Shown piece by piece: positions 1 to 64,000 of a stretch of 64,000 nucleotides of DNA; within the stretch, counting starts at the first letter, position 1, and every line of letters begins with the position of its first letter. A program made the translations under genes and the position numbers. The DNA is from Gordius sp. MW1. Its lineage: Eukaryota; Nematomorpha; Gordioida; Gordea; Gordiidae. The notes beneath the pieces were generated by a model. It saw only the letters and a list, made by a program, of their open reading frames with translations, was not told the DNA's origin and made no database searches. The DNA is taken from the NCBI GenBank assembly GCA_964036665.1, contig OZ038529.1, positions 18,608,060 through 18,672,059 of the forward strand. The letters run 5' to 3'.

Positions 1-78
1 TATTATGGTAGAGAAGAGAAGTCAATAAATAAGATGGCTGAACAATTAGGTTTCAAAGTTCCAAGTCATTTCAAATAA
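1..78 (+). CDS. C-terminal end of an unidentified protein (5' partial)
   Basis: The window opens inside a reading frame of 25 codons closed by TAA at 76-78. The peptide (YYGREEKSINKMAEQLGF..., ending PSHFK) has the mixed charged/hydrophobic composition of real protein, unlike the AT-rich translations that follow. It is probably the last exon of a gene lying to the left. No domain can be named from so short a piece, and I did not recognise the family. The window edge hides whether position 1 is mid-exon. Confidence 0.4.
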   Translation, partial: YYGREEKSINKMAEQLGFKVPSHFK

Positions 79-2045
79 ATATTCTTATACGTATTAGTTA
101 TAATTTCTATTAGATACATTTATCATATCAGATTTTTAATATCTAAATGGCAATTTAATAAAAGCAGATCTTAAAGATTCTGTTATTATAATTTATATCA
201 AATAGTTGCATAGCAAGTGCCCCCCTCTAATCCAATAAAGATAAGCTAACTTTAAGAAATAGAATTTATTGCTTCTGGCTTGCTATGTCAGACTCTGCTC
301 AATTGATAGTCTGTATGAATGTTATAGCTAGCAATTTTCCTTAGGGGACAAATTTAAATTTACACCAGTGGGGTTGGGTAAATGGCGATTTAAAAAATAT
401 TTTCCATATCCATTTGTCAAACTTAATAATCAGCCATGCCTTTTTTTAATTTATTTTTAAAACTTCACTTGAACTTGTACCTTTTAGGTCCACATCAATA
501 TTATCTTCCTAAATTTTAGATCTTCCCTCTTTCATTTAAGGGGCCTATATAGGTCAATCAGTCTGCCCATTACATATATAAACCCTGGGCTGAACCAGGG
601 CCCATAAAATATTAAATGATAAACTTGGCCCACTGCTTTTACAAAGCCTGGGACTGTTTACAAAACTTTTTATTTTGAATATTTAAGTATTTGAATGTAA
701 CTTTTTTATTAAAATAAACAATATATAATACTGTTAAAAATGTTAATAATAATCATGTAAAAAATTATACTTAACTAAATATTAGATAAGCTAACTTTAA
801 AGCTTAGAGGTTTTTAAAGAATATGATTGGAAGAGACCACATCTTTATTTAGACTCTAATTAACACATATCAATTCAAGGGCGCAGGCAGGATCGCCTAA
901 ATGAGGGGGGGGGGGTTCAAAAATTTGATAAATAATTCTATTACACAAAATTTTAAGATTATATATAGACTACCAAATTAAGGGGGGGGGGGGGTAAAGT
1001 TTGTCTTATAAAAATTATATAAATTCATTATCTATGATGGATTTTTTGGTGAAAAACGCATTAATTATATCTTCAAGTGCCAAAGAGCTCCTTCTAATTT
1101 TTATGTTTGTGCTAATTAGGGCCATTGTTTGAACTAACACATGCACAAGTATATTAGACAAAATTTGCCCACCATTACCAAAAATTATCCCGGCCCGGGA
1201 CCGTTAATATGTAATTATAGGCCCGAGCCCGCCTCGCTAATTTTTTGCAAATCACGGTCCAAGCCTACACCCTTCACGAATAAAATTTCTATATATTGTG
1301 CGACTTTTTAAACATTTCTTGTCAATAATAAAACAATCATTTATTTATATGTTAAATGTTCAATATTAATCATGTTAAAAAAATCAGTCTCAACTCTTTT
1401 GTTTCTTCCGACAAGCAACGCACCGTTAAGTTTTAACGGTGCACTTGAAGCTTCATAAAACCATTTATGATATATTAACTCTATGCAAGTTTAATTTTAT
1501 CTAACTAAAATTACCTATTTTTGTTATTTTTCACTATCCTCTTATTAAAAGTAAAAACTCTTTTACTCCACTTATTTTAATATTACAAGTTCTATGAATA
1601 AATAACACAAAAATCAATATTGATATTATTATATTTAAAAATTTAAATAATAAAAAAACACCATTTTTTATAGGTGGCTGGAGCAAGCCTTACTTATAGC
1701 TAAGCCTGTCCCCAACTGTTTTATTACTATAACGCTCCAAACCCGGTCTGCTAATTTTGTAACAAAAAGCCCATCCATGCCCGGTGTAATATCCATTTCC
1801 ACGACGCTCAAAAAAATCGACATGCCAATCAAAAATTTTTCTTAAAATTTGAAATTAAATTTCTATGGGCTAAGACAAACGTCAATCAACAGATGTTTTT
1901 AGTTACTAACCTATAAAACTCACAAAAAATATTGATTATAATTCAACCATGGTTTACAAGATTAATTAAAATTTATCATATTTGTAATTAAAATTTTTCA
2001 TATTTAGCATTCTGCATTTACTTCTTTTGATATGTATTTTTGAGC
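79..2045. other. Gene-free AT-rich stretch with MITE-like debris
   Basis: No coding signal was seen. G-runs at about 903-913 and 981-995 and GC islands of the cccgagcccg type (1190-1260, 1680-1800) look like decayed subterminal repeats of hAT-type MITEs. A similar island recurs at 43730-43860. No target duplications could be read here. Confidence 0.4.
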
Positions 2046-2640
2046 TTTAGCTGATGATCATTGATCTATGTTTAAAATTCCTTTTAAATGGCTGATATAA
2101 TTTATAAAGTCAATATTGTATTTGGTGCATTTAATAACCTAAGGGATATTTGAGTGAGTATTTAAATACATTAGCTAATGATCATTATATCTGATCTATG
2201 TTTATAAGCCTATCCTTTTAATTGTAAAGCTAATTGATGAACTCAATATTGTATTTGGTACATTTATAATAACCTAAGGGATATCTGTTGAGCTTGAGCT
2301 AATGATCATTATATCTGATCTATGTTTATAAGCCTATCCTTTTAATTGTAATTTTGGTAGGGCTAATTGATGAACTCAATTTTGTATTTGGTATATTTAT
2401 AATAACCTAAGGGATATCTGTTGAGCTTGAGCTAATGATCATTATATCTGATCTATGTTTATAAGCCTATCCTTTGTCATTGTAATTTTGGTAGGGCTAA
2501 TTGATGAACTCAATTTTGTATTTGGTACATTTATAATAACCTAAGGAATAGCTGAGTTAGTACTTGAATACATTGAGCTTGAGCTAGTGATCATTATATC
2601 TAATCTATGTTTATAAGCCTATCCTATTAATTATTTTTAT
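2045..2640. repeat. Minisatellite, about five units of 120-150 bp
   Basis: Diverged direct repeats contain the block atgatcattatatctgatc, then a motif reading tataagcctatcc, then taataacctaaggg. Copies begin near 2050, 2175, 2299, 2432 and 2583. Units differ by small internal indels, so the spacing varies. No gene is present. Confidence 0.75.
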
Positions 2641-2999
2641 TGTCTATAAGCTTAAAACTAAGGTAAAGTTTATAACTTAGACTAATAAAGTAAAAGATTT
2701 TTTAATAAGCTTCAAATGATTATGTGCATTTTTATACAAAACTAGAGATGAAAATACAAATGCTTGAGCTTGACTAAACTGATATTCATAATTTTCTTGA
2801 TTATTCATAATTTTCTTGATTTAACCTAAATTTATAAAATACATGTGAAAAAAAAGATTTGATAATATACTTAAATGGCTAAATTGATAGTTTGTTAGTG
2901 ATTCTCTAAATTTTAATTTATTTAGATAATTATGCATAGTAATTATTTGAAATATTTTGAAAGTCTTGTGTCGTCATTTTAGTGTCTTCAAAAAAAATG

Positions 3000-4165
3000 C
3001 ATGTTTTTGTGCCAAAACTAACCTATTGAGCTTTTAGGAAGATCACGTGATATAGCATATAACTCGTTATTATGCCATATTAACCAATAGGAATGTTCAA
3101 CTGAGCGTCGTCGTTTTTTAAATGTCGACGTTTCAGATCATTACACCGGCATAGTTGATACCCGTAAGAATATCTCCAGGTTACTAATTTGTCGCGCTAC
3201 GTCCTGTATTAATTTGTCTCGGTCCGTGAATTTGCTATGGTAGAGATGTTTGGGGTGTGTGACATCGTCACATAGATCTTGTCTAAGATTTCGGCCAAAA
3301 TCGACTCAGACTTCTCCTTTCCCACCCAAGATGAGAATACTAGTAGTCTCTTTCGGTGGCTTGTTCGTCCATAGGTTTCTCAAAATTGTGTCACTCATTT
3401 ATGGTCCTAATAATGACCTCAAATGTAATTGAGATGGGTCTTGTCTCCCGTAATAATTTTTTGAAGAGGTTCTGAATTTTTTGGGTTTCGCTCTCTTTTA
3501 ATTTATGTTTGTTTTGAAGCACTATAGGCGTTTTTATCGGAGATGTTAAGAATTAGGTAGGCGACTTTAGCAGGAAGGGGTTCTAATAAGTATGCATATT
3601 TTACCCTCGGTTATGTGATCCTTCTGGTGGAGAATATTGCATCGACCTAGCCTATCCAAATTTTAGTTTGATATAGACTGCTAACTCCTGTTAGTACCTC
3701 CCGTAGTATGGGCATTGATTGATATTTCGAGGCTAGGAGTTAAATAGAGAGAAGTTTGGGTGTCCATTATTATTCAGCAAGTAATCTTTTTACACAATTA
3801 AATTTTTGTGAGTTAACAGGGGTTACCAATTTAGACGCTCTCCACTTATATAGTTCATTAGAAATCACACGGTTACATTTGCGAAAAAACGAATATTGCA
3901 AAATGAAACGCGATCCCGATGCTACGACAGAAGTGGAGTGAAGAGTAGAATGAGATAGAGTTGAGCCCTTCATTGATGAGTGATGATTCGCTTATATAGG
4001 AACTCCTCATTACTTATAAATAACTTTTTGGCTATTCGATAGAACAACGCTATTTTTAGTTAGAATAATGGGAAAAACAACCGTAAGGTAGTTTTGTTAC
4101 AAACTAATGTCGAAGTCGTATAAGCGCTACAATGTGTATTCTGCAAGCGCTTAGTCAAAGAAGGG
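3000..4165 (-). mobile_element. Remnant of an LTR retroelement 5' end (LTR, primer site, gag start)
   Basis: This ~1.1 kb has a more even base composition than its surroundings. Read on the minus strand, it shows a TATA-like cctatataagcg near 3995, then a pyrimidine-rich stretch. Next comes tggtaacccc (3816-3825), which fits a tRNA primer-binding site. About 60 nt further is an ATG (3761) opening a decayed frame, MDTQTSLYLTPSLEISINAH..., with many stops after it, as for a dead gag gene. The LTR-leader-gag order is inference; no second LTR was found in the window. The short plus-strand frames here (for example 3250-3432) are taken to be noise. Confidence 0.35.
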
Positions 4166-4960
4166 GGGGGGGAGCGGGAGATTTCCCACCCCTTCTTGGC
4201 CAAAATATAAAAAAATATTTTAATAAATAAAGTTCATGGGTTAATTTATTATAGTATGGTTGCATAAGAGATTTTGAGACACTTAACACGTGAAATACAT
4301 AGCCTTTTTATAATCAAATTTTTAAAAAACAGCGTATACCCATCATTATAATATTTCCGAATATGATTACGCAAATTGCTACGAGAAGAAACTTGATTGA
4401 AAATTTTTCCCCGTGAAAACACCAGACCCTCCCATTGCTAGTAAGTGGCTAACTTAGCGATAGGTTAAAATAGTAATTAATTTCATATATATTCCGATTT
4501 TTATAAATATGCTTTATTTTTTATGTTGTTACTTGAACTTATATAAACAAAACATATGCATATCCAAACCTATTAAAATAAATATTATTTATGGTTATCT
4601 ATCCTACCCTATATATACAAAATTTGTAATCCATCTGAGTAATAATCTCTAGATCATACCCTAAATTTGTCCAATCTCACATATAGATATAAAAAATGGT
4701 GTATATCAGTGGCGTAACCAGAGCCCCCCCCCAGCGAAGAATTATAAAAAAAACGATTTAAATTATATGTTTAATTAAAAGAATTTAAAGTCGCATAAAA
4801 GATTAACCACTTATAAATACCTTTAAAGCCTATATATATATGTTTTATTTTAAAATTGAAAGATCGCAAAAGGCTTTAACCTCACTTTTGTGTCTTCTTA
4901 ACATCACATGCATCAATGATCGTAGTTTTTCCATACGCAAGAGATTAAAAGCTTTTTATA
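4166..4960. other. AT-rich gap with a small MITE scrap
   Basis: No gene seen. At about 4708-4732 the sequence agtggcgtaaccagagcccc resembles the terminus of the CA-GGCGTAGCC MITE family found whole at 6830, 20477 and 33686. Confidence 0.35.
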
Positions 4961-4962
4961 AC

Positions 4963-5320
4963 TCGGGCCTTCGGCTCTCGTGGGAAGGGGGAAGGGGAGG
5001 AGGGGAAGGGAAGGCGAGGAAGGGAAGGGGGGAGGGAGGTGCAGGAGGGAAGGGGGAACGAAACTCATCTATACTCCGTATAAATGTATCATATTTGCTA
5101 TGCAATTTATGGGCGAAAAAGGTGGGAAGGGGCGAGAATGCCTATAGGGGGGTATTAAATGCAAAATGATTAGTTAATTATTTATACAAATTTTCAATTT
5201 AATTAAAAAAAAATTTGTCCTCTCCGGGATTCGAACCAGCAATAAGATACATGTTGGACGGACGAACGGACAACAAAAAGCGAACCCATAAATTGCATTT
5301 TTAATTTTTTGTGATTTAGA
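4963..5320. repeat. Composite repeat: purine-rich GGGCCTTCGG block plus T-arm box
   Basis: Begins with a cgggccttcggc palindrome-like motif, then a long run of (ggaagg) purines. A conserved tail (ctatactccgtataaa... ttgctatgcaatttatggg) follows, then a T-rich tract and ctctccgggattcgaacc, the reverse of a tRNA T-arm. It ends in a short run of ggacggac repeats. The same module occurs at 34558-34740 and 36541-36730. Purine slippage produces a spurious Gly/Glu-rich frame at 4840-5169. Confidence 0.6.
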
Positions 5321-6829
5321 TTAATTCTTAAAGACCTCGAATTGCCAAGAGGCAAAATGTTCGTAGTAATATTTTAACTAAATCCATTGAGGTTTATTAT
5401 AAATTAACAATATTTATCCACTCTTGATTCCTTCGTTAATAAATAAATCAACGGTTTTCCATATAAAACGAATTATATAACTTTCAAATCTTGTTCTTGC
5501 AAAATCCAACGCTAACCTTATTTGTTTAGAGAAATTATAAGCTATTTGAAATTGAACATGCATGGTTCTTTCATATAAATGGGATATTTTTTAACGTGTA
5601 AAAATTATATTACACAATGAAATTCCAGCCTCCCCCCTGCGTAGCCAGGGCGTAGGGGGAGGCATAAAGTGGCGGCTGCCCCCCCCCCTTAAATTTAAAT
5701 AAAACATTAATATTTAAAAAAATTATGACTAAAATTTAAAAACATCAATTCACCCCTCCCTAAAGAATTACTGCCCCCCCCCCCCAAATTTAAATCTTGA
5801 CTCCACCCATGATTAAAACTATCGAAGTTATAAGAAATTGATTTGATTTACAACGAATGAGATGACTAAAAACAAAAAAATATAGAATTAAAACGATCTT
5901 GCACCAACTAAGGGGCAATTATAACATCTGGGAAAGTTGTGTGTTAATAAATGGTGATGAAAAGTTTGTGGTATTTGAAAATAAACTTATTTCTAAAAAA
6001 AATTATAAGCACACATTTAATTTAAAAATGTCAGATAATATTATAATAAGGGTACGGGACAAAAATGATTTCTAAAACCAACATCGCAATTTATCTTCAA
6101 ATGTCACCCAAAACGTATTTTAAAGTAGGTTCAAACAATAACTTAGGGTGAACCTGTGTTAGGATAAGGCTTCGGGCCAACCAATCTACGACAAACTAAT
6201 TTTTCCATAGGAAATTTCAAATTGGAAATTTCAAAAGTTGAGTATTGACCTAACAGAGGCTAGTTACCTAGAATGGAGATTAACAAAAGGGTTTTTTAAG
6301 GTGGCTTATATTTTTTCAATCTCATTCCCCTCATGGAAGACCGTAAGATCTCACTAAATTTGGAACAATAATTCAACTAGGGGAGCGCGAGTTGAAATTT
6401 AGTAATCAAATCCTGGGTAGAGAGTAGTAAAAAGCGTGTGAATTTTACGGTAGCTAACTGCTTCCCCTTTCTCCCTCAATATATGCACGTTACAAGGCAT
6501 TTTAAGTGCGCAGTAATTAATTTTAAATGCTGATTTGGTGTCAATTTTAATTTCAACTAAAAAAGGAGATATAAGACATCTAAATAAAACGTATGTAAAT
6601 AAAACAAAAATATTTTTGCCATGTTTTAAATAATAAATAGGCATGTGGGGTGGTAAGTTTACAATAATAACAAAGGCAGTTGCTATAACCAGATAAAATA
6701 GTGACATTACATATAACAAATTATTCTTCAATCAAACCCTCCCCCCCCTCCTTCTTAAAAAACCAAATGTTAGTGCGAAGGTTTAATTAAATTAATAGGT
6801 GTTCAAAAAATAGGGATTATCCTAGTTAG
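5321..6829. other. Gap without genes; MITE fragment at about 5630-5815
   Basis: AT-rich. At 5630-5815, ctgcgtagccagggcgtagg followed by C-runs and a closing ctccacccatg resembles an eroded member of the GGCGTAGCC MITE family. The open frame at 6399-6731 (minus) has low-complexity hydrophobic composition and no recognisable family. Confidence 0.35.
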
Positions 6830-6953
6830 CATGGGCGTAGCCAGCATTGGAATTACAGGGGGGCATTAATGATTTAGGGAGGGGCAAAATGATAATTTTT
6901 AATTTAGAGAGGAGCAGCCGCCCCTCCCTGTCTTTCCCTTGGCTATGGCCATC
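6830..6953. mobile_element. 124-bp MITE of the CATGGGCGTAGCC family
   Basis: Ends are catgggcgtagcc and ggctatggccatc, an imperfect terminal inverted repeat. The flanks ctagttag (6822-6829) and ctagttaa (6954-6961) match at 7 of 8 bases, as expected of an 8-bp hAT-type target duplication. The interior is non-coding. Confidence 0.65.
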
Positions 6954-7009
6954 CTAGTTAAACTTAAGGAATCCAAAAATTATATTCAAATCTTAAGAAG
7001 GTACGGCTG

Positions 7010-7460
7010 TAATTATAATCAAAAAGAAATCAATTTTAATCTAACTTTGGCCAATGGTCATTTTTTTCATTGGTCAGTAGCCAGCGGACGGTCAAAAAGT
7101 CATATTATCAATGGTATTAACAAGAACAATATATTAATTTAATTTAAAAAAAAAAAAAAAATTGTCCTCTCCGGGATTCGAACCCACATCAGTAGAGGCA
7201 TAGGCCCTTGTAGGGGAGGGCATAGGGTCGTTATCAATGTTAACCTAATATACCAATTCAAAAACGAATAAAAAAATTTGAATCACAATTTGGCCAATGG
7301 TCATTTTTTCATTGGTCAGAAGCAAGCGGACGGCCAAAAAGTCATATTATCAATAGTATTAACAAAAAAAAAATTTATTTAATTAAAAAAAAAATTTGTC
7401 CTCTCCGGGGATTGAACCGACAAGTCAGAAAGTTGAAAGCCGGTGTAAGAACGTTGGAGG
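7010..7460. repeat. Repeat array 1, left part (CCAATG/CATTGG hairpin plus T-arm box)
   Basis: Units of ~270 bp contain three fixed parts. First is ggccaatggtcattttttt followed by cattggtcag, a hairpin with stem CCAATG/CATTGG. Second is agcggacggtcaaaaagtc. Third, after an A-rich tract, is tcctctccgggattcgaacc. On the minus strand the last reads as a pol III B-box (GGTTCGAATCC) followed by T-runs. No complete tRNA fold was found. The array continues after element A at 9688. Confidence 0.7.
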
Positions 7461-9687
7461 TAGTGTTGTAAAAAACCCAGGTTTTAGATTGGTCGCCTGC
7501 AAGGGTTAGCGTTTTTTCCCACCAAACCCTTTCAGTGTTAGGTGAATTTTTTTGGTTCACCCTTGGTGTTTGGCGCTTTTTACACCCATACACCAAGAGT
7601 GTTTGGGTGAAATATTTTGGTTCACCCTTGGTGTATTGGCGCTTTTCACACCCATACACCAAGGGTGTTTGGGTAAAATTTTTTGGTTCACCCTTGGTGT
7701 ATTGGCGCTTTTCACACCCATACACCTTTAGTAACCTTTTGGTTTGGTTTTGGTCGTTTTGGGTTGTGTATGGAAATATGTGAAGTTTTTATAATTTTTG
7801 TATTTAATAGTTATTTATTTATGTAATGAACTTTTATTGATGGGAAATATGAAATGACGTCACTAAGCTAGTTAAGTTATAATCAACCTTGTTCCAATTG
7901 GTATGCGAATGCGATACATCTCTCATGCAGATCATTAAAGGTGTATTATGAAAATATTTTTTTTACCTGTCTAAGCTGAAACAGGTGACAAATGTCAAAA
8001 TCTTTAATATCTATTAAAAAAAAAAAAAAAATTTGATATTGGTTCATTATATGACTAAAACAAGTTTTAAACTCGAAAATAATATTTTTTCACCTGTTCA
8101 ATGTGAAACAGGTGACAGATTCCAAACTCTTTAATATCTATTGAAATGAATATTTTTTTTTGGAAATTGGTTCATTATATGACTAAAACAAGTTTTAAAT
8201 ATGAAAATAATATTTTTTTACCTGTTCAATGTGAAACAGGTGATAAATTCGAAAATCTTTAATATCTATTGAAATGAATATTTTTTTTTGGAAATTGGTT
8301 CATTATATGACTAAAACAAGTTTTAAACTCGAAAATAATATTTTTTCACCTGTTAAATGTGAAACAGGTGACAAATGTCAAAATCTTTAATATCTATTGA
8401 AATGAATATTTTTTTTGGAAATTGGTTCATTATATGACTAAAACAAGTTTTAAACTCGAAAATAATATTTTTTCACCTGTTAAATGTGAAACAGGTGACA
8501 AATTCCAAAATCATTAATATCTATTGAAATGAATATTTTTTTTTGGAAATAGGTTCATTATATGACTAAAACAAGTTTTAAACATGAAAATAATATTTTT
8601 TCACCTGTTCAATGTGAAATAGGTGACAGATTCCAAACTCTTTAATATCTATTGAAATGAATATTTTTTTTTGGAAATTGGTTTATTATATGACTAAAAC
8701 AAGTTTTAAACTCGAAAATAATATTTTTTCACTTGTTAAATGTGAAACAGGTGATAAATTCCAAAATCTTTAATATCTATTGAAATGGATATTTTTTTTT
8801 GGAAATTGGTTCATTATATGACTAAAACAAGTTTTAAACTCGAAAATAATATTTTTTCACCTGTTAAATGTGAAATAGGTGACAATCACCTGTTTCACAT
8901 TGAACAGGTAAAAAAATATTATTTTCATATTTAAAACTTGTTTTAGTCATATAATGAACCAATTTCCAAAAAAAAATATTCATTTCAATAGATATTAAAG
9001 AGTTTGGAATCTGTCACCTGTTTCACATTGAACAGGTGAAAAAATATTATTTTCATGTTTAAAACTTGTTTTAGTCATATAATGAACCTATTTCCAAAAA
9101 AAAATATTCATTTCAATAGATATTAAAGATTTTCGAATTTATTACCTGTTTCACATTTAACAGGTGAAAAAATATTTTCATAATACACCTTTAATGATCT
9201 GCATGAATGATGCATCGCATACCAACTGGAACAAATTATAGGTTGATTATAACTAGCAAATATGATACTTTCCACTTAGTGACGTCATTTCATATTTCCC
9301 ATCAATAAAAGTTCATTACAAAAATAAATAACTATTAAATACAAAAATTATAAAAACTTCACATATTTCCATACACAACCCAAAACGACCAAAACCAAAC
9401 CAAAAGGTTACTAAAGGTGTATGGGTGTGAAAAGCGCTAATACACCAAGGGTGAACCAAAAAAATTCACCCAAACACCCTTGGTGTATGGGTGTGAAAAG
9501 CGCCAATACACCAAGGGTGAACCAAAAAATTTCACCCAAACACTCTTGGTGTATGGGTGTAAAAAGCGCCAAACACCAAGGGTGAACCAAAAAAATTCAC
9601 CTAACACTGAAAGGGTTAGGCGTAATTTATACACCAATTACCAAGCTTGGCAACACGCTGGGAAAAACCAGCCACCCGTTTTCACTA
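7461..9687. mobile_element. Foldback element A (hAT-like, 2,227 bp)
   Basis: Left end tagtgttgtaaaa and right end ttttcacta are flanked by perfect 8-bp duplications gttggagg (7453-7460 and 9688-9695), the hAT hallmark. The arms are long inverted repeats. Left arm 7530-7800 carries repeated cacccttggtgta / tacaccaagggtg hairpins, a ccttttggtttggttttggt block, and TGACGTCA at about 7856. The right arm mirrors all of these. The interior is two opposed tandem arrays. There is no transposase, so it must be mobilised in trans. The frames at 7535-7783 and 9437-9782 are translations of the hairpin repeats. Confidence 0.85.
7930..9180. repeat. Asymmetric palindromic array of ~127-bp hairpin units
   Basis: Seven direct units begin near 8041, 8169, 8297, 8424, 8551, 8679 and 8808. 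Each carries the hairpin cacctgtt-aatgtg-aaacaggtg. At about 8885 the orientation flips, and two to three units follow in reverse (8948, 9075). The copy numbers of the two halves are unequal, so one half has expanded or contracted after the palindrome formed. Confidence 0.85.
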
Positions 9688-9695
9688 GTTGGAGG

Positions 9696-10225
9696 ACTAA
9701 GGGGCTTAGGGTAATTATCAATGTTAACCTAATATACCAATTCAAAAGCGAAAAAAAATTTAAATTTCGAATCACAATTTAGCAAATGGTCATTTTTTTC
9801 ATTGGTCAGTAGCCAGCGGACGGTCAAAAAATCATATTATCAATGGTATTAACAAGAACAAAATTTTAATTTAATTAAAAAAATATAAAAAATTGTCCTC
9901 TCCGGGATTCGAACCCACATCAGTAGAGGCATAGGTTTTTGTAGGGTGGGGGGGGCACAGGGACCCATATCAGTAGAGGCATAGGCCCTTGTAGGGGAGG
10001 GCATAGGGTCATTATCAATGTTAACATAATATACCAATTCAAAAAAGGAAAAAAAAATTTCGAATCACAATTTTGCCAATGGTCATTTTTTTCATTGGTC
10101 AGTAGCCAGCGGACGGTCAAAAAGTCATATTATCAATGGTATTAACAAGAACAAATTAAATTTAATTAAAAAAATATAAAAATTTGTCCTCTTCGGGGAT
10201 TGAACCGGTGTAAGGTTGAGTTTGT
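9696..10225. repeat. Repeat array 1, right part
   Basis: Continues the array interrupted by element A, after the target duplication at 9688-9695. Two more hairpin units (9781, 10073) and two T-arm boxes (about 9896-9916 and 10187-10207) are present. Confidence 0.7.
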
Positions 10226-10229
10226 GCGC

Positions 10230-10870
10230 TAAGTAGGAAATACGCTTATACACGTCAATCACGTTCTAATGACAGGTGCACTTTGAAATTTTTACACACG
10301 TCAATTACGTTTACATGACATCCATATAATTCAGTTGCATATATAATTAAATTCTATCTAAATAGTTTAATAAAATATAACTAATTATAACTAAAAATGT
10401 CTAAATAATTTTGATTTTTAAATTAATCTGTTTTCTGTTTATATTTACTTAATATTTCTCTGTTGTTAAAATTTATTATAACTACTCTCTGTTTTACCTT
10501 TAAATTTTTGTATTCTGTTTAAATTTTTTAATAATTCTCTGTTTTATTTATTAATTTCTGACTAAATTTTGTAATATTTCTCAAGTTTCTGAGTAAATTT
10601 TTTGATAGTCTATAAATATCTGTCTAAATTTTGTAATATTTCTCAAGTTTCTGTCTAAATTTTTTGATATTTCTATAAATTTCTGTCCAAAGTTGTCGAT
10701 TCTATAAATTTCTGTCTAAATTGTTTGATTTTTCTCAAGTTTCTGCCTAAATTTTTTAATATTTCTATGTTGATCTATAAATTTCTGTCTAAATTTTTGA
10801 TTTTTTATAAATTTATGTCTAAATTTTCAGGTTTCTCTGTTTGATGTTTAATTTTATAGATTGTATCATT
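10230..10870. repeat. Degenerate AT tandem repeat (TTTCTGTCTAAATTTTT)
   Basis: Between about 10430 and 10840 the word tttctgtctaaattttttga recurs imperfectly every 35-60 bp. The preceding 200 bp is AT-rich and unassigned. No gene. Confidence 0.6.
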
Positions 10871-10884
10871 AGGTGGAAATAACT

Positions 10885-11302
10885 TTATTCACAATCTAAT
10901 ATATATTGAAAATAATTGATACGATGAGATAAATAAATATTATGAGTTGATAATTCGTCGTTCAATTTCGGTGTATAAACAGCCCATTTGCCCAATTGAT
11001 AAGAATAAACATATATATTTATTTTAAAAACTGTTGCCGCTAGGATTATATCCACTTCTGTGGACCAAACCTCCAGTGTCCACATCTCTTTCTCCACCAG
11101 ATATTGCAAACTAGAAGAATATGGGTGGATATAAGGTTGCATAGCAACACTTATATCCTCTTGTAAAAATGCCCCACACATATGTGAGCGGATAATCGAA
11201 TGATGATAAGCTTTTGGCATGAATTGTATAATTTGCCCCATTGTGGTGTAATTTGATAATTTTTGAGATAACCATTGGATCTCTCAACACTTTAGCCAGC
11301 AT
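10885..11302 (-). pseudogene. OTU-like cysteine protease fragment
   Basis: A minus-strand frame (11241-10885, stop at its end) reads through WSTEVDIILAATVFKINIYV and then ends with NIYLSHRINYF.YIL. This order fits the C-terminal half of OTU deubiquitinase-like domains: a W-G/S-x-E-V-E-I-x-A segment, a beta strand, then an H-containing terminal strand. OTU domains are often carried by large transposons in animal genomes. The N-terminal half with the catalytic D-x-x-C is absent or frame-shifted (11302-11241 is open in another frame). It is probably transposon cargo rather than a host gene. Family assignment is inference. Confidence 0.4.
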
Positions 11303-11409
11303 CTCTAAAAGTACAACTTAAAATAAGTTTATATAATAGAATACCTGTCCTCACACCTCCAGAGTTTATCAGTCTCTTGTGAAATAATACTTCATTTTTT
11401 AATACGAAA

Positions 11410-11519
11410 AGAGCTGTGAATCGTGTTCTAAAATCTCTTTTTGTTTCACCAATATAGAAATTATTGCAATCATTACAAGTTATCTTATATATTAAGTTGT
11501 TATTTAGAACACGATTCAA
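11410..11519 (-). pseudogene. GIY-YIG endonuclease start of a Penelope-like element, inverted piece
   Basis: The minus frame reads YKITCNDCNNFYIGETKRDF, the characteristic opening of the GIY-YIG endonuclease domain of Penelope-like retroelements, including the CxxC pair. It stops making sense after TRF. The matching downstream part lies on the opposite strand starting at about 11504, so the domain is broken and arranged head to head. Confidence 0.65.
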
Positions 11520-11772
11520 GGAACATCTAGCGGCATTATATCGCTCAAACGCAAATTTAACCGCCGTTTCAAATCATTTATTACAACTAAATCACGGAAA
11601 CAATTTAAAAACAACCATTTTAGTTAACACCGAGACCTATTTTGAAAGAAAAACCCTAGAGTCCTTTTTCATTCGAAGATTACACCCAACACTCAAAGAA
11701 GATATGGGTAAAGAGAACCTGTATCCTTTCTTACATTATAATATTAACCTCCCTTTAGAACGTTCGATTTAA
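11504..11772 (+). pseudogene. C-terminal half of the Penelope-like GIY-YIG endonuclease
   Basis: The plus frame continues the domain: RTRFKEHLAALYRSN, then NHLLQLNHGNN and ERKTLESFFIRRLHPTLKED, stopping at 11772. These fit the R-x-x-E-H helix, the H-x-x-x-x-H segment and the catalytic-glutamate helix of the family. The junction sequence agaacacgattc (11506-11517) occurs inverted at 11418-11429, marking an inversion breakpoint. No reverse transcriptase is present. Only the 3' end of the element survives, as is usual for 5'-truncated Penelope copies. Confidence 0.65.
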
Positions 11773-11815
11773 TTGTATTATTTTATTTTATTTTGTAATT
11801 CTATTTTAATTTAAT

Positions 11816-11842
11816 CCGAAGATGTCCTTAAATAGGACGAAA
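11816..11842 (+). ncRNA. Degenerate hammerhead ribozyme core of the Penelope-like element
   Basis: Just 3' of the GIY-YIG frame is ccgaaga, then the hairpin tgtcct-taaat-aggac, then gaaa. This matches the hammerhead pattern CUGANGA - stem II - GAAA except for C in place of U at the second core position. Penelope-like elements are known to carry hammerhead motifs in their terminal repeats. Stems I and III were not established, and the core substitution suggests an inactive copy. Confidence 0.45.
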
Positions 11843-11939
11843 TATTATTATAATAATTATAATTTCTTTTTAACACCCTCGACAAAAATTTATCCATTAA
11901 AAACATCGAATATGAGGGTAAAAATCTTCTAAAAGTATT

Positions 11940-12480
11940 AAATAATACTGGTTATAAATTAAGTGATAGTTGTTTGCAAAATTTAATGTATTAATATGTA
12001 TATTGGAAAAGACAATATCTATATTGTGAACAATTTTAAAATCATAGTTTTGTTATAGTATAATTAGACAAAGGTTGTTTGCAACTATACTTTATCATTT
12101 AAGTTACTATTAAATAATAATATTTAAGTAATCAAATATATTAAACAAAGTTTTATTAAAGTATAATTAGACAGAGGTTATTTGCAATGCAACTATAGTT
12201 TACCATTTACTATGAAATAATAATATTTAGTAATCAAATATATTAAACAAAGTTTCATTAAAGTATAATTAGACAGAGGTTATTTGCAATGCAACTATAG
12301 TTTACCATTTACTATGAAATAATAATATTTAAGTAATCAAATATATTAAACAAAGTTTCATTAAAGTATAATTAGACAAAGGTTATTTGCAACTATAGTT
12401 TACCATTTAAGTTACTATAAAATAATAATATTTAAGTGATCTAATATATTAAACAAAGTTTTATTAAAGTATAATTTCAC
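11940..12480. repeat. Satellite, ~100-bp units
   Basis: Tandem units carry tatattaaacaaagttttatt followed by a-gtataattagacagaggtt. They start near 12141, 12240, 12344 and 12442, with a diverged earlier copy at about 12050. No gene. Confidence 0.75.
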
Positions 12481-12539
12481 CAAGGTTTATTAAGTTAAAT
12501 GGAAACTTGGCAAAATTTGGTGGTGTTCTAATATTTTAC

Positions 12540-12766
12540 CTTTTAAGTTCCTATGAAAGTATAAGTGGATAATGGATACTTGGCAAAATTTAGTTTTTCT
12601 AATATTTGGCTTTTAAGTTACTATTAAAGTAATTACATCAAAGTTATTAAGTTAAAGGGTTACTTGGTAAGAATTGGTAGTGTATTTAGTTAGTAATACT
12701 GGTTATAAATTAAGTGAGTTGTTATTAAAGTATAATATTTTACCTATTAAGTTCCTATGAAAGTAT
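12540..12766. repeat. Satellite, ~140-bp units, left of the hAT insertion
   Basis: Contains gataatggatacttggcaaa and aagttattaagttaaa blocks that resume at 16558-16990, on the other side of the hAT transposon. The satellite is therefore the insertion target. It may be related to the 100-bp satellite before it. Confidence 0.7.
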
Positions 12767-12959
12767 AAGTGGATTAGAGATCTGCACGGGCCGGCCCGGC
12801 CCGCGGACGGGTACGGACGGGCTTTGTATCATAAAAAATTTAACGGGCCGGGCCCGGACGGGCCTAAAAATTAATGGAACGGGCTCGGGCGGGCCTGAGA
12901 TTTTTTTAACGGGCTTGAACGGGACTGAAGTTTTATAAACGGGCTTAAACGAACCAGAG

Positions 12960-13441
12960 ATTATATAAAAGGTCTTGGAGTTACAAAGGTACTTAAACAT
13001 CAAACAATTAGAAAAAACAAAAAGCGAGCCAATAAATTGCATAACAATTAATATATTATTTTTATTAAATATTTAGGATTAATTTTTTAACTTTTAAATT
13101 TTGTATATCCTGTAGCATTCATTCATTTTTCAAGCGCTAAATTTGACCTTTTTTTAATTTGCTATTGATTTTTAAGACTATAACTTCATTCTTTTATAAG
13201 TAAGTTTAATTACACTTTTGTGATTAATTTTATCACAAATTACTATTATTATTAGTGCCATATAAATTCATAAATATTTTTGCTCTAATCTTTGAAATTA
13301 ACTTTAATTACAAACTTAAATGTAACTTTTTGTTAGCTTTGTATTTTTTTGTTATTGATTAAGTTTAATTCCTTTGCCTTAAAATTCTAGTGCTTAAATA
13401 TTTGACAAATTATTCTTGTTATATTATTTTAAATTTTTCTA
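12960..13441. other. Left internal region of the hAT transposon, no coding signal
   Basis: AT-rich spacer between the subterminal GC-repeats and the tandem triplication. No exon could be supported, although the transposase first exon must lie upstream of 14404, possibly within each 362-bp unit. Confidence 0.4.
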
Positions 13442-14527
13442 CATTAATTTTACAATATTAACTAGATTTAGCTTGGTTGAAAAAGGTATTTTTTCTGGAT
13501 ATTTTTATTAAATATTTGGCTTTATATCGCTTTGCTTTACTAATCCCTTTAATAATTGTATTTTTTGTTTTGAAACTAACAGTTTAATATTAAAAGGCTT
13601 AATCTATAATTAATATATGCAACATAATAAAAGTTATTGATTTGATACATCCTTACTTTTTTATTAAATTTTATTATAGTGTCAAATAATTTGTCCACAA
13701 TCATATCTAATTATGAAAAAGGTGTATATAAAATAAATTTAAATCACAAGCTTAAAAGTAAAGTTTGGGAACAATTTGATCCTTTAATGGATGTTAATTG
13801 AATCATTAATTTTACAATATTAACTAGATTTAGCTTGGTTGAAAAAGGTATTTTTTCTGGATATTTTTATTAAATATTTGGCTTTATATCGCTTTGCTTT
13901 ACTAATCCCTTTAATAATTGTATTTTTTGTTTTGAAACTAACAGTTTAATATTAAAAGGCTTAATCTATAATTAATATATGCAACATAATAAAAGTTATT
14001 GATTTGATACATCCTTACTTTTTTATTAAATTTTAATATAGTGTCAAATAATTTGTCCACAATCATATCTAATTATGAAAAAGGTGTATATAAAATAAAT
14101 TTAAATCACAAGCTTAAAAGTAAAGTTTGGGAACAATTTGATCCTTTAATGGATGTTAATTGAATCATTAATTTTACAATATTAACTAGATTTAGCTTGG
14201 TTGAAAAAGGTATTTTTTCTGGATATTTTTATTAAATATTTGGCTTTATATCGCTTTGCTTTACTAATCCCTTTAATAATTGTATTTTTTGTTTTGAAAC
14301 TAACAGTTTAATATTAAAAGGCTTAATCTATAATTAATATATGCAACATAATAAAAGTTATTGATTTGATACATCCTTACTTTTTTATTAAATTTTATTA
14401 TAGTGTCAAATAATTTGTCCACAATCATATCTAATTATGAAAAAGGTGTATATAAAATAAATTTAAATCACAAGCTTAAAAGTAAAGTTTGGGAACAATT
14501 TGATCCTTTAATGGATGTTAATGGTGA
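13442..14527 (+). repeat. 362-bp tandem triplication of the transposase 5' region
   Basis: Near-identical units start at 13442, 13804 and 14166, exactly 362 bp apart. Each holds an AT-rich leader, a splice-acceptor-like ttattatag (ttaatatag in unit 2), and the first ~40 codons of the transposase exon (SNNLSTIISNYEKG...). Units 1 and 2 stop at ATGTTAAT-TGA where the repeat restarts; only unit 3 runs on into the full coding exon. Confidence 0.9.
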
Positions 14528-16271
14528 ATCAGTTAGTGCCTGCATATGCAAAAATTGCAAAAAAATACTTTCATATAAATCAGCAGATGGTACATCACAT
14601 TTAAAACGCCACAAATGTACAACCCAAAGACAAAATAGCCTAACACTAGATCATTATATGAATAAAATAAACCCCTTAAAAGAAGAAAAAATTAAAAAAT
14701 CAATCATAAATCAGGCTATAAAATTTTGCTCAAAAGATTTACGGCCATTCGAAACTTTAGCAGGAGAAGGTTTTCTTGGGTTTTGCCAGTTTTTGGTAGA
14801 TAGTTTGTCAACTAAGGGGTTAATAAATGTGCGACAAATTGTGCCTCATCCATCAACTATAAGCCGCCATGTGAAAGATGAGGCTGAAAGACTTCGACTT
14901 TCTATAATTCCAGATATAAAACATTACATTCAGAAAGGGCTTTGCGCGGCCACAACAGACATGTGGACATGTGATTATACAAAAATCAGTTTTCTCACAT
15001 TAAGTATTCATTATATAAATGTTAGCCTGAGAAAAAAAATATTATTTACAACTGCTTTTAAGCATAAAAAAAAATCAGGGGAGAATATTAGAAATGAATT
15101 ATTAAACAAATTAATGACTTTTGGCATTACCAATGAAGAAGCCCGTAAATTAATATTTGTCACTGATCAGGGTGCTAACATTGTCAATGCATTAGCAAAT
15201 TATAGTAGATTAAATTGCGCAGCCCACCTTATAAATAATATGATAAAAATGGCCTTTAATGATTCTTTCTTAAATCAAGAAGCCACGGTTATTTATAAAC
15301 TCATGAATGCCTCTAAAGAATTAGTCAGGCATTTCAAACAAAGTGGACTCAATAGCAAGCTGTCCCATACCTTGCATCAAGATGTAATTGTAAGATGGAA
15401 CTCAAAATTGACCCTTTTGAATTCTATTTATAAGGTCTATGACGAAGTTGAAGCTATCTTGGAACAACGAAATGAACTTTCATATCTGGAATATATAGAT
15501 AAAATGTTGTTGAAATCTTTAATAGACGTCTTGCAGCCGTTTAAAGAGGCTTCTCTTCAGTTGGAGGCTGATCTAGAACCAACCCTACCATATGTCTTTT
15601 TATGGAAAATTAAATTAATTAATGCGATGTCGGATTATGATTTATACGGCGGACAAGTCAACATAATAAAGAACCGTTTAAAAGAAGCTATTAAAGAAAA
15701 AATGGTAGTTCATCGGTATCACAAAATAGCTTCGGTCTTGCATCCGAAGTTTAGACAAATGAAGATGATACCTGAAGCAGAAAAACTAGACATATATCAA
15801 GATATAAGAAATATTATAGAGCAAGAAGGGTTTGTCTATATAAGAAAATCTTCTGTTTTACTGGGCTCAAAGACATCTCTCGCAAGTACTTACAATTTTT
15901 TATTTATATATAATATATAAAAATATATAAGGTAAGAGACCGAAAACAATTTTTTCTGAATGGGAAGATAATGATCATAATCCTGTGGCGGATGAGTTTA
16001 GTCAATATTTAGATGAAACTATTGAGGCTGATTTCGATCTGTTAAAATGGTGGAAAGCCAAAGAGGACAAGTATTATATTTAAAATTAATCTTATCCTTT
16101 AATAGATATCCTAAATTAGCACATTTAGCACATATGATATTATGTATACCGGCTACGAGTGCCACCAGCGAGCGAAATTTTTCTACGGCAGGAAGGCTTG
16201 TAGAAGAAAGGCGAACTCGCCTAAAACCAGACATTATTGATGATTTATTATTTTTACATGATAATTATTGA
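14404..16271 (+). CDS. hAT transposase with BED zinc finger (three coding exons seen)
   Basis: Cut-and-paste transposase of ~595 aa. Exons are 14404-15885, 15932-16070 and 16106-16271. Introns of 46 nt (gtactt...ataag) and 35 nt (gtatta...aatag) keep the phase exactly. The first visible exon starts after an acceptor (ttattatag) with TGTCA, so the start ATG is probably split by an upstream intron; no in-frame ATG exists where the frame opens. Visible parts are a BED finger with C49, C52, H66 and H70/C72, the hAT signatures TTDMWT and VTDQGANIVNAL, RWNSKLTLL, and the C-terminal dimerisation block ending CIPATSATSERNFSTAGR. Length and domain order are normal for the family. No premature stop was found once the introns are removed, so the protein may be functional. 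Confidence 0.85.
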
Positions 16272-16557
16272 TATCTTTCTATGAATATGTCATAAAATTT
16301 AATAAAATTTTGTGAAATTTTTGATGAATTAGGCCGGACGCGGAGTTCGCTTAAAAAATATTTTAACGGGCTTGGACGGGCCTGAAAAATTTACGGACGG
16401 GCTCGGACGGGCTTAAAAAATTTACGGACGGGCTCGGACGGGCCTGAAGTGCTGAAAAAAAATTACGGGCGGGCCCGGACGGGCCTTGAAATTTTGAAAA
16501 CGGGTACGGGCGGGCCGATCTTCTAAAAACGGCCCGTTGCAGATCTCTAAAGTGGAT

Positions 16558-16990
16558 AATGGATACTTGGCAAAATTTAGTTTTTGTAATATTTGCCTTT
16601 TAAGTTACTATTAAAGTATAATTACATCAAAGTTAATAAGTTAAATGGTTACTTGGTAAGAATTGGAAGTGTTAAAAAATATCCTGAAAAATGTGATGGA
16701 TACTTGGCAAAATTTAGTTTTTCTAATATTTGGCTTTTAAGTTACTATTAAAGTATAATTACATCAAAGTTATTAAGTTAAATGGTTACTAAGAATTGGT
16801 AGTGTACAAGTATCCTGTACAAATATCCTGAAAAAATGTGATGGATACTTGGCAAAATTTAGTTTTTCCAATATTTGGCTTTTAAGTTACTATTACAGTA
16901 TAATTACATCAAAGTTATTAAGTTAAATGGTTACTTGGTAAGAGTTGGTAGTGTACAAATATCCTGTACAAATATCCTGAATGCTTTTCG
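16558..16990. repeat. Satellite, ~140-bp units, right of the hAT insertion
   Basis: Units start with gatacttggcaaaattta near 16561, 16697 and 16845. They carry tattaagttaaatggttact and, near the unit end, atatcctgaaaa. The array ends at about 16985 in unrelated sequence. Confidence 0.75.
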
Positions 16991-17106
16991 ATTGAAAACG
17001 CGATAGAAAACCAATTGAAATACGCTCCACTCCACGTGTAATAAACATTCACGCTAATCATATTTATCAAATTTGATTATAACCAATCAAATTGCGGCGC
17101 ACCTGG

Positions 17107-17417
17107 CGTATTTTTAACCTGCTACACCGGCAAGTCAGAAAGTTGAAAGCCGGTGTAAGAACGTTGGAGGACTGACGGGCTTAGGGTAATTATCAATTTT
17201 TAACCTAATATACCAATTCAAAAGCGAAACAAAAATTAAAATTTCGAATCACAATTTGGCAAATGGTCATTTTTTTCATTGGTCAGTAGCCAGCGGACGG
17301 TCAAAAAGTCATATCATCAATGGTATTAACAAGAACAAAATTTTAATTTATTTAAAAAAAATTGTCCTTTCCTGGGCTTGAACCGGCAAGTCAGAAAGTT
17401 GCAAGCCGGTGTAAGAA
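17107..17417. repeat. Repeat array 2; includes an unoccupied copy of element A's target site
   Basis: Same repeat as at 7010-10225. At 17130-17180 it reads gtcagaaagttgaaagccgg, then acgttggaggact and gggcttagggtaattatc. That is the flank of element A with one gttggagg and no insertion. A second copy of the site is at 17389-17417. The hairpin ACCGGC/GCCGGT surrounds gtcagaaagttg. Confidence 0.75.
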
Positions 17418-19544
17418 CGTTGGAGGACTGTGTGGATATTTAAATCGATCATCGCCGTCGTGTATATACAGTGAATCCAAGACAGACTGAGTTTTTCCAA
17501 CTGCGACTGTTGTTGGTTAATGGCACCGGCTCGTTGTCATTTCACGATATATGTAAAGTAAATGGACAACAGTATCTAGCGTATGAAGATGCCATGCCTT
17601 ACATTAGGTTTGCTAGAAGACGACAACCATCGGGACAGTATTCTTACTGAAGCAGCATTAAACTTCCAACAACACAAATTCGTCTACTATTCGCTTGACT
17701 ACGTGTTTCCAGGCCCGAGCACAAACGTTGTGGGAATATATTACATCGATATGGTTCAAGGTGCATTGATCTATCGAGATTATTCAGCGACGCAATGTAC
17801 AATGAAGCATTGATAGCTATTGAGGATCTTTGCATTGTCATTGCCAATTTAATTAGTCATTTTGGTATGAGTTCACCAAATCGAAGTGCATCTGATTTAC
17901 TCAATACTGGTATGAGGCTTGAACTGCAGTACAATACTGTAGAAATGACAGCAATTGTTACTCGCAATGTTCCACTGCTAACTGATGAGCTACGACCGCA
18001 TTATGCTGGCAATTTCGGCAGGACAAGGTGGTTTTTTTGGATGCTCCAGGTGGAACTGGCAAAACATTTCTCATTTCGATAATTTTTGCCGAGATACGAT
18101 CAAAAAATGGCATCGCATTGGCCGTTGCATCATCTGGCATTGCAGCAACTTTATTAGATGGAGGCATCTGCATTTAAGCTGCCACTAAATATCCAAAGTA
18201 ACCCAGAGGCAGTGTGCAACATAAAAAAACAATCGTCCATGGCCTCTGTACTCAAACCGTGTAAAGTTATAATCTGGGATGAATGTACTAAGGCACACAA
18301 ACATACCTTGAGGCATTGGACAGGACATTGAAGGATATAAAAAACAACGACAAAATATTTGGCGGCACTCTGTTACTCCTTTAAGGTAAATTCAGACAAA
18401 CACTTTCCGTCATTCCACGTTCAACGTACGCTGATGAGATCAACGCTTGCTTAAAATCATCGTCATTGTGGCGTAATGTTAAAAAGTTAGAACTGAAATT
18501 AAACATGCGCGTTCATATGCTTAAAGATCCATCCACTGAAACATTCTCAAAACAACTGTTAGATATTGGTGATGAAAAAGTTGATTTGTATGAAAATACT
18601 GGATGCATAAAATTACAGTCGGATTTTTGCACAATCGTCGATTCGCAAAATGCTCTCATCGACCACATATTTCCAGATATATATACACAGTACAAAAATC
18701 TTGCCTAGATGTCCGAAATAGCAACATTGTCAGCAAAAAATGTGCATGTCAAATTTAAAATCCAAGATACAACAGTTGTTGCCAGGTGACTTGGTGTCAT
18801 ACAAATCTGTCGATACAGTTTGCTAACGAAGCTATATATTATCCAATTGAGTTTTGGATTCATTGGATTTGTCAGGCATGCCACCACACCTTTTACAATT
18901 GAAGGTTGGATCTCCGGTAATTATGCTTCGTAATTTAAACCCACCATGGCTGTGGACTGGCAAACGATTAGTCATCACAAAATGTATGAAAACTGTTATC
19001 GAAGTCACCATTTTGAATGGCAAGTTCCGAGGTGAAAATGTATTGCTGCCACGAATCCCTATGATTCGCACAGATGTGCCGATTGAATTCAAACGTATTC
19101 AATTTCCAATTAGATTGGCATTCGCAATGACAATTAATAAGGCTCAAGGTCAAACGATGTCTATTTGTGGCTTAGATTTAGACACATCATGCTTTACCCA
19201 CGGACCGCTATATGTAGCATGTTCTCGCATGGGTAAACCATCCTGTTTGTTTGTGTTGGCTAAAGATGGACCCAAAAATATCGTATACTCCATCGCACTT
19301 AGAGAATGATAGTGAATTATTTTTTAATCGTCATAATTTGATATATATATATAGGTATCAAAAATGATTTAATAAAGTATATATAATGAAATTAATAAAT
19401 GTTTAGTGTATTGTCATTTTATAGGCCAACATTGTCCCAACGCTCTATTCTAATTTCGATCATAACCACATACCCATACATTTATAGTATTTTCTAGATG
19501 TAATATATATAGCAAAACAACGTTTGCCGGGTCAGCTAGTTATT
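17418..19544 (+). mobile_element. Helitron, 5'-truncated, with 3' end
   Basis: A decayed helicase frame (17430-19309) is followed by an AT-rich tail ending caaaacaacgtttgccgggt-cagctagt (19521-19544). A terminal CTAGT fits Helitron 3' ends. The last 24 bases are the reverse complement of the start of the non-autonomous copies at 41908, 53514 and 59616, tying them to this family. The Rep/HUH endonuclease portion is missing; the sequence switches abruptly to repeat array 2 at about 17417. Confidence 0.7.
17430..19309 (+). pseudogene. PIF1-like helicase domain of the Helitron, multiply frame-shifted
   Basis: Fragments in several frames, in order, follow the RepHel helicase. They are NPRQTEFFQLRLLLVN, GLLEDDNHRDSILTEAA (17583 onward), the Walker A DAPGGTGKTF (18040-18066), ASSGIAATLLDGG, and the C-terminal block 18854-19309. 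The last includes LSGMPPHLLQLKVGSPVIML, FAMTINKAQGQTMS and VACSRM, the known PIF1 helicase motifs V-VI. At least six frame changes or stops interrupt it; the 18180-18850 part is most decayed. It cannot encode an active enzyme. Confidence 0.85.
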
Positions 19545-20308
19545 ATATAAAAGATTAACATTAACAAATGAATAGATCTCATTGTGCCATCTTATTTAAA
19601 AATTCTGACAAATTGTTTATCAAATTAGCCCTCATCTGGCTTGTCATATATAGGTATGAGGTGAAACACAAGATTTCTCTTTCTTTCTGGGATCTGGGAT
19701 GCTACGAGATAACTAAATTTAAGTTTACTATTAGTTGAAAATAACATATTTTATTAAGATGAATTAAATTAATAAAAAAAGCTAAGTAGTATAAAAATCA
19801 AAAAATACCTCTAAGCCTTGTATCCATTTATATAGTAACATCCAGTATTTGTGGAGCATTGGTAAGGACACGTATTTAAAGGGTGTCTATAGTTGAATTA
19901 TTAGTTGTCATCATTTTAAACTGGATTCTTTTTTTTCATTTAAAGACCTAAATTTAATGTAAAAATTAATTTAACAATTTTATAATCTTACCACTTATCC
20001 GATTTTAAGCATTTAACCAATTCTCACTTATAAGTAGATTTAGCGTAAATTTTAGGGAATGTGTTCAAAAAATTGCGGTTATTTATTATTTATAAATATT
20101 ACCATTTATCCGATTCTCACTTATACAATTTCGACTGTACAAATAATATACCGTAAATATTAGATTTAAACTGTTGTTTGGAGCTTTTGTAAATAAGTCA
20201 AGTTTTAATTGTGTGCGAAACAATGCGGAAATTAAATATAAATAAGACACATAGCTTAATTTTTATATTTACCTATTATTATTAATTAAATCACGATATA
20301 TTAAATAA
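19545..20308. other. Gap; one short open stretch at 19568-19738
   Basis: AT-rich. A 56-codon plus-strand frame (19568-19738) contains SLSFWDLGCYE, reminiscent of the small-GTPase G3 region, but lacks a P-loop and any further motif. It is not called as a gene. Confidence 0.3.
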
Positions 20309-20476
20309 TTGCTTGGGTGGGCAAGGACTTTTCTCTTGGGTGGCCAAAAAGGCCAGGATTTTGCTCTTGGGGGGGGGGGGGGGGGTCTTGGCTTTTCCCT
20401 AACTACGTCAGTTATTAAAAACCCACCATTATGGTGGCAAAAATACGTGTGGAGCTTGATAACTACTCAATTCACA
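20309..20476. other. MITE debris with an 18-base G-run
   Basis: Repeated caaggactttt / ccaggattttgctcttggg words surround a G-run (20370-20386). A related stretch is at 38745-38790. The open frame starting at 20309 is repeat-derived. Confidence 0.4.
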
Positions 20477-20730
20477 AAGGCGCGTAGCCAAGATTTTCAC
20501 GAGGAAGGAGGGAGGGGGGAATCCGGCAAAAAAAAATTACAAGCGTTTTGTCAAAAATCTAATCAAATTAAATTAGATCTATATATTATGTTTATAGGTT
20601 TTTATAAGTGTCTTAAAGTCTTTGATGTAACTAAACTATAATATTTTAACCCATTTAATTTAGTTATGAATCATAAAACAGCGGGGGGGGGGTAAATTTC
20701 CCGTTCCCCCCCCCCTTATTTACGCCACTG
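20477..20730. mobile_element. 254-bp MITE of the GGCGTAGCC family
   Basis: Left end aaggcgcgtagccaagattt and right end ttatttacgccactg are imperfect inverted repeats. Perfect 8-bp duplications aattcaca flank it (20469-20476 and 20731-20738). G-runs and C-runs lie just inside the ends. Non-coding. Confidence 0.8.
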
Positions 20731-20738
20731 AATTCACA

Positions 20739-21247
20739 TAATGTAATTTTATAATTGATATGTAAACAGCATGATACAACTTAGCGTCTGAATATAGTCG
20801 CTTTGTTATCGGATGTTCTTGTTTTTTACTTGCACGCAGTATACATTATCTGATTTTAATCAATTTAATAAATACATATTGGTTGCTCCCATCGATAAGC
20901 GTGACATCATCTACGGTATAAAATATATTTTCCCCAATTAGTGATTTATTTTTAGTAAGATTAACTTGACTTTATATTTACCCAATAAGATTTCTACAGT
21001 TGGCTGCATAAAATTCTTGAGTTTTTATAAATAAAGTCCATAACGCGAGGCTAAATCAAACATCTATACAGATTCTCTTACCATTAAAAATTTTTTATAC
21101 TCATATGTTGAGCGTAAAAAATTGCTGACGTTATAAATTAGTTTAATTAAACAAAAATAAATAATGCATTTACACCACGGAGTTTGGCCAAATTACATGA
21201 CTAAAAAAAGTTTTGACCACATAGTACCAAGTTAGAAATGTATAGAT
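20739..21247. other. Upstream region of MIX23, no feature resolved
   Basis: AT-rich without repeats or open frames. It presumably holds the MIX23 promoter; no specific element could be identified. Confidence 0.3.
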
Positions 21248-21712
21248 ATGGAATTTATATGCGAGGATTACATGAGTTTTCAGGTATGTATGTTTTAGAT
21301 AAATATAGATCAGGCTTATATTTAGGAGAAATTAAAAGCGATGAGAAAATTTGATGATAATCTAATGTATGAGGTAAATAAATTGCCCACAAACACGTCT
21401 GAAGATCGCACTACACGTTGTTTAGACCTTTCAGCTAAGGTAAAAAAGTATAAAAACTTACAAAAAAGGTTTAGTTAAGTGAAAATCATAAAAGACGTGA
21501 AGAGATTATTAAAAAATGTATTACTTATACAAAAAATCAAATTGGTTTAGTTTCCTTAGATGTTTCTTCAAATATTTCCAAAAAACGCAGGGAATTGCAA
21601 ATGAAAGTATTTGATAATATTTATAGTATATAATTTGAAGCAGCTTCAATTTATGCAAAATGAATTAAATGTTGATGAAATTATTAAAGAAAAATCATTT
21701 AAAGTAATTTAA
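21248..21712 (+). CDS. MIX23: MIX23 (CCDC58), mitochondrial intermembrane-space protein
   Basis: Four exons (21248-21283, 21326-21439, 21475-21606, 21641-21712) encode 117 aa. Introns of 42, 35 and 34 nt have GT..AG ends and sit in phase. The product starts MEFICEDYMSFQ, has RKFDDNLMYEVNKLP and KKCITYTKNQI, and ends with MQNELNVDEIIKEKSFKVI. These align with vertebrate MIX23 blocks CEEFAEFQ, MRTIDDRIVHELN, KNCIAQT and MQSELNVEEVVNDRSWKVF. The three conserved cysteines (C5, C44, C65) are kept, as expected of a protein imported through the Mia40 oxidative pathway. It is slightly shorter than the human protein at both ends. The start is the only in-frame ATG before the conserved cysteine. The exons show no disruption. 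Confidence 0.9.
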
Positions 21713-22014
21713 TGCATTTATTTTGTTAACTCATTAAATTAGCTTTAAATCCAAAATTTTAGATGAGCTAATATACTTAATTGATTTTGTCTTTTGCTCA
21801 TGAAGTTTTATAGCCCTTTTTAGATCATGGATTTATTATAATTCAACTGTCTAAATGAGACGTTTAAAAAAATGTATAAAATTAATAATAGCTAATTAAT
21901 TAAAAATTACATGATTTGATATCACATATGCTTTGAGATTATAATTGCAATTTGTTAATCTAGATAATAAAAGATAAGTGTAAGGCTTATCACAGCATCT
22001 TGGCATCATAACAG
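21713..22014. other. Spacer between convergent MIX23 and FAM162-like genes
   Basis: About 300 bp of AT-rich sequence shared as the 3' flank of both genes, which converge on it. No other feature seen. Confidence 0.4.
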
Positions 22015-22353
22015 TTATCCACGATATTTCTTTTTCGATACATACAATGTTGTGAACAAGAGGCCAGCCGTAACTACCCCCAACAATAAACTGCTGTAAA
22101 TACGCAGTTTGCTTCTTGATTTTTCTATTGTGTTATGCCTTTTATACCAAAAAAATAAAAGATAATATTTGTACATAGTTGCTTACGATACTAAAGATGG
22201 TATCTGATTGAATGAGTCATATTTTTTGTTTACAAGTAAAGCAATTTTGTCATAAAAACTTGGAGGTCTTTTATCTAATAATAAAATTTATTAACCAAAC
22301 ATAAATTATTTACAAATATCTTTATTTTTAACCGATTCACTCGGGTTATTCAT
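22015..22353 (-). CDS. FAM162: FAM162/UPF0389-family small membrane protein
   Basis: Three minus-strand exons (22353-22314, 22274-22187, 22138-22015) encode 83 aa. Introns of 39 nt (gtaaat...attag) and 48 nt (gtaagc...aaaag) keep frame. The sequence has RPPSFYDKIALLVNKKYDSF, NQIPSLVS and EKSRSKLRIY, then a hydrophobic span (about residues 56-76) and a basic tail KKKYRG. FAM162 proteins show the same order: RPSxFDKKxL, an aromatic/basic stretch, IPxxV, ARNKARVK, one membrane segment and a basic tail. In vertebrates FAM162A is mitochondrial and linked to hypoxia-induced death. The start is the only ATG preceding the RP motif. The family match rests on motif order, not a search. Confidence 0.65.
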
Positions 22354-22749
22354 ATCAGACAACTTGTTACTGAGCAATCTCGCCAATTATTATTCTGTCG
22401 CGTCACAACTCCACTTTTTTGTGATAATTAAAGTAGTAAATTTAGATTCAAAGTCGATGTTTAGATATGGCTTGAATTTAAGTTATTTGATACATATTAA
22501 TTCGGTATATATATTTAATGTTGGGACGAGTTGAAAGAACTTTAATTATTATAGTTTGTTACTTTTTCTTATTTCAGAATTCTAAAAACTACAGATATAT
22601 ATTAAAAATATCGTATCTTTATTTTTTTTAAATGTTAATAATTTAAGCATCTATTTATGTGTTTATTGTTTTATAAAACATTCTGATAATTTTATAAACT
22701 AAAAAAATATTACTATAAGAATTTAATTTATAAAACGGTCACTATAGAT
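22354..22749. other. Gap; possible small plus-strand frame at 22518
   Basis: AT-rich upstream region of the FAM162-like gene. A 37-codon frame from the ATG at 22518 (MLGRVERTLIIIVCYFF...) is hydrophobic but has no support. Foldback element B starts at 22750. Confidence 0.3.
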
Positions 22750-23149
22750 TAGTGTTGTAAAAAACCAAGGGTTTCTATTGGTTGCCTGCAAGCGTTGGCG
22801 TTTTTTTTTCACCCAACCTTTTCAGCGTTAGGTGAATTTTCTTGGGAGGGCTTTGGCGTTTTCGTCAAAAACACCCAAAGCGTTTTGGGTGTTTTTTGGG
22901 GCACCTTTGGCGTTTAGGTTTGGGTGTATTAAACGGCTAAAGGGTTTGGGTGGATAATATTATTAACCTTTTGGTTTGGTTTTGGTCGTTTTGGGTTGGG
23001 CATGCAAATATATCAATTTGTTTATACTGTTCATCATATTTGTGTATTTAGATTTAGGTAATGAACTTTTAATTTAAGAAAATAAAAATAAATGTATTAG
23101 TAGGTAGTGAATTAATATGTTTTATTTATGAAAAAAAATTGGTGAAGAT

Positions 23150-23865
23150 TTGCCTCCCCCTTATTTTTTACCCTCTTTCTCACCTGGGGAGGAACGGCGG
23201 GCAGGTGGGGTGTTTGCCCCCCCCCCTAATTTTTTATCCGCGAGGGTGTAGGGGGCAGGGGGTGTTTTGCCCCCCCCCTTAATTTTTTACCCTCTTTCTG
23301 ATGCGGGGGAGGGGGCAGGGGGGTGTTTTGCCCCCCTCCCCCCTAAATTTTTACCCTCTTTCTGATGCGAGGGAGAGGGGGGTGTTTTGCCCCCCCCCCT
23401 TATATTTTACCCTCTTTCTGATGCGAGGGAGAGGGGGGCAGGGGGTGTTTTGCCCCCCTCCCCTAATTTTTTACCCTCTTTCTGATGTGGGGGAGAGGGG
23501 GGCATGGGGGGTGTTTTGCCCCCCCCCCAATTTTTTACCCTCTTTCTAATCAGAGGGAGAGGGGGGCATGGGGGGTGTTTTGCCCCCCCCCCCCCCAATT
23601 TTTTACCCTCTTTCTAATGCGGGGGAGAGGGGGGGCATGGGGGGGTGTTTTGCCCCCCCCCCCAATTGTTTACCCTCTTTCTGATGCGAGGGAGAAGGGG
23701 GGCAGGGGGTGTTTTGCCCCCCCCCCTAATTTTTTACCCTCTTTCTAATGCGGGGGAGTGGGGGGGGGGGGGGCATGGGGGTAGTTTTGCCCCCCCCCCC
23801 TAATTTTTTACCCTCTTTCTGATGCGGGGGAGAGGGGTGCAGGTGGGGTGTTTTCTATAAATAGA
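23150..23865. repeat. G-run/C-run 60-mer array, left arm of element B (~11 units)
   Basis: Unit: tttttaccctctttctgatg, a G-rich part (gggggagaggggggcatggg), then tgttttg and 8-14 C's. Run lengths vary between units. Every unit has several G-runs of five or more on the plus strand and a C-run, so quadruplex potential exists on both strands. Frames such as 23301-23549 (rich in FCPPP) are repeat translations. Confidence 0.9.
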
Positions 23866-25150
23866 TAACGAATATAAAGTGAGATTTATCTGGCCATTCG
23901 AGAGCAGATTTTGAATTCAATCCTTCAATTATAAATTAATATTTTAATTCATTCTAAATTAATGACAGCTAACAGATCCCCCTCTAAATATTCCCGGCAA
24001 TAGCAATTTTAATCACAAAATTTAATTTTAAATATATTTTGAATTCCTCGCCTCTTGTAAAAGATAAAGACTTATTAATTATATAATGTCCCTTTTATTT
24101 TATATTTAAACTATATTTTCAATATTAGAGAATGGCATCCCGCCCGACTCGACATATCACCACTCCCATGTAGCATGTACATGTTCATGTACTAATCCAC
24201 CCTCTCTCTCCCTTCTCTCGTTGCAATGCATGCGCAATACCAGATTTAAACCTATCAGATTTAAGTTAAGTACTAAACTAAATATATAAAAAAAATCATG
24301 GCACAACGGCATGGTGTGGCGTGGGCTGGCTAGGCTCTTTATTACATCATTTTACATTCATTTCTTTTTAAACGTACAACATATCAAGGTATGTAGAAGT
24401 TGCGAATCATATTATTATAAATAAAATAAATGAAAATTAAACTTTTTTTTATTATGTCAACTACTAATTAAGTCATAAGCAATTAGAAAATTAAGTTTCT
24501 TATTAAATAATAAGCAATAATTTGAATTAAGATGCTTAACTCATTTTTGTTACTCAGAAAAGTCCGATATTTTTATGATCCTTATAAGCCTTTGTAAACG
24601 CGAGGTCTAAGTCAACAGGACGTAGAGTGTTGGTGCCTTGTGAAAGCATAGTAATTAATAGCATGATATGCTTTTTGGAAATACCTTAAGTTTTTCCATT
24701 AAATGCCCAGATAACTTAAAAGTAAAACTTACTTACCCATGATGGCAAATTTTTTTAAATTGGTAAAATTTCATATTAATATTATAATTAATAATACAGC
24801 TTATTTCTTAAATGAAGTTAAATTAAAAAAATTTATTTTAATTGATGAGGTATATTAAGACAATTGTTGACCGCAAATCTTCAAAAATATATTTTCGAAT
24901 ATTAGAAGATCTATGTCATATAATAAGTCAATTTTCAAAAAAAATATAAATTAATAGAAAATGTTGATTAGGACATTTGTCACCGCTGTGACCGCAAATC
25001 TTTCCAAATTTTTTTTTTCTAATAGTAAAACATCTTTCAGTCATAATAAGTCTATTTTCAAAAAAAATTAATTTCAATAGAAAATGTTGATTATGACATT
25101 TGTCACCACTGAGACCGCAAAAATTCACAAAAGTATTTTGAAAGGGTTAA
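23866..25150. other. Unique core of element B plus three ~122-bp direct repeats
   Basis: Starts with tctggccattcgagagcag (about 23890). It is nearly identical to the core of element C (56166-57480), which marks both as one family. From about 24850, three direct units of the type aaaatgttgattatgacatt followed by tgtcaccactgtgaccg occur, comparable in position to the 127-bp units of element A. No open frame of note. Confidence 0.75.
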
Positions 25151-25159
25151 AAAAGGCTT

Positions 25160-25335
25160 TCCGCCCCCCCCCCCGGGTGAGAAAGAGGGTAAAAAATAAA
25201 AAGAGGGGTCCTTTACCCCCCTCTCCCCCGCATCAGAAAGAGAGTAAAAAATTAGGGAGGGGGGCAAACACCCCACCTGTCCGCCGTTCCTCCCCAGGTG
25301 AGAAAGAGGGTAAAAAATAAGGGGGGGGGCAAATC
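25160..25335. repeat. G-run/C-run array, right arm of element B (~3 units)
   Basis: Inverse orientation to the left array: gagaaagagggtaaaaaata, G-runs, then C-runs. Only about three units remain, against ~26 in the same place of element C. Confidence 0.85.
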
Positions 25336-25870
25336 TTCACAAATTTTTTTCATAAATAAAACATATTAATTCACTACCTACTTCTATAATGTATATCAAT
25401 TAACTTTACTTCCATAATGTATAATAATTAACTATAATTTACTAGAGATTAGATAATAATACTTTTCATTATGACGTCACAACGGGAAAAGTTTTAACTC
25501 AGTGACGTCATGATACATTTATTTTTATTTTCTTAAATTAAAAGTTCATTACCTAAATCTAAATACACAAATATGATGAACAATATAAACAAATTGATAT
25601 ATTTGCATGCCCCACCCAAAACGACCAAAAGCAAACCAAAAGGTTAATAATATTATCCACCCAAACCCTTTAGGTGTTTTATACACCCAAACCTAAACGC
25701 CAAAGGTGCCCCAAAAATTCACCCAAAACGCTTTGGGTGTTTTTTACGAAAGCGCCAAACGCCAAAGCCCTCCGAAGAAAATTCACCTAACACTGTAAAG
25801 GTTGGGTGAAAATAAACGCCAACAACTAAGCTTAGCAATACGCTGGGAAAAACCAGCCAGCCGTTTTTAC

Positions 25871-26543
25871 ATTGAAATTCAACTCAATGAAAAGTTTTAG
25901 ACAAAAAGAAATTATTGCAAATATTCAATTTTGGTTTCCTCAAGATTCGAAAGTTTCGCCTGCAACTCAGATAAAAATAAATCACATAGCGGATTTTCAC
26001 CTTAATGACTTGAATGATACAAGTGTTGACGTTAAAACAGACTTAATATTTGGTATATGTCGTTGTCTCAGATGCCTGAAGAATTGCGTCCCAAGAATGC
26101 CTTGAACACTTTGCTAAATCACAAAACAAAATTGGATTGCTTGTCTAACCTTACAACTTTATTTATTAGCTTGTCTCTCCATTACTACATGCACAAATGA
26201 GAGAGATTTCTCAACTTTGCTTGATATTTGGTATATGTCGTTGTCTCAGATGCCTGAAGAATTGCGTCCCAAGAATGCCTTGAACACTTTGCTAAATCAC
26301 AAAACAAAATTAGATTGCTTGTCTAACCTTACAACTTTATTTATTAGCTTGTCTCTCCATTACTACATGCACAAATGAGAGAGATTTCTCAACTTTGAGA
26401 AAAGACCTACCCACGGAATTTCCTGTCAAATAATCGATTAAATGGTTTGACGCCTTTAAGGATTAATCGAGAGTTAGCTCCAACTCCTGATAAAATTTTT
26501 GATATCTTATATTTTGTCAAAAGAAATTTGTTACAATCCTGAA
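25871..26543 (+). pseudogene. Remnant of a ZMYM/52-kDa-repressor-like hAT transposase
   Basis: The plus-strand pieces KEIIANIQFWFPQDSKVSP and then HLNDLNDTSVDVKTDL are homologous to the copy at 31754-33150. An internal 178-bp tandem duplication (units at 26046 and 26224) covers the LSQMPEELR region and the following exon end. The frame is broken several times. It ends at 26543 with the same C-terminus-like residues (ILYFVKRNLLQS). It joins foldback element B directly on the left and a MITE on the right. Confidence 0.7.
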
Positions 26544-26549
26544 TATTTC

Positions 26550-27929
26550 TAGTGATGCGGAAAAACCGAGAAAAATCTCGGTCTCGTCTCGTCTCGTCTC
26601 GAAAAACCGAGACGAGACGAGACGAGAATGTGAAAAATGGAGTCGAGATCGAGACGAGAATTTTGATGCCGTTACGAGACGATACGAGATTTTTTCGGCG
26701 AGATCTCGACTTTTTATTGATCGTTAGATTTTAGTAAATTATTGTGTATTTTAATTTGCATAATTTACATTTAAGGTTTTAAGTGTAAATCAATTTGTAT
26801 GTAATATATTTGATATTAAAAAAATTCCTAAGTGTAGTAAATATTATATATTTTTACAAAAAATTTAAAATTTGGCAATCATTATGGTTGACCCTTAGGG
26901 TATGTGAATAATTTTATAATCTAGGCTTAGAATGAGTTTTGATGGAATAGTAAATGTTTCAAAAGCATATTTATTTCGCAGTTACTCATCGTGTAAGATG
27001 CGTTAATTATAAATTGGTGTTTGGGTTGGCAGGTGCATTCAAATACTATAATTTCTTTAATTGTGCAATATAAAATAAATACACGAACCTATCCTATATT
27101 TGATAAATAACAATTTAATGGCAAAGTTAGTTAGAATTGGAAGTTAATTATAAATTTAAATACGTGAATCCTATAATAATGCTGCTTTAATTGTTGTTTT
27201 TACAACGTTTTAATATATGCAACTAGTTATCAATTCTGTAAATAATAATATTATCATTCAAAGTCACTCACACTTTGTGGTTTATAACGCTATAATAAAC
27301 ATGCAACAAACACTATGTGCTATAATTGATGATGGTAATATTAGTGTATTTAAACGTTTGCCTTAAATATGTTAGGTCTACTCTGAAGCTTTAGCCAGGG
27401 TTAATAAAGGGTCTTAATTTGCTCAATTATGCAACTATGTCAACTATAAGCGAACTTATTTCTAAGTCTATTTATATTTGACAGAGACCGTGAATTTGAT
27501 ACAAATGTTATAATTTGCTAGAACAATAAAGTTTAATTTTCTATACTTCAAATTTATTTATAATTTTTTTAGTCTGCACTTTTCATAGAAAATGTTATCT
27601 TTATGAATTAATTCATATCTTTATATTGTCAGTAAGAGTTGTGTCCCGCTAAATCTTTAAAAAGTTTGTGTATTAAAGTTTTTCAAAATATATAAAAGTT
27701 TGCCATTTGGATTTTTTAACACTTATTTAATATTTTTAATAAAACAGGAAAAAAATTTATTCCGTATATATTTTTTTTTAGTCGAGACGAAACGAGAATT
27801 CTCGTCGAGACGAGACGAGATCGAGATTTTTTAGACCGAGACGAGACGAGATCGAGATTTTCATAATCACTCCCGAGACGAGACGAGATTTTGTTTTCGA
27901 GACCGAGACGAGACGAGATCGAAACACTA
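26550..27929. mobile_element. hAT MITE, 1,380 bp, with gagacgagac subterminal repeats
   Basis: Ends tagtgatgcggaaa and gatcgaaacacta form a short imperfect inverted repeat. Perfect 8-bp duplications aatatttc lie at 26542-26549 and 27930-27937. Both sides carry arrays of cgagacgagacgag, in inverted orientation (26575-26710 and 27780-27925). The ~1 kb interior is AT-rich and non-coding. The right end lies 146 bp before the ARFRP1 start codon. Confidence 0.85.
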
Positions 27930-28075
27930 AATATTTCCTTTCATCTTTTATATCGGTATCATATTATTCCTCCACTTTTGGTTTAAATAGTGAGGGAAGA
28001 CTTAAAACATGTGGCAGTCTCATTCGTTTCTGGCATATGTTTTTGCTAAAATTAATTTATCTAAGCCCAAACTAA

Positions 28076-28910
28076 ATGTATACGTTATTATCCGGCTTTT
28101 ACAAACAGTTGACCAAAAAAGATGAATATTTTGTTTTAATCTTAGGGCTTGATAACGTTGGCAAGACAGTAATTATTTTAATTTTCTTGAATTATCTTAA
28201 CAGACTTACTTAGAACAAATCAAGGCTCAATTTTCTAAGGGGTATCATAAATTAAGCTTAAATAGCATTACAACCACTGTTGGGATGAACAGTAAACACA
28301 TATTCTCCGTTAATTTGTTTGATTAGTTGGAAATATTATAATTGATTCAAGTAAATTAAATTTTTGGGATTTGGGCGGACAAGAAGAGCTTCAATCTTTA
28401 TGGGATAAAGTAAATTGATTAGGACTTTCCCTATATTTTATAGTATTATTCTGAGGCACATGCAATTATTTTTGTTATTGATGCTTCAGATGCCAGTCGA
28501 CTAACAGAGGCAAAGACAGCATTTAGTATAAACCTATATAATTATCCTCATTATTTTTTAAAGACAAAGTTGTGCAAAATCGTTTAGTCATTGGATTGCC
28601 ATTAATTGTATTAATTAATAAACAAGATATAGATACATGTGTACCCCTAGGCCAAATTAAAAATGAATTCAAACCTTTATTGTCACATTATGTAGATAAA
28701 GGCTATAAATTTATGGCAACATCTGCATTATATGGGTACTAAAAATTTAAAAACCATCGGAATTTTAATTAAAACATATTTTTTATTTTTATAAAGCTAT
28801 TACAATAACTTTTTTGATTTAGTGATGGGATTCAAGAAAGTATTTTTTGGCTTATTGATTCAATTCAACAAAATAAACATAAGAAACCTCCAAAATCTTC
28901 TGATATGTGA
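28076..28910 (+). CDS. ARFRP1: ARFRP1, Arf-related GTPase of the trans-Golgi
   Basis: Six exons (28076-28168, 28204-28291, 28327-28409, 28444-28525, 28564-28735, 28823-28910) give 201 aa, the same length as human ARFRP1. Introns are 35, 35, 34, 38 and 87 nt, all GT..AG and in phase. The N-terminus MYTLLSG is the family's own: there is no myristoylated Gly2, and the yeast counterpart Arl3 is N-acetylated and docks on Sys1. GTPase motifs are GLDNVGKT (24-31), TTTVGMN (54-60), WDLGGQEELQSLWDKYY from 74, NKQD (134-137) and TSA (168-170). In known species it recruits Arl1 and golgins at the trans-Golgi. No disabling change was seen. A MITE sits 146 bp upstream. Confidence 0.95.
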
Positions 28911-31286
28911 TTATTTATTTATAAACAAGTTGTGTTTTGATAAAATATGCAAAAATGTCTAAATTTTATATAAATCAGCATAATTCTTGGAGCCACCTCT
29001 GATAATACATTTATATAAAAATTCTTTATGATTATTAGATGATTGAATGAACCTTTTTCTTTAGTCCATTATTCCCAAAGAATACTTAAGGTTTTGTCAT
29101 TTATATGATTTTGGATCTCAACATAAGCTGTTAAATTAATGGTTTAGGTTTTTTGTTGTCTATGTCAAACCTATTTACATTATAAGTTGTTTTGGTCTTA
29201 TTGTTTATTAATTATTATTAAGACAAAATATTATTGGCAAATAAGCAAATAAATTCTTTCATCCAGCTATTACTAAATTTTAACAATCAAATCTTTGGGA
29301 ATGGTGGCAATTTTATATTTTTTTGTATTAAAACTTTATGGTTAAAAAAAGGCTATATTATTAGAAATCGAAAATAAAGCATGATAAATATATTAAGTAG
29401 AGCATTAACATCACTTAATTTATAAAATCAAAAAATTAAAATTCATGATATTTTACAGAATAAAATTATTAAAATAATCGCTTAATATGCAATTCTTTTT
29501 AAATAAATGGATTTTATTTGAAAAATTATTGATAATGATAAGTTACTTTAAATTTATTAAATGCCTATGTATTTTTTAATAATTAAGAATAGATGGTAAA
29601 TTTAACCTCAACTGGTAAAAATATAATGTATAAAATCCTTTTACGATTATAATTGTAGAAGGCGCTAGAGCACTTAAACATCCTAAAAAACAATGTTAAT
29701 AAATTAAAAATTGTTTATACAAAATAAGAATAAAAGCCTCACCAGGCTCGAGATAATTCTAGCCGCGAGTCGGACCAAAATGACTAATTACTAGCCCATC
29801 ACAATAAAAAAATGTTCACAGGGCTCAGTCGGATTATTTCGGCCTCAGGTAACACAAAATTGGCTCCGCCAGTAAAAAAAAGTAATTCGCACAGTAGTGT
29901 TAAAAATTTGTTTAAATTTTTATTCCCAACGCCGGTGTAGGGTTAGGGTGTCAGCAGCCAGCGTGGTAACTCCAAACACCCCTTTTGATTGGGTAAAGGG
30001 ATGATTAATGACTTTTCCCCAATCTCCCTCCAATGGATATATTATATAACATTTTATTAGATATAACAGCAATAAAATCAAATAAATAATTAAATTGTCT
30101 ATGTTTAATCATATAAAAATTTATAAAACCCCACAATTTTAAAAATTTAATATTATAACCAAAATGCTAGTCTAAACTTAATTTATTAAAAACAATAAAC
30201 ATAACGCCTAAAAATAGCAAAAATTGACCTTTGATTGATTGACAGCTCATATTTAACACGTTGGGTTCTGTTGTACTGGCCGCGTTGGGCGCACCCACAC
30301 CCATCTGAGTGTTAGCCGCGCTATGACTATCATTAGAGCTGCCTGCTGAAATAATGTTTTATTTTTAGCAATATTGAACGAATTGTAAAATTATTTTTTT
30401 TTGTTTTTTTAAAAGAACTACGATTAATAAATGTTATACAATCAAATAAAGAGTAACAAAATAATATACTGTATAAAAAAATCTTATTGAGCCCGACTTG
30501 TTAAGATGCCCATCAGGGTTCTTCCGAAAATCTAAATTTTGTTGCCAGGGTAGCCGGTGTAATGATAAATTTATGAGCCATGATAATATTTAACTGTTAA
30601 TCAAGTTTAATTGACATTTAATGACATTATTTGAGCTTTTACTTAACCCTCAAGCGTGCAAAATGACATATTACTAAAATCTGTAATATAAATCTTTTTA
30701 TTTAGCCATAATCAAAGTGATAAAATACTAGACAAGTTGCCAAAAGAAATTTTAAACAAAAAAGCAGCAAAAAATAGCAATTAAGAAGGATTTTGGCCTC
30801 GGGCCAGGGTCAGATAAAGTAATGGTAAACAACGGTCATAATTGCAGGGATTATTCTGCCAGTTTCGCAATCATCCGTTATAAATAAACAACCTAGACAA
30901 TATGCCAAGAAATTTATACATAAAGGTATTCCCCAATAACAAATATGGCCTTGAATTTAAGCCAACCAGCAGTTATTAGTCTATATGCGGAAGTAATATA
31001 AACACACGAGCATAATCCACAGCAGAGACCAGATTGCCCGGCCCGCTGCCCGAACCTAAGTCCTAAATTTTTATTTTCGGACGGGCTCGGGGTAATGAAG
31101 TGGCAAGGGTAGAACACGAAAACTTAGATTCCATACTAAACAAACGACTTTTTATTTCGATAACCGCGAGTAATTATAAGCAGACGATAGATTCATATAT
31201 TCAAAATAGGTAATTTGCACAATGTGTATTTTCAAGTGTTAAAAATAACGAAGCCCATATTCAAATAACTAAATAACTGTCATCAC
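28911..31286. other. Long gap; a few unexplained open stretches and decayed repeats
   Basis: At 29060-29140 a short plus-strand stretch reads SIIPKEYLRFCHLYDF, protein-like but without context. A ~48-codon open stretch lies at about 29238-29385. Neither could be built into a gene. From about 29740 to 31100 there are short GC islands (29750-29870, 29935-30000, 30270-30345, 31030-31095) resembling eroded MITE ends. Nothing else is supported. Confidence 0.3.
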
Positions 31287-31753
31287 ACTCTCCCTTCTTT
31301 AAGCGGAACCCTCGGTGTATCTGACAGGTGGTACGGATACTATTTTGTACGTGAATATGTTGTCTTCAGAGATTACTGCCGGGTCGGATTTTTTATTCGT
31401 ACTCATTTGATCTGGGTGCCTTTGTTGTGTTCTATTGTCGAGTTGCATATCGTATGTAAGGTAACTGTTTTTTGTAAGAATTCTACCCTCTATCCAGCCA
31501 GGAGATCTTTCTTGACCAAGACTTCTGGATTCGGTGTAAAGTCTCTATATTCTAACCCTCGGTTTCTGTAATATTTTTGTTTCCATAAGGCATCATCAAT
31601 TCTATCATTGTGCGTCCATTTTAGTTGGTCGAGAGTTGTGCGGAGTCTTCGGTTAAACATGCCTTCTTCCGGACTAATACCATTAGTGGTATTCACAGTC
31701 ATACGCCTATTAAATAAAACTTGGAAGACATTTTCATGATCATCTAACCCCTG
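31287..31753 (-). pseudogene. LTR-retrotransposon integrase C-terminus, PPT and LTR start
   Basis: Minus strand. From 31753 leftward, DDHENVFQVLFNRRMTVNTT and PEEGMFNRRLRTTLDQLKW fit the region after the integrase core. The chromodomain-free tail continues, with one frame change at about 31490, to a stop near 31310. Next is a polypurine tract (aaagaagggagag, complement of 31288-31300), then tgtgatgacag starting at 31287, the expected start of a 3' LTR. The LTR's far end was not found. It belongs with 33159-33640; a hAT element separates them. Confidence 0.7.
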
Positions 31754-33150
31754 CATAGGCGTACAGAAGGGGGTAGAAAAACGGAAAGTTTACCCCCTTG
31801 GCAAAAATTAATAATTTTTTTATTAAAAAATAACATATTTTTAGATTAAAAGTTTTAATTTTATAGCTGCGTAACTGAGTTAAAATGACATTTATAAATA
31901 AATACCGATATATACTTTTTTATTTTTGAATTGAATTTTGACAAAAAGCCAATTAACCATTATTCTCTTTTTCCGCTATCGTTTATTCACTTGCATTACA
32001 ATGAAAAAAAAGAAATTTGGAGCATTATTTCCCTATGAAATTATCCTATCCTTCTACATCTAAACCTAGTAATTTCTTGATCTATTGATATTGATTGCTT
32101 GATTTATTTTTCTATTCACTGATCTGATATTATTTATAAAACTTCAAGATGCGATTTATCCTGCTTTAGAAAAAATTTCTACTTGGTATGATCGCGATGC
32201 CGCAACAGAGGCGGCAACTTTGCTGTCTTCTTTGCAGCAATCGGACTATATAATATCGCTATTATATGTCTTCATAAACTTTTCAATTATACATCAAATC
32301 TTTGCAGGCAATTGCAAAAAAAAAGTTTAAACCTACAGCAGGTCACCGAGTTGGCCCAAAACATTGTTGATCAGATGAAATTGTTGAGAAATAATGTTGA
32401 TGAAGAATTTCATCAAATTTTTTTAATGGCCGAAGCTAAGGCAAACTTATACCAGTTTGATCTTGTAAAACCCAGATGGGTTAAAAAACAAACTTTCCGA
32501 AGAAATATTCCAACAGATTCCGTTGAGGAATATTATAAAATAATTTTTATACCATTACCTGATTCTTTTATTGTTCAACTAAATGAAAGGTTTTTAGACA
32601 AGAAGAAAATTATCGCAAATTTTCAAGTTTTGTTTCCTCAAGATTCGAAAGTTTCGCCTGAAACTCAGATAAAAATGAATCACTTAGCGGATTTTCACCT
32701 TAATGACATGAATGATACAAGTGTTGACGTTAAAACAGAACTTGATATTTGGTATATGTCGTTGTCTCAGATGCCAGAAGAATTGCGTCTCAAGAATGCT
32801 TTGGATGCTTTTCTAAATCACAAAACCAAATTTGCTTACCTAACCTTACAACTTCAATTTATTTATTTACATACACAAATGAGAGAAGTTTCTCAACTTT
32901 GAGAAGACCTAAGACCTACTTACGGAATACCATGTCAAACAATAGATTAAACGGTTTGGCGCTTTTAACGATTCATCGGGAGTTAGGTCCAACTCCGGAT
33001 GAAATTCTTGATGTATTATCTTTTGGCAAAAGAAAATTAAAAATTGTTTTATAGCGACTATTTTTATACACCGCTTTTTATATTATTGAAATAAATATGT
33101 TTAAAATGGAAATTTTCTACCCCCTTGAGAAAATCCTGGCTAAGCGCCTG
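31754..33150 (+). mobile_element. hAT element (ZMYM/52-kDa type) inserted in the integrase
   Basis: Ends cataggcg...agggggtagaaaa and, inward from the right, caggcgcttagccaggattt...agggggtagaaaa are inverted repeats. The flanks aacccctg (31746-31753) and aacctctg (33151-33158) are an 8-bp duplication with one mismatch. The 1,397-bp element holds a partial transposase gene and interrupts the LTR element integrase. Confidence 0.8.
32146..33053 (+). pseudogene. ZMYM/52-kDa-repressor-like hAT transposase, N-terminally deleted
   Basis: Begins with LQDAIYPALEKISTWYDRDA (frame from 32146) and shifts frame near 32312. It then reads through LNLQQVTELAQNIVDQMKLL (domesticated relatives: ZMYM1 and THAP0/52-kDa repressor). 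It continues with HLADFHLNDMNDTSVDVKTE and finishes in another frame with TNERSFSTLRR and LNGLALLTIHRE, the hAT dimerisation helix. A stop at 33053 ends it. The TTF/zinc-finger and first catalytic Asp regions are absent, so it is not autonomous. A sister fragment lies at 25871-26543. Confidence 0.75.
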
Positions 33151-33158
33151 AACCTCTG

Positions 33159-33640
33159 TTTTCCCGCGAAAATATTTGCTTCTAATTGTCCTAATATATC
33201 TATCCGCCAAACCATTGGTTCATGGATGGTAAGGTGCGCCTCGAAAATGTCGAATGCCGTTTGCTTTGCATAAAGTTTTAAATTGGTCCGACGTAAATTG
33301 TGGTCCATTAACGCTAACTATATATCGTGGAAGTCCATATCTGGAAAACAAAACTCGTAAATTTTTAATTATGTTCGAACTGCTGATTTGCCTAATACCC
33401 ATAACATCCGGCCATTTTGTAAGAGCATCAATGCATACCAACCAATAATTGTTTGATATTGGCCCCGCCATCAATATGGACCCATTCCCAAGGTTTATTG
33501 GGAATATTACAGGAAGACATTGGTACTTCTTTCGCTGATGGTCTACCTTCCTGACAATTAATACATCCGTTTACGTATTGTTCAATGTCATTCGGTCTGT
33601 CACTTGTTTCATTGAAAAAAGGCCTCTTTTTAAATGGCTA
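33159..33640 (-). pseudogene. LTR-retrotransposon integrase, zinc-binding end and catalytic core
   Basis: Reading the minus strand from 33640: the second half of an HHCC zinc domain (NGCINCQEGRPSAKE), PWEWVHIDG, then DALTKWPDVMG and FSRYGLPRYIVSVNGPQFTS. These are the DDE-core beta strands, with the first D in HID and the second position occupied by VNGP rather than the usual DNGP. HP-stop-TNG follows near 33222. Frameshifts at about 33480 and 33250 break it. The hAT at 31754-33150 separates it from its C-terminus. The catalytic D-to-N change and stops show a dead copy. Confidence 0.75.
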
Positions 33641-33685
33641 TATCTGTATTGATTATTTTGCACCCTCTAACGATACTCACAATCC

Positions 33686-33849
33686 CATGGGCGTAGCCGA
33701 GATTAGAGGGGGGCAAAAACGATTTAGGGAGGGTCAAAATAATAATTTTTTAAAATTTTAGCTATAATTTTAATAAATTTTAACAAAATTTTGAATTTAG
33801 AGGGAGGCAGCCGCCCCTCCCTGTCCCCCCCCCCTTGGCTACGCCCATG
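33686..33849. mobile_element. 164-bp MITE of the CATGGGCGTAGCC family
   Basis: Perfect terminal inverted repeats catgggcgtagcc / ggctacgcccatg and perfect 8-bp duplications cacaatcc (33678-33685, 33850-33857). Interior G- and C-runs as in its relatives. It is the cleanest and probably youngest copy here. Confidence 0.9.
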
Positions 33850-33857
33850 CACAATCC

Positions 33858-34557
33858 CCTAGGATCGGCAGAGCATCTTAAATGCTTAAAATATACAGCT
33901 TTATTTAAATCCTCCATTTTTATTCCCGTCGTTATGCTCAGGGACGTTCGGGAAGAGTGCTTTAAATTGTAAACGAACTTTATAAACCCTCACCTCCCTC
34001 GAACCAATAGTTTCTACTCAGACAATCAATCGACATCACCATCGCAAAAACTAATTATTCAATGCTCATTCTTAAGAAGAAGATGAAGAAATCGACAACT
34101 TTTAATTATTTTATCATAATTATTTTCTTTCTTATATCCTTTTTTTATGTTATATATAAATACTTTATCATAATAAAGCATTTCTACTTTAAAAAAATCA
34201 TATGGCGCATGTTGAGTGAGTTTGTTTGTGCAAATCAATTATAAAAGCCCAAAACCGTTATAATGAGAAGAAATTTATTTTTTGTAAACTAATTTAAATT
34301 GTAAAAATATATAACTATGGTCTTTATTTTAGATGCAACGGGCCATTTTTAGGCCGTCAACCAACTTTCAGGCAGACCCGAGCCCGTCTTTAACTTTGTT
34401 TGTGCACCTAAAGCACGCTTGAGCCTGTATCTTATACATGATACCATACATATTTTATTTAAGTTATTATTTTTAGCTGGGGACTTTAAAAATATGTTAA
34501 GCTATATTTGCTTGCTCTTTTATTGTGTGTTAATAAATCGGAAATTAATTATAAAAA
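33858..34557. other. Gap without genes
   Basis: AT-rich. The frames at 34062-34244 and 34419-34715 are hydrophobic low-complexity or run into the purine repeat. A short GC island at 34335-34400 (gcaacgggccatttttaggc) resembles hAT subterminal repeats. Confidence 0.35.
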
Positions 34558-34740
34558 TCTCGGGCCTTCGGCCCTCGTGGGAAGGGGAAGGGGGGAATGG
34601 GAGTAGGGGAAGGGGGGAAGGGAAGGGGGAACTCTTCTATACTCCGTATAAACGTAGCATATTTGCTATGCAATTTATGGGCGAGAACTATGGGAAGGGG
34701 CGAGAATGCCTATAGGGGGGTATTAAATGCAAAATAATTA
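34558..34740. repeat. Purine-rich GGGCCTTCGGCCC module, copy 2
   Basis: Starts cgggccttcggccctcgtgg (palindromic core GGGCCTTCGGCCC), then a ggaagg tract, the conserved tactccgtataaa and ttgctatgcaatttatgggc words, and gcctataggggggtattaaatgc. Same module as at 4963 and 36541. Confidence 0.75.
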
Positions 34741-36395
34741 GTTAATTAGTTATAGGCCCTTGTAGGAGAGGCCATGGGGTAATTATCAGTGTTAACCAAT
34801 TCAAAAACGAAAAACAAATTTCGATTCACATTTTGGCCAATGGTCATTTTTTTCATTGGTCAGTAGGCAGCGGACGACTAAAAAACCATATTATCAATGG
34901 TATTAACAAGAACAAAATATTAATTTAATTAAAAAAAATAAAACTTTGCCCTCTCCGGGATTCGAACCCACATTAGTAAAGGCATAGGCTTTTGTAGGGG
35001 CACAGGGACCCATATCAGTACAGGCATAGGCCCTGGTAGTGGAGGGCATAGGGTAATTATCAATGTTAACCAATTCAAAAACGAAAAAAAAAAATTTCGA
35101 TATATACTTTGGCCAATGGTCATTTTTTTCATTGATCAGTAGCCTGCGGACGGTCAAAAAGTCATATTAACAATGTTATGAACAAGAACAAAATATTAAT
35201 TTAATTTAAAAAAAAAATAAAAATTTTGCCCTCGCAGGGATACGAACACACATTAGCAAAGGCATAGGCTTTTGTAGGGGCACAGGAACCCATATCAGTA
35301 GAGGCATAGGCCCTTCTACGGAAGGGCATAGGGTAATTATCAATGTTAACCAATTCAAAAACGGGAAAAAAAATTTCGATTTATACTTTGGCCAATGGTC
35401 ATTTTTTTCCTTTGGTCAGCAGCCAGGACACGTTAGTCGATATAAATACATAAGAGTCAAAAAAAATGAAAAAATAATTTCGATTCACATTTTGGCCAAT
35501 CGTCATTTTTTCCATTGGTCAGTACCAAGAGACGGTATATAAATACATAGGAGTCAAAAAAACGAGAAAAAAAAATTTTGATTAACATTTTGGCCAATGG
35601 TCATTTTTTTCCATTGGTCAGCAGCCAAGACGGCCAAAAAGCCATATTATCAATGGTATTAACAAGAACAATCATAAGAGTCAAAAAAACGAAAAAAAAA
35701 ATTTCGATTCACATTTTGGCCAATGGTCATTTCATTCCATTGGTCAGCAGCCAACGACGGCCAAAAAGTCTTATTATCAATGGTATTAACAAGAACATTA
35801 TATTAATTTAAACAAAAAAAATAAAAAAAAATTTGGCCTCTCGGGATTCGAACCCACATCATTAGAGGCATAAGCCTTTGTAGGGCCACAGGGACCCGTA
35901 TCAGTATAGGCATAGGCCCTTGTAGGAGAGGCCATGGGGTAATTATCAATGTTAACCAATTCAAAAACGAAAAACAAATTTCGATTCACATTTTGGCCAA
36001 TGGTCATTTTTTCATTGGTCAGTAGCCAGCGGACGACCAAAAAGCCATATTATCAATGGTATTAACATGAACAATATATTAATTTAATTTAAAAAATAAA
36101 TAAAAAATTTTGCCCTCTCCGGGATTCGAACCCACATCAGTAGAGGCATAGGCCTTAGTAGGGGCACAGGGACCCATATCAGTAGAGGCATAGGCCCTTG
36201 TAGTAAAGGGTATAGGGTAATTATTAATGTTAACTTAATATACCCTTCAAAAACGAAAAAAAAATTTTTTGATTTATTTGGCCAATGGTCATTTTTTCAT
36301 TGGTCAGTAGCCAGCGGACGGTCAAAAGTCATATTATCATTTATCAATGGTATTAACAAGAACAAAATATTAATTTAATTTAACTAGGTCACAAA
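34741..36395. repeat. Repeat array 3 (hairpin plus T-arm units)
   Basis: At least seven units carry the ggccaatggtcatttttttc..cattggtcag hairpin (34838, 35110, 35388, 35494, 35590, 35718, 35995, 36277). Four retain the reverse T-arm box (ctctccgggattcgaaccc and variants). Some units are shortened to the hairpin alone. The many 60-85-codon frames here are repeat translations. Confidence 0.8.
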
Positions 36396-36540
36396 GCTGG
36401 CGCTAATAACTTAAAGGGTAACGGACGGATGGACAACGGACGGACGGACGGACAACAAAAAACGAGCCCTTAAAAGTCGGGTAGTATAAGCAAAATGAAT
36501 CAAATTAAAAACTAACAAATATTATTATCAAAATGTTATA
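36396..36540. repeat. (GGAC)n-rich linker with AATTGCATAGCAATT-type ends
   Basis: Contains ggacggacggacaac and aacgagcccttaaaa. The fuller version at 38630-38710 reads cgagcccataaattgcatagcaat, in which aattgc-ata-gcaatt forms a small hairpin. Confidence 0.6.
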
Positions 36541-36730
36541 AGACTCGGGCCTTCGGCCCTCGTGGGAAGGGGGAGGGGGGAAGGGAAGGGGGGAAGGGAA
36601 GAGGGGAAGGGAAGGGGGGACGACTCATCTTTACTTCGTATAAATGTATCATATTTGCTATGCAATTTATGGGCGAGAAAGGTGGGAAGGGGCGAGAATG
36701 CCTATAGGGGGGGGGGTATTAAATGCCTAA
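36541..36730. repeat. Purine-rich GGGCCTTCGGCCC module, copy 3
   Basis: Same order of words as 34558-34740, with a longer G-run (ggggggggg at about 36707-36715). Confidence 0.75.
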
Positions 36731-36949
36731 TGATTAATTAATTATTTATACAAATTTTCCATTTATAGGCAAAATGTAATATAGGCAAGGGTTAGGGTTA
36801 GATTTATTGTTTGCATATAGTTGCGTATTACATTAGTTTTTACGGCCTTTAGTCATTATGGGTCTAACAAACATTATATTATAAAACATCACAATGTTAA
36901 GAATTTGCAGAATTGTTGGGAGAAATTTTTGTTGAATTTGAACAATTTT

Positions 36950-38480
36950 TAATTAAAAAAATCAAAAATTTGGCGAATGGTCATTTTTTCTCCATTGGTC
37001 AGTACCAACAGATACTCTATAAGTCAAGGATAGCCAAAAAAACGGGAAAAAAAATTTGATGCTAACTTTGGCCAATGGTCATTTTTTTCCATTGGTCAGC
37101 AGCCAGCACACGGTAAAAATGGATATAAATTCATAAGAGTAAAAAAAACGAAAAAAAATGTTCGAATCACATTTTGGCCAATGGTCCTTTTTCCCCATTG
37201 GTCAGCAGCCAGGACACGGTAAAAGTGGATATAAATTCATCATAGTCAAAAAAAACGAAAAAAAAATTTTCGAATCACATTTTGGCCAATATTTTATTCC
37301 ATTGGTCAGCAGCCAGCGGGCGGCCAAAAAGTCATAATAGCAATGGTAGGAACAGGAACAATCATAATAGTCAAAAAAAACGAAAAAAATAATTTCGATT
37401 CACATTTTGGCCAATGGTCATTTTTTCCATCGGTCAGGAGCCAGCGGACGGCCAAAAAGTCATAATAGCAATGGTAGTAACAGGAACAATCATAATAGTC
37501 AAAAAAAACGAAAAAATAAATCGGATTTACATTTTGGCCAATGGTCATTTTTTTCATTGGTCAGCAGCCAGCGGACGGCCAAAAAGTCTTATTATCAATG
37601 ATAGTAAAAAGAACAATCATGAGTCCCAAAAACTCCGGGATTCTAACCCAAAAACTAGTTAAATTGCATAGCAATTAAAAGTAAACAACTTTTACTTATG
37701 TTTATTATATAATAAAATGAAACAATAATAGAACTAGCGGACGGCCAAAAAGTCATAATAGCAATGGTAGGAACAGGAACAATCATAATAGTCAAAAAAA
37801 CGAAAAAAATAATTTCGATTCACATTTTGGCCAATGGTCATTTTTCCATCGGTCAGGAGCCAGCGGACGGCCAAAAAGTCATAATAGCAATGGTAGTAAC
37901 AGGAACAATCATAATAGTCAAAAAAAACGAAAAAATAAACTCGGATTCACATTTTGGCCAATGGTCATTTTTTTCATTGGTCAGCAGCCAGCGGACGGCC
38001 AAAAAGTCTTATTATCAATGATAGTAAAAAGAACAATCATAAGAGTCCAAAAAATTCCGGGATTCTAACCTAAAAACTAGTTAAATTGCATAGCAATTAA
38101 AAGTAAACAACTTTTATTTATGTTTATTATATAATAAAATGAAACAATAATAGAACAAGCGGACGGCCAAAAAGTCATATTATCAATGGTAGTAACAGGA
38201 AAAATATATTAATTTAATTTAAAAAATAAAATATAAATTTGCCCTCTCCGGGAATCGAACCAGCATTTCAGAACGTTCGCCGTTGTTCGAACCCACTTCA
38301 ATAGAGGCATAGGCTTTTTTTAAGGGGCACAGGGACCCATATCAGTAGAGGCATAGGCCCTTGTAGTGGAGGGCATAGGGTAATTATAGCAATTAATATC
38401 AATGTTACCCAATTCAAAAACGAATAGATATACTTATACATTAATTTAACATAGCAATTAAAACCCGACCCCGCCCGAAA
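36950..38480. repeat. Repeat array 4 with a 422-bp tandem duplication
   Basis: Hairpin units near 36970, 37070, 37175, 37290, 37407, 37537, 37830 and 37958 mostly lack the T-arm part. The block around 37314-37735 is repeated at 37736-38157 (for example ctagttaaattgcatagcaa at 37655 and 38077, 422 bp apart). A T-arm box variant (tctccgggaatcgaacc) is at about 38244. Confidence 0.8.
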
Positions 38481-38740
38481 GCGAGGGAGATAGAGATGAG
38501 GGGTGGGGCACCTCTTATGCATTAATTTAAAAAATAACACAGCGAGGGAGATAGAGATGAGGGGTGGGGCACCTCTTTCTCATGCATTAATTTAAAAAAT
38601 CGATAACCTAATATACCCAATGCAAATAGATAGGGACGGACGGACGGACAACGGACGGACGGACGGACAACAAAAAACGAGCCCATAAATTGCATAGCAA
38701 TTAATAAATTAATTATTGGGAAGCTTAAGAGTAAAGGATC
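38481..38740. repeat. Short duplication and (GGAC)n linker
   Basis: The phrase gcgagggagatagagatgag-gggtggggcacctctt occurs at about 38481 and 38543. A ggacggacggacaac run follows, ending in attgcatagcaattaataaa. Confidence 0.6.
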
Positions 38741-38879
38741 TTTCCCTTGGTCGATCCAAGGGGCCAAGATTTTGCACTTGGTGGGGGTATCTTGTTTCTC
38801 CCATAGCTATTCCATTGGACAAGACTTTTTTTACTAATTCTTTATAATTAAAGATTCAGTAAAATTGTTTTATATGAAC

Positions 38880-39250
38880 GTAGGAGTAAAATATATAATC
38901 TAAACTTATTGTATATTCAAATTGCAAAGTATTTAAGCGTCATCGCTAAATTTTAAATTCTTTTGCTAAGTCAATTATTCCTCAGTTTTAAAATCAAATT
39001 CTAAGTTTTTTATTCAATTGCTAAGGCTAATAAATTTTGTTAAGTTTTTTATTCGCTTGCGAAGTATTTTAATTATTTAGGTTTGTAAATATTGCTAAGT
39101 TATCTAATTTTATTTGTAAAGTTTTTAATTATTTGCTTAGTATTTTATAATTTTTGCTAAGTTTTTAAATTTTAGCTAAGTTTTTAAATAATCGCTTAGC
39201 TAATATTTGCAAAGTTTTTTTGACAAGTTTGCTAAGTTTTTTGATTATTT
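38880..39250. repeat. Degenerate AT tandem repeat (TTTGCTAAGTTTTT)
   Basis: The word ttgctaagttttt recurs roughly every 30-45 bp with many substitutions. Composition and spacing resemble the tract at 10430-10840. Confidence 0.55.
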
Positions 39251-40278
39251 GTAATGTTTTTTATGTATGTTTAAAATTAACATTATAAACGAACCTGCCA
39301 GGTGTGTGTTAGGTCACGATAAATGTTTGTATAGCCATAAAAGCATATGAGGTGTAGGGGAGACTGGGGCTAGTAGTAAACCGTAGTTCCTTTTATTTTG
39401 CCAAATAAAAATTTTAAATTATATATGTATTTTATCATAGAGTATCCATAGAAATTTTTTTCTTGATAAAAAATAAAAAATATAACTTTATAGAGGGAAA
39501 ACGTTTTTTAGGAGCGTTCAGTAGTCTTTACAAAATTTTGTAATTTGCATATTTTGGAATTATTTAAGTTTTATCTAATACTTTATTTTGTAGTATGGAA
39601 GACTTTCATAATCTTTTAATTGTTTGCCTTTCTAAAACAATTGAGGTGACCTCAAAAAAGTACATAGAAATTCCTTCGCCGATCAGAATTATATTAGCAG
39701 AGTCTGTTTGGGACATAAGTCATGTTGTCATCTTAATTAATTTTTTAATAGTATTATGTAAAATAATTGAAATTGTTTTATATGATAAAACAATCTTTAT
39801 AGTGATTTGGAGTAGCATACTCGCAAAAAAATAGTGAAATAAAGGCTATTGCATCCCTCAAATGGGGAAAAGTTTTAATTACCCATGGCACATTAAATTT
39901 TTTAGGATTTTGTTATCTTTTCGAACTTAAATTTTAAAATAAAATATTAATTTTTTCTCAAATTTTTTCCTATTGTAAAAATAGAGCCTAAGAATATATT
40001 AAATCAATTGAAAAAATAATTTACAGCCCTTTTTGGGACGCGATTAAATTTTTTATGTCTATTATAGTAGTCCCAAAGATAAATAATAAAAAAATTAAAT
40101 TAGTTAGGTTTAAAACTTAGCTTTTTAATTTGTTACAAACAAAATTTCTCATTAAAAATATTTGCTTTTTACCTAAATATCAAAATTTCTATTTTTTTAT
40201 ATAAAAAAAAAATACTCGGCATAAAACTAGGCGCATTAATTAAAAAATTTTGTTTGGCAAGCCATCCTTCGTGAGAAG
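39251..40278. other. Gap with open stretches of unknown origin
   Basis: An acceptor-like ttattttgtag precedes an 79-codon frame (39595-39834, MEDFHNLLIVCLSKTIEVTS...). A second open stretch in another frame (about 39813-39938, VAYSQKNSEIKAIASLKWGK) follows. The flanking words gtaggggagactggggctagt (39355-39376) and tatagtagtcccaaag suggest this lies inside an old DNA transposon. I did not recognise the protein. Confidence 0.3.
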
Positions 40279-40745
40279 GTGACGCCTGGGGTGGACCAGT
40301 TTTGCGGTTGCACACATATTTATTTAACAAAGCGTAATTTTACTTTTTGTTTGTTTCCCTATGCGCTGCTGAAGGAAGAAGGAGAAAGACCTTGTTTGTT
40401 TGTTATTTACACACAATCAACCCCCGAGTCATCTTTAGTCGACGCATCAGCTGACGAGCAGCGAGCGATCGAGCTACCGATGGACTCCTCGACGACGAAG
40501 CCTACGACCAAGCACACAAACATAATTCTAACATTAATTCTTACGGAGAAGAGCCGAATGGTAGAATTGGGCGGGAGTTTTGGGAAGAAATTTCCGGAAA
40601 ATTTGAATTTAATGAAGAGGAGGAGCACCAGCGAAAGGTTTGTTATTCGGGACTCACTACTAGTTTTGCGCGCGCGCGACCGACAATATTGTTGAGGGTG
40701 ATGACAGGCGGGAGAAGAGGGGGGTCACATCACAAATACAATCAT
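40279..40745 (+). other. Balanced-composition island with two overlapping open frames
   Basis: This 460 bp is far less AT-rich than its surroundings. One frame (40279-40695) and a second, from about 40455, are both open. The second reads GRIGREFWEEISGKFEFNEE and looks more protein-like. No family recognised. The composition contrast suggests transferred or transposon-derived sequence, but neither a start nor a terminus can be fixed. Confidence 0.3.
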
Positions 40746-41599
40746 CCACTTAAAGAGGTCCTAAGGGGGGAGCCACCCTAAGAATCTTTGGCGGGTTATT
40801 GAAATGTGTTGTTTATGTTTGAATTTATTTATTTCTTGAATTATTTTCGCGTTAAGCCTTTGAATAATCCGACGATAAAATCTAAACAAAATAACCGTAA
40901 ACTAGTCCATCTATAGTGCAATCAAGATAGCTATATATAATGCACTATATTTCACATATCTAATTTATAGTGTTAAGGAAAGATTATGTCAGAATTATTT
41001 TATGGATCTTTAAATGTGGTATACACAAATAAATAAATCATTGTTTTTCCATTGTTCATACAATTTTACTTTTATTATTCGTCTTCATCAAATTTTGAAG
41101 CTATATGAGGTCGTATGTTACCTCTTTTATACCGCCATCTATTATATGTTTTAATTTAGATTACTGATACTTGCTGATATATATCTGAAATCATGGTTGT
41201 AAGCACAAAATCTTTGCTTAACAAATATGGCCAAAATTATGAGGTATTGTATTGTGTTCTAAAAAACACTAACGGGAAAACCAAATAAAATTAAATTCAA
41301 AATGCATTGTAATAAAATAAAAAATTATGTGAAATCGAATGAATACCTATGTACATTTTAAAATTAAATTGGTTTTAACAAAATTTAAAAATATGAAAAT
41401 AAATAGCTTAAACCCTAAAATTATTTTACATTTAAAATAATCGATCAAGTTTAATTACTTATGTTATGCATTTTTAAATAAATTTCTCGCAATGAGTTGA
41501 ATATTATTCAATTTTGTAATTTTATATTAAGGCTAGGCCTAATTACGATTTTTTTAATTCTTCTGTTTTTAATCGAATTTGATATATTGTTACAATATA
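40746..41599. other. AT-rich gap, nothing recognised
   Basis: No repeats, exons or transposon ends were seen apart from scattered AT-rich simple sequence. Confidence 0.4.
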
Positions 41600-41639
41600 T
41601 ATATATGTATAAAAAGATAAATTTATATAATGACTATAT

Positions 41640-41850
41640 GTGTTTTGCTATATACATTATTGCCAAAAAATACTATAAGTGTGTGGGGATGTGGTTGTGA
41701 TTAGAATTAGAAAGCGTTGTGACAATGATGGCCTATAAAATGACAATACACTAATTATTATTTATTTATTTCATCTTTTATACTTCTTTATTAAATTAAC
41801 TAATATTTTTTAAATTACATTTTTTGATAGCTATATATACATCAGATTAT
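41640..41850 (-). mobile_element. Helitron 3'-tail fragment, reverse orientation
   Basis: The plus strand here matches the reverse complement of the Helitron tail at about 19340-19530: tgttttgctatatacattat, then gtggggatgtggttgtgat, then ggcctataaaatgacaatac. This is a decayed inverted copy of the same family, next to a non-autonomous copy. Confidence 0.6.
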
Positions 41851-41905
41851 GGCAAATAAAATATAAAATAATATGATTTTAATTATAAAATATTATTATA
41901 TATTA

Positions 41906-42236
41906 GATGAACCCGGCAAACGTTGTTTTGCCATTTACCCGGGTGCATTAAATTAGGTTGGAATTTTAGGGCATATGATGATAAAGCGGTTATTGAAGTA
42001 AAAATAAAGTTTGATGTCTATATGTTCTACTTCTATTGTTCTATTTCCGTAGAAAGTGCAACGCGTACGAATACTCGAAAACTACTAAATCGATTTGGCT
42101 CAAAAAAATCTTAAAACATGCTCAGGAGTGTCAGGAATAAACTGTAAATTTTAGGCCAAATCGGTCTGGTAGTTTTCCAAAACTGGTGGCGGCATATATA
42201 CACACACAAATAGTTTCATTTTTATATATAAGATAA
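41906..42236 (+). mobile_element. Non-autonomous Helitron-type element, copy 1
   Basis: Starts agatgaacccggcaaacgtt-gttttgcc. Internal landmarks are gtgcaacgcgtacgaatact and ccaaatcggtctggtagttt; it ends tttatatataagat. Two further copies at 53514 and 59616 share all of these. The 5' block is complementary to the 3' terminus of the Helitron at 19544. The open frame at 41923-42114 is within the repeat. Confidence 0.7.
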
Positions 42237-42299
42237 TGGCATTAATTTAAGATATGTATATTATGCAATGTAAGATTTGTACCTTGAACCCGACCCGGA

Positions 42300-42420
42300 C
42301 CCCGTAGTCAGCATCGGAATTAGAATGGGGCAAAAATGATTTAGGGAGGGGCAAAATAAAATTTTGATAATAATTTAGCCTAGTTTAGAAGAATTTTTGG
42401 GGGTTTAGGGGGCAAGACCG
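42300..42420. mobile_element. Fragment of the G-rich MITE family
   Basis: gcatcggaattagaatgggg and aaatgatttagggaggggca match the interior of the MITEs at 6830 and 33686. Terminal repeats are lost. Confidence 0.45.
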
Positions 42421-42704
42421 ATTATAACATAATAATCTATTGCTCGCGCCTTAAGATCTTTGCCATTTGGATGGGCTTGCATAATCTTAAGAGCACGGCG
42501 ATTAGAATATTAAATTAACCGCCAATAAATCCTGATTCCAGTCTGTTCTTTAGTCAATTCCCACTGCCAAGTAGTCCGTGCGTGGGAAAAGCTTGATGTG
42601 CCCAAATCCAAGCCACACATATTACTGATATGTTAATAAATTAATGAAATAGTTTTTATAAATAGAATACTTCAGTATTTTCATATGTAAAAGATTATTT
42701 ACAT

Positions 42705-42957
42705 TATTGCATTTTACAGAATTCTTGTATGACGTCATGAAGTTGCGTATGATTGACATTTTATTAAGTGTCAAAACGTATAAAACAAAAAAAAACTTGA
42801 CCGTCTTATCACTTAGAGATTTCGAATATAGTTTAAAACCTATTCTCTGTCAGACCTACCAAATATTCGCAGAAATTTTCATAAAAATCGGTCAAGCCGT
42901 TTCGGAGGAGTTTAACAACAAACACCGTGACACGAAAATTTTATATATTAGATAAAT
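42705..42957 (+). mobile_element. Helitron-type repeat tail (second family)
   Basis: Contains atttcgaatatagtttaaaa, then caaatattcgcagaaatttt and aaaatcggtcaagccgtttc, then ggagtttaacaacaaacaccgtg, and ends attttatatattagat. The aaaatcggtcaagccgttt box is typical of non-autonomous Helitron-like repeats of invertebrates. The 82-codon frame here is a by-product. Confidence 0.5.
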
Positions 42958-45690
42958 TAAAACAAAATTTGAAATATATTCTATAGAATATGATTCAATA
43001 CAAATGTGAAAGCTCAACCACTCACCAGCCATATTTTTAATTATGACAATATTTAAATTTATTTTTTATTTTTAAATAAATTAACTTGAATATTTTATAA
43101 CTTTTTTGAGGAATTGGCACTAAACTTCTAACTTCAACATTAAAATAGCAGAATGAATAATTTTTGGTTGACTTCATTTTTTAACTCCATAATCCTGGTC
43201 TATATGTTTATAAGGCTGAAATATAAAACACGGTGGCCTATACAATGGAGCTACCAAATTCAAATTATATCTTCCCTAAATTATATGGAGAACAGATAAT
43301 AGGTTTTTGTTAATATTTTGTTGAAATTTTACAATAATTAAATTAGCTAATTTATTTATTTTAATCTAACTTTTTAAACAAAAAATTTCTAAGTGTACGC
43401 CAGGGCTTCTAAAAAATAAAGAAATTTAATTAATTATTTCCCTAATGAATTAACAGCTCAAAATTCAAGTTAAGGAAAACACCTATTATTTAATTAAATA
43501 AAAAATTTCGATCAAAGAGAATCAATTAAAATTATAAACCTTCAATATCTACGATGGGTTTTTTATAAAAAAAAGCATTATAAAATCTTCGTTATTCTGT
43601 AATTAAAAAAAGCAATAACATTTAAATTATTTATATTTTGTGACCCAATTACGCCTGTGGTCTTCCAAGGACGCAATTTTCAATGAGCTCATTTTTTCTG
43701 TATATGCCAAGCAGGGTCATTGTTTGAGTTATATGCCCGAACCTTGAAAATGGCCCCGTAAAAAATATTTAAAGACATGGGCCCGACTTAAACCCATATA
43801 AATTATAGACCCGAGCCGCTTGCTCATCTTTTGCAATGTCTCATCAGCCTGGACTCTACTTGATTGCTGGTTTTGAATGCAATTTTTTTAAAAGTTAATA
43901 ATAATCATGCACGAAAATAATCAGTATAAACCTGATTTTTTTTCTTCAACATGCGACCTGCCGATTCACTTTAACTATCAGCACTTGTAGCTGCATTAAA
44001 TCATTTTTCTTAAATATAACGGGAAACTCTGTGCAAGATTGATTTTATTTAACAAAAATTACCGAGTTTTGTTAATTTTCAACCTTAAAAATTAAAACTT
44101 TAGGGATCCACTTATTTAAAACTACAAGTGCTACGAAGAGAAAAATTCATATTAATTTAATCATTTTTGTACAAATTTAATAAAACTTGATAAGCAACTT
44201 AATAACTCACCATTAAATTACAAAAATAAAAATATGATTTTAATAATTTTGCTGGCCGATGCCAGGCCTACCAATATCTAGGCCCCTCAAGCCGGTTTAA
44301 TTGCCTCGGTGCCTGTTCAAGTCCGACCTGATATAATTTTAGCACCCGCCACGTTTATAGGCCATCGGCAGAATTTTGTAAATTGCCGATGCCAATTCGA
44401 TTTGCCTTATTAAAGTTGGCTATGCCATGATCATCTAAAAGTTGAATTTAATAGTTAATTTACTAAACCGTGATGATTAATAATTTTTAGTTAAATTTGT
44501 TCATCGTTCTTTATTGTAGAATTAGCACTAAAGTAAATTTAAAATGAAATGTTCATTTTTATGTTTAAACAAGCATTAGGGACGGAAAATTTTTCGTGTT
44601 AAAATTAGTAAATTTTTATCTAAAAATTAAATCACAATTTATTGTGGTAATTATTGTTTCAATCAACGCAACATTAACAAGACTCTTATTAATATCATGT
44701 TTTTCCATATTTCATTTTTATGTCAATGGTGTGGGGGGAGGTTTTATTCGAACCTCCCCCTCTCTACGCCATTGCAGTTTGTCCATATATATCGGAAATT
44801 TTGTTTAAAAAAAATATGTCCCCCTCTTTCTATGCCACTGAAGGAATTTTCAAATATAAGAAATCACTACAAAACCACTAATAAATTTAACTTTAATTTA
44901 AATTCCAATAACCAACACAAATTGCTTAACAACTCGTTAAACAATAAATCTTATCACTCTAAAATAATTAAAACGGCTACTAAAAAATTTGTTTAATTAA
45001 CGGTTAAAATATTGGGTGACCTGCAGTTGATAAATAGCACTACTATCTGTTTGAGGGGTCACTATATTTTGATTAACATTTGAATATAAGATCCTAAATT
45101 TTTTAGTGTAGCAATACGATTCGGGGTATAGGCGTCCGACACTTTCATGAATGATGCATATAATTTGTAAACATATGATTATAATTTATATAATATTAAA
45201 ATTAGATTTAATTGTTAAAGATAATAATGTTGTAATTATTAGGCAGTTGTATATAATATTTTGGTAAATATTTTAATAATAACATGTAGATAATATTTTT
45301 TGTTATAATTTATAAATATTACTAATCAAATAATTCTAACTTTTTGTAAATAATTATATCTAATAAGAATTAATTTATAAAGACAGCAATATTATTAAAG
45401 AGATGGATATAGTAGCTTTATGTTTCAAATTATACATTAGAGTTAATTGCTAAAGATATTAACAGAAATTTATAAACATATGAATATAATAGTGGTGTTG
45501 TAATAAATATACTTAATAGGAATTAATTAGGATAATAGTTGTAATATTAATTAATTTTTGTAAGTGTTATAATCACTATGTTAAAATAAGATAAGTGTTA
45601 TAATGATTGAGATTTACTTTTTAAGAATTATAATTTTCTGAATACACCTATGTTAAAATCATAGACTAATAGTCTATGGTTAAAATAGAC
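42958..45690. other. Long AT-rich gap with eroded MITE ends
   Basis: GC islands at 43720-43860 and 44270-44400 (gggcccgactt, cccgagccgc) resemble decayed hAT subterminal arrays. At about 44720-44850, gggggaggttttattcgaac and the words ctctacgccattg and tctatgccactgaagg resemble ends of the GGCGTAG MITE family. No gene was recognised. Confidence 0.35.
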
Positions 45691-45705
45691 TATCTAACGA
45701 CTGTC

Positions 45706-46165
45706 TTACATACAAAGAATAATATTTGTTGATTTCAAACCAATATAAATTATATTAACATTTGGTTGTAAATCAGATACATCATATAAAGGAGTCAGGT
45801 TTTTGAGAACACATGTATGAGGCATTAATAAAAAAACATAAAGGTAAAAAATTATAAATATCATTAAAAAGCCATATAAGCCTACTAATATTAGCATTTA
45901 TAAGTGAGTTTTATTTATTTATTGAATAAACTCTCTTCCTCTGAGAGATGTGAAGCAAATTGAATTTAGTTTTGGTGTTTGCTTTCAAAAATTTAAGATC
46001 ATTAGCTAAAAATTATATTAAAACTAATATCTAAAGGGATTTACTTTAATGATTGTCTTAAAATCCTTGAAGAGCTTCTAACAATAAATGTGCATCTTCA
46101 AGAGAACCTAATTTGTTAATAACATTAATTAAATTGTTATTTGAAATTTTGCAAGTAGGTAATGA
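45706..46165 (-). other. Candidate decayed exons, paralogous to 53250-53520
   Basis: The minus strand shows protein-like stretches: NLINVINKLGSLEDAHLLLE, stopping at 46063, and further along CFFINASYMCSQKPDSF. The second resembles SFINSSSIYNINPHEI at about 53290-53340 minus, suggesting two diverged copies of one unknown gene. Plus-strand translations over the same interval are also partly open, so the strand is not certain. Confidence 0.25.
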
Positions 46166-46277
46166 TGATTTTAAAAATATTAAGATTGAAAATTAATAAC
46201 ATACATTAAGACTTAATGTTATTCAGATTGTTTGAAGTATTGCAAGTTAAAATGTTTAAACTTAAAAAAAAAGATAA

Positions 46278-46760
46278 TGTGGAAGTGATTAACATTCAAT
46301 TATATAACATACAATTATAACTATATTACAATTCACCAATAAATAATAAAGTTTACATTCTAATATATACAATTAGTAATATAATGTCTAAACTTAAAAG
46401 AAGTACTTAGTATTAATAATTATTCAAAAAACATCAAATATTTATTATTTATCTTAAATCAAATGTTGATTCTGACATATTGACTTTGATCTTGCAAAGT
46501 TTGTTGAACCTTTCCCTAAAGGTGTAGAATATCATTATAAATGATGGGTATGTAAAATATTGTTTAAAAATGCTATATTTATAATGTGGAAGTGACTAAC
46601 ATACAATTATATAACATTTAATTATAAATTTATTTAATTTCATCAATTATTAATAATGTCTATATTTACTTAGATGCTAATATATATATAAATAGTAATA
46701 TTCTAATGTTTAAACTATAAATATTACTTATTGTTAATTGTTATTCAAAAAACTTTAAAT
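46278..46760. repeat. Diverged ~302-bp tandem duplication
   Basis: aatgtggaagtgattaacat at 46278 recurs as aatgtggaagtgactaacat at about 46580, with shared downstream words (taatatatacaattagtaat versus atatatataaatagtaat). Non-coding. Confidence 0.55.
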
Positions 46761-46947
46761 AATTATTATTTATTGTAAATATAGATTTAAGTTTTTATGT
46801 CTTGTTTGTAATTCAGTTATTTTAAAATTTTACCTCTCATTTTGATTGGGTTATCTTAGAAAGATTTTGATTTGGTTATCTTTGTGTCGTACGGTTGCCT
46901 AAAAACCTAGCAATACGCCCCTATATTAATTACTGTGCTGTGGTGCC

Positions 46948-47400
46948 ATATGCCTAGGCTATGTAATCTCGATTCCAAGTGATAAATAACGAATCTTATA
47001 AACGCATTTCTTAAACGTTTTATTCCCGAGCGCACACATCGCTTTTGTTAATTTGTATGTTATTATTTACAAATAATAAATCTCTAACATTCATTTATTA
47101 TGCCTTAAGATTTCCAAATTTTCTAACCATGACTACATATGTCTCAAAAGATAAACATTATGTACATTTCATAAAATTAGATTTGAAAATTGTTGGTAAC
47201 TATACAGCTTTAAATTTTTAGATGCATATTATAAATATTAGGTTTAAAATAGGAAAGACTGTTGGTAACCATCTTGAATAAAGCATCATACATTTTTAGA
47301 TGATAACATTTTGTAAAAAATTAGATTTGAAAATAGAAAATATAAATTGTTGGTGAATATGTGCATATTACCCTTTTAGAACACAAAAACCTAAACTGAT
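46948..47400. mobile_element. Single arm of a foldback MULE
   Basis: tgcctaggctatgtaatctc, followed by cgcatttcttaaacgtttta and cgagcgcacacatcg, matches the terminal arm of the element at 61763-63591. Internal tgttggtaactata and tgttggtaaccatc words match 62740-62940. No partner arm is found nearby, so this is a one-ended remnant. Confidence 0.65.
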
Positions 47401-47698
47401 TCCAACAATCCAAGAAGAGAAAAATACATGGTAAAAAAGATAGGGATATTTATTAGTCTCTAATTAAAATCGCCTATAGATGGCGCTAATTAGGGTAAAC
47501 CTTTAAGTTAATTGCGGCACTCCTGAGGGGTTATTATTATCTTCTGATTATTATCGAAAACCCACAATTCATTTACTAATTTCTAATATAATATAAATAT
47601 ACTTCTTACTCAATGTTTTAAATTTAAATGTATTTTGTAATTATTATTAGTACAATTGCGCATTAGAATTTTACGAACTAATCTTTGATGATTTAAAG

Positions 47699-48108
47699 CG
47701 GGGGTTTGTCCCGAACCCCTGAACCCAAACCGGGTAAAACACGATGTTTTACAGAGCCCGAACCCAAACCCGAACCCATTTTTAAAAATACCCTTAAAAC
47801 CCGAACCCGATGAATACAAATAAGGGTTCGGGTTTTTAATTAAAAAATATATTGTGAATTGAATATCTCAGTTTTCTCTATCATGACAATGTAACGAAAA
47901 CCATACGATTGTAATTTCAATATTTTTATATTTCCGGCATATTCATTAATCGATATTAATTATCTCAAGAATTAATTGCAAGTATTATATATATAATTGA
48001 TATAATATAATTTCTTGAACCCGAACCCAATTCCTTAAACACGAACCCGGTTTCAAAATTTATGCCGAACACGAACCCGATTTTATTTTGGGCGGGTTCA
48101 AACCCCTG
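47699..48108. mobile_element. 410-bp hAT MITE with acccgaaccc subterminal repeats
   Basis: Ends cgggggtttg / caaacccctg are inverted repeats. Perfect 8-bp duplications atttaaag are at 47691-47698 and 48109-48116. Both ends carry arrays of aacccgaaccc, which make the minus strand read as Gly-Phe repeats. Non-coding. Confidence 0.85.
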
Positions 48109-48119
48109 ATTTAAAGAAC

Positions 48120-49137
48120 ATGCTTGCAAAAGAGCTAATAAATTAATATTTGTAATTTTTGTATTTTCGTATATTGAGAATTGTGAGAATATTTATGTAT
48201 TTCTTCAATCAGGATATTTTAATATTTCTTCGTTAAAATATTTGATTATTTCCTCGATTCGGATGTTTTAGTTAGAATATTTTAGTATTTTATTAAGTAG
48301 GATATTTCGTTATTTCTTCAATTAGGATCTTTTGGTATTTCCTTTTTTAGAATATTTTGGTATTTCTTTATTTAGTATAATTTTGATCTGATATATATAT
48401 CATATGTTTTTCTCTTCGCTTTTCTTTTCCTAAAATTAGGTGTTCTGCTCCAAGCTCGTTCTATTTTATTGTGTATGCTCAGGTTAGGATGGCTTAGCCA
48501 GTTTCTTTATATTAGTTTTCTTCTGGGTAGGTCGTTAACTTGCGCATGGGATGATTCGGTACGTACACAGAGCGCCATCCTTTAATAAATAAACATCAAT
48601 AGATAGATAAAATATAATAAAAAGTAGATATACTGTCGTATATACGGATGTCGTATACCCATGTCGTATCCGTATATATTCGTATATTTAAATTCTCCCT
48701 CCCCCCTGTCCCCTTATACAAATGTTAATGATTTCCCCCACCCCCCCCCCCCCCTGCTTATATACACAAAAGTTGTAAAACTGCGTATCTCATACATTCG
48801 ATCCCCCCTTCTTTCTTTATCAGTAATTGCAAGTTCGTTGATTTTTATTACTTAGCACAAGCGGGTACCCCTTTTGATCTTACACGCGTAAATTAATATA
48901 ACTCGTATCTTTATAACGTAGAACATCTGCTGTGTCCCATATACTTCGAATTTTTTATAATGATTTTAATACACAAGATAGAACGTGATTTTAAATACAA
49001 TTGTGGTTCTCAATAAAGATAATTAGATAACTATCCGCCAAACCACAAAACATTCATAGTGAGGGAGGTAAGAATCTAGAAACAGCTAGGAAGTCTAAGT
49101 ATAGTGTATGTACACGACAGTAATACTTAATGATTTA
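48120..49137. other. Gap: imperfect tandem repeats and no gene
   Basis: 48140-48400 has loose repeats of tttcttcaattaggatattt. 48625-48690 has short tandem variants of gtcgtatacc/gtatccgtatat. A 14-base C-run lies at about 48740. Nothing coding. Confidence 0.4.
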
Positions 49138-49142
49138 AAACC

Positions 49143-49307
49143 TGTAATGATTGTGTATTTGTATGATATATGTTTTATTATAAATACTTTTAAGTTCGAT
49201 ATACCTTGTGGAATATATATGTTCTTTTGTTACATGTGATCTAAATTAGAATAATAAAACTTACCACTTGAGACACCTAGAAATAAGGTAATATCTAATA
49301 TATATCA
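49143..49307 (+). repeat. 5' LTR
   Basis: Begins tgtaatgattgtgtatttgt and ends taatatatatca. An aataataaaac word near 49251-49261 could serve as a polyadenylation signal region. Confidence 0.9.
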
Positions 49308-49318
49308 TTGGCGCGGTA

Positions 49319-50236
49319 ATGAAAATTGGAACAATACCACCATTAAGGGATATTGGAACAATACAACCAAAAATGGATATTGGAACAATACCACCATATA
49401 AGGTAGGAGATAATATCTCTACTTATATATTAACTATTACAAATATATTTGAGGCCAAAAATGTTACCAAGGACATCAGAAAGAAGATAATACTTGGGTA
49501 TATGGGACAACACAATGTGGAATCCATAATAAACTTTGCTTATCCTAATGATATTACATCTTTGGATTATGAGGAATTAATCAAATTGATGAAGAAGGTA
49601 TTGGCTCATATAATTACTCTTTTTCATTCTAGGATCCCTTTTTATGAGATCATAAGGAGACCTGATGAAACTCTTACAGAATATGTGTCAACATTAAAAT
49701 CTGCTTCAGAAAATTGCAACTTCAAAACAAATCTGGACGAGAGACTGCGCGATCAAATTTTGTGTGGCCTTCAAAATTTATCATTAGAAATTCAATTTGG
49801 AACTCAATGGCCTGAAGGTGTAAATAATGCTGGTGATGTTATATCTTTTAATGATATATATAATTTAGCAGAATCTATGGAAATAGCTAATAGGGAATCA
49901 TCACAAGAGATAAACAAAATACAAAAGTACATACCAAATTCTAAATACACAGATAAAAGGGTTACAAACAAACAAAATTTCATAAGCAAGTGTTCTAGGT
50001 GTGGTAAGTCACATCCAAGCAATAGATGTGATGCTTATAACAAGGTGTGCTATAAATGTAACAAAAAGAATAATTATGCTAAATATTGTAAAAGTTCAAA
50101 GGAGGTAAATCATATTGTCAATTCTATTGGAATATTTTATGATGTTAACAATATTACCCCAAACCTTATATCAATATTGTCATCAACAATAAAACTGTTA
50201 AAATGTTATTTGACACAGGATCTTGTGTCACCCTAA
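49319..50236 (+). CDS. Gag of the LTR element
   Basis: The 305-codon intact frame opens 10 bp into the primer-site region. The N-terminus has three copies of an eight-residue I-G-T-I-x-P-P motif, encoded by a small minisatellite. The middle (about residues 60-200, with TLFHSRIPFYEIIRRPDETL and LRDQILCGLQN) fits the retrotransposon gag capsid domain. The C-terminal zinc knuckles are CSRCGKSHPSNRC (CX2CX3HX4C) and CYKCNKKNNYAKYC, the second lacking its histidine. Gag packages the element RNA. It overlaps the protease frame, which lies in -1. Confidence 0.8.
   Translation: MKIGTIPPLRDIGTIQPKMDIGTIPPYKVGDNISTYILTITNIFEAKNVTKDIRKKIILGYMGQHNVESIINFAYPNDITSLDYEELIKLMKKVLAHIITLFHSRIPFYEIIRRPDETLTEYVSTLKSASENCNFKTNLDERLRDQILCGLQNLSLEIQFGTQWPEGVNNAGDVISFNDIYNLAESMEIANRESSQEINKIQKYIPNSKYTDKRVTNKQNFISKCSRCGKSHPSNRCDAYNKVCYKCNKKNNYAKYCKSSKEVNHIVNSIGIFYDVNNITPNLISILSSTIKLLKCYLTQDLVSP
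50158..50164 (+). promoter_or_regulatory. Probable -1 frameshift heptamer between gag and pol
   Basis: The sequence c-cca-aac falls exactly in the gag codon register (codons at 50156, 50159, 50162) as X-XXY-YYZ. A -1 slip there enters the frame that leads without stops to the protease DTG at about 50215. No downstream pseudoknot was modelled. Confidence 0.5.
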
Positions 50237-50634
50237 TAAATAAGAAGATATATAACATTATTAATAAACCACAATTATATACCTGCCAAAAGATAAAGGC
50301 TTTTGGAAACAACCCTGTGTCAATTTCTGGTCAAGTTGAAGTTTGTGTAAAATTCAATAACATGACATTGAAACTACCAGCTATCGTTACAAATGAGGAA
50401 GAGGAACCAATATTTGGATTAAATTGTATGCAGGCATTTAATTTGAAACTCCCTATTCAAGTTACAATATATTCGATTAATTATCAACCTGAAAATGCCT
50501 TGATTGAGAAATATGGGGAGATATTTAATGACAGCATGGGTTGTATAAAGAATTATGAGGTAAGTATTTTTTTTGAAGGAAGAAGCAAAGTCAATAGCTT
50601 GTCCTGCGCGGAGAGTTCCTTTCCCGCTGCGTAA
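50165..50634 (+). pseudogene. Protease and start of pol
   Basis: In -1 relative to gag, the frame contains MLFDTGSCVTLI, the aspartic protease active site, and later AFGNNPVSISGQVEVCVKF and PIFGLNCMQAF, both standard for retrotransposon proteases. It stays open to 50634, but the continuation toward reverse transcriptase switches frame near 50570, so a shift mutation separates protease from RT. Confidence 0.7.
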
Positions 50635-51065
50635 GAAAGTAGAAGAGGGTCTAAAAAAATTGTTAAATGAAGATGTTATTGAAGAGGTAGACCCATCAGT
50701 TACAGCAATCCAATGGGTAACGCCTATAGTAAATGTAGTTAAGTCAAATGGCTCAATTCGGAAACGATAAATTCTCACTTAACTTTATAAATTATTTGCT
50801 ACCAACTTTTGTAGCCTTAATTATGAAGATTGTAGGCGGCCAAAAGTATACAGTCATGGATTTGCGGGATGCATACTTACAGATGAAGGTCGAGAGAGAA
50901 TCAAGACATTACCTCACAATAGCAACTCATATGGGTTATTATAGATATAAAAGACTACCATTCGGATTATCAATAGCTCCGAATTTATTTCAGCGGTACA
51001 TGGAAAATCTATTGGGTGGCATACCTCACGTGGATGTTTTATTAGACGATACGATATCATCGTAA
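50573..51065 (+). pseudogene. Reverse transcriptase, frame-shifted
   Basis: RARRVPFPLR..LLNEDVIEEV (50573-50770) is the RT entry region. After a frame change at about 50765, VMDLRDAYLQMKVERESRHY and RLPFGLSIAPNLFQRYME follow (RT motifs A and B). The catalytic L-D-D of motif C is present, but a direct 5-bp duplication (acgat at 51046-51050 and 51051-51055) shifts the frame within it, ending the frame at 51065. The enzyme cannot be made from this copy. Confidence 0.75.
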
Positions 51066-51918
51066 CTGGAGCAACAGAACAGGAACATATTAAAAATTTA
51101 AATGAGGTAGTACAAAGAATCCACCAGGCTGGGATAAAAGTAAGAAAGGAGAAGGTGAAATTCTTTCAAACATCAGTAACTTACTTGGGCCATAAAATTG
51201 ACGCTTCAGGGATCCATCCAACCGAAGAAAGAGTAGAAGCGATAAAAAATTTCAAAATTCCTGCGAACAAGAAGGAACTCCGTTCTTTCTTAGGATTGGT
51301 AAACTACCAACAAAAATTTATCCCGCAGCTACATGAAAAGTGCACACTACTACATGCTATCACCGGTTCCCTGGTTCAATGGCGTTGGACGAATAAAGAA
51401 CAAAAGATATTTGACGAGGTGAAAAGTCTTTTATCAGTTACAGATACACTAGTGCCATATTCGTTGGACTTGCCATTAGTCTTATCCGTAGACGCATCTG
51501 ATTCGGGGTTAGGAGCCATACTAACACATGTATTTCCCGATGGTACGGAAAAACCTATAGCCTAGCTTCACGCACGTTGAGCGAATCCGAAAAGCGTTAC
51601 TCAACGATTGATCGGGAAGCTAGAGCAATCGTCTATGGTGTCGAAAAATTTAATCAATATTTACGTGGACGGAAATTCACGTTAATGACGGATCATAAGC
51701 CCTTAGAGCGATTGTTTGGAAATAATCACGATTTACCTAAAGTGGTCAATAACAGATTAGTTCGATGGGCATTATTTTTAAATACGTATCAATATGAAAT
51801 TAGATACAGATCGGGTAAATCAAACCAATGCGCAGATGCTTTATCAAGACTCCCAAAACCTACAAATAATGACACCAAACACATAAATAACATAAACCAT
51901 TTATGTTGGATGATTTGA
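51066..51918 (+). pseudogene. RT thumb and RNase H
   Basis: ELRSFLGLVNYQQKFIPQLH (51155-51565) is the RT connection. LSVDASDSGLGAIL carries the first RNase H aspartate. A stop at 51563 separates it from SEKRYSTIDREARAIVYGVE, LMTDHKPLERLFG and GKSNQCADALSRLP (51577-51918), which complete the RNase H domain with E and both later aspartates. One frame change divides an otherwise well-kept domain. Confidence 0.75.
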
Positions 51919-52800
51919 AACAAGATCACAACACATTAAGAAACTTTATCAAACGTGATTCGTTGTGCTGCGAATTAATTTCGTCAATGAAACGGAAATG
52001 GAGACTCGAGTTAAAAAAATGTCGATTTGATTTACGACCTTATTATAATCGTAGAGATGAATTACATTCGAGGACGGATTATTATGTTGTGGAAATCGTT
52101 TGATTATACCAAATAAACTCCGAAGGCTTGTTTTAAAGATATTACATCAAGGTCATCCAGGGATTTCGGGAATGTTAAGTTTGGCAAGATATTATGTTTG
52201 GTGGCCTGGGTTAGTCAAAGATATTGAATATTGTTTAAAAGAATGTAAGAGGTACGACCAGCCGAGACAGAAGTACCTCTATATTCGTGGTCTTTACCAG
52301 AACGAAATTGGGACCGACTGCATATTCCATCAGAAATGCTAATAAGAAAAAGATAGGACGGTGATAGATTTCATTCGATTCGATCCTAGGGATAAATGGC
52401 GAGAAAGATTGGCAAAGCAAAAATTTTATCATGATCGTAAAATCAAAATTCGGGAAATCAAATCGGGCGATCTGGTATGGATTAAAAATGATATAAAACC
52501 CGGTTGGTATAAAGGCGTAATTGTTGAACGAAAAGGGGAACATTCTTATAGTGTACGAACTGATCATGGTTTCCGCAGAAAACACGCGGATCAATTAAGA
52601 TCTAGATATAGGTCTGGAGTTATACCAACAACAGAGAATAGAACCGATGTTAGTAACGTACCGAATATGCAACCGGAGGTTCAATTAGAAGCTACTACTT
52701 TAAGAAGGTCAAATACCGATGTTAGTAACGTACCGAATATGCAACCGGAGGTTCAATTAGAAGCTAAAGACCGATACCGCCTTTACGGTATCATGATGAG
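51903..52800 (+). pseudogene. Integrase with catalytic core deleted
   Basis: Zinc domain residues HQGHPGISGML..VWWPGL and CLKEC (52100-52260) are followed by only a few residues of the core's first strand. The frame then jumps at about 52325 to the C-terminal part (52361 on: FYHDR..KSGDLVWIKND and HADQLRSRY). The DDE core, normally ~150-200 residues, is missing. A 72-bp tandem repeat (starting 52643 and 52715) extends the C-terminus in frame. The element cannot integrate itself. Confidence 0.8.
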
Positions 52801-52824
52801 TACGATCTTTAAGATAAGGAGAAA

Positions 52825-52989
52825 TGTAATGATTGTGCATTAGTATGATATACGTTTTATTATAAATACTTTTAAGTTCGATATACCTTGTGGAATATAT
52901 ATGTTCTTTTGTTACATGTGATCTAAATTAGAATAATAAAACTTACCACTTGAGACACCTAAAAATAAGACAATATCTAATATATTTCA
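52825..52989 (+). repeat. 3' LTR
   Basis: Copy of the 5' LTR, preceded by the polypurine tract and followed by the aaacc target duplication. Confidence 0.9.
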
Positions 52990-53249
52990 AAACCAAAATC
53001 TACTTAAAAATTAAAAAAATTATTCAAATGGTTACTGATAAAATGATTGTATATGTGTTCTGTCTCACAAATATAACTATGTACCTTTTGGAAATTACAA
53101 TAAAAACTTAGTATTTCATAATTTAATCAAATAATAAGTTGAAAGACAGCAGAATTATATATAATATTATTATTTCTCTAACAGTCTATTAAACATAATA
53201 ATAATACATAATTTTTTTATTATATTAAAATAAGAGCAGGTGGTAGAAC

Positions 53250-53513
53250 TATATTTACAACCATCTTCTTTACAGGAAGAGAATTTCATGAGGGTTGATG
53301 TTATATATTGATGAGCTATTAATAAATGACAAAACCTAAAAAGTACAATTATTTTGCAATCTATTCTATATGACCAAGACCTCCATTGATTTGTGGTAGC
53401 TACTTTGTAGTTTATAATTCATTACTAACTTTTTTTATTTTATCATTTTAGGTACTCCAAAAGTTTCATTGAAATTTCAATACCTAAAATATCTATGAAA
53501 TACTCGTGGTTGT
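53250..53513 (-). other. Candidate host exons of unknown function, minus strand
   Basis: Minus reading from 53513 gives YNHEYFIDILGIEISMKLL. With plausible GT..AG introns of about 53 and 45 nt, SYHKSMEV and SFINSSSIYNINPHEILFL follow. The stretches look like protein and intron sizes fit the host. The Helitron-type copy starts immediately at 53514, so it may split this gene. A related stretch is at 45706-46165 minus. No family recognised. Confidence 0.3.
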
Positions 53514-53825
53514 ACTAGATGAACCCGGCAAACGTTGTTTTGCCATTTACCCAGGTGTATTAAATTATGTTGGAATTTTAGGGCATATATGATGATAAAG
53601 CCGTTATTTAAGTAAAAATAAAGTTTAATGTCTATATGTTCTACTTCTTTTATTCTATTTCGGTATACAGTGCAACGCGTACGAATACTCAAAAACTACT
53701 GGATCGATTTGGCTCAAACAAATCTTAAAACATGCTCCAACGTGTCAGGAATAAACTGTGAAATTTTGAGCCAAATCGGTCTGGTAGTTTTTCAAAATTG
53801 GGCGGCATATATACTGTTTGTTCTC
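53514..53825 (+). mobile_element. Non-autonomous Helitron-type element, copy 2
   Basis: ctagatgaacccggcaaacg at the start, gtgcaacgcgtacgaatact inside and ccaaatcggtctggtagttt near the end, as in copies 1 and 3. It lacks the terminal atatataagat, ending at about ggcggcatatatac. Confidence 0.7.
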
Positions 53826-53918
53826 CAATATCACCTATAATCGTTATAGGGGGATTGCACTTACTGGTGGTGCTTTTTGACCAGAATATTTACATCTTGC
53901 TGACATAGGGCCTTGTAA

Positions 53919-54083
53919 AAAGAAGAAGAAATTTTTATTTATTCCAATGATTCTCTTGCAGGAGGGGCAAAGTGCTTTAAGGTTAACCATGAAAATATTT
54001 TAAAGCATAAGCTGCTTGGTGCAGACTCTTTTATGTGTACATCTTGTAATGGTTATGTAATGCTTTGGCATCAGATTGAATGA
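53919..54083 (+). other. Candidate terminal exon with a CxxC motif, unidentified
   Basis: Open to TGA at 54081-54083. It reads NDSLAGGAKCFKVNHENILK, then HKLLGADSFMCTSCNGYVML and WHQIE. The H..F.C..C...LW pattern resembles the start of a C1 (phorbol-ester) zinc domain, and a terminal WD repeat is an alternative. The upstream exon could not be joined. It may be a remnant of a host gene broken by the neighbouring insertions. Confidence 0.3.
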
Positions 54084-54724
54084 GTTGTATATGGAACTGC
54101 TTAATAACTCAAATATTATACAACCTGTACACTATTGTTAAGAATTCAACATTGATATTTTATTTTTATTCACAAAAGTTCACAATTATTTAAGGAATTA
54201 ACATGCAATATGTCCACAAAAAGTAAATTAGTTTTAAAACACTATCCTTATAGTATAATAAATCTAAGACCCGGTCCCCTTTGAATCCGGCACATTTGCC
54301 AACTGCTCACTGCAAGCGTTTTTTCACCCAACCTTTTCAGTGTTAGGTGAATTTTCTTGGGAGGGCTTTGGCGTTTGGCGTTTTCGTAAAAAACACCCAA
54401 AGCGTTTTGGGTGTTTTTTTTGGGGCACCTTTGGCGTTTAGGTTTGGGTGTATTAAACAGCTAAAGGGTTTGGGTGGATAATATTATTAACCTTTTGGTT
54501 TGGTTTTGGTCTTTGGGTTGGGCATGGCAAATATATCAATTTGTTTATATTGTTCATCATATTTGTGTATTTAGATTTAGGTAATGAACTTTTAATTTAA
54601 GAAAATAAAAATAAATGTATCATGACGTCACAATCTAGTAAATTCAGTAAATTATAGTTAATTATTATGCATTATAGAAGTAGGTAGTGAACAATATGTT
54701 TTATTTATGAAAAAAAATTTGTGA

Positions 54725-56165
54725 AGATTTGCCCCCCCCCCCTTTATTTTTTACCCTCTTTTTCACCTGGGGAAGAACGGCGGGCAGGTGGGGTGTTTGC
54801 CCTCCCCCTGATTTTTTACCCTCTTTCTCACCCGGGGGGGGGGGGCAGGGGGGTGTTTTGCCCCCCCCCCTAATTTTTTACCCTCTTCTGATGCGGGGGA
54901 GAGGGGGGGGGTTCCCTCCCCCCTAAATTTTTACCCTCTTTCGGATGCGAGGGAGAGGGGGGTGTTTTGCCCCCCCCTTATTTTTTACCCTCTTTCTGAT
55001 GAGAGGGAGAGGGGGCCTAATTTTTTATCCTGTTTCTAATGCGGGGGAGAGGGGGGCATGGGGGGTGTTTTGCCCCCCCCCCCAATTTTTTACCCTCTTT
55101 CTGATGTGAGGGAGAGGGGGGGCAAAGGGGGTGTTTTGCCCCCCCCCTAATTTTTTACCCTCTTTCTGATCCGGGGGAGAGGCGGGGCATGGGGGGTGTT
55201 TTGCCCCCCCCCCCAATTTTTTACCCTCTTTCTGATGCGAGGGAGAGGGGGGGGCAGGGGGTGTTTTGCCCCCCCCCCCCTAATTTTTTATCCTCTTTCT
55301 AATGTGGGGGAGAGGGGGGAGGCATAGGGGGTGTTTTGCCTCTGCCCTAATTTTTTACCCTCGTTCTGATCAGGGGGAGAGGGGGGGGGCATGGGGGGTG
55401 TTTTGCCCCCCCCCCTTATTTTATACCCTCTTTCTAATGTGGGGGACAGGGGGGGCATAGGGGGTGTCTTGCCTCCCCCCCCCCCAATTTTTTACCCTCT
55501 TTCTAATGCGGGGGAGAGGGGGGGCATAGGGGTTGTTTGGCGCCGCCCTTCCCCCCTAATTTTTTACCCTCTTTCTGATCAGGGGGAGAGGGGGGGGGGC
55601 AAAACACCCCCCATGCCCCCCCCCCTTATTTTTTACCCTCTTTCTGATGTGGGGGAGAGGGGGGGGGCATAGGAGGTGTTTTGCCCCCCCCCCCTAATTT
55701 TTTACCCTCTTTCTGATCAGGGGGAGAGGGGGGCGGCATGGGGTGTGTTTTGCCCCCCCCCCCAGTTTTTTACCCTCTTTCTAATGCGGGGAGAGGGAGG
55801 GCATAGGGGGTGTTTTGCGCCCCCCCCCTTAACTTTTTATCCTCTTTCTGATCAGGGGGAGAGGGGGGGGGGCATGGGGGGTGATTTGCCCCCCCCCCCT
55901 TATTTTTTACCCTCTTTCTGATGTGGGGGAGAGGGGGGGCATAGTAGGTGTTTTGCCCCCCCCCCCCGCTTAATTTTTTACCCTCTTTCTGATCAGGGGG
56001 AGAGGGGGGCGGCACGGGGGGTGTTTTGCCCCCCCCCCCCCCACCCTTATTTTTTACCCTCTTTCTAATGTGGGGGAGAGGGGAGCATGGGGGTAGTTTT
56101 GCCCCCCCCCCCCTAATTTTTTACCCTCTTGCTGATGCGGGGGAGAGGGGTGCAGGTGGGGTGTT
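54725..56165. repeat. G-run/C-run 60-mer array, left arm of element C (~23 units)
   Basis: Units of about 61 bp built as in element B: taccctctttctgatgcggg, gagagggggg, catggggggtgttttg, then C-runs. G and C run lengths vary from 4 to 14. Around 55590 one unit carries gggcaaaacaccccccatgc, a local inversion within the array. All long Pro/Gly-rich frames here are repeat translations. Confidence 0.9.
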
Positions 56166-57480
56166 TTCAATAAATAGAAAACGATTATAAAGTGAGACTT
56201 ATCTGGCCATTCGAGAGCAGATTTGAATTCAATTCTTCAATTAAAAATTATTATTTTAATTCATTCTAAACTAATGACAGCTAACAGATCCCCCTCTAAA
56301 TATTCCCGGTAATAGCAATTTTAATCACAAAATTTAATTTCAAATATATTTTGAATTCCTCGCCTCTTGTAAAAGATAAAGACTTATTAATTATATAATG
56401 TCCCTTTTATTTTATATTTAAACTATATTTTCAATATCAGAGAACGGCATCCTGCGCGACTCGACATATCACCACTCCCATGTAGCATGTACATATTCAT
56501 GTACTAATCCACCCTCTCTCTTCCTTCTCTCGTTGCAGTGCATGCGCAAACCCAGATTTAAACCTATCAGATTTAAGTTAAGTACTAAACTAAATATATA
56601 AAAAAATCATGGCACAACAAGGCATGGTGTGGCGTGGGCTGGCTAGGCTCTTTATTACATCATTTTACATTCATTTCTTTTTTAACGTACAACATATCAA
56701 GGTATGTAGAAGTTGCGAATCATATTATTATAAATAAAAAAAATGAAAATTAAACTTTTTTTTTATTATGTCAACTACTAATTAAGTCATAAGCAATTAG
56801 AAAATTAAGTTTCTTATTAAATAATAAGCAATAATTTAAATTAAGATGCTTAACTCATTTTTGTTACTCAGAAAAGTCCGATATTTTTTATGATCCTTAT
56901 ATGCCTTTGTAATCGCGAGGTCTAAGTCAACAGGACGTAGAGTGTTGGTGCCTTGTGAAAGCATAGTAATTAATAGCATTATATGCTTTTTGGAAATACC
57001 TTAAGTTTTTCCATTAAATGCCCAGATAACTTATATAGTAAAACTTACTTACCCATGATGGCAAATTTTTTTAATTTGGCAAAATTTCATATTAATATTA
57101 TAATTAATAATACAGCTTATTTCTTATATGAAGTTAAATTAAAAAAAATTTATTTTAATTGATATGGTATATTAAGACAATTGTTGACCGCAAATCTTCA
57201 AAAATATATTTTCGAATATTAGAAAATCTTTGTCATATAATAAGTCAATTTTCAAAAAAAAATATAAATTTCAATAGAAAATGTTGACTAAGACATTTGT
57301 CACCACTGTGACCGCAAATCTTCCCAAAAATATTTTTTATAGTAGTAGAACATCTTTCAGTCATATAATAATCTATTTTCAAAAAAAAATATTAATTTCA
57401 ATAGAAAATGTTGATTATGACATTTGTCACCACTGTGACCTCAAAAATTCACAAAAATATTTTGAAAGGGTTAAAAAGGG
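56166..57480. other. Unique core of element C
   Basis: Nearly identical to 23866-25150 of element B, including accactcccatgtagcatgt and the three ~122-bp repeats ending at about 57450. No transposase motif or sizeable reading frame. Confidence 0.75.
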
Positions 57481-57484
57481 CTTT

Positions 57485-59098
57485 TTGGCGCCCCCCCCCC
57501 CGGGTGAGAAAGAGAGTAAAAATTAAGAAGAGGGGCGATTCACCCCCCCCCCCCTCTCCCCGACATCAGAAAGAGGGTAAAAAATAAGGGGGGGGGGGCA
57601 AAACACCCCCATGCCCCCCCCCCTTCCCGGGTGAGAAAGAGGGTAAAAAATAAGGGGGGGGGGGCAAAACACCCCTATGCTTCCCTCCCCGGGTGAGAAA
57701 GAGGGTAAAAATTAGGGGGGGGGGGTGGGGCAAAACACCCCCCTGCCACCCCCCTCTTGCTCGAATCAGAAAGAGGGTAAAAAATTAGGGGGGGGGGGAG
57801 CAAAACACTCCCTGCCCCCCCCCTCTCCCTCGCATCAGAAAGAGGGTAAAAAATTAGGGGGGGGGCAAAAAACCCCTAATGCCCCCCTCTCCCCCACTTA
57901 AGAAAGAGGGTAAAAAATAAGGGGGGGGGCAAAACACCCCCCTGCCACCCCCTCTCCCTTGCATCAAAAGAGGGTAAAAAATTGGGGGGGGGGGGCAAAA
58001 AACCCCCTGCCCTCTCTCCCCCGCATCAGAAAGAGGTTAAAAAATTAGAAGGGGGGCAAAACACCCCCCCCCCCCATGCCCCCCTCTCCCCCACACCAGA
58101 AAGAGGGTAAAAAACTAGGGGGGGGGGGCAAAACACCCCCCTCTCCCTCGCATCAGAAAGAGGGTAAAAAATTGGGGGGGGGGGGCAAAACATTCCCTAT
58201 GCCCCCCCCCTCTCCCCCGCATCAGAAAGAGGGTAAAAAATTAGGGGGGGGGCAAAACACCCCCCTGCCACCCCCCTCTCCCTCGCATCAGAAAGAGGAA
58301 AAAAAATTAGGGGGGAGGGGGGCAAAACACCCCCCTGCCCCCCTCTCCCCCCGCATCTGGAAAGAGGGTAAAAAATTAGGGGGGAGGGGGGCAAAAAACC
58401 CCCTGCCCCCCTCTCCCCCGCATCCGAAAGAGGGTAAAAAATTAGGGGGGGGGGCGACAAAACACCCCCCATGCCCCCCTCTCCTCCGCATTAAAAAGAG
58501 GGTAAAAAATTAGGGGGGGGGGGGGTGAAAAACACCCCCCATGCCCCCCTCTCCCTTGCATTAAAAATTAGGGGGGGGGGCAAAACACCCCCTATGCCTC
58601 CCCCCCCACCTCTCCCCCACATCAGAAAGAGGGTAAAAAATTGGGGGGGGGGCAAAACACCCCCCATGCCCCCTTCTCCCCCGCATTAGAAAGAGGATAA
58701 AAAATTAGGGTGAGGGGCAAAACACCCCCTGCCCCCCCTCTCCCTCGCATCAGAAAGAGGATAAAAGATTAGGGGGGGCAAAACACCCCCTGCCCCCCCC
58801 CTCTCCCTCGCATCAGAAAGAGGGTAAAAAATAGGGGGGGGGCAAAACACCCCCCTCTACCTCGCATCAGAAAGAGGGTAAAAATTTAGGGGGGAGGGGG
58901 GCAAAACACCCCCCTGCCCCCCCCCCCTCTCCCCCGCATCAGAAAGAGGGTAAAAAATTAGGGGGGGGGGCAGCCTGCCCCCCCCCCCCGGGTGAGAAAG
59001 AGGGAAAAAAATAAGAGGGGGGGGGGGCAAACACCCCACCTGCCCGCCGTTCTTCCCCAGGTGAGAAAGAGGGTAAAAAATAAGGGGGGGGGGCAAAT
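57485..59098. repeat. G-run/C-run array, right arm of element C (~26 units)
   Basis: Opposite orientation to the left array: gcatcagaaagagggtaaaa, then G-runs, caaaacacccc, and C-runs. About 26 units in 1.6 kb, against about three in element B. Confidence 0.9.
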
Positions 59099-59615
59099 CT
59101 TCACAAATTTTTTTTTAATAAATAAAACATATTGATTCACTACCTACTTCTATAATGCATAATAATTAACTATAATTTACTGAATTTACTAGATTGTGAC
59201 GTCATGATACATTTATTTTTATTTTCTTAAATTAAAAGTTCATTACCTAAATCTAAATACACAAATATGATGAACAATATAAACAAATTGATATATTTGC
59301 ATGCCCAACCCAAAACGACCAAAACCAAACCAAAAGGTTAAAAATATTATCCACCCAAACCCTTTAGCTGTTTAATACACCCAAATCTAAACGCCAAAGG
59401 TGCCCCAAAAAAACACCCAAAACGCTTTGGGTGTTTTTTACGAAAACGCCAAACGCCAAAGCCCTCCCAAGAAAATTCACCTAACACTGGGAAAGGTTGG
59501 ATGAAAAAAACGCCAACAACTAAGCTAAGCAATACTCTGGGAAAAACCAGCCAGCCGTTTTTACAACACTAATATATACACACACACAGACATTGTTTCA
59601 TTTTTAGGACTAGAT

Positions 59616-59955
59616 GAACCCGGCATACGTTGTTTTGCCATTTACCCGGGTGTATTAAATTATGTTGGAATTTTAGGGCATATATGATGATAAAGCGGTT
59701 ATTGAAGTAAAAATAAAGTTTGATGTCTATAGGTTTTACTTCTATTGTTCTATTTCCGTATACAGTGCAACGCGTACGAATACTCGAAAACTACTGGACC
59801 GATTAGTCTCAAACAAATCTTAAAACATGCTCCGGCGTGTCAGGAATAAACTGTGAAATTTTGAGCCAAATCGGTCTGGTAGTTTTCCAAAATTGGTGGC
59901 GGCATATATATATACACACACACACACACATAGTTTCATTTTTATATATAAGATT
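59616..59955 (+). mobile_element. Non-autonomous Helitron-type element, copy 3
   Basis: Starts agatgaacccggcatacg, shares the internal landmarks of copies 1 and 2, and ends with a (ca)n microsatellite and tttatatataagat. A terminal microsatellite before the end is common in this class. Confidence 0.7.
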
Positions 59956-60331
59956 TCTAGAAGAGATTGCCTAAAAGAAAAGTTTACCTAAAACAATAAT
60001 TACATTATATACAAGGAAGCTTTTATTTACTTGATGCAAAACTTTGAAAATTATCAGGGAGGGTATAATTAATAGCTTTTGCTCTTGAAACATTTAGCTA
60101 GTCATAATAAGTATCAAAGAGAGTGTCATTCTTTCACTTAGAATTCCTGATGATATTAAATTTTTGGATTTTTGTAAGTGGTTTTTGGTTTCAGAGACAT
60201 TATTTAGAGAAATTTCTATCAACATTTTATTTTAAACAATTGGATCTGTTTTCTTCCATATTATTTTACAAAGTCAGATATCAAATAATGGGATATTAAA
60301 GTATTCCCTCACCTTAAATAGGTGTGAACAC

Positions 60332-61386
60332 CAGTGTTGTAAAGAATGGGTTTTAGACCTATCATGTTCCAGCGGCGGAATAATGAACACGATTTAAAAT
60401 AAAAAGGTTTGAAGGAGAGGGAATCAGGAATATATTGGGAGAATTAAGGAGGATAGGGGAAATATAGCGGGAAGACGGCAGGTCAGAAATATATGCCTCC
60501 CCAAAGAGAGACTTACTTTTATTTCTATACGCTACATCTTTTTTTATGGTAAATTCTAACTACATAATAAAATAATTAATTGCGTATCTATGAATAGTCT
60601 TTCGATACAATGCAAAATTCACTGATGCGTGTTGACCGGTGGCTCGTTAACTTGCCGAAAACCATCTCGCCGAATTCACCTGGGACGATTTGTGATTACT
60701 TGAATGGGGGACGATTTTAAATTAGGGGACCTTCTTAACAGGGGGACATTAAATTCGGCCAGATTGGTTGATAGGGCACCGTGTTGATCAATAGTTATAT
60801 ATATATATGGGGAATATATAACAAACACGTACAAGCGGGTGGGGGGGGGAAAGGGGTAAAGTAACACACACGTACTGGAAATTAAATGGAAAGGAAAAGA
60901 CGTGTTTACTCCAGTATACAGTCAAAACCGTTCAATTGCAAAGCCTTGGGCCGGAAAAACATTCGCGATTAACCGATATTTCGCGATTAAACGATGGAAA
61001 TAAAAGTATATGTACATTATATTAAATATTCATTACTTACGCTTCGCAATAAAACGATATTTTATATAATTATCTGGTTGATTTAAGGACTGAAAATGTT
61101 TGTGAACATCCGATATTGTACTATTAAGCGATTTGTCAATAAACGATGTTTTTGTTACTATTATCGTTTAAAAAAAACAAAATGGCGGTTAACTTTGCGA
61201 ATGATTTTCGCGATCATCCGATTTGCGATTAAGAAGTTTTGACTGTACCACAAGACCAAAGGTTTTTTTGTGTTTTTAGTGGCATAAACAGACCAAAGAT
61301 TTTTTGGTCAAACAATCGGTCTATTTATATTTAGTCGATTAAAACAAAGGTCGATCAAACAAAACCCAGACGTTTTTACAACACTA
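60332..61386. mobile_element. hAT-like MITE D, 1,055 bp, carrying a nested MITE
   Basis: Ends cagtgttgtaaa / tttttacaacacta, like elements A-C, with perfect 8-bp duplications gtgaacac (60324-60331, 61387-61394). Unlike A-C it has no hairpin arms. A pogo-like MITE is nested inside. Interior non-coding. Confidence 0.85.
60919..61245. mobile_element. 327-bp pogo/Tc1-like MITE nested in MITE D
   Basis: Inverted ends cagtcaaaacc / agttttgactg are bounded by TA on each side (60917-60918, 61246-61247), the Tc1/mariner-superfamily target. The interior has repeated cgcgattaaccgat / gcgattaaacgat words. Confidence 0.8.
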
Positions 61387-61629
61387 GTGAACACGGTAAT
61401 TGCAGAATTGATTCCACATGAACATGTAATTTTTGTTACATTCAAGAACTGACCTTTTCAATATAAAAATAGTTGATTTATAGATTTGTTGTACCATTAT
61501 ATTAATAAGTAATAGGATAAAAGATTAATTTAATGTAAAAGGAATATTTGCTATAATATGGGGTAGAATACAATTTTAAAAGGGCAAATTTAAAAAAATG
61601 AGTGAAAGTCGTGTTATTTTTTTAAACTA

Positions 61630-61745
61630 TAACATACAAAGTAACGAACGCGATGTGTGCGCTCGGGAATAGAACTTTTAAGAAATGCGTTCTTACGATT
61701 CCTTATTTATCACTTGGAATAGAGAATGTATAGCCTGCACTTGTG
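61630..61745. mobile_element. Solo right end of a foldback MULE
   Basis: acgaacgcgatgtgtgcgct followed by taagaaatgcgttcttacga and cttatttatcacttggaata matches the right arm of the adjacent element (63490-63590), ending near tatagcct. It sits just left of the full copy. Confidence 0.65.
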
Positions 61746-61762
61746 ACATAGTAATAATTTTA

Positions 61763-63591
61763 GGCCTAGGCTATGTATTCTCGATTAAGAGTGATAAATA
61801 ACAAAACGTAAAACGCATTTCTTAAACGTTCCATTCCCGAGCGCAATCATCGCGTTCGTTAATTTGTGTGTTATTGTTTACAAATTTTTTAAATTCGCCA
61901 TTTTTGCTTGTTCTAATCCATATGGTAACAACAACATTTTGTGGCAATATAAAGGTATGATAAATAGATATATTAACTATTTTCCTAGATAAATAATTAG
62001 AATTTTTAATCTTTTCAAACAAGATTTGTTCATTAATTTAACATTTTGTGGCAATAAAAAGGTATGATAAATAGGTATATTAACTATTTTCCTAGATAAA
62101 TAATTTTGAATTATTTTCTTAGATCAGTTGCAAAAGAGGTGGGAAAAATACATCAACCATTCAAAGGTTCAACATATTTGTCTCATTTACTAAAACATCA
62201 ATCAATAGTTGATTCAAATACATCAACCATTCAAATGTTCAACATATTTGTCTCATTTAATAAAACATCAATAAATAGTTGATTAACCATTGTATTTAAG
62301 AATTTATAACATATATCTAATAGGTTTTTTTAATGAGGTTGGAAACCTTATTTGTTATCCGTGTAATACAATAAACCTTGTGTTGTTGCTTATATTATTG
62401 TTGTTAGTGTTTCAACATATTAATACTATTTGTGGGTCAGGGAGAGTTACAATTATTAATTGCTATGCAATTTATATTGATAAGAATGACCATTTAAGTA
62501 TTTTATCAAATTTATAATATGATTTTCATTAGAAATCATTAGTATAACAATTTACAATTTTGCATACATATTCTGACAAATCCTTAAATATTAGTTTGTA
62601 AAAATCTGAATACATTTATACATATTTCATTAAGAGTCACATAATATAAGTGCTGTTTTCTTATTTTAAGAGTTAATTGGTAGTATTAGAATTCCTGTAT
62701 GTTCTAAAAGTGCAAAAGCTTTGTGCATATGGTTACCAACAATTTATTAATTCTATTTTCAAAACTTATTTTTTAAATGTTATAATCTAAAAGTTACTCA
62801 AGATAGTTACCAACAATCTTCTATTTCATTTTTTATAAAAGGCACATATAAAAATGTCAAAAGCATTTTCAATATTTTTTACCTGATGTCATAACCTAAA
62901 AGTTACTCAAGATAGTTACCAACAATCTTCTATTTCATTTTTTATAAAAAGCACGTATAAAAATGTCAAAAGCATTTTCAAATCTAATTTTTTATAACAT
63001 GCTATCTTAAAAAATACAGTTTATTTAAATTTGAGCCAAATTCAGCAATCTTTTAGGAAATTTATTAAATCTCTAAAAAAACAACACTCAAATATGTCAG
63101 CTGCAGTTTATTATTTTTAAACAATAAGAAACAATGGTGAATCAACTATTGATTGATGTTTTAGTAAATAAGACAAATATGTTGAACATTTGAATGCTTG
63201 ATGTATTTTTCCCACCTCTTTTGCAACTGATCTAAGAAAATAATTAAAAATTATTTATCTAGGAAAATAGTTAATATATCAATTTATCATACCTTTTTAT
63301 TGCCACAAAATGTTGAATAAATGAACAAATCTTGTTTGAAAAAATTAAAAATTCAAAATTATTTATCTAGGAAAATAGTTAATATATCTATTTATCATAC
63401 CTTTCTTTTCCCACAAAATGTTGTTGTTACCATATGAATTAGAACAAGCAAAAATGGCGAATTTAAAAAAATGTAAACAATAACACACAAATTAACGAAC
63501 GCGATGATTGCGCTCGGGAATGGAACGTTTAAGAAATGCGTTTTACGTTTTGTTATTTATCACTCTGAATCGAGAATACATAGCCTAGGCC
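61763..63591. mobile_element. Foldback MULE-like element, 1,829 bp
   Basis: Perfect 9-bp duplications ataatttta (61754-61762, 63592-63600) fit Mutator-like elements. The ends ggcctaggctatgtattctc / gaatacatagcctaggcc begin long inverted arms (about 61763-62290 and 63125-63591). Each arm holds two copies of caaaatgtt..gataaat..ttttcctagataaat. The centre (62290-63120) has repeated agttaccaacaatcttctat units (62815, 62918). There is no MURA transposase, so it is non-autonomous. The short hydrophobic frame at 62290-62517 is unlikely to be coding. Confidence 0.85.
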
Positions 63592-63609
63592 ATAATTTTA
63601 AATATTTAA

Positions 63610-64000
63610 ATGAAGTTTACAGCTCTTGTTAGGTAATTGCGTAAACTAATTAGTTATAAAATTGGTAGTGGCGGAAAAGATAGTTGCTATAATCTTGTTA
63701 AATGTATTCAACATGGTCACGAATTATCATCTTTAGCTAATTTAAAGCCGTTTACACAGGGTAACTTATATAATAAATATTTTTTATTTATTAGATGAAA
63801 TGGACAGCTATATGTATCAAACAGTGGGTCATGAAGGGTTACATCACTATGCCAAGGCAACTAATTCATATATGCATACAAAATGTATAAAAGGCTGCCC
63901 TCTTAATACTGACTTAAACTACATGCCTGAGGTAACTGATGAAGTTGAAGATCTGTATGACTTGCTTAAAACAATAAAGGTATATAAAGTTTTGTCTAAG
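63610..64000 (+). CDS. DPH6: DPH6, diphthine-ammonia ligase (3' partial)
   Basis: Three exons (63610-63632, 63669-63760, 63795-63979) give the first 100 residues; introns are 36 and 34 nt, and a third starts at 63980 (gtatat) and runs off the window. The start MKFTALV leads straight into the PP-loop ATPase motif SGGKDS (residues 8-13). CYNLVKCIQHGHELSSLANL, DSYMYQTVGHE (42-52) and EVEDLYDLLK follow, all family signatures. DPH6 performs the last, ATP-dependent amidation of diphthine to diphthamide on eEF2 in the cytosol. The frame is clean. Only 18 bp separate the start codon from the end of the MULE insertion upstream. Confidence 0.95.

Follow-up and report, generated by a model that had tools for sequence, protein, structure and literature searches.

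In this study, we show that a foldback element in a 64-kb stretch of Gordius sp. MW1 DNA (the window) belongs to a young, non-autonomous family of foldback transposons with hAT-type ends that has spread recently in this genome. It is probable (roughly 0.8) that this is a cut-and-paste family mobilized in trans, with a foldback body whose arrays change by slippage or exchange and whose arms are homogenized. The foldback design itself is known from other organisms; judged from the open-access papers searched, what appears to be new is the combination of hAT-type ends with G/C-run repeats. From the outside inward, the elements consist of a short TIR, about 40-60 bp of end-specific sequence, a near-identical inverted flanking domain of about 400 bp, an array of units of about 67 bp, and a core that within the family is 1.3 kb long, about 0.1 kb long or absent (Table 1).

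Table 1. Coordinates of the features of elements A, B and C in the window
Element	Feature	Position	Strand	Remarks
C	related foldback element	7461..9687	+	arms of 128-bp units; same type of ends as A and B
B	left TIR	22750..22763	+	
B	left array	23150..23850	+	10 units
B	core	23853..25156	+	95.1% identical to A core
B	short right array	25160..25330	-	3 units
B	right flanking domain	25331..25871	-	last 6 bp of TIR absent
A	left outer flanking domain	54310..54729	+	begins at CTGCAAGCG; 97.2% identical, inverted, to 59090-59509
A	left array	54730..56165	+	22 units of ~67 bp; canonical G4 motifs mostly on top strand
A	core	56166..57480	+	no open frame of at least 90 aa
A	right array	57485..59100	-	24 units, opposite orientation; canonical G4 motifs mostly on bottom strand
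A	right outer flanking domain	59101..59557	-	from sequence comparison with left domain
A	right TIR	59558..59571	-	TAGTGTTGTAAAAA on minus strand; TIR ends exactly at 59571

The 14-bp TIR, TAGTGTTGTAAAAA, is present at both ends of 15 of the 20 further copies that were fetched from the genome, and inward of it each end of these 15 copies carries side-specific sequence. Perfect 8-bp target duplications (TSDs) flank 13 of the two-ended copies, the other two being without one, and the hAT-type ends proposed in the earlier note are upheld. The perfect TSDs have a base preference, with A7 in 13/13 and T2 in 10/13. Insertion is specific, with 8-bp duplications, and whole elements have moved together with their arrays. 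Comparison with sequence from the fetched loci revealed element-free stretches that match the joined flanks of two of the 15 copies: those of L029 have an uninterrupted counterpart in L021 (98.8% over 246 bp spanning the junction), and those of L012 one in L022 (81% over 299 bp). Across the 211.8-Mb genome the TIR 14-mer occurs 4691 times, compared with 31 for a reversed-letter control, a 33-base core motif 67 times and a 24-base unit motif 1306 times, each compared with 0 in the control; because these counts far exceed the controls, the abundance of family sequence is not due to chance. The genome-wide search of core and arm motifs thus yielded many further copies with G/C arrays, and both these copies and the core and unit motif counts bear out the view that the element represents a genomic family and not an accident. 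The two-ended copies measure 3857-6746 bp, and the label MITE, a class of elements below about 0.8 kb, had to be abandoned for elements of this size. Far shorter elements of the same genome have the 14-bp TIR in common with the family; the first 100 places listed include at least seven pairs that face inward at a distance of about 140-205 bp. The middle domain is variable: besides the 1.3-kb core, a core of about 110 bp occurs in four of the five fetched short-interior copies and none in the fifth. With tandem repeats in long inverted arms on either side of this middle domain, the architecture is that of a foldback element.

The two window copies, A (54310-59571) and B (22750-25871), have each lost one terminus: A lacks its first 36 bp including the TIR on the left, near 54310, and B stops on the right at ...TTTTTACA (25871), 6 bp short of the full TIR. 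The R-end of A carries a variant base. Opposed arrays around a 1.3-kb core had been described for A, and this architecture stands, but not the counts of 23 and 26 units, which became 22 on the left and 24 on the right when the units of A and B were counted by a two-mismatch anchor. Runs of at least five bases comprise 44 G-runs and 21 C-runs in the left array of A, and 26 G-runs and 46 C-runs in the right one. The arms of A, being inverted and mutually complementary, can pair with each other as had been suggested, and B was correctly taken for a second copy with the same core and arms, its core being 95.1% identical to that of A. The right part of the A core contains 2.2 copies of a repeat of about 127 bp that has a relative in element C, the 128-bp unit of its arms. 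This unit is AT-rich and different from the G/C-run unit. Element C is flanked by the TSD GTTGGAGG (7453-7460 and 9688-9695), in which T2 is present but G7 replaces A7, and its 488-bp end has two further genomic matches that are 100% identical. Among ten window ORFs, Pfam recognized retroelement pieces in three, a Pif1 piece in one and nothing in six, and no RNA families or tRNAs were found in the 64-kb window at the thresholds used.

In the 15 two-ended copies, the unit spacing has a median of 67 bp (IQR 65-70; 625 spacings) and the arms contain 5 to 43 units each; at least five units are present in each arm of 19 of the 20 fetched copies. Such opposed G/C arrays might have come from mis-assembly or from polymerase trouble in G/C runs. 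Three pairs of sister copies with unrelated flanks and 0, 1 and 1 core substitutions (L021/L022, L018/L026 and L027/L028, respectively) do differ mostly by G/C run-length indels, with 37/40, 30/31 and 39/41 of their indels inside runs of at least five bases, and such indels are a typical sequencing error too. However, copies at different loci, with distinct TSDs and flanks, have the same array spacing maps, and, of the unit clusters in the first 100 places listed, all 15 that have both strands read plus and then minus; five others have a single strand, the last of these being truncated where the listed places end. Because sister copies at unrelated sites have common array maps, the arrays are not assembly artefacts. 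This reading, which the earlier note had itself raised, is not borne out by the comparison within the assembly, is largely refuted for the architecture and is extremely improbable; the lengths of G/C runs in the assembly may be inaccurate. We also considered and rejected two further ideas. A derivation of the unit from its flanking domain, as proposed for Tetris, found no significant similarity to rest on: with the domain of one copy, 250 of 300 run-preserving shuffles scored as high. Nor does the hairpin of the unit stand out as a structure, since four units gave z-scores of -0.37 to -1.45 when compared with dinucleotide shuffles.

Left and right arms are interchangeable in their outer domains and less clearly so in their arrays. 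When 18 left and 18 right arms were compared over 396 flanking-domain columns, the difference in major-allele frequency between sides was never above 0.39 and exceeded 0.3 in one column. Minor alleles common to both arms of one copy number 18; permutation gives 9.6 on average, and 17 of 2000 permutations reach 18 or more. For the arrays, the sharing of identical collapsed units is 0.109 within a copy versus 0.056 when a left arm is compared with the right arm of another copy (5/5000), but same-side sharing between different copies is also high (left-left 0.086, right-right 0.102), so that some side identity persists in the arrays, in contrast to the outer domains; sharing between a copy's own arms is 0.04 or lower in 6 of 14 copies. 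The core occurs in both orientations. From C1 to C5, to 8.98 Mb (the first 100 of 210 R-end places), 24 of 31 cores have an R-end in reach, 22 of them normal and two inverted, and the remaining seven, A among them, have none in reach. L019 and L025 bring the inverted-core sites to four in all, and these four cores form one group (support 81/78), which points with moderate support to a single origin of the inversion.

The TIRs of hAT elements start with YARNG and those of the P superfamily with CANRG, and the target preference of Ac-type hAT elements is nTnnnnAn. An 8-bp TSD and a short TIR of 10-25 bp are given for hAT in the excerpted text of PMC3942097. The present family has an 8-bp TSD (13/15 copies, and element C too), a 14-bp TIR and an nTnnnnAn-like target. 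The tandem-repeat foldback body and the palindromic, TA-containing duplication would also suit a Galileo-like foldback of the P superfamily; in the available extracts on Galileo the TSD is 7 or 8 bp, and the pattern found here resembles its 7-bp GTA.TAC-like sites, so that the superfamily assignment rests on the letters of the TIR and the 8-bp length. The TSD is 8 bp long in all 13 perfect cases, however, and the termini read TAGTG, which fits YARNG over CANRG and leaves the P superfamily a distinctly unlikely home. hAT domains are abundant in the genome, with 3413 candidate dimer-domain places, and no transposase gene with the family ends was found near 15 of the 150 places listed; the TIR was examined at L031-L038, eight loci taken with flanks of 1.5 kb, and at seven domain places in six stretches (L039-L044), L045 and L046 being upstream extensions. 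A TIR-like site near L035, at about position 2643 of the locus, was rejected as the end of a partner element: homology among the copies of that group already stops at about 2035, and the site seems to belong to an insertion of its own. Close to L039 there is a pair of facing TIR-like sites, separated by 85 bp and with 8-bp flanks that differ, which may be linked to the hAT domain there. L047, with an interior of 6.8 kb, was a candidate autonomous copy; it contains long repeats resembling a retroelement insertion and a partial core duplication, with no transposase recognized by eye.

It had been claimed that either strand of the arrays can form G-quadruplexes (G4). G4Hunter agrees, with windows of 1.5 or more making up 25% of the top and 17% of the bottom strand in the left arm of A, and 23% of the bottom and 17% of the top strand in its right arm; both strands score, since a long C-run reads as a G-run on the opposite strand. 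Canonical motifs do not agree and favour one strand per arm, with top above bottom in the left arm of 22/22 copies and bottom above top in the right arm of 21/22 (B has 0/0), the per-arm counts being approximate for copies lacking a detected end, where the arm includes flank. Compared with 100 dinucleotide shuffles, A has 8 such motifs on the left top strand (mean 3.6, maximum 8) and 9 on the right bottom strand (mean 4.2, maximum 8), and B has 2 on the left top strand (mean 1.6, maximum 4) and 0 on the other (mean 1.6). The poorer strands of A fall below the shuffle mean (1 vs 2.6 and 1 vs 3.1), and in A and in B left no arm had canonical G3+N1-7 motifs above the shuffles on both strands. Given the base runs, A is thus left with a modest G4 excess and B with none. 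The C-run of each unit is predicted to be able to pair with the G-runs of the same unit. With G4 enabled in ViennaRNA, where the G4 energies are identical in RNA and DNA modes, the RNA parameters pick G4 in one of four three-unit stretches and the DNA parameters in all four, where the strands with fewer canonical motifs gain more; these single-strand folding models do not clearly give G4 an advantage over hairpins.

The arrays could be functional if G-run units formed G4 or hairpins that stall replication, or supplied extra transposase sites, and longer arrays were selected. The presence of at least five units in both arms of nearly all fetched copies would be expected from this, as would the strand polarity of the canonical motifs, whose richer strand runs 5'->3' inward in both arms, and the tandem repeats of Galileo do contain extra transposase binding sites according to the excerpts of PMC3688188. 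Such a function is nonetheless unlikely, given that an arm may have anything from 5 to 43 units, that the run-preserving shuffles reveal no significant similarity between unit and flanking domain, that element C combines ends of this type with an AT-rich unit of another kind, and that modelled folding has no clear G4 preference. With the G4-richer strand running inward in both arms, any fork meets such G-runs on the leading-strand template in one arm and on the lagging-strand template in the other. A role of the arrays as a copy-gain device acting in cis is very unlikely; in such a device, a stalled fork and hairpin would lead to template switching between arms, and so to expanded arrays, homogenized arms, an inverted core and re-replication. 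Repeat dynamics most probably gave rise to the G/C runs as a by-product. In the reading that we prefer, a family mobilized in trans, a hAT transposase would act on the short common ends, the unit number would alter via slippage or unequal exchange, and pairing between the arms would homogenize their outer parts and may also have inverted the core.

The earlier note knew of no named hAT MITE family with this architecture; tandem repeats inside long foldback TIRs do, however, appear in the accessible accounts of Tetris, Galileo, FB and rice elements. FB, with its short units, is not known to have G/C runs or ends of hAT type. In the excerpts of PMC4079207, Tetris of Drosophila virilis is likewise a non-autonomous foldback whose TIR consists of an outer flanking and a tandem-repeat domain, with a variable middle domain and an array size that differs between alleles, and its ends are common to the short element DAIBAM, much as the ends here are common to short TIR elements. 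Tetris differs in its unit of about 220 bp, its three structurally complete copies only, its TSD of 8-10 bp and its assignment to Mutator by the authors; its repeat has 37 bp in common with its flanking domain, a similarity without counterpart here, and G/C runs are not described in those excerpts (PMC4079207). Galileo, of the P superfamily, likewise has long TIRs, inside which some copies have tandem repeats, and its inversions arise from recombination between copies; it differs in its TSD of 7 or 8 bp and its known transposase (excerpts of PMC4168063, PMC2775673, PMC3688188), and in its units of about 140 bp in the single D. willistoni copy having tandem repeats. FB of D. melanogaster likewise has very long tandem-repeat TIRs and rearranges often (excerpts of PMC2775673, PMC3688188), and the foldback transposons of rice, a plant host, likewise have short tandem repeats, under 90 bp, inside their TIRs (excerpts of PMC10794571). 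Among the open-access PMC matches listed, as far as their excerpts extend, none describes a hAT-ended foldback with G/C-run arrays, and the only match for a foldback element together with G-quadruplex concerns wheat VRN1.

If the arrays are inert by-products, the elements are simply a foldback family with hAT-type ends that is documented in detail. Their near-identical copies with countable units form a natural young series for how foldback arms grow and stay alike, a series that includes interchangeable outer arms, an inverted-core group and the sister family C with another amplified repeat. Moreover, the family supplies many sites with G-run arrays whose polarity is known, at which it can be tested whether tract length changes more quickly than the remainder of the transposon.

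We show that the copies of this foldback family with hAT-type ends arose by specific transposition. In the 211.8 Mb assembly holding the window at G000:C3:18608060-18672059 (12 contigs), the core, or middle domain, of element A, one of the two window copies, has at least 43 matching rows at 90-100% identity, mostly 93-97%, with 40 of 874 candidates scored, which bears out the family suspected in the earlier note. Element B, proposed there as a second copy, has a core 95.1% identical to that of A and only 3 units in its right arm. The opposed arrays reported for element A are likewise real, though their 23 and 26 units were recounted as 22 and 24. The genome holds 67 exact occurrences of a 33-base core motif, 1306 of a motif from the G/C-run unit and 210 of a 37-mer from the right-end-specific sequence (R-end), each against 0 for a control, and 4691 of the terminal inverted repeat (TIR) 14-mer against 31. 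Since A, whose right end is an exact TIR, has lost the first 36 bases of its left terminus and B has a shortened right TIR, neither window copy retains two intact ends. Both ends are visible in 15 of 20 copies fetched with their flanks (3857-6746 bp); in the remaining 5, one end is absent from the stretch read. Perfect 8-bp target duplications border 13 of these 15 (exceptions L024 and L027), with A at position 7 in 13/13 and T at position 2 in 10/13. Moreover, the joined flanks of copy L029 match an unbroken stretch beside copy L021 at 98.8% over 246 bp spanning the junction, and for L012 the match is with L022, at 81% over 299 bp; no junction-spanning match for the other 13 of the 15 was found among the fetched sequence.

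Features of the window and one related locus
Feature	Position	Description
Element A	54310-59571	Inward: flanking domain ~420 bp, array of ~67-bp units, core 1315 bp, then mirror order
Element B	22750-25871	Left TIR present; right TIR 6 bases short
Element C	7461-9687	Related foldback, arms of 128-bp arrays; target duplication GTTGGAGG
hAT-like element	60332-61386	1055 bp; ends CAGTGTTGTAAA / TAGTGTTGTAAAAACG; 8-bp duplication GTGAACAC
Tandem-repeat blocks	34752-38054	Several, 100-280 bp; TTTTGGCCAATGGTCATTTTTTCCATTGGTCAGCAGCC-like units
Gypsy-like pieces	50149-51918	Broken retroelement: protease, RT, RNase H (Pfam)
Pif1 piece	18851-19306	Helicase 2B domain (Pfam), possibly derived from a Helitron
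Open frame	14370-15920	516 aa, no Pfam match; starts inside 3-copy 362-bp tandem repeat (13442-14531, 99% matches)
L047	G000:C1:14632640-14639470	Core of the foldback interrupted by repeats and partly duplicated; these resemble a retroelement whose long repeats are ~585 bp

TIRs of hAT elements start with YARNG and those of the P superfamily with CANRG, and the target preference of Ac-type hATs is nTnnnnAn. We apply the hAT label because of the 8-bp duplications, the 14-bp TIR and the target pattern. No transposase with the family's ends was found in the sequence near 15 places with a hAT dimer domain, among 150 listed of 3413 candidates. Among the first 100 places listed for the TIR, in G000:C1 0-3.0 Mb, seven inward-facing pairs with a spacing of ~140-205 bp look like short MITEs with the same TIR.

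The sister pairs L021/L022, L018/L026 and L027/L028 lie in unrelated flanks and match in array spacing almost unit by unit, which largely rules out the arrays as an assembly artefact, a possibility raised in the earlier note. The pairs differ by 0, 1 and 1 substitutions in the core and 18, 4 and 7 in the arms; with cores and spacing nearly identical, the elements therefore moved together with their arrays. Their 40, 31 and 41 indels fall inside homopolymer runs of at least 5 in 37, 30 and 39 cases, nearly all G or C, so that the G/C run lengths reflect either fast slippage or poor sequencing.

The outermost ~60 bases of the arms are left- or right-specific. Across 396 columns of the flanking domain, the outer part of the arm (18 left vs 18 right arms, excluding inverted copies), the left/right gap in major-allele frequency exceeds 0.39 in no column and 0.3 in one. 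Mean identity is 98.2% within one copy (17 copies); between copies it is 97.6% for left-left pairs and 97.5% for both right-right and left-right pairs. In a set of 13 representative copies, from which near-identical sisters were removed, the two arms of a copy have 18 minor alleles in common vs 9.6 expected (17 of 2000 permutations as high). The array evidence for arm exchange is weaker: in 14 representatives, sharing of identical collapsed units is 0.109 within a copy vs 0.056 left-right between copies (matched by 5 of 5000 permutations). Same-side arms of different copies, however, come close to the within-copy level (left-left 0.086, right-right 0.102), and own-arm sharing is at most 0.04 in 6 of the 14. 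Column frequencies and same-side sharing thus indicate that the outer domains are interchangeable between sides and that the arrays retain some side identity.

L019 and L025 carry the core in reverse orientation to the ends, and positions of core and R-end on C1 to C5 give 22 normal, 2 further inverted and 7 copies with no R-end in reach (n=31). Because the four inverted copies form one group (support 81/78, with a single change in 80% of bootstrap trees), the simplest reading is one inversion whose product later moved to four chromosomes. The right part of the core contains 2.2 copies of a ~127-bp repeat, the last of which makes up the ~110-bp interior of 4 of 5 fetched short-interior copies; in L049 the arms abut. 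This repeat is 69-78% similar to the 128-bp arm unit of element C, which also has related outer domains (73-82% in matched parts). The duplication of C has T at position 2 but G at position 7, and the genome contains two more 100% copies of the 488-bp end of C. There are thus two families with a common type of end in which different units were amplified; we infer that C-like arrays preceded the G/C-run arrays.

It had been proposed that either strand of the arrays can form quadruplexes (G4). G4Hunter scores are partly in line with this, reaching at least 1.5 in 25% of windows on the top and 17% on the bottom strand in the left arm of A, and in 23% on the bottom and 17% on the top in the right. 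They are less one-sided than canonical motifs, which favour one strand per arm: top in 22/22 left arms and bottom in 21/22 right arms (element B 0/0). Against 100 dinucleotide shuffles, the canonical excess is modest in A (left top, 8 vs mean 3.6, maximum 8; right bottom, 9 vs mean 4.2, maximum 8) and absent in the left arm of B (2 vs 1.6). The C-run of each unit can pair with the G-runs of the same unit. Under RNA energies, hairpins are preferred in the single unit and in 3 of 4 three-unit stretches; when DNA energies are used and G4 is allowed, every prediction includes some G4, and the gain is larger where a strand has fewer canonical motifs. As these energy settings are rough, the predicted G4 formation, like any strand preference in it, is possible only.

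The foldback design is already known, and its combination of hAT-type ends with G/C-run arrays was not found in the open-access literature, among the matches listed. Among the descriptions found, the closest design is the D. virilis element Tetris, which is non-autonomous, has a flanking domain plus TIR tandem repeats and a variable middle, and has ends in common with a short element (PMC4079207). The Tetris repeat is related to its flanking domain, whereas the G/C-run unit has no detectable similarity to its own. Galileo also carries tandem repeats inside its TIRs (PMC4168063, PMC2775673, PMC3688188), and these bind its transposase (PMC3688188); a review mentions foldbacks of rice whose TIRs hold repeats shorter than 90 bp (PMC10794571). 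With no detectable origin of the unit in the flanking domain, the array as a set of transposase sites is not supported. It is likely that a hAT transposase acts in trans on the family, that unit number would change by slippage or unequal exchange, and that inter-arm recombination may keep the arms homogeneous.
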